The notes under the pieces: model-generated | What the model was told of the DNA's origin: nothing | The model's input: the letters and a program-made list of their open reading frames with translations, nothing else | Database searches by the model: none | Position numbers and translations under genes: made by a program | Source of the DNA: a virus | Direction: 5' to 3' (one strand) | Virus record (IMG/VR): IMGVR_UViG_3300036715_000143 | Location: 1 to 37,178 of that record | DNA length: 37,178 nucleotides | In this document: positions 1-37,178 of the stretch, in pieces | How positions within the stretch are numbered: position 1 is the stretch's first letter | How the letters are laid out: every line of letters begins with the position of its first letter

Positions 1-1335
1 TCCATAGTTCCGGGCTGGGGCACAGGTGCTTGGGGTGCAGGTGTTTGGGGCGGTGCTACATCTGCGGCTACAGGTGAAGTTGGTACGGTTGCGTATGCTC
101 CTCAACTCTCGGGGGTCGAAGCTTCTGGTGAGGTTGGCCAACTGGGGTTCAGCAAGTCTTTTGCACTCACAGGTGCTAGTGCTTCTGGTGCAGTTGGCCA
201 ACTCGCAGTTAGTTCCACAGTAGCTATCGTTCCGGGCTGGGGCACAGGTGCTTGGGGTGCAGGTGTTTGGGGCGGTGCTACATCTGCGGCTACAGGTGAA
301 GTGGGCACTATTGTGTTTGCACCGCAGCTCACAGGAGTTGAAGCTTCTGGTTCTGTTGGCCAACTGGGGTTCAGTAAGTCTTTTGCTCTCACAGGTGCTA
401 GTGCTTCGGGCGCTGCAGGTACTCCCGCTGCTAACTCTACTGTTGCTATCGGTGACGGGTGGGGCACGGGCGCTTGGGGCGCAGGGGCTTGGGGTTCAGG
501 AACTAGCATTTTTGGTGAAGTTGGCACCGTTGTGTTTGTACCGCAGCTCACAGGGGTTGAAACCTCTGGTTCTGTTGGAACCCCAACTGTAGATCGTGCT
601 ATAGCACTTACGGGGGTAGTTGCTTCGGGTACTGCTGGTACTCCTGCTGCCAACTCCACTGTGGCCATTGGTGGTGGATGGGGCAAAAGTTCTTGGGGGT
701 CTGATGTTTGGGGTGGTGATGGCCTAGTAATCATCGGCGAGGTAGGGGATACTGGGTTTAGAACATTAAATGGCGTAACTGCCGTAACTGCCGCAGGCGC
801 AACGGGTAATCTAGGCAACAACCGTACGGTCGCACTCACAGGTGTAACTTCTGAAGCCGCCGCAGGGTATATCGCAGCGGTCAAAGCGCTTGTCCTTCAG
901 GGCGTGCAGGCCACCGGTAACGTGGGCGTCCTTGGGGTTACAAAATCCTTCTGGGACATCATTGACGATGCGCAGAACGCTGACTGGGCGGTAATACCGG
1001 ACGGCCAGACCCCGAACTGGGCCGGTATCAACGATGCACAGAACCCCGGCTGGGCACCAATTTCCAACCCGCAGACTCCGGGATGGACGGGTATTGACGA
1101 TTCTCAGGCTGCAGGCTGGCAGGGCGTAGTTGACACGCAGACTCCTAACTGGAGTACACTAAGCAGTGCGCAGAGCGCAAATTGGGGAACCGTGCCAAAT
1201 ACACAGGCGGCAGGCTGGACTCAAGTGAGCGATGCGCAGCCCGCTAATTGGCAACCCGTCGGTACCGAGCAAGGCCCTAACTGGGGCGACGTAGACACCG
1301 AGCAAGGTGCAGACTGGCAAGAAGTAACAAATTGA
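1..1335 (+). CDS. Repeat-rich tail/structural protein, 5' end cut by the window edge
   Basis: The reading frame is open from base 1 to the TGA at 1333-1335, so about 444 residues are visible and the true start is off the left edge. Two repeat systems fill it. The N-terminal part has roughly 74-residue units, each with a W/G-rich core such as GWGTGAWGAGVWGG followed by beta-like segments (GVEASGSVG, SFALTGASASG). The C-terminal part has eleven 11-residue units with a Trp at each unit start and a Gln at position 8 (pattern W-x6-Q-x3). There are no Cys and few charges, which suits an extended beta-rich virion fibre or baseplate protein. It lies 8 bases before a tail fibre gene with an S74 chaperone, so a role in tail or receptor contact is inferred. 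No catalytic motif was seen. Confidence 0.75.
   Translation, partial: SIVPGWGTGAWGAGVWGGATSAATGEVGTVAYAPQLSGVEASGEVGQLGFSKSFALTGASASGAVGQLAVSSTVAIVPGWGTGAWGAGVWGGATSAATGEVGTIVFAPQLTGVEASGSVGQLGFSKSFALTGASASGAAGTPAANSTVAIGDGWGTGAWGAGAWGSGTSIFGEVGTVVFVPQLTGVETSGSVGTPTVDRAIALTGVVASGTAGTPAANSTVAIGGGWGKSSWGSDVWGGDGLVIIGEVGDTGFRTLNGVTAVTAAGATGNLGNNRTVALTGVTSEAAAGYIAAVKALVLQGVQATGNVGVLGVTKSFWDIIDDAQNADWAVIPDGQTPNWAGINDAQNPGWAPISNPQTPGWTGIDDSQAAGWQGVVDTQTPNWSTLSSAQSANWGTVPNTQAAGWTQVSDAQPANWQPVGTEQGPNWGDVDTEQGADWQEVTN
7..750 (+). repeat. In-frame tandem repeat, 222-bp period, W/G-rich units
   Basis: Units begin at about 7, 229, 451 and 673, an exact spacing of 222 bases or 74 codons. The first about 73 bases of units 1 and 2 are identical, while later copies have drifted, mostly keeping the WG core. 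The first unit starts at the window edge, so more copies may lie upstream. The repeat is contiguous without unique spacers, so it is a protein repeat and not CRISPR. Confidence 0.9.
952..1314 (+). repeat. Eleven in-frame 33-bp units coding an 11-residue Trp repeat
   Basis: Trp codons (TGG) recur every 33 bases from 952 to 1315. Each unit encodes W-x-x-[IV/L]-x-[DN/S]-x-Q-x-[PA]-[NGD], for example WAGINDAQNPG and WTGIDDSQAAG. Third-position changes are common while Trp and Gln stay fixed, which suggests selection on the protein register. Tryptophan repeats with Q-T-P are seen in other environmental phage tail proteins; their function is not established. Confidence 0.9.
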
Positions 1336-1343
1336 GGTAACAC

Positions 1344-2729
1344 ATGACGATTACACCTACCGCGCTATTAAGCCTACCCATCATCACTACCGGCACTGAG
1401 TCGGGTACTTGGGGTGATGTTGTAGACAATGGCTTGACCTCCTACATGGACATCGCCATTGCTGGCGGCCTAGCTGTCTCCATCACCACTGCTGACGTTA
1501 CGCTAACAAAAACAGCGGGCACTAGCACGGTGACGAACATCGGCGCAACAACTGCCCAATACGCCATCCTGAATATCAGCGGCGCTAAAACTGCGGCACA
1601 CAACCTGAACTTGCCGGTCACCAGTAAGTACTACCTAATCAACAATGCGGGCACTGGTGGGTTTTTGCTCACAGTGCGCGGCGTGACCCCAACTACGGGC
1701 GTTACTTTAATTGACGGTGAACACACTATCGTTGCTTGGAACGGTACAGATTATGTAAAAGTAGTTGCTGGAGTTATTAGTACAGGTACCAACCAAATAG
1801 CAATTGGCAATAGCGCATTAAAAAGTTGTACCGGGATTGGGAATGTGGCAATAGGTAATAATGCGCTACAGACGGCAGTAGGGGCTAACTTCAATACTGC
1901 GGTGGGGTATCTAGCACTTCAAGCTAGTACTGCTACTAATGTAACTGCTGTTGGGGCATCCGCACTTACTGCAAACACTACAGGAGTAAGTAACGTAGCA
2001 GTTGGCTCAAACGCTTTAGCAGCTAATACAACGGGGTCTGCCAACACTGCGGTTGGGTTTAACGCTTTGGCAGCCAGTACAGGAGTAAGTAACGTAGCAG
2101 TTGGCGCAAACGCTTTAGCATCTAATACTTCGGGAACCAACAATGTAGCAGTAGGCGCACAAGCATTTCAGCAAAATACAACGGGTACCTACAATGTAGC
2201 AGTAGGCTACTTGACGCTATCGAGTAACATTTCCGGTAACTATAACACCACTATTGGTAATGGGGCCGGGTACTTAGCTACTGGTTCTGGGAATGTTATT
2301 GTTGGGACGTATACCTCGGCGGGTGCAGACTCCCCTGCGTTTAATGTTCAGGCAAATAATGACCGGGTTGTCATGGGCTCTACGTCTGTAACCAACGCTT
2401 ACATTCAAGTGGCTTGGACGGTGGTATCCGATGCACGAGATAAAACAGATTTTGCCGATGTCCCGCACGGCTTGGATTTTGTGTCCAAGTTGCAGCCAAC
2501 CGCGTACCGCTACAAGGAAAACCGCGACGCCACGGAAGGTCACGGCCCTGTACGTTACGGCTTCAAGGCGCAGGACGTGTTGGAGCTGGAAGGTGATACT
2601 CCCGTCATCGTGGATGCGGACGACATGGATAAGTTGCGCTTCAACGATCAGGCCTTGCTTGCGGTGTTGGTAAATGCCATCAAAGAGCTGAAGGCTAAGT
2701 TCGACGAGTACAAAGCAGCCCATCCATGA
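1344..2729 (+). CDS. Tail fibre / tailspike with C-terminal S74 intramolecular chaperone
   Basis: A 461-aa protein. Start ATG 1344 follows a GAGG site at 1334-1337. Residues 1-150 are a non-repetitive beta-rich head (LPxITTGTESGTWGDVVDNG), likely for virion attachment. Residues about 151-340 carry short repeats of the type NVAVGSNALAANTTG with about 17-residue period, typical of trimeric beta-helical stalks. From Ser362 the protein matches the peptidase S74 / endosialidase-type chaperone: VSDARDKTDF, LQPTAYRYK, YGFKAQDVLEL, then a coiled coil (LVNAIKELKAKFDEY). In this family the chaperone drives trimerisation and then cuts itself off before the Ser of the S-D-x-R-x-K motif; cleavage before Ser362 is predicted here. 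The stop overlaps the next start (ATGA). Confidence 0.88.
   Translation: MTITPTALLSLPIITTGTESGTWGDVVDNGLTSYMDIAIAGGLAVSITTADVTLTKTAGTSTVTNIGATTAQYAILNISGAKTAAHNLNLPVTSKYYLINNAGTGGFLLTVRGVTPTTGVTLIDGEHTIVAWNGTDYVKVVAGVISTGTNQIAIGNSALKSCTGIGNVAIGNNALQTAVGANFNTAVGYLALQASTATNVTAVGASALTANTTGVSNVAVGSNALAANTTGSANTAVGFNALAASTGVSNVAVGANALASNTSGTNNVAVGAQAFQQNTTGTYNVAVGYLTLSSNISGNYNTTIGNGAGYLATGSGNVIVGTYTSAGADSPAFNVQANNDRVVMGSTSVTNAYIQVAWTVVSDARDKTDFADVPHGLDFVSKLQPTAYRYKENRDATEGHGPVRYGFKAQDVLELEGDTPVIVDADDMDKLRFNDQALLAVLVNAIKELKAKFDEYKAAHP
1794..2270 (+). repeat. Degenerate beta-helix repeats within the tail fibre gene
   Basis: About ten degenerate units encode NVAVGxNALxxNTTG-type strands. Some copies are recent at DNA level: a stretch of about 26 bases beginning with caggagtaagtaacgtagca occurs at 1981 and again, almost unchanged, at 2080. 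This is coding repeat DNA for a fibrous stalk and a possible site of in-frame recombination. Confidence 0.75.
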
Positions 2730-3208
2730 TCGACCCGATCACCGCTTTTGCGGCTGCGCAAGCAGCTATCAAGGGAGTCCAAGCCGCTATTAAGATGGGC
2801 AAGGACTTACAGGGCATCAGCGGTGATTTGATGAAGTTCTTTGAGGCGAAGGACGTTGTGGCCAAAGCCGCAGCCGACCCCAAGAAGAGCACGTTTGGCC
2901 AGTCCGATACCGCAAGGGCCTTTGAGACGGTGATGCACGCCAAGCAGTTGCAGGATGCCGAGAACGAGCTTAAGCAGCACATGATCTGGACGGGGCACGC
3001 CGATGTCTGGCAGGCCATCATGATTGAGCGCAACTCGATCGTAGCCAAACGCAAATCTGAGGAAATAGCTATGGACAAGGCCAAAGCGAAGCGCAAGAAG
3101 GAGATTGAAGAGGTCATCGAGCTGGTGCTCCTCGCCGTGGCTGCTGCGGCCCTCGTTACCCTAGTCGCTTGGGGCACAATGGAATACGTTGACTTCATTC
3201 GGAGATGA
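2726..3208 (+). CDS. Small protein with C-terminal membrane anchor, lysis-cassette neighbour
   Basis: A 160-aa protein starting in an ATGA overlap with the tail fibre. Residues 5-25 are Ala-rich and helical, 100-130 are strongly charged (KAKAKRKKEIEE), and 131-152 form one hydrophobic segment (VLLAVAAAALVTLVAW) followed by a short tail. I do not recognise a named family. It lies directly before the holin and endolysin, so a part in lysis or in tail-membrane contact is possible. An inner spanin usually has an N-terminal anchor, so this topology argues against that role. The real-gene call rests on coupling, length and coherent composition. Confidence 0.75.
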   Translation: MIDPITAFAAAQAAIKGVQAAIKMGKDLQGISGDLMKFFEAKDVVAKAAADPKKSTFGQSDTARAFETVMHAKQLQDAENELKQHMIWTGHADVWQAIMIERNSIVAKRKSEEIAMDKAKAKRKKEIEEVIELVLLAVAAAALVTLVAWGTMEYVDFIRR

Positions 3209-3209
3209 T

Positions 3210-3707
3210 ATGGAAACTCTACTCAACCTTCTCAAAGGTATTGCTCCTGCCGTTGCTACTGCTGTTGGCGGGCCTCTCGGTGGTCTTGCTGTGTCTGCTA
3301 TTGCTAGTAAATTTGGCGTTGAAGATTCTGTGGAAGCTGTGGCTAAAGCCATCGCTGGCGACCCGGAAGCGGCGACCAAACTGGCTGAACTAGACCTACG
3401 TCAGTTCGAGCTGGAGAACCAAGACCGGGACAGCGCCCGTCACATGCAGGAGACTGCCCTCAACCAAGAGGACAAGTTTGCCAAGCACTTCATCTACTGG
3501 TTCGCGTGGTTCTGGTCGGTAGGCTCAATGGCCTACTTCTTCGCTATAACATTTGGTACAGTTCCAGCCAGCGGCAAGGACTTTGGCAACATCATTCTGG
3601 GCTTCCTGCTCGGCACTGCCGTGGCCACGATCATCAGCTTCTTCTACGGCTCCAGCAAATCCAGCAAGGACAAGTCGGACGTAATGGCTAAGGAAATCCT
3701 GAAATGA
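3210..3707 (+). CDS. Holin-like membrane protein (GTA_holin_3TM type)
   Basis: A 165-aa protein. I chose ATG 3210 over a TTG at 3189 because a GGAG site (3201-3204) sits five bases upstream. An Ala/Gly-rich hydrophobic N-terminus (residues 8-33, PAVATAVGGPLGGLAVSAIA) is followed by a soluble helical part with DPEAATKLAELDLRQFELENQ and DRDSARHMQE. Two membrane helices follow, at about 92-114 and 126-146, then a Lys-rich tail. This arrangement resembles the holin family described from gene transfer agents (holin of 3TMs). Its place immediately before the endolysin supports a membrane-permeabilising role. The stop overlaps the endolysin start (ATGA 3704-3707). Confidence 0.72.
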   Translation: METLLNLLKGIAPAVATAVGGPLGGLAVSAIASKFGVEDSVEAVAKAIAGDPEAATKLAELDLRQFELENQDRDSARHMQETALNQEDKFAKHFIYWFAWFWSVGSMAYFFAITFGTVPASGKDFGNIILGFLLGTAVATIISFFYGSSKSSKDKSDVMAKEILK

Positions 3708-4126
3708 CCGAGCACTTCTCCCTTGAGGAGCTGACCCACACCGACCACCGCACGCTGGACAACACGCCTAATGACCAAGAGAAAGCCAACCTTCAACGAC
3801 TGGCTGAGTTTCTGGAGCTGGTCAAGGTGGTGCTTATAGGTAAACCCCTCATGGTCAACTCTGCGTTCCGATCTAAAGCGGTCAATGACGCCGTTGGTTC
3901 TAAAGACACCTCTCAGCACCGACTGGGTTGCGCTGCAGACATCCGTGTGCCCGGTATGACCCCTGATGCAGTTGTCCGTGCAGTCCTCGCTGCCAACCTG
4001 CCGTTTGACCAGATCATCCGTGAGTTCGATGCTTGGACGCACATCAGCGTGCCTAACTCTGCAGCCCTAAAACCTCGCCGACAGGCTCTTATTATTGACC
4101 GGTCTGGGACGCGAGCTTTTTCGTAG
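3704..4126 (+). CDS. Endolysin, peptidase M15A family (peptidoglycan peptidase)
   Basis: A 140-aa single-domain enzyme. The M15 zinc-site motif S-x-H-x-x-G-x-A-x-D is complete: Ser70, His72, Gly75, Ala77, Asp79. The third ligand lies in WTHIS (Trp111, His113), and the family Arg is in NSAFRS (Arg56). The N-terminal SLEELTHTDH is typical of Peptidase_M15_3 proteins. Such enzymes cut peptide links in peptidoglycan; which bond is cut cannot be told from sequence. There is no signal peptide or SAR helix, so release through the upstream holin is expected. The last 35 bases overlap the 3' end of an antisense homing endonuclease gene. Confidence 0.88.
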   Translation: MTEHFSLEELTHTDHRTLDNTPNDQEKANLQRLAEFLELVKVVLIGKPLMVNSAFRSKAVNDAVGSKDTSQHRLGCAADIRVPGMTPDAVVRAVLAANLPFDQIIREFDAWTHISVPNSAALKPRRQALIIDRSGTRAFS

Positions 4127-4796
4127 CCCAGTATGCCTTTTTATTCTCCGACAACTTTGCACGGTACTCCGGGGTATCCCAAATGGCCCGCTTAGCCTTG
4201 TACTCAGGAGAATTGAGCGTGGCCTTAAGGCGCTCTTTGCGCTGGGCTAGTGCTACGGGGTCACGCATCTTTTCAGCACGTTTGGGCTGGGCGGCTTGTA
4301 TTCCAGCAATTCGTTTCGCATCAAACTCGGCGTCAATTCCGTTACGCTCGCCCCACCCCTTCATAGCAGGGTTGGCAGCTACGTTTTGGCGTAAAAACTC
4401 CTTAGTGCTTTCTTGGAGTACCCGTGTTTTTCCAGTCTTGGCCTCTATAACTTTTCCCCTGTGCGCTTCGTCCGCCCACAAAGCTTTTAAACGCGCCTTG
4501 GTGCTCTCGGCAGTTTCATGGAATTCTCCCCCTACAGATAGGTTAGTAAGGGTTCCAGACCCATCGACAACACGACCGTACTTGGCTATAAGCGATTGCT
4601 CCAAAGCCCTTGCTGCGGTAACATCAGGCACTGTATGAAGTTCAATAACTACACTGTCTGCCCCGAGTCCCTGCACTTTAAGTGCGCAGGCTTTGTTGCG
4701 GTGGCCGAGGCTTTTTGGGCTTGGGCGGCGAATGTTTTGCCCCATACCAACGTAAAACGGGACTCCGGCGGCATCTTTCCAAACGTACACAAACAT
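4092..4796 (-). CDS. Free-standing GIY-YIG homing endonuclease, antisense to late genes
   Basis: A 234-aa protein from ATG 4796, preceded on its strand by AAGGAGAACACT; a longer reading from 4889 is rejected because it lacks this site. The GIY-YIG core is visible as VYVWKDAAGVPFYVGMG (residues 3-19), then HRNKA (32-36), the probable catalytic Glu66 in ALEQSLIAKYGR, and NLSVGGE. The Lys-rich C-terminus has SPEYKAKRAIW and TPEYRAKLSENKKAYW, like NUMOD3-type DNA-binding repeats. It is the only minus-strand gene in the virion block and overlaps the endolysin 3' end. The family makes sequence-specific breaks that spread the element to related phages. No intron or intein was seen beside it. Confidence 0.85.
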   Translation of the reverse strand: MFVYVWKDAAGVPFYVGMGQNIRRPSPKSLGHRNKACALKVQGLGADSVVIELHTVPDVTAARALEQSLIAKYGRVVDGSGTLTNLSVGGEFHETAESTKARLKALWADEAHRGKVIEAKTGKTRVLQESTKEFLRQNVAANPAMKGWGERNGIDAEFDAKRIAGIQAAQPKRAEKMRDPVALAQRKERLKATLNSPEYKAKRAIWDTPEYRAKLSENKKAYWATKKLASQTGQ

Positions 4797-4827
4797 AGTG
4801 TTCTCCTTGTAGAACTGGAATTCTAAC

Positions 4828-7179
4828 ATGCCATTACAAAGAATTGTGTTGAAAAGTGGCGTGAACCGGGAGAATACGCGCCTGACCAACGAGGGCGGCT
4901 ACTATGAGTCGAACCTAGTTCGTTTCCGCCAAGGCACACCTGAGAAAATAGGCGGCTGGACACAGCTTTCTAGCAATACGTTTGAGGGCATCTGCCGTTC
5001 GTTGTGGAATTGGACGACGCTGGCAGGCGCTAATTTGATCGGTGTAGGTACGGAAGAGAAGTTTTACGTCTCTCAGACTGGTGCGTATTACGACACCACG
5101 CCTATCGCCAGCACGCATATTTTGGGTACAGACCCTTTTACCGGGAATGGCACGACCGTTACGGTAACCGATGCTACCTATTCCCCCGCAGTGGGCGACT
5201 ATGTTATTTTTAACGGCGTATCTGGCTTGGCCATCAGTGGCCAGTACAAAGTCGTATCTGTGCCGACGGGAACCACGTACACCATAGCTGCGGCAGTTTC
5301 CGGTACCGGTGGCGGCTCCGTTGCCTACGCCTCATACTTGCTAAGTGCATTTACGACTACTACTGCGGGTGTTCTAGGTTGGGGTTCTGGCTATTGGGGT
5401 GCAGGTAATTGGGGCGGTATTGGGCAGGTAACGAGGACACGCGGGAATACTCTGTGGACGCAATATAACTTTGGCGAGAACCTTTTATTTGGCGTTAAAC
5501 AGGGTGCTATGTACATGTGGAATGCCACGACAGCGCCGAACTTAGCTTTCCCAACAGTTGCGGCCATCACCAACGCGTCCCCCGCCGTCGTCACATTGTC
5601 TTTGCCTACCGGTGCTGTGTCGCCGTTGGTAGCTTTACCCAATGACTCAGCCATCATGTTTGAGACTACGGGCGCACTGCCACTCCCGTTGAAACCGTTC
5701 ACTGTGTACTATGTAAAGTACCTAACGGATACTACGTTTAACTTGTCCCTGACTTCTGGTGGCGTAGCCATCAACACGTCCTCCGCAGGCTCCGGTACGC
5801 AGACTGTATCCATCCGGGCTATTCCGGTATCAGTACTTGCAGGCGCTTCGGATGTCCCATTGACGCAGAACACTCTGCTTGTGTCAGACGCGAGTGACTT
5901 TACATTTGCCTTCGGTACCAACGACTACTTGAGTACCACGTACGACCCGATGCTGGTACGCTGGTCTGACCAAGAAAGCCTGACTAACTGGACGCCTGCA
6001 ATCACCAACCAGTCGGGTAGTATTCGGCTCTCCCACGGTTCGCAGATTCAGGCTGTGCTTCAATCCCGTCAAGAGATTTTGGTATTCACTGATGCAGCAC
6101 TTTACTCCCTGCAGTACCTAGGCGCTCCTTATGTTTGGAGTTCCCAAATCTTGTCGGACAATATCTCTATTGTCAGCTTGAACGCAGCCACGTATTCCAG
6201 TGGTGTAGCCTACTGGATGGGCCAAGACAAGTTCTATAAGTACGACGGTCGAGTTCAACCCCTACGCTGCGATCTGCGGCAGTTCATCTACGACGATATA
6301 AACCGCACACAGTTCAGCCAGATTTTTTCCGGCACCAATGAGGGCTTCAATGAAGTCTGGTGGTTCTACTGCACGGCAAATAGTAAGGTTATTAACCGGT
6401 ATGTGGTGTACAACTACGCAGAAGATGTTTGGTACTACGGCTCTATGGGACGCACTGCATGGCTAGACTCGTCGCTAAGGGACTACCCTATGGCGGCAAC
6501 GTACGCACGGAACTTGGTGTATCACGAAGATGGTGTTGACGACAACATTACCGGTACGGCGGTCGCTATAAACGCGTGGATCGAAACGTCTCAGTTTGAT
6601 ATTGGGGATGGCCACAACTTTGCGTTTGTGTGGCGGATGCTGCCTGACCTGACTTTCCGTGGGTCTACTGACGGCACTACGCCCAGCTTGACGATCCAGC
6701 TCCAACCCCTGCAGAACTCAGGTTCGGGGTACAACAACCCCAAATCTGTAGGGGGCGTATACAACCCATTGTTCCCATCAGCAGAGCAAGCAGCGGCGTT
6801 TTACGACGCGGCTGTAATTGTGGAAAAGATGGTGGTGGGCTTGCTGCCCATAGACCTGTACTACGATTTGAATGGAGATGGTGTAATAAGCTTGCTGGAC
6901 GCAATTGGGTTCCTTAAGCTGTCCACTGGAGAACCGCTTGGATACACTCCGAACCCGGCGTCTATCTACACTGCTATTGCTGCTATGGGCAGTGAGGCAA
7001 CGCAAACGGTCACCTCGACCGCGCAGACATACCCGATTGACCTAGACACCTTTACCGGGCAGTTGAATATCCGCGTGCGCGGGCGTCAGATGTCTATGAG
7101 GATTGAGTCGAATAAGGTTGGTACCCAGTGGCAACTAGGTGCACCACGTATTGATATTCGCCCGGACGGAAGGCGTTGA
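4828..7179 (+). CDS. Large tail protein (hub, nozzle or DNA-stabilisation type) with EF-hand-like loop
   Basis: A 783-aa protein. The N-terminus (VLKSGVNRENTRLTNEGGYY, then RFRQGTPEKIGGW) is a pattern I know from uncharacterised structural proteins of short-tailed environmental phages. A role like the tail nozzle or packaged-DNA stabilisation protein is an inference from length, beta-rich composition and gene order. Residues about 182-201 contain a W/G-rich module (GWGSGYWGAGNWGG) like the repeat core of the protein at the left edge. Residues 680-691 (DLNGDGVISLLD) fit a calcium-binding EF-hand or dockerin-type loop, with Asp680, Asn682, Asp684, Ile687 and Asp691. No strong Shine-Dalgarno was seen at ATG 4828, where only GGAA lies upstream. 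Confidence 0.75.
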   Translation: MPLQRIVLKSGVNRENTRLTNEGGYYESNLVRFRQGTPEKIGGWTQLSSNTFEGICRSLWNWTTLAGANLIGVGTEEKFYVSQTGAYYDTTPIASTHILGTDPFTGNGTTVTVTDATYSPAVGDYVIFNGVSGLAISGQYKVVSVPTGTTYTIAAAVSGTGGGSVAYASYLLSAFTTTTAGVLGWGSGYWGAGNWGGIGQVTRTRGNTLWTQYNFGENLLFGVKQGAMYMWNATTAPNLAFPTVAAITNASPAVVTLSLPTGAVSPLVALPNDSAIMFETTGALPLPLKPFTVYYVKYLTDTTFNLSLTSGGVAINTSSAGSGTQTVSIRAIPVSVLAGASDVPLTQNTLLVSDASDFTFAFGTNDYLSTTYDPMLVRWSDQESLTNWTPAITNQSGSIRLSHGSQIQAVLQSRQEILVFTDAALYSLQYLGAPYVWSSQILSDNISIVSLNAATYSSGVAYWMGQDKFYKYDGRVQPLRCDLRQFIYDDINRTQFSQIFSGTNEGFNEVWWFYCTANSKVINRYVVYNYAEDVWYYGSMGRTAWLDSSLRDYPMAATYARNLVYHEDGVDDNITGTAVAINAWIETSQFDIGDGHNFAFVWRMLPDLTFRGSTDGTTPSLTIQLQPLQNSGSGYNNPKSVGGVYNPLFPSAEQAAAFYDAAVIVEKMVVGLLPIDLYYDLNGDGVISLLDAIGFLKLSTGEPLGYTPNPASIYTAIAAMGSEATQTVTSTAQTYPIDLDTFTGQLNIRVRGRQMSMRIESNKVGTQWQLGAPRIDIRPDGRR

Positions 7180-7180
7180 T

Positions 7181-7480
7181 ATGGCACAGAAGAATGTAGT
7201 AGCCCCACGGCTACCCAATGCCACAGCGGAGTACGACCCGGTAATGATTAACCAGATGTTAAACGTACTGCGGTTGTATTTCAGCCAGCTAGACAATGCT
7301 GGGCCTGTTGCCGCAGCATCTCAGTTCAACGGCAGCGATATGGTGTCCGGGCTTAGTTTTGCACCAAATGCCGGAGCGTCTACCCCCAGTTTGCCAACTC
7401 AAGCCGATCTCGCCAATCTACGCGTTGGGGACATCTATTACGATACCTCGGCAAGCAACGTACTGAAAGTAAAAACATGA
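7181..7480 (+). CDS. Small conserved-type virion protein
   Basis: A 99-aa protein. ATG 7181 is preceded by GGAAGG at 7168-7173, so the longer reading from 7139 is rejected. Residues 20-40 (EYDPVMINQMLNVLRLYFSQ) are helical. The C-terminal part has LANLRVGDIYYDTSASNVLKV, similar to short decoration strands near fibre proteins. It starts one base after the 783-aa tail gene and its stop overlaps the next start (ATGA), so it belongs to the same virion operon. Its function is unknown. Confidence 0.72.
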   Translation: MAQKNVVAPRLPNATAEYDPVMINQMLNVLRLYFSQLDNAGPVAAASQFNGSDMVSGLSFAPNAGASTPSLPTQADLANLRVGDIYYDTSASNVLKVKT

Positions 7481-9543
7481 ACTACCAACACACCGCCAAC
7501 CACCTAGCTTCTCAGGGTCGCAACGGCGACTCCATGCTGATGCACGTCACCCCTCGGGAAGTCTCCGGGCTGCAGGCGCTTGCACAGAACTACGGCGGCT
7601 CATTGACGGTCAACCCCCAGACGGGTCTGCCAGAGGCTAACTTCCTTGACGACATTGGTCTCGGCGAAGTGAACAAGTTCGTACCGGCAATTGCCGGCGC
7701 GGGGCTTTCGTTCTTCTCCGGCGGCGCTATCGACCCGATGACTGCTGCGGGCATGGTCGGTGGTTTGGCTGGACTCACTTCTGGAAACTTGGCAGAGGGT
7801 ATCAAGGCAGGCTTGGGTGCGTACGGCGGGGCCAGTCTGACAGGTGCTTTGGGTGCAATGGGCGGAGCTGCCAACGCTAACGCTGCGAATACGGCTGCCG
7901 TGGAAGCCGGACTAAGCGACGAAGCGCGTGTAGCCGCTATCCAACAAGCTGCATCACCAAATGTAGGTGCGGGGTTCGACGCCGCCACAGGCTCTTTTGG
8001 CGCAGCCAAAGACTTCCTGAAAGACAACAAGTACGCCCTCGGTGCCGCTGCGCTCCCCGTGCTTATGGGTTCTATGGAGGAAGACTCCGGCCCAACCGCG
8101 CTCAAGAACAAAGGCTACATCCGCCGCTACGAGAAAAACCCCGTGACAGGTGCGCTTGAGCAAGTTGAAGCCGTACCCGTGGATCAGTTTGGTAGTCAGT
8201 CCGCTGTTACCTTTGGCGGCGTGGGCAACCCCGTCAAGTACGCTGACGGCGGCGCGGTTAAACCAGACCCGTTTGGTGGCGGCTATCTCGTGTTCAATGA
8301 GACGACCCAGAAGTATGACCACGTAGACGCAGGCGGGGCTACCACCCCAGCCGCCGGACTTACCTCTGCAGGCGCACCTGCCGTTTCTTTTGGCGGTGTT
8401 CGCCCGCGCACGCCTGTGATGCGTAACCCTAATGACACCCGTACGGACTCCCAGAAAGCCTACGACTACCTCATGGGCAAGACTGGTGCTGAGAACCCAA
8501 TGTTGTTCTATCACGATCAAGGCACTGGTACCGCTGGGCCAGCGGACGCAATTGCACCACTGGACTTGGCCACTCGCACTGGCGGGCACTACGTGATAAA
8601 CAAGGAGACGGGCTCCTACGACTGGGTTCCGAACCCTGTTGCTGCGGATGCAGGACTGGCGTCTTTAGCTGCTGGCCAACAAGGCGGTGGCGGCAACAAC
8701 GCTGGTGCAAACGTGTCTGGCCAAGGTTTTACAGGTTCTACTACTGACGGCTCACCTTCAACAGGGCTTGCCTCTATGGCAAATTCTGCTGCGGCAACAC
8801 TAGGTAACTTTGGGCTTACCAGCCTATCAGATGCCCTTGCATCACAAGTTAGCCCTAACTACAGCAATGAAGGTCGCGATGCGGGGTTGAGTTCGAGCTT
8901 AGGTATGGGTACGGCCCCCGGTATGGAAGGCGCCGACAATCCAAGCGCCCCCGGCGAAGGTATAGGCAATACCAGCGACACAAGTTCCGGGCTAGGTATG
9001 GGAGATGCCCCCGGTATCTCGGGTTCGGATAATGCTAGCGATGGAGCTGCTAGCGATGGAGCTGCTAGCGACGGAGCTGCTAGCGATGGATCTGCTGGCG
9101 ATGGATCTGGATCTGGCGATGGATCTGGATCTGGCGATGGATCTGGATCTGGATCTAACGCTGTAGGCGGGTTCTTCCACAAAGGCAAGTTCAACTACCA
9201 CCCCGCTAAAAAACATGCCCAAGGTGGCCTCATGGCGCTGGCATCTGGCGGGCTCGGTTCGCTGGGCGGCTACTCTGACGGCGGTCAACTGCTCAAGGGC
9301 CCCGGAGATGGTGTTTCTGACAGCATCCCAGCTACAATCGGCAAAGGCCAACCAGCACGTCTGGCAGACGGAGAGTTTGTGGTTCCAGCCCGCATCGTGT
9401 CTGAACTGGGTAACGGTTCCACCGAGGCAGGCGCTAAGCAACTGTACGCAATGATGGCACGCATCCAAGCCGGACGCGCTAAGACAACAGGTAAAAACCA
9501 AGTGGCGAAGAACAGCAAAGCTGATCGCCACCTACCCGCATAA
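7477..9543 (+). CDS. Virion-associated protein with low-complexity linker and SDSIPA/GEFVV C-terminal motif
   Basis: A 688-aa protein. The N-terminus has MHVTPREVSGLQALAQNYGG and NPQTGLPEANFL, a pattern recalled from uncharacterised environmental phage proteins. A Gly/Ala-rich stretch at about 70-130 could insert in membrane. The middle is Gly/Ala/Pro-rich with repeated YADGGAVK- and FGG-type turns. A run of Ser-Asp-Gly repeats occupies about 521-563. The C-terminus (GPGDGVSDSIPA, then LADGEFVVPARIVSELG) is a motif common in phage tail and ejection-associated proteins. It lies between the tail proteins and the giant protein. A role as inner tail or ejected protein is inferred; no enzyme motif was seen. 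Confidence 0.68.
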   Translation: MNYQHTANHLASQGRNGDSMLMHVTPREVSGLQALAQNYGGSLTVNPQTGLPEANFLDDIGLGEVNKFVPAIAGAGLSFFSGGAIDPMTAAGMVGGLAGLTSGNLAEGIKAGLGAYGGASLTGALGAMGGAANANAANTAAVEAGLSDEARVAAIQQAASPNVGAGFDAATGSFGAAKDFLKDNKYALGAAALPVLMGSMEEDSGPTALKNKGYIRRYEKNPVTGALEQVEAVPVDQFGSQSAVTFGGVGNPVKYADGGAVKPDPFGGGYLVFNETTQKYDHVDAGGATTPAAGLTSAGAPAVSFGGVRPRTPVMRNPNDTRTDSQKAYDYLMGKTGAENPMLFYHDQGTGTAGPADAIAPLDLATRTGGHYVINKETGSYDWVPNPVAADAGLASLAAGQQGGGGNNAGANVSGQGFTGSTTDGSPSTGLASMANSAAATLGNFGLTSLSDALASQVSPNYSNEGRDAGLSSSLGMGTAPGMEGADNPSAPGEGIGNTSDTSSGLGMGDAPGISGSDNASDGAASDGAASDGAASDGSAGDGSGSGDGSGSGDGSGSGSNAVGGFFHKGKFNYHPAKKHAQGGLMALASGGLGSLGGYSDGGQLLKGPGDGVSDSIPATIGKGQPARLADGEFVVPARIVSELGNGSTEAGAKQLYAMMARIQAGRAKTTGKNQVAKNSKADRHLPA
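9040..9155 (+). repeat. In-frame simple repeats, 15-bp and 18-bp units
   Basis: About four 15-base units built on gctagcgatggagct are followed by about three 18-base units built on ggatctggcgatggatct. They encode (ASDGA)n and (GSGDGS)n, a flexible acidic linker. All unit lengths are multiples of three, so gain or loss keeps the frame. Confidence 0.88.
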
Positions 9544-9552
9544 GGAACAGTC

Positions 9553-10491
9553 ATGACAGACCAAACAATCCAACAACAGGTAGGTTTTGCGCCTCAACTC
9601 GCACCATACGGCGAGGGAGTCTTGGCCGGTGCTGCTAAGGCGGTCGCCACCCCATACCAAAGCTACGCGGACTGGGCAAAATCGCAAGGTCTAACCGGCG
9701 ATCAGGTCGCGCAGTTCAACCCCCTGCAGCAAACCGCTTTCACAGGCGCTCAGGGCTTAGGTCAGAACCAGTACTCTACGGATGCTGCTGCGGGACTGCA
9801 GAGCTTGTCTGGCCAGACGTTCGATCAGAATGCCGCGCAGCAGTACATGAACCCGTACATGCAGAGCGTGGTGGACATCCAGAAGCGCGAAGCACAACGC
9901 CAGTCTGGCATTCAAGGTACGCAGCAGGCGGGGCAGGCAACTTCTTCCGGCGCACTGGGCGGTAGCCGAGACGCCATCATGCGTGCTGAGCGCGAGCGCA
10001 ACCTTGGCCAACAGATGGGCGACATCCAAGCGCAGGGTAGCCAAGCGGCTTTCACCAACGCTCAGAACCAGTTCAATACGCAGCGCCAGATGGGGTTGCA
10101 AGGCTACGCAGCGCTTGGCTCCCAAGGCCAAAACCTGTACGGGCAGACCACAAACAACCTAGGCATACAAGGTCAGATGGGTGGGCAACAGCAGCAGCAG
10201 GTGCAGAACTTGCTCAACGTCGGCCAGCAAAACTATGCAGCGGAGCAGAACTACCCGTACAAGCAGATTGGCTTCATGTCCGATATTGTGCGCGGTTCCC
10301 CCATGTCTGGCCTCGGCTCCACCATGTACACACAACCCCCATCGACGCTTAACCAAGTAGCCGGTTTGGGAACCGCAGCCGCCGGTCTGTACGGCGCGTA
10401 CAACAAGGCCACAGGTTCTGCAAAAGGCGGCGCGATCAAGGCCAAGAAACCGGCTGGACTGCAAGCGCTGATGCTCAGCAAGATGGCATAA
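9553..10491 (+). CDS. Gln-rich virion-associated protein
   Basis: A 312-aa protein, 9 bases after the previous gene; AAGGAACAG overlaps that gene's stop and serves as ribosome site. It is very rich in Gln and Ala, with conserved-looking blocks YMNPYMQSVVDIQKREAQRQ and SSGALGGSRDAIMRAERERN, then many short Q-N helices (QNQFNTQRQMGLQGYAAL). A Gly-rich hydrophobic end (VAGLGTAAAGLYGAYNKA) and a basic tail close it. I recall similar proteins in environmental phage virion blocks without known function. The amphipathic, Gln-rich pattern would suit an internal protein ejected with DNA; that is inference. Confidence 0.65.
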   Translation: MTDQTIQQQVGFAPQLAPYGEGVLAGAAKAVATPYQSYADWAKSQGLTGDQVAQFNPLQQTAFTGAQGLGQNQYSTDAAAGLQSLSGQTFDQNAAQQYMNPYMQSVVDIQKREAQRQSGIQGTQQAGQATSSGALGGSRDAIMRAERERNLGQQMGDIQAQGSQAAFTNAQNQFNTQRQMGLQGYAALGSQGQNLYGQTTNNLGIQGQMGGQQQQQVQNLLNVGQQNYAAEQNYPYKQIGFMSDIVRGSPMSGLGSTMYTQPPSTLNQVAGLGTAAAGLYGAYNKATGSAKGGAIKAKKPAGLQALMLSKMA

Positions 10492-10499
10492 GGAATACC

Positions 10500-12176
10500 A
10501 TGTCTATCCTCAACCCTAGCATGAACAAGATGATTGCTGAACTGGTGGCCATGCCACCGCAGCAACTGGCGCAGTACGCTGCCGCAAACCAGAACGACAC
10601 CATGAAGTTCCTCGCTGCCAAAGCGGCCAGTGACATACAGAAAAAACAGCAGGCTGCTGGCGCAGCGCAGCAACAGCAAGCCGCACCCCCGGTAGCACAG
10701 CAAGTTGTGCAGCAAATGGCTCAGGGTTTACCCGAAGAGTCAGGCATCGGTGCTTTGCCTGCCCCCAACATGCAGAAGATGGCTGGCGGAGGCATCGTGG
10801 CTTTTGCCGATGGCGGTGACATCCCCGGTTTTGCAGCAGGCGCGTTCATGGAAACTGTGCCGGGTGCTGGTTACACCCCTTATGCCCCATACGGCGGCGG
10901 CGGTGCTCCGAACCAAGGGTTGCTTCCAGACACTACGCCGTACGAAGACATGTCGATTGGTGAGCTTGTTTCCACGTTGGGTAGAGAAGGCGCGGCAAAG
11001 TTCAAAGACATGATGCGCGACAAAACCGCAGAAAAGTGGGAAAACTACAACGTCAACTATGGTACTGAAGGCAAGCGAACGTCGCTCGGCGAAGCCCCTA
11101 CATCCGTGGCGACGATGCCCACAGATGCTACACGTCGCGGAGATATTCGCGCTCCCGGTGGAATTCCAACGCTGACTTCTGTTAGCGCTCCTGTGGGACA
11201 ACGGGGGGCTACCCCCTCCGCTGGTGCTGGCGCTACTACGGCTCCCGGTGCAGGCCCGATGTCAATTACAGAGCTTCAAAAACTGCAAGCCAGCCTCATG
11301 CCGAAAGGCCAAGTAGACGACCCCTACGCAGCGCAACACGAAAAAAACGCCAAGCTGCGTGAAGCCCAAGGGAAAGAAGAGCTTGCCGGTGCAGAAGAGC
11401 GCAAAGCAGGCTTGGCCGGTTTACTTGCCCCCAAAGAACAACGCATCAAGGACAAAGAGGCGCGGTTGCAAAAGACCGATGACCAGAACCTGAACATGTC
11501 GCTCATCAACGCTGGCTTGGCAATGATGCAATCCACCGGTAGGGGATTGGCGGGGCTCGCTGAAGGCGCCACCGCTGGCGTCAAGCAGTACTCTGAAGGA
11601 CTGAAACTGTCTGAAGCCGCTCGCCAGAAGATCGAAGACGCCAAAGATGCGTTCGACGAACTCAAGTTCAACCAGACCAATATGTCTCAGAAAGAGATCA
11701 CGGCTGCCAAGCATACTATCGCTGAAGGTGCTATCGCATCTAATAACGAGACGATTGCGGGTATCAAGGAAGCCACAGGGGTAAAAACGAAGGCTGCTGA
11801 AGCCGTATTCACTAACTATGTGCATTCACGTGAATCCGCTGCAGATCGTGCAAGCCGGGAGCGCACAAGCGCCGCCAGTAATCAGACACAACGCGATATT
11901 GCGGCTATGCCGGGACGTGAAGAACATGTCGCAGGTATTCTCGGCGCTGGTGGGCCTCAAGCGGACAAGCTCCGACAAGGTATGGAAGAGCTGGTGGCAA
12001 TCCGGTCTGGCAAGTTCAATGTCGATGCAGAATACGCCAAAGCACTTTCTGATTGGGTTAAGGGCGGTGGTGTTGCAGGGCCTAAACCAACTAGAGCCGA
12101 ATACGTAGCACAATTTGCAAAGCCTAAAGTGGTCGATGTTGGTAAACAGACTTTACTTGCAAGGCCGGGTGGTTAA
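10500..12176 (+). CDS. Virion-associated protein with coiled-coil C-terminal half
   Basis: A 558-aa protein with AAGGAATACC before ATG 10500. Residues 1-75 are helical and Gln-rich. MQKMAGGGIVAFADGGDIPGF (about 90-110) is a Gly-rich element that recurs in neighbouring virion proteins of such phages. From about 270 it is a long charged helix (EKNAKLREAQGKEELAGAEE, MQSTGRGLAGLAEGATAGVK, LKLSEAARQKIEDAKDAFDE). The order coiled coil, then giant protein, suggests a set of proteins ejected together, but no experiment-based family is recognised. It is followed by a 61-base gap. Confidence 0.65.
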   Translation: MSILNPSMNKMIAELVAMPPQQLAQYAAANQNDTMKFLAAKAASDIQKKQQAAGAAQQQQAAPPVAQQVVQQMAQGLPEESGIGALPAPNMQKMAGGGIVAFADGGDIPGFAAGAFMETVPGAGYTPYAPYGGGGAPNQGLLPDTTPYEDMSIGELVSTLGREGAAKFKDMMRDKTAEKWENYNVNYGTEGKRTSLGEAPTSVATMPTDATRRGDIRAPGGIPTLTSVSAPVGQRGATPSAGAGATTAPGAGPMSITELQKLQASLMPKGQVDDPYAAQHEKNAKLREAQGKEELAGAEERKAGLAGLLAPKEQRIKDKEARLQKTDDQNLNMSLINAGLAMMQSTGRGLAGLAEGATAGVKQYSEGLKLSEAARQKIEDAKDAFDELKFNQTNMSQKEITAAKHTIAEGAIASNNETIAGIKEATGVKTKAAEAVFTNYVHSRESAADRASRERTSAASNQTQRDIAAMPGREEHVAGILGAGGPQADKLRQGMEELVAIRSGKFNVDAEYAKALSDWVKGGGVAGPKPTRAEYVAQFAKPKVVDVGKQTLLARPGG

Positions 12177-12237
12177 TAATAGGCGATAGGCGCAATAGAA
12201 CCGGGACGCGCCCCCGGTACAACACTGCAAAGACATT
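12177..12237 (+). other. Intergenic gap with a short hairpin before the giant gene
   Basis: This 61-base gap has a 6-bp stem (accggg at 12200-12205, cccggt at 12213-12218) with a 7-base loop and no T run after it, so it is not a standard terminator. No good promoter or strong Shine-Dalgarno is visible; only a weak AAAG precedes ATG 12238. The hairpin may affect mRNA processing or translation of the giant gene, which is a guess. Confidence 0.35.
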
Positions 12238-15200
12238 ATGGCAAAAGCCCTCACACTACCAGATGGATCGTTGTTTCCTTTGCGTGAGGGAGAAGACCCT
12301 AACGTAGCTTTTGCAGAGGCCCAACGGCTGTACCCAAAAGCATTTGGTGCGGCAGAAACCCCCGAAGAAGGCCCCAAGTCGGGCTTCATGCCCTCGCTCA
12401 AAGGCGCAATTTCAGACGTCAAAGGCGCTGGCGCAGCACTCGCTGGCCGTACAGGCATCATGGGACTTCCCGAAGCCGAGAAGTACATTGCCGAGCAGGA
12501 AGCCTACAAGAAAAAAGTCTACGCCCCGACCACTGAGGGCTGGACTGAAGCACCGCTGACTAAGATCGGCGAGCTTGCTGGTGGCTCTCTGCCTTGGATG
12601 GCAGCTCCGCTTGCCGCTGGCGCTGCGGCACTTGCGCTTCCTGAAGCACTAGCTGCGGCCCCTATTTTGGGCGGTTTGACGACTGCGGGTACGGCACTTG
12701 GTTTGGGTGCCGCAGGCGCTGCTTCTGCGGGGCAGTTCACCGCTTCGAACTTGGTACGCCAAACCGAAGAAGGCAAGAAACTGGGCGATACTGACCTGAC
12801 CGCCGCTGCGCTGGCGTCCATCCCCCAAGCCGCGCTGGATACCGTGAGTATGCGTATGATCCCCGGCCTCGGCAAGATATTTGAGAAAGCAGGCGTTAAC
12901 CTGTCGGCCAAAGCCGCAAATGACTTGGCCAAGGAAGGCATCAAGAAAACGGCGGCTGATTACCTGCTATCCACCGGCAAGACGATGGGTATCGAGGGTC
13001 TGACCGAAGCAGGTCAACAGGTGTTTGAGCGTATGCAGGCCGGTCTGAACATCACAGACGCAAATGCCCGTGCAGAATATTTTGACAACTTCATCGGTGG
13101 CGCTGTCCTCGGCGGTATCTTGGCCCCTGCAGGCCGGTACGTTGAACGCGGTCAAGAGCAAACACGTTTCGATAAGGGTGAACGCACCAAGCAAGTCGAG
13201 GCACGCACCGCAGCATCGCAGGCCGCAGAGCAAGCCGCAGCCGTTGAAGAAGCCCAGAAGCAAACTCCCGAGTATGCGGTTCAGGCGCAGCAAGACTACC
13301 TAGCGGCAGAGCAGCGCAAGGTCGAGTTGGACGCGCAGATGCACCGAGCAGGCAAGGGCGTCAAGCTTACGGAAGACCAGAAGCAGGACAACCGCGAAAC
13401 CCAGAAAGCCCTTGCCGAGCACGCCGACGTACTGAAAGAAACCAACGCAGAGTTCCGCAAGTACCGCCGGTTCCTTCTTCCTGAGCCAACCCCCGCTCCT
13501 GCACCCATTGAAGACACAACGCAACTGCAGCAACCCTCATTGGTGCCCGAAGCAGCAGCGCCTGCTACACCTGACTTGGACATGTTTGGCCAGCCCGTGG
13601 AGCGTCAAGTTCCTGAAGCAGCAGTAGAACCGAAGGCAGACCCGCGCCAGCAAGTACGGATGTTGGAGCAACTGGTTCAGCAATATCAGTCTCAACTGCA
13701 AGACGCTAGCCCCCAAGAAATTGTAGATCTTGCGCCCAAGTACGCACAAGCCAATACCGCGCTGATGCAATCTCGTAAAGATGTTGAAGCGTTACCTAGG
13801 CCCGTTGAAGACCAAATTGCCAAACTGCAACAAAAACTAGGCGTAGCCAAAGACAGGGGCGATGTACCCGCCGCAGCCAAGTTGTCCCAAAGCATTCTTA
13901 ACTTGCAGCAGCAAGCGGTGCCTACGACCCAGCAGACCATTGAAATGCAGCCGTTCAAAGCAACGTCTGAAACTGCGGAAGAAATGGCCGCACGCAAAGC
14001 TAAAGATTTAGAAGACCAACGTCAAGGAGCGCAACAAGCTGCCAGAGCTGAGTCCGACGCATACGTTAACCAACAAATTCAAGAACGCCGCACACAACGA
14101 AAACTAACGGAAGCCAATACCCCCGCTGCGGAGCAGCCGCAACGGGATGAAGAACTGCGTCACCGAGCTGAGAAAGAAACGATTGATAAGCTCTTGGCCA
14201 CGTTTCCTACGGGTAGCGTAGTTACCCCCGGACAAATAATGTCGGGACTTGGCGGCGAACAGGCGCACTTACGTGACCTGCAAACGCAACTGGCCATTGC
14301 AAAAATTACGCGAAACGCGGAACTTGTTGGCTCGCTCAACGATCAGGTCGCAGACATTAAAGCAAGGCAGGAAGAAAACGCTGCGTCGGGTAAGCCAATA
14401 TATCGTTTGCCCGCTTTGGGTGAAGGTAAGTTGCCCGAATCACGCGCCCAAGAAGCTGAAGCAGAACAACACGCTGATAAACAAAGCGAGTTGCTGCAGG
14501 CGTTTGTTGGTCAATTGCAAAAAATTAAACTGCGTCCTGACACTGCCAACGTGTCTGCACGTCTGACAGACGTTAATAAAAAGCGCGAAGCCGCAGGCAA
14601 GCCGCCTATTACGCTGGCAGACCAGTCGTCCACGCTAATGGACACTGCAAGGATGGCGTATTTGAATAGTCATCTGGCGGAGATTGCGTCCCGTCGCGCT
14701 GCTTTTAATTTGCCCCCTATGGCGAAATGGGAGATTGGGGAATCCCGTGCAAGGGTCATGGAAGGTTTTAACGAACTGCAAAGTCGTTGGGGCCAAGCCA
14801 TCCCTAAAAATGCTCCCATAGGGCAGCGTCAGTTTGGTGCACCGGTAGGCGCTATTGCGGCACTGCAAGACCAAATGCGCACCAACATTTATACGAACGT
14901 GTCTTCCGCTGCCGAACGCATGTTGAAGGACACGCAAGGCACGATGAAAGAAAAGACCGTAACTCGGTCAGCCACACCTACGCTTGAGCGTGACGAAAAA
15001 GGACAACTGCGCCAAACAGACTACGCCCGTCCAACTGGCCCACAGCCTGTTACAGAAACTCTTAATCTGCGTGAACAGCCAAAACTGGCAGAAGACGACA
15101 AACAAAACACGTTGGACATGATTGACCAAGTGTTGAATACGCTTGATACACGCACTACTGCAATACCCACAAACACGGTTAAACCGCCAGAAAAAGTAAA

Positions 15201-18200
15201 AAGTTTTAGCGATATTGCACAGCTATTGGCTGAAGAAAAATCAGGGGTTACTACAGCAAAGACCAACGAGGCTTCTGTACAACTGCTGAACCAACTACGT
15301 GACGCACTGCCTAACACGTCTAACAAAGACTTCACGGCGCTGGCACGTGAGCAAGTGCAGCGCGTTATGGAGGGGAACTTACCAGACCAGTTTGCGGTAC
15401 GTGAACTGGGCGACATGATTAGGGTACAAGAGGAAGGCCGTCAAAGTGCCGCACAACCCGGCGCTACACCAGAAGACTTGCAAAGAACCAGCGCACAACA
15501 GCAACGGGCTCTTTTTCCAGAAGCTGAAGTCCAGACGTTGCGTGTCACGCCGGAAAATTTCCAGAAGATGCTGGATTCCAAAAACGTGCAAGGGATGCAA
15601 GAAACAATTGCGCAGCAAAAAGCTGACAATCAAACAGCTTTGCAAACGGTACGGGACAGCTTGCAACCTGCCAAGACCGCAGCCCAACAAGCCGAAGTCG
15701 CGCTTAAAAAGGCCAAAGAAAAAGCAGGGCCTTTGCTGGCAAGTGCGGACAAAGAGCGCGGTGAACCCGAGTGGTACGCGTCTGCGGTGCGTAAAGTTGT
15801 GGAGCTTGAAACCGCTTTGCAAAGTATCCCCGCACGCGTGACGTTGCTTAAAGATATTCGAGCACAAATGGCGGGGCTTAACGAAAGCCAGAAGAAAGAA
15901 CTGGTACAGCAAGTTGATCGCTTACTGGCAATTGCTGATAAAAACCCAGCGGAAAGAACCGCGCTTTTAGATCGTTTGAAAGAACAACAGAAAAAAGCAA
16001 AATACTTTTCAACAAGCCCCAACGCTACTTCGATTAAAAATATTAGCGACCACATGGGGTTGGTAGGAGAAAATTTAAACGCGGTGTTTTCCGCAAATAA
16101 AGTCAAAGAATTGCTTGAGCTTAAACAAGCGCTGGCGGGCAAAGCTTCTTTAACTAAAGAAATTAACCGCCTGACCGCCGCAGTACGTTTTGCTAAAAGC
16201 ACCGTTGACAAAGCACGCACTGACCTCAATGGTTTGGTTAATCAACACGTAGCCGACAGCACCGTACGTGAGTCTTTGTTGTCAGAAGCAAATAAAGCTA
16301 CAGAAAAAATTAACAGACTTACCAAAGCGTTTGAAGCAGCTCAACGCCAAGAATTGAAAGAACCGGCCAAACCTGTTGAAGAGGCTGTTACCAGCCAAGC
16401 CACTCCAATGGCCACATGGCGGACAGCATTGCAACGCGGGCGCGAGGGGATGGACTTGCCGGGTACTCGCGTAACGCAGGACGTATCCGAACTCAAGCAA
16501 CGCATTCTCGGCATCCGAAGCAAGCTGGGGTCGTTTGATGCCCAACTGGAAACGCTACAAGACCCGAAAAACAAGCTGACCGCCGAAGGTAAGGGAAAGA
16601 TTGCCGACCTTAAAACAAAACGTAGTCAGGCTGCTGTTGATCTAGAAGCGGTGTACGAAAACGCCCCGCGCATTACGACTGAGATCAAAGAACAAGGGCA
16701 GCTTGAGCTTGAAAAAGCTTTTGATGAAGCCCAAGCCGCAGGCTACGATTTGATTGCAAGAAAGCGCCAAGAGAAAGCTGGCGAAATCCCTGCGACCCTT
16801 GCCGCACCGAGGGCAGGCAGTGCAGTTGTTGATGTCCGTACTGGCCGAGTATCTGAGTCCGGTGAGCGCAAGCGTCCTTCTGACCGTGCAAAAGTTGCAC
16901 AAGAGGCGTTGAGCGAGTTGGCGGGCGCCCGTGCAGAACTGAAAGCTTTGCAAGACCGCATGCAGTATTTGCGCGACAACAACAAGGCAAAGAAAGGCAA
17001 CCGTTACACGGAGCTATTCAAGGGCTTGCAAGAGCAGGAAGCAGGACTCAAGGGAACCGTTGCCGACAAACAGGCCGTTGTTGCTGAAGTCACGAAGAGC
17101 CAGAAAGAAACCAACGCTGCAGTGGCGTCTGCACGAAAGAGCGTGGAAGAGGCGCAGTCCGGTAAAGATGCGCTGGCTCTCAAAGAAGCTGAAGAGCAGC
17201 GTCAGGCAGAGGCGTCTGGCCCAATCTTAGAAGGCGTTGAATTTTCTCGCGGTAAACCGACAAATGCGTCTACTGTTGAGAGCGTTACAGCCGAGCTTGC
17301 TGAAGCAGGCATTGTGATACCAAAAGAAAAAACGCACAGCGATAAAAAACCCGCAAAACTGACTGTGTTTAAGTCCGTTGACGACTTTACAAAAGCGTAC
17401 CCCACAACCAAAGGTAAGGTTCCGTCAGATGTTAAAGGGCTTGTGCACAAAGAACAAGCCTTCTTATTTGCGGACAACATCGGTAAGGGCGAGGCGCTCG
17501 GCGTTACGCTGCACGAAGTCGGAGCGCACATCGGTTTCCGTAACTTTTTTAATCCGGCGCAGTACAACGCTATTTCCACCACGGTTAAAAACTGGGCTAA
17601 ACGTAATGACGGTTCTATTGAGTCCAAAATTGGTAAAGCGGCGCTTGCCCGTGTAGAAGCTGCGGAAACTCCCGTTAACCAAGTAGACGACGAAATTATT
17701 GCGTACGCCGTAGAAGAAGCTATTAAGGCGGGTATCCAACCAACAGGTGCCGTTAACCGAACCGCCATACACAACTGGTTAAAAATGGTGGTCGATGCGT
17801 TTAAGAAAGCGCTCGCGGTATTTGATATAAATTCCTCGGGCCTTAAAGCGGGCGACCTAGTTAACTTTGCTTACGGTTGTGCCCAATTGGAATTGCAAGG
17901 CACATGGCACGGCTCAGACGCCAAGTTTACGGCGTTTGATACCAATTTTGCGGGGGAAGGTGAGGGGGCTTTTGACCGTCGCTTTGAACGCGAAAAATCG
18001 CTTGGTGTTGGGCCGTACGTAACCGCAGACAAAGACTACGCTGAGTATTACCAGACCGCAGTTACTTTTGGTAAAGCGTCCAACGCTACGGGTTATGGGG
18101 ATATGTCATACCAGCAGTTCCGTGACTTGGACGAGAAGTACATGTCTACCAGCGTTGGTGACTTGTCTTCCAAAGAAGTTCGTACAAGATACGAATCTAA

Positions 18201-21200
18201 TCTTTTAACACGCTACCTGCGCGGTGTGCAAGAAGGGGGTGCATTAAACCCAAAAGAAAATAAAGCGGCTGTCGAGTACATTGCCGACACCAAAAAACGT
18301 TTGGAAAGTGATATTGCCGATACCAAGCAACGTTTGGCTAAGTATTTGACGGGGCCTGTATCTAAAAAAACGGGGTTGCCTGCAGCATCTGTAGTATCAG
18401 GTAAAAATGCTGCGGCAGTAGTCAGGCTAGAAGCAAACTTGTATACCACGCAAGCACGTTTAGATGCGGTCAACACGCTTGATGTTTCAAAAATAAAAGG
18501 GCTCAAAGAGCGCCCCAAACAAGGCAACTTGTACCGCACATTGGACGACGTTCCTGAAGAACGTGTGTACAAAGTTAACTCTGATTTCATTGTCGGTGAT
18601 AGGCCAAAACTTGATGCTCTGTTTGAACAGTACGGGGACAGGTACGCTAAACAACGTGCTGAACAAGAAGGTAAGTACCCCGCCAACGGTTTATTTTTTG
18701 ACATACGGGAAAAACTTGGCGTTGACGAGGCAACGCGAGTTCTAAAAGCGGCAGGCATAGACGCCATTGAGCAAAATAATGAAGGTGGCGAATACGTTGA
18801 ACGTGCGTTCATTGGTGTTAAGCCTGAAATACTAGGCACTAATTTGCAACCTATTGGCCCTGCTGAAGGCCCGTTGTTTTCCCGCGTTGCTAAGTACAAG
18901 TCCGACGACGCTCTGTCCAAGTTGGCAGAACGTGCAGTTGCACAACCAAAGACCTTGCGTGAGAAGGCAGGCTCCAACATCGCGCTGCAGATCGAGATGC
19001 AGACCGCTGATATGCGTGCCGGTGTTATCAAGGCGCTGAACAACGCTGTTGAAGACCCGAACACTATGGGCAGCACACGGGACTTCCGTCAGGCTATCTT
19101 CAGCATTACCGCTGCAGATCAGCACGGCGCTATTACCCAGATGGCGCTCAGCAACGGGCCCCCCGAGATGTTCAAAGACTCCAAGGGCTACTACGAAGTT
19201 CGTAGCTCCATGAAGAACGATGCCGGTGCTATATTCGACGCCGTGCAGGACATCCCGGATAGTTACGGCAATACCGAAGCCAAAATGGGGTTAGCTTCTG
19301 CGTACATGATCGCCCAACGTGCGATGAACAAAGGCTTGAAGAAGCTTGACCTAGGCGCTCTCGGTGTTACCGAGCAAGAGTTGCAAGACGCTATGGCTGT
19401 GGCCAATTCCGACCCCAAGCTCAAGGCAGCGCTGGAGAATGCCCGCACCAAGTACAACGCCTACAACCGGGGCATGATTGAGTGGCTGTCCTCCCCACAG
19501 GTGGCAGCTATTACGCAGGCCGACGCCAAGGCGTACTTGAAGGATGAGGACTACGTTCCCTACTACCGCGTTCGTGCCGACGGCGTGGCTGAGTTGGTCT
19601 TTGGCGGTGAGAAGACGCTCACGATTGGCGACATAACGCATCAACCGTACCTTGCTGAACTCAAAGGCGGCGAGAGCAAGATCATGCCTTTGGACAAGTC
19701 GATCATGCGCAATACCATGCTGCTGGTCACTAAGGGCATGAACAACATGGCCATGAAGAACGTAGGCTACGCGATGCAAGCTGCAGGCCAAGGTCTTGGC
19801 TCCGTCGATAAGATGGGCAAGCCCACTAACCTAATGCCAATCCACAGCGGAAAAGCCCCTGCCGATGCCAGCGTTATCCGCTGGACGCAAGAGCCTGACC
19901 CTAACAAGTCTGAAGACAAGGGAGATCGCTGGCTGCGCGTTCAAACCACGGAAACAATGTTTGGCGGCGTTCCTGCGGAACTGATTATCAAGTCCTTGGA
20001 AGGCGCACACCTGACGCTGCCTGCGTTCCTGAAGTGGGGTGGCATCGCCGGTGATCTGTTGCGTTCTGGTGTCACTCGCACCCCCATCTACTTGGCCCGT
20101 CAATTGTTCCGCGACCCGTTCGCAGCTACGGCTACTTCCGGTCTGGACTACGGCCCGCTCACTGCCATCTTCAAGGCCAACAAGGAGTTCCTGAAGATTG
20201 CCACTGGCAAGAGCGAAGCCGGTGCCAAGATGGTTGAGAAGGGCTTGATGCAGTCCGGTTTGTTCGAGGGCGACCCGGCCAACATGTCCAAGATCGCGCT
20301 GCAGTTGGCCAGCGGCAAGTCTCAAGGCGTTCTTGACAAGCTGTTTGCTAAGGCCGATAAGCTGGCGCTACAGGCCGATGTCGCTACCCGTGCGCTGATC
20401 TACGAAAACGCTATTAAAAACGGCCTGTCTGAAGTCGAAGCCAGCCATTCAGTGCGGGAGTCGATGAACTTCTCCAAGCGCGGCCTCTCGCCTACCGTGC
20501 AGTACGCCAGCCGCATGATACCGTTCTTCAACGCGCAGATTCAGGGTTTGAGCGTACTGTTCAAAGCAGCCACGGGCAACATGCCGGCCAACGACGTGCT
20601 GAAGATCAAGCGCAAGTTCTTCAACAATGCCATGCTGTTGACCGGGTTCGGCATCGCCTACGCAATGGCTATGGACGACGACGATTACTACAAAAACGCC
20701 AAGCCTAAAGATCGGTACAGCAACTTCTTCTTACACCTTCCCGGTGTAGATGAGCCTATCAAGCTGCCTATCCCGTACGAGTTCGGCTTCTTCTTCTCGG
20801 CAGGCGTGGCTGCTGTTGACGCCATGAAAGGCGAGGTAGACACACCTCAACAACTTCGTGCGCTGAAAGACATGTTTGTGAGCGCTATCCCCGGTTCCAG
20901 CAACATGGGCATGCCTCAGATCATCAAGCCCATAGCCGAGGTATACGCCAACAAAAACTTCTACTCAGGCAACCCGTTGGTATCTGCCCGTTTAGAGAAG
21001 CTAGACCCTGTGGCGCAGTACAACTCCAACACCACTGAGCTGGCCAAGTTCATGGCCAAGATGGTTCCGGGCCTGTCCCCTATCCAGATCGAGCACATTG
21101 TGTCCGGTTACTTGGGGCAAATACCACTGATGGTGGTGGCTACTACCAACGAAATGTTCCGCGAAGGCAAGGCCGAGCCCACCCGCAAGCTGTCCGAGAT

Positions 21201-21576
21201 GCCGCTGATTGGCAGCTCGTTCCAGCGCAAGTACGGCGGTGAGGAAGCCGACGTTGTGTACAAGCTGGCCACGGATGCAATGGAAGCTAAGCGAACTTTC
21301 GACAACTACCGCAAGACCGGAAAGATCGAAGACGCCAAGGACTATTTGCGTGAGCACCGCGCTGAGATCGCAGTTGCGCCGATGGCGTTGCAGTATCAGA
21401 AGTTCATGGGAACGCTGCGTACGCAGGAAGACATAATCCGCAGTTCCAACGCGCCATCTGATGCCAAGGAAAAACGAATTGACACCTTGAACGCGCAACG
21501 TCAGCTACAGTCCGAGCGTTACCTGAAGGCCATCAGGCGGGTGGAAGAGGGCGCCGGTAGAACCACACCCCCATGA
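12238..21576 (+). CDS. Giant polyvalent virion protein: zincin-like peptidase plus ADP-ribosyltransferase plus LPD38-like C-terminus
   Basis: A 3112-aa protein. Residues about 118-165 form a long Ala/Gly/Leu hydrophobic stretch. About 300-1660 is K/E/Q-rich and helical. A zincin motif follows: His1759, Glu1760 and His1764 in LHEVGAHIGF, with a possible third ligand in DDEIIAYAVEE near Glu1819. At 1890 starts an ART-PolyVal-like domain: WHGSDAKFTAFD (His1891), GEGEGAF, GVGPYVTADKDYAEYY (Tyr1927), and a late KAAGIDAIEQNNEGGEYVE block. From about 2221 to the end it resembles LPD38-type regions (ARQLFRDPFAA, RMIPFFNAQIQGLS at about 2760) with a hydrophobic segment at about 2796-2812. Polyvalent proteins of this build are packaged and ejected into the host. 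Peptidase and ADP-ribosyltransferase activity are inferred from motifs only. Codon use is mosaic along the gene. Confidence 0.82.
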   Translation: MAKALTLPDGSLFPLREGEDPNVAFAEAQRLYPKAFGAAETPEEGPKSGFMPSLKGAISDVKGAGAALAGRTGIMGLPEAEKYIAEQEAYKKKVYAPTTEGWTEAPLTKIGELAGGSLPWMAAPLAAGAAALALPEALAAAPILGGLTTAGTALGLGAAGAASAGQFTASNLVRQTEEGKKLGDTDLTAAALASIPQAALDTVSMRMIPGLGKIFEKAGVNLSAKAANDLAKEGIKKTAADYLLSTGKTMGIEGLTEAGQQVFERMQAGLNITDANARAEYFDNFIGGAVLGGILAPAGRYVERGQEQTRFDKGERTKQVEARTAASQAAEQAAAVEEAQKQTPEYAVQAQQDYLAAEQRKVELDAQMHRAGKGVKLTEDQKQDNRETQKALAEHADVLKETNAEFRKYRRFLLPEPTPAPAPIEDTTQLQQPSLVPEAAAPATPDLDMFGQPVERQVPEAAVEPKADPRQQVRMLEQLVQQYQSQLQDASPQEIVDLAPKYAQANTALMQSRKDVEALPRPVEDQIAKLQQKLGVAKDRGDVPAAAKLSQSILNLQQQAVPTTQQTIEMQPFKATSETAEEMAARKAKDLEDQRQGAQQAARAESDAYVNQQIQERRTQRKLTEANTPAAEQPQRDEELRHRAEKETIDKLLATFPTGSVVTPGQIMSGLGGEQAHLRDLQTQLAIAKITRNAELVGSLNDQVADIKARQEENAASGKPIYRLPALGEGKLPESRAQEAEAEQHADKQSELLQAFVGQLQKIKLRPDTANVSARLTDVNKKREAAGKPPITLADQSSTLMDTARMAYLNSHLAEIASRRAAFNLPPMAKWEIGESRARVMEGFNELQSRWGQAIPKNAPIGQRQFGAPVGAIAALQDQMRTNIYTNVSSAAERMLKDTQGTMKEKTVTRSATPTLERDEKGQLRQTDYARPTGPQPVTETLNLREQPKLAEDDKQNTLDMIDQVLNTLDTRTTAIPTNTVKPPEKVKSFSDIAQLLAEEKSGVTTAKTNEASVQLLNQLRDALPNTSNKDFTALAREQVQRVMEGNLPDQFAVRELGDMIRVQEEGRQSAAQPGATPEDLQRTSAQQQRALFPEAEVQTLRVTPENFQKMLDSKNVQGMQETIAQQKADNQTALQTVRDSLQPAKTAAQQAEVALKKAKEKAGPLLASADKERGEPEWYASAVRKVVELETALQSIPARVTLLKDIRAQMAGLNESQKKELVQQVDRLLAIADKNPAERTALLDRLKEQQKKAKYFSTSPNATSIKNISDHMGLVGENLNAVFSANKVKELLELKQALAGKASLTKEINRLTAAVRFAKSTVDKARTDLNGLVNQHVADSTVRESLLSEANKATEKINRLTKAFEAAQRQELKEPAKPVEEAVTSQATPMATWRTALQRGREGMDLPGTRVTQDVSELKQRILGIRSKLGSFDAQLETLQDPKNKLTAEGKGKIADLKTKRSQAAVDLEAVYENAPRITTEIKEQGQLELEKAFDEAQAAGYDLIARKRQEKAGEIPATLAAPRAGSAVVDVRTGRVSESGERKRPSDRAKVAQEALSELAGARAELKALQDRMQYLRDNNKAKKGNRYTELFKGLQEQEAGLKGTVADKQAVVAEVTKSQKETNAAVASARKSVEEAQSGKDALALKEAEEQRQAEASGPILEGVEFSRGKPTNASTVESVTAELAEAGIVIPKEKTHSDKKPAKLTVFKSVDDFTKAYPTTKGKVPSDVKGLVHKEQAFLFADNIGKGEALGVTLHEVGAHIGFRNFFNPAQYNAISTTVKNWAKRNDGSIESKIGKAALARVEAAETPVNQVDDEIIAYAVEEAIKAGIQPTGAVNRTAIHNWLKMVVDAFKKALAVFDINSSGLKAGDLVNFAYGCAQLELQGTWHGSDAKFTAFDTNFAGEGEGAFDRRFEREKSLGVGPYVTADKDYAEYYQTAVTFGKASNATGYGDMSYQQFRDLDEKYMSTSVGDLSSKEVRTRYESNLLTRYLRGVQEGGALNPKENKAAVEYIADTKKRLESDIADTKQRLAKYLTGPVSKKTGLPAASVVSGKNAAAVVRLEANLYTTQARLDAVNTLDVSKIKGLKERPKQGNLYRTLDDVPEERVYKVNSDFIVGDRPKLDALFEQYGDRYAKQRAEQEGKYPANGLFFDIREKLGVDEATRVLKAAGIDAIEQNNEGGEYVERAFIGVKPEILGTNLQPIGPAEGPLFSRVAKYKSDDALSKLAERAVAQPKTLREKAGSNIALQIEMQTADMRAGVIKALNNAVEDPNTMGSTRDFRQAIFSITAADQHGAITQMALSNGPPEMFKDSKGYYEVRSSMKNDAGAIFDAVQDIPDSYGNTEAKMGLASAYMIAQRAMNKGLKKLDLGALGVTEQELQDAMAVANSDPKLKAALENARTKYNAYNRGMIEWLSSPQVAAITQADAKAYLKDEDYVPYYRVRADGVAELVFGGEKTLTIGDITHQPYLAELKGGESKIMPLDKSIMRNTMLLVTKGMNNMAMKNVGYAMQAAGQGLGSVDKMGKPTNLMPIHSGKAPADASVIRWTQEPDPNKSEDKGDRWLRVQTTETMFGGVPAELIIKSLEGAHLTLPAFLKWGGIAGDLLRSGVTRTPIYLARQLFRDPFAATATSGLDYGPLTAIFKANKEFLKIATGKSEAGAKMVEKGLMQSGLFEGDPANMSKIALQLASGKSQGVLDKLFAKADKLALQADVATRALIYENAIKNGLSEVEASHSVRESMNFSKRGLSPTVQYASRMIPFFNAQIQGLSVLFKAATGNMPANDVLKIKRKFFNNAMLLTGFGIAYAMAMDDDDYYKNAKPKDRYSNFFLHLPGVDEPIKLPIPYEFGFFFSAGVAAVDAMKGEVDTPQQLRALKDMFVSAIPGSSNMGMPQIIKPIAEVYANKNFYSGNPLVSARLEKLDPVAQYNSNTTELAKFMAKMVPGLSPIQIEHIVSGYLGQIPLMVVATTNEMFREGKAEPTRKLSEMPLIGSSFQRKYGGEEADVVYKLATDAMEAKRTFDNYRKTGKIEDAKDYLREHRAEIAVAPMALQYQKFMGTLRTQEDIIRSSNAPSDAKEKRIDTLNAQRQLQSERYLKAIRRVEEGAGRTTPP

Positions 21577-21736
21577 GCCCCCTACGGATGCCCACCTTAG
21601 CGTGGGCATCGAACATGTGCAGGAAGACAGCTTTTTTAAGGCCGTCTTCCTTTACTGCTTCGGGGTCTAGGCAGGGGACAAAGAATCCCTGCCCCCGTTC
21701 CAGCTCAGTCCACGGATAGCGAACTACCAAGCTCAT
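21533..21736 (-). CDS. Small conserved phage protein, end of minus-strand operon
   Basis: A 67-aa protein (VVRYPWTELERGQGFFVPCL, then DAHAKVGIRRG and MGVWFYRR). The pattern 'W-x-x-x-x-x-G-x-x-FFVPCLD' followed by a basic tail recalls small conserved phage proteins of unknown role. The start lies 32 bases inside the 3' end of the primase gene, and the last 44 bases overlap the 3' end of the giant gene in convergent orientation. Coherent sequence, overlap with the primase and the family-like motif support a real gene. Two inverted repeats lie within it. Confidence 0.65.
   Translation of the reverse strand: MSLVVRYPWTELERGQGFFVPCLDPEAVKEDGLKKAVFLHMFDAHAKVGIRRGLMGVWFYRRPLPPA
21587..21610. other. 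Perfect 9-bp stem hairpin at the convergent junction
   Basis: gatgcccac (21587-21595) and gtgggcatc (21602-21610) flank a 6-base loop. It lies 11 bases beyond the giant gene stop and inside the antisense 67-aa gene. There is no T run on either strand, so classic intrinsic termination is doubtful. It could stop or protect the plus-strand transcript. Confidence 0.5.
21622..21650 (+). terminator. Possible intrinsic terminator for the late operon
   Basis: ggaagac (21622-21628) pairs with gtcttcc (21644-21650), extended after one mismatch by GC pairs, with a T6 run inside the loop. On the plus strand it is followed by only a short T run (ttt). It sits 45 bases after the end of the giant gene, where late transcription should stop, but it is also coding for the antisense 67-aa protein, so chance is possible. 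Confidence 0.35.
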
Positions 21737-24659
21737 CGGTTTCAGTCAATGGGCGTGTGATACGGATAGCCGTCACTCGCATTTGGGGGCCGTTGGTCTT
21801 GGACATCAGGTCTTTGCGGGCCACGTACGACACCTTCATCTGGGGGTGAATCTCAAGCTGCTTCTTAAAGTCCGTGTAACCGAAGCTCATGCTTGAGCAG
21901 AACGTGCGTAGCACGCGCTCTTCGATGTACATGTCCGAGCAGCCGGGGGTCAGGCCGTTCTCGATACGCCCGTGCACCGCAGACTTCGTAGTGTTCCTGT
22001 CGATCACAGCGCCGTCACCCATCTGGGACAGGATGCCTCCGGCAGCGCCGTAGTTGACGATGACGAAGTGCCCGTAGCCCTCACGCACAAACGCGTTTAG
22101 TACATCCTCAGCGCTGCGCTTGTTGCTGTTCATAGCCTTGCGCATGACATTGATACGCCGACCAAACGCCGCGATCATCTCGGGCATGGGGAAGTCGGCA
22201 ATCTCTGCGTTGTTGTTGCTGAACAATATACCGGCAGCGATGGAAGCGCCCACACCCGCCATCCAGAAACGCTCGTCATTGGTAGCTTCGTACGAGGTGT
22301 ACATCTGGCGCACTACATCGGGCACCGTCTCGGCGATCTTGTCGAAGTTGTCCACCATGTACTGCGCAAAAATATCGCCAGCTACGCCGTAGTTCTGTGC
22401 CAAGGACTTGATGATCTCAATCTCGTATGGCTCCCATACCAACTGGGTGTCCATATCAAATTCAATGACCCGGCGAATCTCGCCTTCCGATGCGTGCTTG
22501 CGGGTACCGAGCAGCGTGTCCACCACGTAGGTGTTCGATGACATCAGTGCGTTCGACATCCATGTGGAGTTGTTCAGGCGCTCTTTGTTGGTGCCTGCCT
22601 CCATACGCTCCTTGCCCCGGCCCTCAGTCATATCCAGTAGGAACTCGGTGAACCACTCAGGGGACGCACGGTTCTTACTGGTAATCTCGTCCGTAATCAA
22701 GGGCAGGCTGTTGAGCATACCCAGACGCTGCTGCATGGCCACGGGGGATGAACTCTTGCCAATGCGGTAGTGCACCGGGTGGCCCCAGATGGATGCCGCG
22801 CCTTCTAGCGCCAGCGACTTGCCTGTGCCTGAGTACGTTGAAGCGCAGTGGAACGTCATGCCGTAGATGCCGGTGAACTTCATCAGCGGTGCGCCAGCGC
22901 CAACCAAGATAATCGCTAGTTGGTCGTACATCTTCTTCTGGATTAGCAGGTTAATCACATTGCGCCAGCCCTGTATGGTGCCGGTGGGTTTCGTGTTGTT
23001 CACGATGTTCTCCAGCCCGACCATAGGTATTTCTACCGGCTTCACCTTGGGTGCGTATATCTTGCCTGCGTACACAAAGGTGTTGTCCTTCTGCCAGCCG
23101 TAGCTTGCAGGTACTTTGACGGGTAATTTTTCAGTGCTCATTTTTTCTACACTCGCTCGTATGTAATCGTAAAAGTTCTTGTCGTTGCCGCCGCCAAAAG
23201 CAGCCAGCACGTTCTGGGTAGCTAGGTACTTCACCGTGTCGTCCTTGCTCACGCAGCTCTTCTGGGGCAACAGAATATTCTGGGCACCCTCTGGACGCAG
23301 CGCCAGCATGTGGACGGTGTGCTCGCCAGCGTTGTCTAGGATATTGAGGGGGAACACATCGTAGCTAATCAGCATCGTCAGCTTCTTAGACTCCGTGCCA
23401 TCCTCGTTCTCCATGCGCTTCTCGATGTACACGCCGCCGTTGCGTCCATACGCATAACCAAACGGCGCTTCGGGGCGCAGTATCTTGCGGAATGTGTCTG
23501 TCCCTGCGGACTCGACTTCTACTTCCTTCGCTTCAGTAACGACAGCCGTATCACGCCCCAGCGCTAGCGGGTTTGTGATCTTTCCCCAGTGCTTGCAGCT
23601 AACGCAAACGCCGGGGTTCTCCGAGTCGAACTTGGTGCACGGGTACGGGCCTTTGATCTCGGCCAGCTTGGAGTGCATCCGGTTCTCGTCGTAAGGGTGC
23701 AGGCCACTCAGCCAGATAACTGCACGCTCACCATCATCACACTTCTGAGCAATGCTCAGCAGCCCACGCCACAACGGCTCCATCCCATCGTCGCTGGCAT
23801 TCAGGGCGTAGAACTCTAACTGGCCGCAGCCGTTACCCTTCTTGGTTGCCTTGTAGATATTGCCGAATTTCGTGACGCTGTTCGCAAATAACTGCACAGC
23901 CGATGTCGTCGGCGCACTCTTAGGCCGCTGTCCGGGTAGCATGAGGGCCATGCTCGGCTTAGCCTTCACTTCGTATGCGGTGCCTGCCAAGTTGGTTTCA
24001 AGTACAGCGCGGATGTCATCAATGTCGAAGAAGCCCCCGCCGTGCATGAAACGTACCTTGGTTTCGCCGCGCACACGCTTGCCGCCCTTGACCCCGGTAT
24101 TAAGCGTTGCTGGCACACGTAGCACCCGCGCTGCATCACCTGTCACTGTGGGGTCGATGCCGAGCTTCTTCTGCACGCATAGGCGCTTGAACGCTTCTGC
24201 CACAGGCTTCCACTCCGCGATCTCCACCGCCTCACGCAGCGGCCAGTATGCGTGCACACCGCCGCCAGATGCCACCATCCACGGCTCACCTAGCCCAGCC
24301 AGCCCGACCTCTGTGGAGAAGTCCAGAATAGCCTGCGCTGCCATACGCGCTGATGGGTACGCCTTGGGTTTGAACTCGCCGTGCTCGTCCGGCACGTCCT
24401 TCGGGTGGTTGCAGTCGATGTCGATAGCGATGCACTTTGCCATCTGGGTATTGGTGGCTTGGCGGTTATCCGCGTCCCCGTAGGTACTCAGCCCAAAGTA
24501 AACATCAAAGTTCGACTTCTTCCATCGCTCTACTGCAACCTGCGCCTCTTCCAATGTGTCCACATATACGTGTTCCTTCTTCTTCGTCAGCTCTGCCACG
24601 CAATAGCGCCCGTTACCGGGAGGTGGCAAAACCGCCGCTAGAAAATCAAGCGGTTCCAT
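21705..24659 (-). CDS. Bifunctional AEP primase / DUF927-type helicase
   Basis: A 984-aa protein. The N-terminal archaeo-eukaryotic primase-like domain shows the metal motif AIDID (Asp80, Asp82), the SGGGVHAYWPL block (Ser131-Leu141, His136) and a third-motif region DPTVTGDAARVLRVPATLN (from Asp169). A Cys cluster follows (Cys341, Cys352, Cys355, in CTKFDSENPGVCVSC), likely zinc-binding. From about 390 a DUF927-like helicase region leads to a Walker A STYSGTGKS (607-615) and a Walker B LPLITDE (652-658, Asp657-Glu658). It would make primers and unwind DNA at the phage fork. Such primase-helicase fusions are frequent in phages and plasmids. It pairs with the polymerase and SSB-like protein upstream in the same operon. 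Confidence 0.88.
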   Translation of the reverse strand: MEPLDFLAAVLPPPGNGRYCVAELTKKKEHVYVDTLEEAQVAVERWKKSNFDVYFGLSTYGDADNRQATNTQMAKCIAIDIDCNHPKDVPDEHGEFKPKAYPSARMAAQAILDFSTEVGLAGLGEPWMVASGGGVHAYWPLREAVEIAEWKPVAEAFKRLCVQKKLGIDPTVTGDAARVLRVPATLNTGVKGGKRVRGETKVRFMHGGGFFDIDDIRAVLETNLAGTAYEVKAKPSMALMLPGQRPKSAPTTSAVQLFANSVTKFGNIYKATKKGNGCGQLEFYALNASDDGMEPLWRGLLSIAQKCDDGERAVIWLSGLHPYDENRMHSKLAEIKGPYPCTKFDSENPGVCVSCKHWGKITNPLALGRDTAVVTEAKEVEVESAGTDTFRKILRPEAPFGYAYGRNGGVYIEKRMENEDGTESKKLTMLISYDVFPLNILDNAGEHTVHMLALRPEGAQNILLPQKSCVSKDDTVKYLATQNVLAAFGGGNDKNFYDYIRASVEKMSTEKLPVKVPASYGWQKDNTFVYAGKIYAPKVKPVEIPMVGLENIVNNTKPTGTIQGWRNVINLLIQKKMYDQLAIILVGAGAPLMKFTGIYGMTFHCASTYSGTGKSLALEGAASIWGHPVHYRIGKSSSPVAMQQRLGMLNSLPLITDEITSKNRASPEWFTEFLLDMTEGRGKERMEAGTNKERLNNSTWMSNALMSSNTYVVDTLLGTRKHASEGEIRRVIEFDMDTQLVWEPYEIEIIKSLAQNYGVAGDIFAQYMVDNFDKIAETVPDVVRQMYTSYEATNDERFWMAGVGASIAAGILFSNNNAEIADFPMPEMIAAFGRRINVMRKAMNSNKRSAEDVLNAFVREGYGHFVIVNYGAAGGILSQMGDGAVIDRNTTKSAVHGRIENGLTPGCSDMYIEERVLRTFCSSMSFGYTDFKKQLEIHPQMKVSYVARKDLMSKTNGPQMRVTAIRITRPLTETDELGSSLSVD

Positions 24660-24671
24660 AGGTACCCTAGG

Positions 24672-24794
24672 TTATTGTGTTTCGGCGTCTACGAGTGCGG
24701 CGAAGCGCTTGACGAGTTCGTCTACCCATTCAGGGGGCAGCTCTCCTGCAGCGTGAAGCGTTGCGTAGTGCGCCAGTTCCTCGTCGGTAAGCAT
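24672..24794 (-). CDS. Tiny acidic protein (40 aa) before the primase
   Basis: ATG 24794 to TAA 24672-24674 gives MLTDEELAHYATLHAAGELP and then EWVDELVKRFAALVDAETQ. It lies in the otherwise empty 143 bases between the HTH gene and the primase, on the same strand, eight bases after the HTH stop. It is helical and acidic with no known motif. It is called real because it fills the gap exactly and has protein-like composition; no function can be given. Confidence 0.6.
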   Translation of the reverse strand: MLTDEELAHYATLHAAGELPPEWVDELVKRFAALVDAETQ

Positions 24795-24802
24795 CCGTGG
24801 AC

Positions 24803-25081
24803 TCACGGAGTTAAGTTGTATTCTTTGCATATTTTTCTCCAAGCTTCGTCCGCCGTCTTGGACGAGGACATTATTGTTAGTAGCAGTTCGACACGGTTCT
24901 GGTAAGCAACGAAAACGTCCTTGCCCTCAAACCAGTTGTAGACCGTCTGGCGCGTAACACCCAGAGCGATAGCAATCTTCGTCACGGGGAAGTCCAAGTG
25001 AATGGCCCATCGCCCGAGCTTGTTGCCCATCGTCTTAGGTGACGCCGCAACAGCGTCCATGATTTTTTGTGAGTAGGCCAT
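24803..25081 (-). CDS. Small HTH DNA-binding protein
   Basis: A 92-aa protein from ATG 25081; a GTG at 25102 would add seven residues, and neither has a clear ribosome site. Residues about 32-52 (PVTKIAIALGVTRQTVYNWF) are a clear helix-turn-helix of the kind in XRE-like or YdaS-like repressors. The rest is helical (AYQNRVELLLTIM, ADEAWRKICKEY). It lies just after the longest non-coding stretch of the minus-strand block, so it may regulate a promoter there and control replication genes. That is inference. Confidence 0.8.
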   Translation of the reverse strand: MAYSQKIMDAVAASPKTMGNKLGRWAIHLDFPVTKIAIALGVTRQTVYNWFEGKDVFVAYQNRVELLLTIMSSSKTADEAWRKICKEYNLTP

Positions 25082-25221
25082 AGTGTTAAGGCGCTGGGAC
25101 ACGCAGGGCAGGAAACGCAGTCATAGGTATGTGAAGGCCTTTTAACGAGGAGTAAAAACACATTTAAAAAAACCCCCCGACCTATGCAATGCGACCGCTG
25201 CCTGCGGCCCAGCGAAACTAA
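25082..25221 (-). promoter_or_regulatory. 140-bp non-coding region, possible promoter/operator for HTH-primase operon
   Basis: This is the largest gap in the minus-strand block, between the SSB-like gene and the HTH gene. On the minus strand it contains a GC-rich imperfect hairpin (ccgcaggcagcgg near 25191-25205), then G6 and T7 (about 25165-25178). Further on, an inverted repeat pairs acctatg (25180-25186) with cataggt (25122-25128), an operator-like pair. No convincing -35/-10 pair was found. A terminator for the SSB-like gene plus a new promoter is a plausible reading, not shown. Confidence 0.4.
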
Positions 25222-26226
25222 TTACTCGTCGTCCCAGTCAGACACGATGTCTGCGAGGCTTGCCTTGGTTGCAGGAACTGCAGTAGCCTTGGATGGGGCC
25301 TTGCGTACCTCGGGCTCAGGAGCCGTGTCTTCTTCCTCTTCGACCACGGGTGCGGGAGTGAATTTAGGCTTCTTGGGGGGCTTGGCTACCGCCAAACGTG
25401 CGGCCACTTCCTCGTCATCTTCCTCCGGTGCAGGCGCTGGGATAGCCTTTACTGGGGGCTTACCGGCGATAGCCAGAGGTGCCGCCTTCACGCCGTCTGT
25501 CTGCGCTGCATTCATCACGATAGCCTTCTTGGCATCATCGCTATCGGCTTGGTCTTGAATGACTTCGTACTCGTCGTCCGTCAACCAACGGGTTGGAGCA
25601 AAGTGCAGCCTGGGGGACTCCGACTTCGTGTCGAACTTCATGCGGGTCACGATCTGCTCGGGGTTGATCGGTGGGTTCTGCGCAGCCAAGTAACGGGCGA
25701 AGGACTGCAGCGGATGCTTGTCGCCATCTGCCTTGCCGAAGATCGACGTAGCGGGCAACACCATCTGCATGACGGAACCGCCCATGTCGTTCTCAAGCAC
25801 CACAGCCAGACGCTGCTGGTAGCGGCAGGCGCGGCTATTACCCGTACCGGAACCGGCTTGGTTCTGTGGGCACGACAGGCAAGTCTCGGACTGCTTGTTC
25901 TTAGCGGAAGGGTCAGGACGCTCGCCATCGTTGGAGGAGCAATCAGGCGCTGCGGCTGTAGCATCCTTGTCGTACGCAGCAGCGTAGAACTGACGGCCCA
26001 CTTTGGGTGCTGCCTTGACGATGATGATGTCGAGGTGACGGTCTTCAATGGCGGCAACTTCCTTGCCGTTATCCATCAGACGGAACACGCCGCCCTTGAT
26101 CGAGATACGCTTACCGGCAGCGCCGCCGGAGCTACCGCCCGTCAGGGCCATTGCCGTCTCGGACAGCACGTTGTTGCGAGCGAACGCAGGTACGTTCGAG
26201 GGGTTAAATAAGGAAACTTTGCTCAT
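25222..26226 (-). CDS. Putative single-stranded-DNA-binding protein with four-Cys site and acidic tail
   Basis: A 334-aa protein from ATG 26226, chosen over 26268 because of a GAGG site upstream. The first about 215 residues are a compact domain: RISIKGGVFRLMDNGKEVA, then EDRHLDIIIVKAAPKVGRQF, then a four-Cys set (Cys96, Cys116, Cys119, Cys134) in APDC, TCLSCP and ACRYQQR, and RLAVVLENDMGG and LPATSIFGK. From about 240 it is Pro/Lys/Glu-rich and disordered, ending in IVSDWDDE. An acidic, aromatic C-terminal tip is typical of SSBs that recruit partners. The zinc-like loop recalls T4 gp32 in principle, not in sequence. I know this pattern from uncharacterised phage proteins, so the SSB role is inference from tail, domain and neighbours. 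Confidence 0.65.
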   Translation of the reverse strand: MSKVSLFNPSNVPAFARNNVLSETAMALTGGSSGGAAGKRISIKGGVFRLMDNGKEVAAIEDRHLDIIIVKAAPKVGRQFYAAAYDKDATAAAPDCSSNDGERPDPSAKNKQSETCLSCPQNQAGSGTGNSRACRYQQRLAVVLENDMGGSVMQMVLPATSIFGKADGDKHPLQSFARYLAAQNPPINPEQIVTRMKFDTKSESPRLHFAPTRWLTDDEYEVIQDQADSDDAKKAIVMNAAQTDGVKAAPLAIAGKPPVKAIPAPAPEEDDEEVAARLAVAKPPKKPKFTPAPVVEEEEDTAPEPEVRKAPSKATAVPATKASLADIVSDWDDE

Positions 26227-26236
26227 GGTATGCGCC

Positions 26237-26641
26237 TCAATTGGAAGGTTTAGTAACGCGGATTTCAAAATCCGAAAATGCGTTCAGGCCGGGTGGCACT
26301 GAACCGGGGTTGTCCGCTAAGAACTGCGCCATGTTGGTTTGGGCAATTCGTTTCTCCAGCAGATCAACGGCATGGTTCTCGACAACGAAGTCTTTGAACG
26401 CGTCCCAGTCCTGCGTGGAGTAGCGGGTTTTCTGCACCATCGACACAGTGCCGAAGGCGGTGTTAACAGACTTGACGCCCAGCGCCTTCATCTGGTCTTT
26501 CATAGCAAACTTCAGGGTGTCTTGCTTTGCTTTCAACGTCTCGACCTTGGTGTCATATTCCTTGGTCAACTCGTCAATCTCTGCCTTTATCTTTCGGTAG
26601 ACGCGGGCTAATTTGTCCATTGGTATCGTGGCTTCAGTCAT
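26237..26641 (-). CDS. Conserved-type phage protein with N-terminal coiled coil
   Basis: A 134-aa protein; ATG 26641 has AAAAAGGAGAAATC upstream. Residues 10-52 form a coiled coil (ARVYRKIKAEIDELTKEYDT). The second half (TAFGTVSMVQKTRYSTQDWD, then LLEKRIAQTNMAQFL and VPPGLNAF) follows a pattern I recall from many phage replication loci, with W-D and 'EKRI' blocks conserved. It was never given a firm function as far as I know. It lies between helicase and SSB-like genes, 10 bases before the latter, so a recombination or nuclease-inhibitor role is possible. Confidence 0.72.
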   Translation of the reverse strand: MTEATIPMDKLARVYRKIKAEIDELTKEYDTKVETLKAKQDTLKFAMKDQMKALGVKSVNTAFGTVSMVQKTRYSTQDWDAFKDFVVENHAVDLLEKRIAQTNMAQFLADNPGSVPPGLNAFSDFEIRVTKPSN

Positions 26642-26711
26642 TTTGATTTCTCCTTTTTGTGTCTAGTGTTTGACAAGTGTAGCGTGGTTTTTGCGGTCTG
26701 TGGCTCCTTTC
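26642..26711 (-). other. 70-bp spacer between helicase and coiled-coil genes
   Basis: It holds a strong ribosome site (aaaaaggaga) for the downstream gene. A palindrome ttcttaagaa spans the helicase stop region at 26709-26718. A minus-strand TACACT resembles a -10 box but lacks a convincing -35 partner. No gene fits here. Confidence 0.35.
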
Positions 26712-28271
26712 TTAAGAATTTATTTCTGTCTCAAACATCTGAGTCAGAGTAAAGTTATCCACAACCTTTGTGGATAAAGCTGTGAACATCTTCTTTTCTA
26801 CGGGGCTGCTCTCGATGTGGATAACTGTTACTTTGTCGGAGTTCTGACCCTTGCGATCTGCCCGTGCGATGCACTGAATATATTGCTCGACCGACATCAG
26901 TGGCCCGTAAAACACCACCGTATCGGCTGCGGTCAGCGTGATCCCGTGCGCCGAAGCCTGTGGCTGCATCACCAACACGCGGGGGTCTTGCTCGTTCTGG
27001 AAGCGCCGGATTGTATCGGCACGTTTGTTCGGGGTGATGCCACCGTGGATCAGCTCTACGTTGAAGCCTTTCTTGGTCAGGTGGTTGTAGATGCTGTCGA
27101 TACTGCTGCGGAACATGGCGAAGATTAACACCTTGCGGTCGGTCTCTTCCAAGATTTCTTCCAACACGGATAGCCGGGGGCCAGCATCGAACTCCACCAC
27201 ATCTTTGTCGTCTGTATACACAGCGCCGCAACTTATCTGCAACAGCTTGCTCAAGCCCGAGGCGGCGTTGACAGCGGTGATCGTTTCGCCTGCCGCTTGG
27301 ATCGACATGCGCTCCTTGAGCGTGTGGTAATACTTCGCTTGCTGCACCGTCATGGGCACCAAACGGGTCGTGGTGAGCACTGGCGGCAAGTCCAAGCACT
27401 GGGCCTTGGTAAAGCGTATCGCAGGTTGTAGCGCCTCGTGTACGAGCTGTGGGGCCGCAGGCTTTGCCGCCCACTTGAACATCGTGACCTTGTGCATCAC
27501 CTTGTCGCGCCACGCCGTAAAGAACCGGGGGATGCCGTTGGGGTTAACCAGCTTGGCCAAGCCGTACGCATCCGCCGGAGACTGCGATGCAGGTGTGCCG
27601 GTCATCATCCACAGCCGTGTCTCAGGTGTCAGGATGCTGGCCAGCGCCTTGAAGCGCTTAGTCGTGGGGGTCTTGTACGCATTGGCTTCGTCAACGATCA
27701 CCAGATCGAAACGGCCATCGTTGCGCACCTCGTTGGCGATCAGGTTCAAGCCGTCGTAGTTGGCGATGACGAACTCGAAGTCCTGCTGCACCATCTCGAT
27801 ACGGCGACTAGCCTGCGCATGGTGCGCTACAACGGCAGACCTGTGGATGACGCTGCTGCTCAAGTCCCCTAACCAAGCGCTCTGCATGATTGAGAGCGGG
27901 CAGAGGATCAGAACCCTACGCACCTTCTTGATACTCATCAGGTAGTCAGCCGCCCACAAAGCGCTCAACGTCTTGCCTGTACCCGGCTCGCTGAACACAA
28001 ATGCTCTGCGGTGAATGGTCAGGAAATCTGCTGTCGCCATCTGGTGCGACATGGGTGTGTAGCGCCCCGGCCAACCGTACCGGCCCGTAATAGGCGAAGG
28101 TACATCTTTGACACCTAAGTTTCGTAGTACCTGAACCTCTTCCAACCCCCAGTAAACCATTATCTCAAACGTCCCATTATCTTCTGACACGATATGACGT
28201 TTGGGGATTAAATGGTACTTGTCGGGGTTTCTGGTTTTGAAGAGTAGTGCTTTGTTGTCGATGACTTGCAT
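26712..28271 (-). CDS. SNF2/SF2-type DNA helicase
   Basis: A 519-aa protein. Motifs are in order: a Q-motif-like region YTPMSHQMATADF (71-83), Walker A SEPGTGKT (94-101), motif Ia VLILCPLS, Walker B VIVDEAN (191-197), motif III MTGTPA (223-228), motif IV VLIFAMFRSS (381-390), motif V ASAHGITLTAAD (439-450) and motif VI QCIARADRKGQ (466-476). The motif order and the R-x-x-R-K-G-Q ending are SNF2-like. Small single-domain SNF2 proteins are common in phages and remodel forks or drive strand exchange. It stands directly with HNH and Cas4-like nucleases, so a helicase-nuclease recombination unit is plausible. Confidence 0.88.
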   Translation of the reverse strand: MQVIDNKALLFKTRNPDKYHLIPKRHIVSEDNGTFEIMVYWGLEEVQVLRNLGVKDVPSPITGRYGWPGRYTPMSHQMATADFLTIHRRAFVFSEPGTGKTLSALWAADYLMSIKKVRRVLILCPLSIMQSAWLGDLSSSVIHRSAVVAHHAQASRRIEMVQQDFEFVIANYDGLNLIANEVRNDGRFDLVIVDEANAYKTPTTKRFKALASILTPETRLWMMTGTPASQSPADAYGLAKLVNPNGIPRFFTAWRDKVMHKVTMFKWAAKPAAPQLVHEALQPAIRFTKAQCLDLPPVLTTTRLVPMTVQQAKYYHTLKERMSIQAAGETITAVNAASGLSKLLQISCGAVYTDDKDVVEFDAGPRLSVLEEILEETDRKVLIFAMFRSSIDSIYNHLTKKGFNVELIHGGITPNKRADTIRRFQNEQDPRVLVMQPQASAHGITLTAADTVVFYGPLMSVEQYIQCIARADRKGQNSDKVTVIHIESSPVEKKMFTALSTKVVDNFTLTQMFETEINS

Positions 28272-28286
28272 TTGCTTCTCGTGTTT

Positions 28287-28547
28287 TTATTTAATGCTGT
28301 GGTCGCTTTTTCTAGCGTACGACCTGTTGGCTGCTGCAGTCTTGACTTGCAGGTTACTGCGTGTCGTTGTGCCGCCCTTGCTGAGCGCCTTCTTGTGATC
28401 GACATCTTTGCCGTCACCCTTGTGCACCAGACCTTCTTTCTCCATGATGGCGCGGGCTTGGTTGCGTGCAGCACGTTTCTTTTTAACTGCGGGCTTCTGA
28501 TCGTACGCGGGGTAGGCTGCGCGATCTGCTGGGTTTTTGTAAGGCAT
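28287..28547 (-). CDS. Small HNH endonuclease
   Basis: An 86-aa protein from ATG 28547 with AAAGGAACAGTC upstream; the longer reading from 28664 overlaps the nuclease gene and is rejected. The beta-beta-alpha metal motif is visible: DVDHKKALSKGG (Asp50, His51), SNLQV (Asn65) and a last Asn74 in AAANRSYARK. The N-terminus is basic (KKKRAARNQARAIM). Small HNH proteins of this form act as nicking or packaging endonucleases in phages. Its place between the SNF2 helicase and the Cas4-like nuclease suits DNA processing; a homing role cannot be excluded. Confidence 0.8.
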   Translation of the reverse strand: MPYKNPADRAAYPAYDQKPAVKKKRAARNQARAIMEKEGLVHKGDGKDVDHKKALSKGGTTTRSNLQVKTAAANRSYARKSDHSIK

Positions 28548-28557
28548 GACTGTTCCT

Positions 28558-29220
28558 TTAATGTTTAGGATGGTGTACACAAGTGGTGACGGGGCACCAC
28601 GGGCAAAGGGGTGAGGCTTTCGGGTTCCACACGCCCGTCTCATGCGCTTGTTCGATACGGGCAATACGCTTGCGGTATGACCACCACTCGCCTTCAGCCT
28701 GATCGACTCCCACGCTGATCTTGACCATATCGTTTTTCACGACAAAGAGCAAGGCGGCGTTCACCTTACGGATGTGCGGGAAGTGCGCGAACACCATGAT
28801 AGCCATGAGCTTGAGCTGTTCACGATCCGGGTACTTGTTGTTGCCCGTCTTGTAGTCCACCACCCACGCCGTCAGGTTGTCGTCGTCCATGATGATAAGG
28901 TCAGCGATACCGCGAACCCACACCTCTGGCCCCACCCAACCGCATGGCTGCAGGTCAGTCGTCAACGCCATCTGGTACTCGACTAGCTTGCGACCGGGCT
29001 TGGCCTTGAGCGCGTCGAGCGTGCCTGCGATGAAGTCAAACTGCTTGGGCAAGGGCTTGCCCTCACCGATGTAATCCTCGGCTGCTTTATGCAGCTCTGT
29101 TCCGTACATCGTTGCCTGCGTCTCCGTGAACTTGTGCTTCTTCAGTACCCGCACCTCGTGGTACTTCTTGGGGCAGGACTCGTAATCCTTCAGCGCTGAG
29201 TGAGACCAAACTACTTTCAT
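28558..29220 (-). CDS. Cas4/RecB-like PD-(D/E)XK exonuclease with four conserved-type Cys
   Basis: A 220-aa protein from ATG 29220 (AGGAAAAAG upstream); a longer start at 29295 lies in the preceding gene's frame. It has the RecB-family GxxxH element YGTELHKAAEDY (His44), the core RGIADLIIMDD (Asp107) and VVDYKTG (Asp122, Lys124), and Gln135. Four Cys bracket it: Cys16 in YESCPKKY and Cys206, Cys209, Cys214 in CPWCPVTTC. That is the arrangement of a 4Fe-4S cluster in Cas4 and AddB-type nucleases. It probably resects phage or host DNA ends together with the neighbouring helicase. There is no CRISPR array in the window, so no adaptation role is implied. Confidence 0.88.
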   Translation of the reverse strand: MKVVWSHSALKDYESCPKKYHEVRVLKKHKFTETQATMYGTELHKAAEDYIGEGKPLPKQFDFIAGTLDALKAKPGRKLVEYQMALTTDLQPCGWVGPEVWVRGIADLIIMDDDNLTAWVVDYKTGNNKYPDREQLKLMAIMVFAHFPHIRKVNAALLFVVKNDMVKISVGVDQAEGEWWSYRKRIARIEQAHETGVWNPKASPLCPWCPVTTCVHHPKH

Positions 29221-29452
29221 CTTTTTCCTGCTTTCTTTTCTTTGCAGCAGCGCTGCAATCGTGGCAAATAATCTTACGTAGCGTACCGAACCCAAAAGGC
29301 CGTGTGACCTTCACATCGTCTTTTTTCTTCCCTTGCTGGCATGTCCAGCAGATGTATGTTTGGCGGCTGTACAGTTCTTTGTTATCAAGGTTTATTGCAG
29401 CTCGTTTTATGTTTAGCAACCCAAACTTGCCGTACTGACCCGTACCTTGCAT
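29087..29452 (-). CDS. Zinc-ribbon protein whose frame runs 134 bases into the nuclease gene
   Basis: ATG 29452 follows GAGG and is coupled to the upstream stop (TGATATG). Residues 1-75 look real: QGTGQYGKFGLLNIKRAAIN, then a four-Cys pair CWTC (35-38) and CHDC (63-66) with a basic tail AAAKKRKQEK. Beyond about residue 78 the frame continues to TGA at 29087 in a different phase inside the Cas4-like gene, and there the composition looks like a shadow of that gene. The functional protein may be nearer 80 aa, with the extension lost in relatives or made by a frameshift. Function is unknown; four-Cys sites usually bind zinc and nucleic acid. Confidence 0.6.
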   Translation of the reverse strand: MQGTGQYGKFGLLNIKRAAINLDNKELYSRQTYICWTCQQGKKKDDVKVTRPFGFGTLRKIICHDCSAAAKKRKQEKDESSLVSLSAEGLRVLPQEVPRGAGTEEAQVHGDAGNDVRNRAA

Positions 29453-29453
29453 A

Positions 29454-29774
29454 TCAAAACCTCGCAGAGTCAATGGCTGCGGACAGCCGGTTAGCGAACT
29501 CCGTAACGAATCGCTCGTCACGGTTCAGTGTGTGCCGTCCCATGTCCTCAAGGATGGCGTGTGTCACCTCGTGCCAGAACGTGTCACGAATCTCTGCACC
29601 GGCAAGGAAGCGCCCGGTGTTGTTGTGCTTCGCGGCGATCTGGATATTGCGGTCGGCGTAGCGTGTACGACCTACGCAGTTCTTCTCGATCATGGCCTCA
29701 ACGACCTCGACTGAATACAGCTTCTTACCTACGCGCATCCTACGTGGGAACATCGCTTTTATTTTTGCCATCAT
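29454..29774 (-). CDS. Small HExxH protein, SprT-like/zincin-like
   Basis: A 106-aa protein starting at ATG 29774 (ggtaaggagaagtaa upstream) directly after the polymerase stop (taaATG). It has FWHEVTHAILEDMG with His68, Glu69 and His72, and Glu92 in DERFVTEFANRL as a possible third ligand. This is a minimal zincin core such as in SprT-like and short phage metalloproteins. Whether it is an active protease is unclear. Its lock-step position with DNA polymerase suggests a DNA-linked role, as SprT/Spartan proteins clear DNA-protein crosslinks, but that link is speculative. Confidence 0.72.
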   Translation of the reverse strand: MMAKIKAMFPRRMRVGKKLYSVEVVEAMIEKNCVGRTRYADRNIQIAAKHNNTGRFLAGAEIRDTFWHEVTHAILEDMGRHTLNRDERFVTEFANRLSAAIDSARF

Positions 29775-31784
29775 TTACTTCTCCTTACCTTTTGCCAGTC
29801 CATAACGACGATGTGCGCCACCGTCAGCGGCTAATGGAATCCCCGGAAGATACCGTGGCTCCATAGTCATTTGCGCCAAGACCCAAGTCTTAGCGAACTC
29901 AACCTCTTCATCAGGCACAACTGCTATCTGTTCGTCATGAACAGTCCCAGCCACGAAGTATTTTTTTGACACCCGTAGCATACCATCAGTCATCACGATC
30001 CGTGCTGTCGCTTGCGTGACATTGTTCGCAATCTTACCGGCGTACAGCTTGGTAGCGTCCTCACCGTACACCCATTCCCACTCGTTCTTCTTGCTGTCTT
30101 TCTTCGGCTGCTTACGCAGGTTGGGGTACAGCAGCTTCATACCGTTGGGCAGTTCGATCTCTTCCTTGCGGAACGTCAGGCACTTGTAAGTAAACTCTTC
30201 TCCGTCGAACAACGAAGTCTGAATCAACCCCGACAGCATCGACCAGAATGAGACGACCTGATACGCAGTGGCACGGTATATGTCGATGATCTTCTTGGCC
30301 GCAACGCAGTGGATCAGCAGCTCCTTCATGGTGCAGGTATGCGCGATCTCTTCCATCTTCACAAGGTTCTCGTCCCAGCTCAGGAACTGCTCGATGTACG
30401 CCTTTGTCACGCCCAACTGCAGCGCCTCGGCCTTGGTGTAGCGCACAGGTGGCGCACCGAGGAACCCAACAAGCAGTTGTGCAGCAAAGCTGGCCCAACC
30501 CAGCCCGTACCCCGCACCCAACAGCGCTGACTTGGCTGACTGCCTCAAGTCAGGGTGACTCTCCTTGGTCAAGCCGGGGATGTTGAACATCTGTGCACCG
30601 AAGGCAGCATACGGATCACCCCCCGCGCGGAAGATGTCGAGCATCTCATCGTAGTCAGACAGCCACGCCAGCACACGCGGCTCGATCTGGGACAAGTCCC
30701 CCACCACAAGCCGATACCCCGGCGGTGCCATGATGGCCTTGCGTAAGAACGAGCCGCGCTTCAGGTTCTGCATGTTGATAGCGCTGCCCTTGCTGGCCGT
30801 CCAGCGGCCCGTTGCTGCGCCGTAATAGCTCAGGGGTACCGGTAGGGTGCCTCGGCCTGCAATCTCCAAGAATCGCTGTGCTCTGGTGCGTTCCGTGGTG
30901 GACTTGACCTTGAGCCGTGCCTCACACAGCGCAGCCACATCCTCGTTGGTTCCGTTGAGCATGGCTTGGAACATGGCGTCCGTCTTGGCGAAGGCGTAGT
31001 TCATACCCACGGGGTTAGGCGTCTTGGGTGTGGGTTTCTTTTTCTTCATGGGCGGCGGCATGCCGACCGCTTCCAACAGCGCTGCGAACTGGCCGTTGCT
31101 GGCCAACGCTGCATCCGTCACACCCAAGCGCTGCAGCAACTCCTCACGCTTCTCCTTCTCTTCCTCCAACGCGTTAGCCAGCATGAGCTTGTCCAACTGC
31201 AAGACGGGTTGCGTGTACATCTTGAGCGTCATGTCGATCAGTCTCAGCTCTGACTTGGGGTAGCCTTGAACAAGTCGCTCGAAAATTCGCTCGCAAAGAT
31301 ATACGTCGTGTTTGCAATAGTCTGCAAGCTCAAGTTCCAAGTCTTTGTCCAACTCGGCCACACCATCGGTACTGTGTACGGCAGTCCCCTTGGCGGGAAG
31401 ACCAAAATCTCCCGCAAGTCTGGCGAGGGAGTTGCCAACCTCCACGCCTCGTAAAGCTCGCGCCATTGATAGCGTGTCAAAGATGAAGGCGGGTTTAATC
31501 CCGTACCTCCAAGAGAGGATGGATACATCGAATTGGGCGTTATGTGCCAAGATTGCTGTTCGTCGCCAGTCGTATGTTGATAGGATGCGAGAAAGCTCGG
31601 CACCTCCTCGATACCACTGAGTGTGCTTGTCAGTTCCGAACTCGTGTAGGCATGCTCCGAAGTCATGAAATCTAGCGTCACGTACGTACTCCTCGTTGGT
31701 CATGTATTTTAATGAATACCTACTTTTGGTGTCCCAAAAAGTTTCAAAATCAATTGCCATTATTGTGTCGTATGGGGCGCTCAA
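29775..31784 (-). CDS. Family A DNA polymerase with 3'-5' exonuclease
   Basis: A 669-aa protein. The start is a TTG at 31784 with GGGAGA six bases upstream, in a TTGA overlap with the previous stop. Exonuclease motifs are Exo I IDFET (Asp12, Glu14), Exo II HNAQFDVSIL (Asp86) and Exo III YCKHD (Tyr156, Asp160). Polymerase motifs are A VVGDLSQIEPR (Asp363), B RQSAKSALLGAGYG (Arg414, Lys418, Tyr426) and C GTVHDEQ (His616, Asp617, Glu618). All catalytic residues are present. No separate 5'-3' exonuclease domain is fused. It is the replicative polymerase of the phage, as in T7-like systems; the position next to the primase-helicase operon fits. Confidence 0.93.
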   Translation of the reverse strand: MSAPYDTIMAIDFETFWDTKSRYSLKYMTNEEYVRDARFHDFGACLHEFGTDKHTQWYRGGAELSRILSTYDWRRTAILAHNAQFDVSILSWRYGIKPAFIFDTLSMARALRGVEVGNSLARLAGDFGLPAKGTAVHSTDGVAELDKDLELELADYCKHDVYLCERIFERLVQGYPKSELRLIDMTLKMYTQPVLQLDKLMLANALEEEKEKREELLQRLGVTDAALASNGQFAALLEAVGMPPPMKKKKPTPKTPNPVGMNYAFAKTDAMFQAMLNGTNEDVAALCEARLKVKSTTERTRAQRFLEIAGRGTLPVPLSYYGAATGRWTASKGSAINMQNLKRGSFLRKAIMAPPGYRLVVGDLSQIEPRVLAWLSDYDEMLDIFRAGGDPYAAFGAQMFNIPGLTKESHPDLRQSAKSALLGAGYGLGWASFAAQLLVGFLGAPPVRYTKAEALQLGVTKAYIEQFLSWDENLVKMEEIAHTCTMKELLIHCVAAKKIIDIYRATAYQVVSFWSMLSGLIQTSLFDGEEFTYKCLTFRKEEIELPNGMKLLYPNLRKQPKKDSKKNEWEWVYGEDATKLYAGKIANNVTQATARIVMTDGMLRVSKKYFVAGTVHDEQIAVVPDEEVEFAKTWVLAQMTMEPRYLPGIPLAADGGAHRRYGLAKGKEK

Positions 31785-32068
31785 TGTATGTCTCCCGGCG
31801 CGGGCTTGTCCCCGATGAATGTGTCGTGCATCTTGGCGTAGGCTGTGGCCAGCATGTCTACCATCTCCAGCTCCTCCACGTTCACTGACAGCACGATGAG
31901 GTTGTGCTTGACCCCGTGCACCAGCACCGTGGGTCGCTGGTCTTCACCAGCGAAGCTTGCCGAGATCATCTCGAACATGCGCACCATATGCGTGGCACCT
32001 TCTACGCCCATCGCTGCGAGCCTGCCGTCTATGACAGCACTGATTGTTTGAAATTCGTCTTTATCCAT
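31781..32068 (-). CDS. Small protein before DNA polymerase, unknown function
   Basis: A 95-aa protein from ATG 32068 (AAGGAG upstream). It reads as mixed alpha/beta (MDKDEFQTISAVIDGRLAAM, then PTVLVHGVKHNLIVLSVNVE, then MLATAYAKMHD) with no recognised motif. The start lies 40 bases inside the VRR-NUC gene end, and its stop overlaps the polymerase TTG start, which suggests translational coupling to the polymerase. Confidence 0.75.
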   Translation of the reverse strand: MDKDEFQTISAVIDGRLAAMGVEGATHMVRMFEMISASFAGEDQRPTVLVHGVKHNLIVLSVNVEELEMVDMLATAYAKMHDTFIGDKPAPGDIH

Positions 32069-32349
32069 GTGATGATCTCCTTTACCTCGTTGATGTTGTT
32101 CTCGTTGACAACGAAGGCGATGCCCCCGTTGCTGTTGATTGCTGCGATCTCTCGATCTTGCAGCGCTGTTGTCTTGCCCTTACCCGCCTTGATCTCGATG
32201 GCTAAGAAGAACCCCTGCACGCAGCAGATGATGTCGGGGATACCCGCACGCCCGAAGCCATTGGCCGCAGGACTGAAGTAGTACACCCCCTCCTCGACCA
32301 GCACCTTGCGTACGGCAGCTTTGACCTTGCCTTCAGGGGTTTGTGCCAT
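32029..32349 (-). CDS. VRR-NUC domain nuclease
   Basis: A 106-aa protein; ATG 32349 has TTGGAGAAAGACA upstream, so the longer reading from 32454 is rejected. The core is a PD-(D/E)XK-type VRR-NUC: GIPDI (Gly36, Pro38, Asp39), the FFLAIEIKAGKGKTTALQ stretch (Glu52, Lys54, Gln64) and a last AINSNGGIAFVVNE strand. Family members are Holliday-junction or flap-type nucleases, often stand-alone in phages. It overlaps the next gene and sits in the same operon as the polymerase, which fits repair or recombination of replicating DNA. Confidence 0.88.
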   Translation of the reverse strand: MAQTPEGKVKAAVRKVLVEEGVYYFSPAANGFGRAGIPDIICCVQGFFLAIEIKAGKGKTTALQDREIAAINSNGGIAFVVNENNINEVKEIITWIKTNFKQSVLS

Positions 32350-32527
32350 TGTCTTTCTCCAATAAAAGTTTACGGGCCATCTCCAGCGCTGCCTTGGCGT
32401 TGAGGCGCTCTTGCTCCAAGTCGTACGCTTGCTCTTGCATACGGAGGTACGCATCGACTGCGAAGTCGGCTAGGTTCTTGTTGCTCCACGCCGCGAAGTT
32501 CGGGATGTCTTTGATCGGCGGGTTCAT
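32333..32527 (-). CDS. Short helical protein before VRR-NUC
   Basis: A 64-aa protein (NPPIKDIPNFAAWSNKNLAD, then a helix AYLRMQEQAYDLEQERLNAK). I chose ATG 32527 because it forms an ATGA overlap with the upstream stop; ATG 32539 is possible. It ends inside the VRR-NUC start. Function is unknown; the second half is a charged coiled coil. Confidence 0.68.
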   Translation of the reverse strand: MNPPIKDIPNFAAWSNKNLADFAVDAYLRMQEQAYDLEQERLNAKAALEMARKLLLEKDNGTNP

Positions 32528-32826
32528 GGTAAGTTCCATTCCATAAAAGTTTCTCCTTTGTGTTGCGCTATTACAAGGCGACCAACATCTTCCCCGCAAA
32601 TTTCGCAACTCATTTCAATGGTCAGGCCATCGCGTCTACTGCTGGGGCACCCATCCATAAGGGCGTTTGCACTTACTGTGGTGTCGAACCCGTACGAATC
32701 GACGAGACACCCCCGAGTACCGTCTTCTCCAAGACGTGTAAAGATACGCACTCTACCGTGGTGCAAGTACGTGTCTCCGCATTTGGGGCAAACGAGTTTG
32801 CCGTTTTCTACTTTTACTGCGTTCAT
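32524..32826 (-). CDS. Small zinc-ribbon protein
   Basis: A 100-aa protein with CPKC (residues 13-16) and CEIC (74-77), which probably form one zinc site, and beta strands between them (HGRVRIFTRLGEDGTRG). ATGA overlaps couple it to both neighbours. Proteins with the opening LVCPKCG-x-x-x-x-HH are frequent in phage early regions; their function is not known. Confidence 0.75.
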   Translation of the reverse strand: MNAVKVENGKLVCPKCGDTYLHHGRVRIFTRLGEDGTRGCLVDSYGFDTTVSANALMDGCPSSRRDGLTIEMSCEICGEDVGRLVIAQHKGETFMEWNLP

Positions 32827-33113
32827 TTGTTTCCTTGTTGGATGGGTGATTGAGAACGTGGTCGTACGAAGCGGGCGAACGGCATTGCTAGTGAGCGAGG
32901 CTCATCCATGAACACGCGGTGCTTGAGCGTCTTGTCCGTGTGGAACATCTCCGGGTAGATGTCACGCAGTGTCTCGATGTAGTCCTGCAGCTTGCGGTTT
33001 ACTTCGAGGTAATTGTTGTCCGCACGCACGTCACTCAGGCCACGCAGCATCTGGCGCTGGTGCTCGTTGAAGGGGTTCACGCAGTCGTTGATAATTTTCT
33101 CAGCAGCAGTCAT
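32823..33113 (-). CDS. Small early protein, unknown function
   Basis: A 96-aa helical protein (TAAEKIINDCVNPFNEHQRQ, then NNYLEVNRKLQDYIETLRDI) with a basic tail. It starts in an ATGA overlap with the preceding gene and ends in one with the next. No motif is recognised. Confidence 0.72.
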   Translation of the reverse strand: MTAAEKIINDCVNPFNEHQRQMLRGLSDVRADNNYLEVNRKLQDYIETLRDIYPEMFHTDKTLKHRVFMDEPRSLAMPFARFVRPRSQSPIQQGNK

Positions 33114-33307
33114 TTCATGTCTTCCTTTTTCATGTTGCGTTTAGGTAGTGGTAGCCAGCCCAAGCACCAGTTGTTGTCCCACGTCCCGGTGGTGCAGATG
33201 CCACCGGTAGTAAGCAACAGCAGCTTGGTACTCTCAGGCGCCGGTGGGTCGCCAGCGTGGGGGTAGAAGAACTCTTGGCCCCCGGCTAGGTAGCGTTGCT
33301 CGGTCAT
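33110..33307 (-). CDS. Small early protein, unknown function
   Basis: A 65-aa protein (TEQRYLAGGQEFFYPHAGDP, then KLLLLTTGGICTTGTWDNNW) with a Lys-rich end. ATGA overlaps tie it to both neighbours. The aromatic beta-like pattern looks genuine; the function is unknown. Confidence 0.65.
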   Translation of the reverse strand: MTEQRYLAGGQEFFYPHAGDPPAPESTKLLLLTTGGICTTGTWDNNWCLGWLPLPKRNMKKEDMK

Positions 33308-33465
33308 GGCATCACCGTAATTTCAGGATTTGTATAGTATTTCGCCCATGCCAAAGCTGTTGTTCCGTGGTAACACATTCTGCGGTGAATCCAAAAAGGC
33401 CAGTACCAGCTACGTGTCTCGACGTTGTACCAGCCCTCGGGTCGTCTTACTATTCGTGCTTTCAT
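33304..33465 (-). CDS. Trp/Tyr-rich micro-protein (53 aa)
   Basis: ATG 33465 to TGA 33304-33306 gives MKARIVRRPEGWYNVETRSW and then YWPFWIHRRMCYHGTTALAW. It has a strong site GAGGGGGAAG before ATG and ATGA overlap with the next gene. The composition (7 Trp/Tyr in the first 23 residues) is unlike random translation. Likely conserved in related phages; no function is known. Confidence 0.7.
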   Translation of the reverse strand: MKARIVRRPEGWYNVETRSWYWPFWIHRRMCYHGTTALAWAKYYTNPEITVMP

Positions 33466-33533
33466 TCTTCCCCCTCAAAGTTCTCAATGTGTGTTTGCAA
33501 GTCAACGATGCGGGCAGTTTGGCGCTCCAGCAT
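33462..33533 (-). CDS. Possible 23-residue leader-like ORF
   Basis: ATG 33533 begins 9 bases after the stop of the membrane-protein gene and reads LERQTARIVDLQTHIENFEG to a TGA that overlaps the next ATG. It also carries the Shine-Dalgarno of the next gene. It may be a real micro-protein or only a coupling reading frame. Confidence 0.35.
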   Translation of the reverse strand: MLERQTARIVDLQTHIENFEGEE

Positions 33534-33542
33534 TGCGTCTTC

Positions 33543-33839
33543 TTATTCCCAGTCTTTAAGAGATTGCATATGCTCACGCCTTTGGATATGCTTCATTTTT
33601 TGCCATTCTGGATTTTCGTCAACTTTCATCCATTGTGGAATTATTGCCGTAATGGTATCATTTAACCATTCAAAAATGCTTGCAGGAAGGGCAATCAATG
33701 TCAAAAATATTGCGCCCCAAATTACGGCAAAAATAAGTCGCAAACCATTTTGCCAAGAGTAAAAATATTGGTATTTAATCATGCGCAAATTAGCGCGCTT
33801 GATAAGCCAGAATTTTTTAGTGAACAAATTAAAAAGCAT
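33543..33839 (-). CDS. AT-rich single-span membrane protein
   Basis: A 98-aa protein from ATG 33839, which overlaps the upstream stop by one base (TAATG); a TTG at 33869 would extend it by ten residues. After a basic N-terminal part (FTKKFWLIKRANLRMIKYQY) comes one membrane helix (LRLIFAVIWGAIFLTLIALP, residues about 33-52), then a soluble tail with Trp. The gene is about 35% GC by hand count (106 of 300 bases from 33541 to 33840), well below its neighbours, so recent transfer is likely. An exclusion or host-membrane function is possible but unsupported. Confidence 0.7.
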   Translation of the reverse strand: MLFNLFTKKFWLIKRANLRMIKYQYFYSWQNGLRLIFAVIWGAIFLTLIALPASIFEWLNDTITAIIPQWMKVDENPEWQKMKHIQRREHMQSLKDWE

Positions 33840-34078
33840 TATAAATCCCGTGAGCAAACGTGTCCGCAACGGGGGCAGTCAACCAGCACCGCTTCGGTGT
33901 TCCAGTCGGGCTTGAATTGGTCATGGCTCGTTTGATCCATCATCACAGCACGGGCTAACGATACACAGGTAGGGCATGGCTGCGCCAAAGCCAACATCTC
34001 TTGCACTTGAGTAGTAGAGGGCCACCAGTCTGCGTGATGTCCGCAAAAGTCTCTGATTGCTTTTTCAGTTGACGTCAT
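33839..34078 (-). CDS. Small zinc-ribbon early protein
   Basis: A 79-aa protein; ATG 34078 has GGAGACAGAGAA upstream. It has two pairs, CPTC (35-38) and CPRC (68-71), with a single Cys at 12 and near the end. It begins in an ATGA overlap. It reads TSTEKAIRDFCGHHADWWPS at the N-terminus. Function is unknown; a nucleic-acid-binding zinc site is plausible. Confidence 0.72.
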   Translation of the reverse strand: MTSTEKAIRDFCGHHADWWPSTTQVQEMLALAQPCPTCVSLARAVMMDQTSHDQFKPDWNTEAVLVDCPRCGHVCSRDL

Positions 34079-34227
34079 TTCTCTGTCTCCACTTGAGGAA
34101 AGGTTGAGGATAAAAAGCGAAAGGCTGTGTCGCCGTCCTTGAGTAGCACTGTGATCGTGGCAGCTTGTAAGTCTCTGCCGTAGATCAGCATCAGTGCTTC
34201 CATGATGCGTTGCATTTCGTGGTTCAT
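34075..34227 (-). CDS. Micro-protein (50 aa), unknown function
   Basis: ATG 34227 to TGA 34075-34077 gives NHEMQRIMEALMLIYGRDLQ and then AATITVLLKDGDTAFRFLSS. It has a strong site GGAGAAGAACAC and an ATGA overlap with the next gene. Alpha helix then beta strand, with no motif recognised. Confidence 0.72.
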   Translation of the reverse strand: MNHEMQRIMEALMLIYGRDLQAATITVLLKDGDTAFRFLSSTFPQVETEK

Positions 34228-34361
34228 GTGTTCTTCTCCTTCGATTTATTTACCCAGCACACCCAGTGGTACACAGTCCCTGAGTCATTCCAAAACCTGT
34301 CTCCCACATTGAATAACCCAAAGCATCGTGGGCATTGGTGCGGTTTGAATAAGTCGTTCAT
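34224..34361 (-). CDS. Micro-protein (45 aa) with CxxC
   Basis: ATG 34361 to TGA 34224-34226 gives NDLFKPHQCPRCFGLFNVGD and then RFWNDSGTVYHWVCWVNKSK. Both ends are in ATGA overlaps. CPRC plus a third Cys and His could bind metal. Function is unknown. Confidence 0.7.
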   Translation of the reverse strand: MNDLFKPHQCPRCFGLFNVGDRFWNDSGTVYHWVCWVNKSKEKNT

Positions 34362-34612
34362 GTGTTCCAGCTTTCTGCCAATGCTATGGCGTTTTCTTTG
34401 GTTGTAAATACCGATCCGGGCTTGTCCCGAAAGCGGAGGCAGTTGATACCCTGTGCGTTGTAGATGCCGTGTACGCCTTCAGGGTGTTTGTCGTTCATTG
34501 CAAACGGGGTGTACGGGGGTTTGGCAAAGTACGGATTGGGTTCCGCAGAGCTTATGTCCCTGCATACAAACGTGTCGAATGCAATAGCGATAAGGGCGTC
34601 AATCTCGGTCAT
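34358..34612 (-). CDS. Small early protein, unknown function
   Basis: An 84-aa protein; ATG 34612 has GGGGGAATAC upstream and overlaps the previous stop. It reads TEIDALIAIAFDTFVCRDIS, then GVHGIYNAQGINCLRFRDKP and KENAIALAESWNT. Mixed alpha/beta, no motif recognised. Confidence 0.7.
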   Translation of the reverse strand: MTEIDALIAIAFDTFVCRDISSAEPNPYFAKPPYTPFAMNDKHPEGVHGIYNAQGINCLRFRDKPGSVFTTKENAIALAESWNT

Positions 34613-34896
34613 GTATTCCCCCTGTCCTTTACTTTAGCTATACCAAGCGCCAAGAACCAATCTTGGAACACATCCGCAGGGCGACATGCTAGGTACATGC
34701 CCCTACCATCACGCACCTTGGCTATCGCGGCAACTACGTTTTTCCAATCGTCTTGGTTCATGCCGTAGATTGCTTCCTGCGCTGGTACCAAGCCGCCAAC
34801 AACGTCGATCAGCCGTTTGATTTCGGCCACAAGGGCCGCTGTTGTTTCCATGTCTACCGGAACCATCGCTCCGGGAAATAGCCATTCTTCTTTCAT
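34609..34896 (-). CDS. Small early protein, unknown function
   Basis: A 95-aa protein; ATG 34896 follows AGGGGG. It reads KEEWLFPGAMVPVDMETTAA, then LVAEIKRLIDVVGGLVPAQE and MNQDDWKNVVAAIAKVRDGR. The helical pattern is protein-like and both neighbours are coupled. No motif is recognised. Confidence 0.72.
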   Translation of the reverse strand: MKEEWLFPGAMVPVDMETTAALVAEIKRLIDVVGGLVPAQEAIYGMNQDDWKNVVAAIAKVRDGRGMYLACRPADVFQDWFLALGIAKVKDRGNT

Positions 34897-35147
34897 CAGA
34901 ACCCCCTGCGTTTAATGTGTGAGTGGTCAGAGCCGGGGCGCTGGTAGGCGCTGTGGTCTGGCTTGTAAGTTGGTTGTGACCACAATGAGTTCGTGGCTGG
35001 TGGCACAAGGCTAGGATCACGCTCAGTGGGCACATATCCCCGACGTACTTTGACTTGGCCTAAGTCACCGGCTGTCTGGGCAAAGGTGCCAAGGCCCACG
35101 GACTTGTTGACCTTCATTAGGTTTGGGTTGCCTGCTACGAGTTTCAA
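34896..35147 (-). CDS. Small basic early protein with TTG start
   Basis: An 83-aa protein. The start is TTG 35147, in a TTGA overlap with the preceding stop and with GAGGAG eight bases upstream. The stop overlaps the next ATG (TGATG). The text KLVAGNPNLMKVNKSVGLGT is followed by a Pro-rich, probably disordered part. Function is unknown. Confidence 0.62.
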   Translation of the reverse strand: MKLVAGNPNLMKVNKSVGLGTFAQTAGDLGQVKVRRGYVPTERDPSLVPPATNSLWSQPTYKPDHSAYQRPGSDHSHIKRRGF

Positions 35148-35278
35148 AATGGGGACTCCTCATGGTGGTCAGGGTTAAACTTTACCGGCGCTTCTTTGGC
35201 CGGTATTGGTGTTGGAAATGGTGGGAAAGGCCAAGTCATGAGCATGGCCTCTAAGCTGGCCTCTGTTAACTCGCTCAT
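35144..35278 (-). CDS. Pro-rich micro-protein (44 aa)
   Basis: ATG 35278 has AAGGAGAAAGAA upstream and lies in an ATGA overlap. It reads SELTEASLEAMLMTWPFPPF and then PTPIPAKEAPVKFNP. A short helix followed by a Pro-rich tail; no function is known. Confidence 0.65.
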   Translation of the reverse strand: MSELTEASLEAMLMTWPFPPFPTPIPAKEAPVKFNPDHHEESPF

Positions 35279-35454
35279 TTCTTTCTCCTTTTAGTTTCAG
35301 GTATCGGTATGTCAAGGTTGCCCTTGGAGTACATCTCAACGGTGGTCATACGCACACCGCAGTGCGTGCAGATGCGGCGGCGGTACACATGGTCTTCCTT
35401 CACGCGGGTCAGCGTGACGGGCATCTTCGGTGTCTTGCAGTTGGGGCAGTTCAT
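35275..35454 (-). CDS. Zinc-ribbon micro-protein resembling the NrdR zinc ribbon
   Basis: A 59-aa protein from ATG 35454 (ATGA overlap with the previous stop). It has NCPNCKTPKMPVTLTRVKED, then VYRRRICTHCGVRMTTVEMY, that is C-x2-C and C-x2-C around a short hairpin. The order, with Y-R-R-R and TT-V-E, resembles the N-terminal zinc ribbon of the NrdR regulator, without its ATP-cone. It may bind DNA or RNA; a regulatory role is speculative. Confidence 0.75.
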   Translation of the reverse strand: MNCPNCKTPKMPVTLTRVKEDHVYRRRICTHCGVRMTTVEMYSKGNLDIPIPETKRRKK

Positions 35455-35615
35455 GTGCGATACCAGATGTATCCGAACATCATGCACACGCTAGTGATGA
35501 CACCGACAATAACGGCGAGGGTTATGAATCCCTCCATTACGTCCATGAATACGCTGCGGTCTTTCATAACGCAATTGCAAGTTTTACCTTGGTCACAGTT
35601 GTTGTTGCAGCTCAT
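35451..35615 (-). CDS. Cys-rich single-span membrane micro-protein (54 aa)
   Basis: ATG 35615 has AAGGAGAAAGC upstream. It reads MSCNNNCDQGKTCNCVMKDR, then a membrane helix (ITLAVIVGVITSVCMMFGYI, about residues 31-50) and a short basic end. Four Cys lie before the helix. It is coupled by ATGA overlaps on both sides. Function is unknown. Confidence 0.72.
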   Translation of the reverse strand: MSCNNNCDQGKTCNCVMKDRSVFMDVMEGFITLAVIVGVITSVCMMFGYIWYRT

Positions 35616-35797
35616 GCTTTCTCCTTCAAGTGCACCTCTAAGCGCTTGATACGTGCATCGTTGTAGGCAACCACGCTCTTGGCGTAGTCGGCGGCGGTCT
35701 CTGCTTCGAGCTTGGCTAGGTGGGCCATAGCTAACTCCTTCGTGACCATCTCCAGCGGTGTTGGCTGGCGCAAGCGTTCTTTGATGTAGGCGATCAT
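35612..35797 (-). CDS. Short coiled-coil protein
   Basis: A 61-aa protein; ATG 35797 is preceded by AAGGAGCAGCAC, so the TTG reading from 35815 is rejected. The whole chain is helical (LAMAHLAKLEAETAADYAKS, then VVAYNDARIKRLEVHLKEKA). It starts shortly after the wHTH-like gene stop and its own stop overlaps the next ATG. Function is unknown. Confidence 0.7.
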   Translation of the reverse strand: MIAYIKERLRQPTPLEMVTKELAMAHLAKLEAETAADYAKSVVAYNDARIKRLEVHLKEKA

Positions 35798-35807
35798 GTG
35801 CTGCTCC

Positions 35808-36548
35808 TTATGCAAACATCTTGGCCAGCGCTAGGAACAACTCGTACGCTTCCTTGACGTTGAGCGTCTCAAGCACTTGTTGTGCGGTCGTTGGGGTTGG
35901 CTTTGGTACAGCAGCACGCTCGGGTTCTGCGGTAGGCTGCACGTACAACGCTGCCAAGCCTTGCGGGGTTTCCTCTTTGACTTGCTTGGGCGCTGGCTTC
36001 ACTGGCTTCACTGGCTTCACTGGCTTCGCGGCCTTGCTGCTCGGCACATACTTGACCGGGGTGTAGTGGTCGGCGGCTGTGCGCAGCTTCCCATCGGTGT
36101 CCACGAGGATTTGCTTCTGCCGCACCATTGCGCTCAGCAGTGTAGTCGTGGACGTTGGCTTGTAGCCTTGCAATTCAAGATCGCGTATCGCTACGGCCTT
36201 GGTCTTACCGGGGTTGCGTCTCACGTACTCGAACGTGGCTTGACTGACACCCGTAGTGGTGCGCCCGTCTTGCTTGTACTCCGTTGGTGCAGGGGCGTCT
36301 TTGTCCCACTCGTTGATTACTTTGGATAGTGCTGTTTTCATGTCGGCCATTTGATTCTCCTGTTGTTTAACGTACGCTTGCTGTGCTACGGCGAGTAGCC
36401 GTTTTGCTTCTATCGCACCCTCTGATAAGGGCGGTTTATCCCTTCGGTCAGGGTCTGGTGTCCCGTGCAGCAACATCTCCAGTTTGCCGGGGTGGATGAA
36501 CGGCACGGGGGGTAGCGGGTTGTGCCGCTTTCTTAGCTTGAATGTCAT
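35808..36548 (-). CDS. Winged-helix-like protein with Lys-Pro-Val linker
   Basis: A 246-aa protein; ATG 36548 follows CAGGAGAAATAA. Residues about 100-160 (TFEYVRRNPGKTKAVAIRDL, then TTTLLSAMVRQKQILVDTDG) have the helix-helix-helix-wing order of winged helix-turn-helix domains and are probably DNA-binding. A (KPV)n linker from four copies of a 9-base unit follows (35992-36027). The Pro/Glu-rich remainder ends in a helix (VKEAYELFLALAKMF). It is the largest gene of the small-gene ladder and may be a regulator or a replication adaptor; no family name is certain. Confidence 0.7.
   Translation of the reverse strand: MTFKLRKRHNPLPPVPFIHPGKLEMLLHGTPDPDRRDKPPLSEGAIEAKRLLAVAQQAYVKQQENQMADMKTALSKVINEWDKDAPAPTEYKQDGRTTTGVSQATFEYVRRNPGKTKAVAIRDLELQGYKPTSTTTLLSAMVRQKQILVDTDGKLRTAADHYTPVKYVPSSKAAKPVKPVKPVKPAPKQVKEETPQGLAALYVQPTAEPERAAVPKPTPTTAQQVLETLNVKEAYELFLALAKMFA
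35992..36027 (-). repeat. Four in-frame 9-bp units coding a Lys-Pro-Val linker
   Basis: On the plus strand the unit actggcttc recurs about four times in tandem; on the coding strand it gives K-P-V steps. It is a flexible, basic linker between the winged-helix-like part and the C-terminal helix. Confidence 0.8.
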
Positions 36549-36604
36549 TTATTTCTCCTGAATGATTCTAGAACCCTCTCCCCTTTTCAGGGGGGGGGTA
36601 CAAT
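36549..36604 (-). other. Short gap with G9 run, small hairpin and AT palindrome
   Basis: Plus-strand cccc (36580-36583) can pair with part of a G9 run (36590-36598). A perfect palindrome acaattt-ata-aaattgt (36600-36616) overlaps the stop codon of the next minus-strand gene. Neither element has a T run placed for termination. It could be an operator or a start-site region for the downstream gene, but no promoter pair is convincing. Confidence 0.35.
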
Positions 36605-36832
36605 TTATAAAATTGTCACCGTCCAACCCATTGCCTTGATGACGCGCTCGATGGAGTCATCCCGCGTGTGCCCGCGTATGACCTCTGCCTCCTTCTTGCT
36701 GGGGTAAATCTTGAGCCGCATCATGCTGCGCGGAACAACCCACAGCGCGCCATCGCGCATCATTGAGAACATGGTCTCAGTCCATGCCATTGAGTTGGCC
36801 ATACCGTCTTTTGTATTCAAGTCGTAGTTCAT
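36605..36832 (-). CDS. Small early protein, unknown function
   Basis: A 75-aa protein; ATG 36832 follows AGAAGGAGAAAT. It reads ANSMAWTETMFSMMRDGALW, then KIYPSKKEAEVIRGHTRDDS. The compact alpha/beta pattern looks real. It is in an ATGA overlap with the preceding gene. No motif is recognised. Confidence 0.7.
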   Translation of the reverse strand: MNYDLNTKDGMANSMAWTETMFSMMRDGALWVVPRSMMRLKIYPSKKEAEVIRGHTRDDSIERVIKAMGWTVTIL

Positions 36833-36972
36833 ATTTCTCCTTCTCCGTTACAAGTGCGGCACGTAGTGCCTTCGTTATGGCCTTCGCCGCTGCCGTTGCA
36901 GTCCGGGCAAATGCCGGGTTCGTAGTCGGGCGCATCGTCGTCGCCCATGTAGGTGTCTTCTTCAACTCTCAT
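36829..36972 (-). CDS. DnaJ-type zinc-finger micro-protein (47 aa)
   Basis: From ATG 36972; the longer reading from 37038 overlaps the preceding gene. An acidic start (RVEEDTYMGDDDAPDYE) is followed by two CxxCxGxG-type units, CPDCNGSG and CRTCNGEG, as in the zinc-binding part of DnaJ. Such stand-alone fragments occur in phages; a chaperone-related or RNA-binding role is unproven. Confidence 0.72.
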   Translation of the reverse strand: MRVEEDTYMGDDDAPDYEPGICPDCNGSGEGHNEGTTCRTCNGEGEI

Positions 36973-37178
36973 TTTGCTTAGCCCTCCACGCCTGTAACTC
37001 AGCGCGTATCTTGTCGTTGTACTTCTTCGCGTACTCACGACGTTTCTCCCTTGCTGCCTCCTCCTTCATTAGTATGAGCGTGTCACGCTGCTCGAGGTTC
37101 TCACGCGTGGGGCGCTCCAAGCACAGTTTGTCTGCCTCAAGTAGCTCTGCGCGTAGCTGCTCCACACGCGACAATGAC
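36962..37178 (-). CDS. Helical early protein, 5' end possibly cut by the window edge
   Basis: The frame is open to the right edge; the first visible start is a TTG at 37174, and a better start may lie outside. The visible 70 residues are one charged helix (SRVEQLRAELLEADKLCLER, then MKEEAAREKRREYAKKYNDK). The stop overlaps the next ATG by 11 bases. Function is unknown. Confidence 0.6.
   Translation of the reverse strand, partial: SLSRVEQLRAELLEADKLCLERPTRENLEQRDTLILMKEEAAREKRREYAKKYNDKIRAELQAWRAKQNES

Follow-up and report, generated by a model that had tools for sequence, protein, structure and literature searches.

What would a peptidase and an ADP-ribosyltransferase (ART) be doing side by side in the middle of one giant phage protein? 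This question is raised by a virus record of 37,178 bases (the window, analysed over its whole length), which carries an open reading frame of 3112 residues (Table 1). The preliminary description of this DNA had called the product an LPD38-type protein with an HExxH peptidase and an ART-PolyVal-like domain inside it. Its size and LPD38 assignment are borne out by the ORF and by the Pfam match, and the C-terminal part of the protein also matches phrog_18222 (3e-36). LPD38 is a phage-only polyvalent domain (Iyer et al. 2017, PMC5512222), and with LPD38, a zincin-like and an ART-like domain in one large polypeptide the protein belongs to the polyvalent proteins. The zincin and ART domains themselves stay below threshold in Pfam, PHROGs and PDB sequence searches of the window protein. 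A genome-contig search gave no relatives, and there is no close match among named phages. The window matches the locus L004 (1-17731), from the 58 kb contig IMGVR_UViG_3300035180_000124, over 17.7 kb at 100% identity; on this ground, the two are the same phage and L004 is the longer record. Downstream of the giant gene, the minus strand at 21705-31784 carries convergent replication genes for a DUF927 primase/helicase, a helicase, an exonuclease and a DNA polymerase.

Table 1. Features of the giant gene and its exchange cassette (window coordinates; residues of the 3112-aa protein in brackets).
Feature	Position	Strand	Basis
3112-aa polyvalent protein gene	12238..21576	+	open ORF; LPD38; phrog_18222
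Exchange cassette, zincin + ART (aa ~1662-2219)	17223..18894	+	blastn; non-homologous to close relatives' cassette
HExxxH zincin-like domain (aa ~1687-1881)	17296..17880	+	A12 invariance; homology to Z2 zincins
Zincin residues: putative zinc ligands His1759, His1764, probably Glu1819; base Glu1760	17512, 17527, 17692; 17515		
ART domain (aa 1887-2196)	17896..18825	+	alignments A3/A8; hhalign chain; AlphaFold2; BFVD match E 7e-6
ART residues His1891, Tyr1927, Glu2188; helical insert ~1950-2090 (~140 aa)	17908, 18016, 18799		
LFSR junction motif, cassette/chassis border (aa 2213-2216)	18874..18885	+	counted by eye
LPD38 domain, part of conserved chassis (aa 2815-2991)	20680..21210	+	Pfam PF18857 E 2.4e-27

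The peptidase motif reads HEVGAH, with the spacing HExxxH. His1759, Glu1760 and His1764 are placed as first described, but HExxH has no occurrence anywhere in the 3112 residues. An HExxxH arises in 1.2% of shuffles of the protein. Alignment A12 holds 20 relatives that share 24-83% identity with the window domain; all three motif residues (H, E, H) are invariant in it, as is Glu1819, which sits in a DDE[IL][IL]AY helix. The motif together with a Glu in a second helix is what defines the HEXXXH clade of zincins, and these putative active site residues are the ligand set expected of an HExxxH zincin. The window group aligns with the sister HExxGHxG zincins (Z2) at 97.6% and E 5e-12 by hhalign, whose values throughout are pairwise and not database-calibrated, and Z2 zincins reach Pfam Zincin_1 at E 0.0096. 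The Pfam profile MPTase-PolyVal (PF18818) gives no match to the window protein at E 10, and the structure model of the zincin part is of moderate quality with no PDB match. We infer a zincin fold for this domain from its homology. An HExxxH site is also present in the LPD38 protein of five of the six cultured LPD38 phages examined.

A comparison of the window with the related loci L016/L149 (blastn) reveals a sharp break around the two domains. Their alignment spans ~9.2 kb to >31 kb of the window at 71-85% DNA identity, with short gaps elsewhere. The flanks stop at 17222 and restart at 18895 (identity 76% left, 84-85% right), and past 13.6 kb the stretch between is the only part of the giant gene left unaligned. 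In its place L016/L149 carry 646 bases with another zincin and no ART. The break points of L150 are 17213/18889 (left flank 77%, right flank 84%), and the right border at 18888-18895 is common to L153, L154 and L164. In close relatives both flanks are 75-85% identical and the cassette between them is unrelated. L002 and L003 show the converse: identity in the cassette is 86% and 76%, and left of it the chassis has diverged far more. As read from these alignments, cassettes are exchanged as a unit by recombination at fixed borders. The span 17230-18870 first proposed for the two domains nearly equals this cassette, which is not visible from the window sequence alone. No report of cassette exchange at the LPD38 slot was found in the literature searched, of which coverage was partial.

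A scan with the LPD38 chassis gave 470 related loci. Only the best 80 were taken further, and the 68 of them with enough upstream sequence were dereplicated to 45 cassettes, a sample biased to close chassis. Within this sample from the best 80 of 470 loci, a zincin is found in 45/45 cassettes and an ART in 8/45. The zincins are of three types, HExxGHxG in 19 cassettes, HExxHAA in 17 and HEVGxH in nine (for the cluster with L172, itself truncated, the zincin was assigned from its siblings). At the level of sequence, these counts show the peptidase to be the standing component in the relatives sampled and the ART to be optional cargo. The idea that the HEVGxH-type zincin of the window occurs only ever with an ART is ruled out by L065-L079, which have the zincin without an ART. 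In the chassis relative L214 the same slot holds another zincin and, after it, an ART-PolyVal domain (E 2.4e-28, well over the Pfam cut-off). In L072 and L198 the same zincin stands upstream of the chassis with no ART and with a cargo of ~170 aa, which runs from MSRRTFLRGAV and is weakly TAT-signal-like. L173, of related chassis, has a HEGTHAAV zincin far upstream, and ~850 aa of cargo of no assigned kind come before its chassis.

On balance we favour a reading in which the zincin-ART cassette fills a cargo slot directly ahead of the LPD38 chassis in a podovirus ejection-type polyvalent protein, where the zincin would act in processing and the ART would modify the host. A P22 gp10-like tail stabilisation protein and a DNA-ejection-like protein are encoded upstream in the window, and in phage JC1 the LPD38 protein gp69 (4515 aa) was detected with 51 unique peptides in CsCl-purified virions (PMC9144972). 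By analogy, we infer that the 3112-aa protein is an internal virion protein, probably injected; gene position and the relative found in virions suggest that it would be packaged and enter the host with the DNA. The HExxxH zincin would cut the polypeptide, probably at cargo junctions, at maturation or after entry. The ART, freed or tethered, would ADP-ribosylate host components early via NAD+, as its fold family suggests. Most likely, then, the zincin serves the injected protein as its standing processing protease, and the ART is an optional cargo that modifies host proteins; an anti-defence or takeover role would fit the latter. Iyer et al. 2017 (PMC5512222) put forward the MPTase as the enzyme that processes polyvalent proteins. 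The N4 vRNAP, though, has an MPTase and is packaged uncleaved (PMC5512222), so self-processing does not hold throughout. It is also listed as possible by Iyer et al. 2017 (PMC5512222) that such a zincin acts as a host-directed effector, here one that would cleave defence or regulatory proteins and work with the ART, and the exchange of zincin and ART together in the window cassette agrees with this. We consider an effector role unlikely and favour processing because every cassette examined has a zincin of one of three types, whether or not an ART accompanies it, whereas an effector would be expected to disappear from some lineages, as the ART has. A constant protease with variable cargo fits the processing of an injected polyprotein.

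Where would such a processing protease cut? The junction between cassette and chassis has [FYL]-(S/A)-R/K in most of the 45 cassettes, with any zincin type (counted by eye). At the left cassette edge, 31/50 proteins from the zincin searches have an FSR motif; in the window it reads EFSRG (aa ~1669) and lies at ~17240-17256. Over LPD38 proteins as a whole, [FLIMVYA][FLYA]SR is in modest excess (58 observed, 33 expected), and its interest lies solely in its position at the cassette edges. The hydrophobic-(S/A)-Arg junction is thus a possible processing site. More tentatively, the LPD38 slot could be a protease slot, dedicated and exchangeable, in which any zincin type would cut the conserved junction and free the adjacent cargo, so that effectors such as the ART could be swapped and release kept; we hold this to be possible but rather doubtful.

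His1891 and Tyr1927 of the ART-like domain lie exactly where they were first noted, as does its GIDAIEQ block (at 2173). His1891, Tyr1927 and Glu2188 are invariant in all 13 aligned close sequences, the others being 49-87% identical to the window. The Pfam profile ART-PolyVal (PF18760) matches at E 0.008 with 11.7 bits, missing its cut-off of 31.2. A chain of pairwise hhalign comparisons connects the window group (A3) with the group B ARTs (A4; 99.3%, E 2e-20) and A4 with the classical ART-PolyVal-like group A6 (99.8%, E 1e-27), whose members match PF18760 at 1e-6 to 3e-6, just under its cut-off; over the H...Y block, A3 also aligns with A6 without an intermediate (E 3.7e-6). In an AlphaFold2 model of the ART alone (pLDDT 86.4, pTM 0.76) the three residues lie on separate beta strands. 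By Foldseek this model matches predicted phage 'ART-PolyVal-like' proteins in BFVD (E 7e-6, probability 1.00) with low TM-scores, and among solved structures in the PDB neither the zincin nor the ART model gave more than helical noise. The low TM-scores and the absent PDB match of the ART probably arise because the ~140-aa helical insert dominates. An ART fold is thus predicted. In the H-Y-D triad of ART-PolyVal, H1891 and Y1927 have their counterparts and the acid is Glu2188, the strand-5 residue that aligns with the Asp (YVDF) of group B. Since it does so, the window ART looks like an H-Y-E variant, a divergent polyvalent-type ART with Glu2188 as the putative last catalytic residue.

The evidence therefore supports the proposal that this polyvalent LPD38 protein contains a zincin and an ART, with a corrected motif (HExxxH) and a corrected acid (Glu2188). 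Profile chain and predicted structure (pLDDT 86) sustain the ART-PolyVal-like assignment, but the Pfam cut-off and H-Y-D do not. The missing strand-5 Asp, the weak Pfam score and the large helical insert would all suit an ART-like domain without catalysis, serving as a binding or structural module. We judge this quite improbable in view of the invariance of H1891, Y1927 and E2188, and a Glu at the last catalytic step is used by other ART clades. One example is T4 Alt, with an R-S-E active site (PMC5512222). The lack of matches at default Pfam thresholds might suggest that the zincin and ART motifs arose by chance in a virion protein that is long and mostly helical; this is very improbable and already largely refuted by conservation, profile chain and structure match.

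The pairing itself is less unusual than the preliminary description held: Iyer et al. 2017 (PMC5512222) describe HEXXXH metallopeptidases and H-Y-D ARTs as well as fusions of the two, L214 has the pair in the same slot, and the peptidase-ART pairing is already known as a class. The HEXXXH MPTase polyvalent proteins (PMC5512222) share with the window an HExxxH with a downstream Glu in a large LPD-bearing phage protein. The window zincin goes undetected by the MPTase-PolyVal profile, and its fixed-border swapping between sister phages is not described in the available text of that source. Compared with ART-PolyVal, whose prototype is the vRNAP ART of Roseovarius Plymouth podovirus 1 (PMC5512222), the window ART has the HG...GEG...G-x-Y, G-x-[LM]-Y, L-x3-GI and strand-5 blocks in the same order, but stays under the Pfam cut-off, has Glu2188 for the strand-5 Asp and bears the insert. 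JC1 gp69 (Bcep22-like, DarB-like) is likewise a giant LPD38 protein at the end of a virion module and found in virions; its domain table lists LT-like, YtxK, COG4646, HepA and LPD3 and no ART (PMC9144972). T4 Alt works in a similar way, as a packaged ART that is injected with DNA and modifies host RNA polymerase (PMC5512222), but is a standalone protein of the R-S-E clade. What is added here is a sharply bounded exchange cassette with a zincin slot that is filled in every cassette sampled, together with an apparent H-Y-E ART variant.

Polyvalent proteins are a known class with almost no experimental tests. With the border motif, the older proposal of self-processing can be put to a direct test. 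Moreover, sister phages with ~76-85% identical flanks carry a protease plus ART, a different protease by itself, or a protease of a third kind. These natural cassette variants are ready comparisons for the targets of the protease and the role of the ART.
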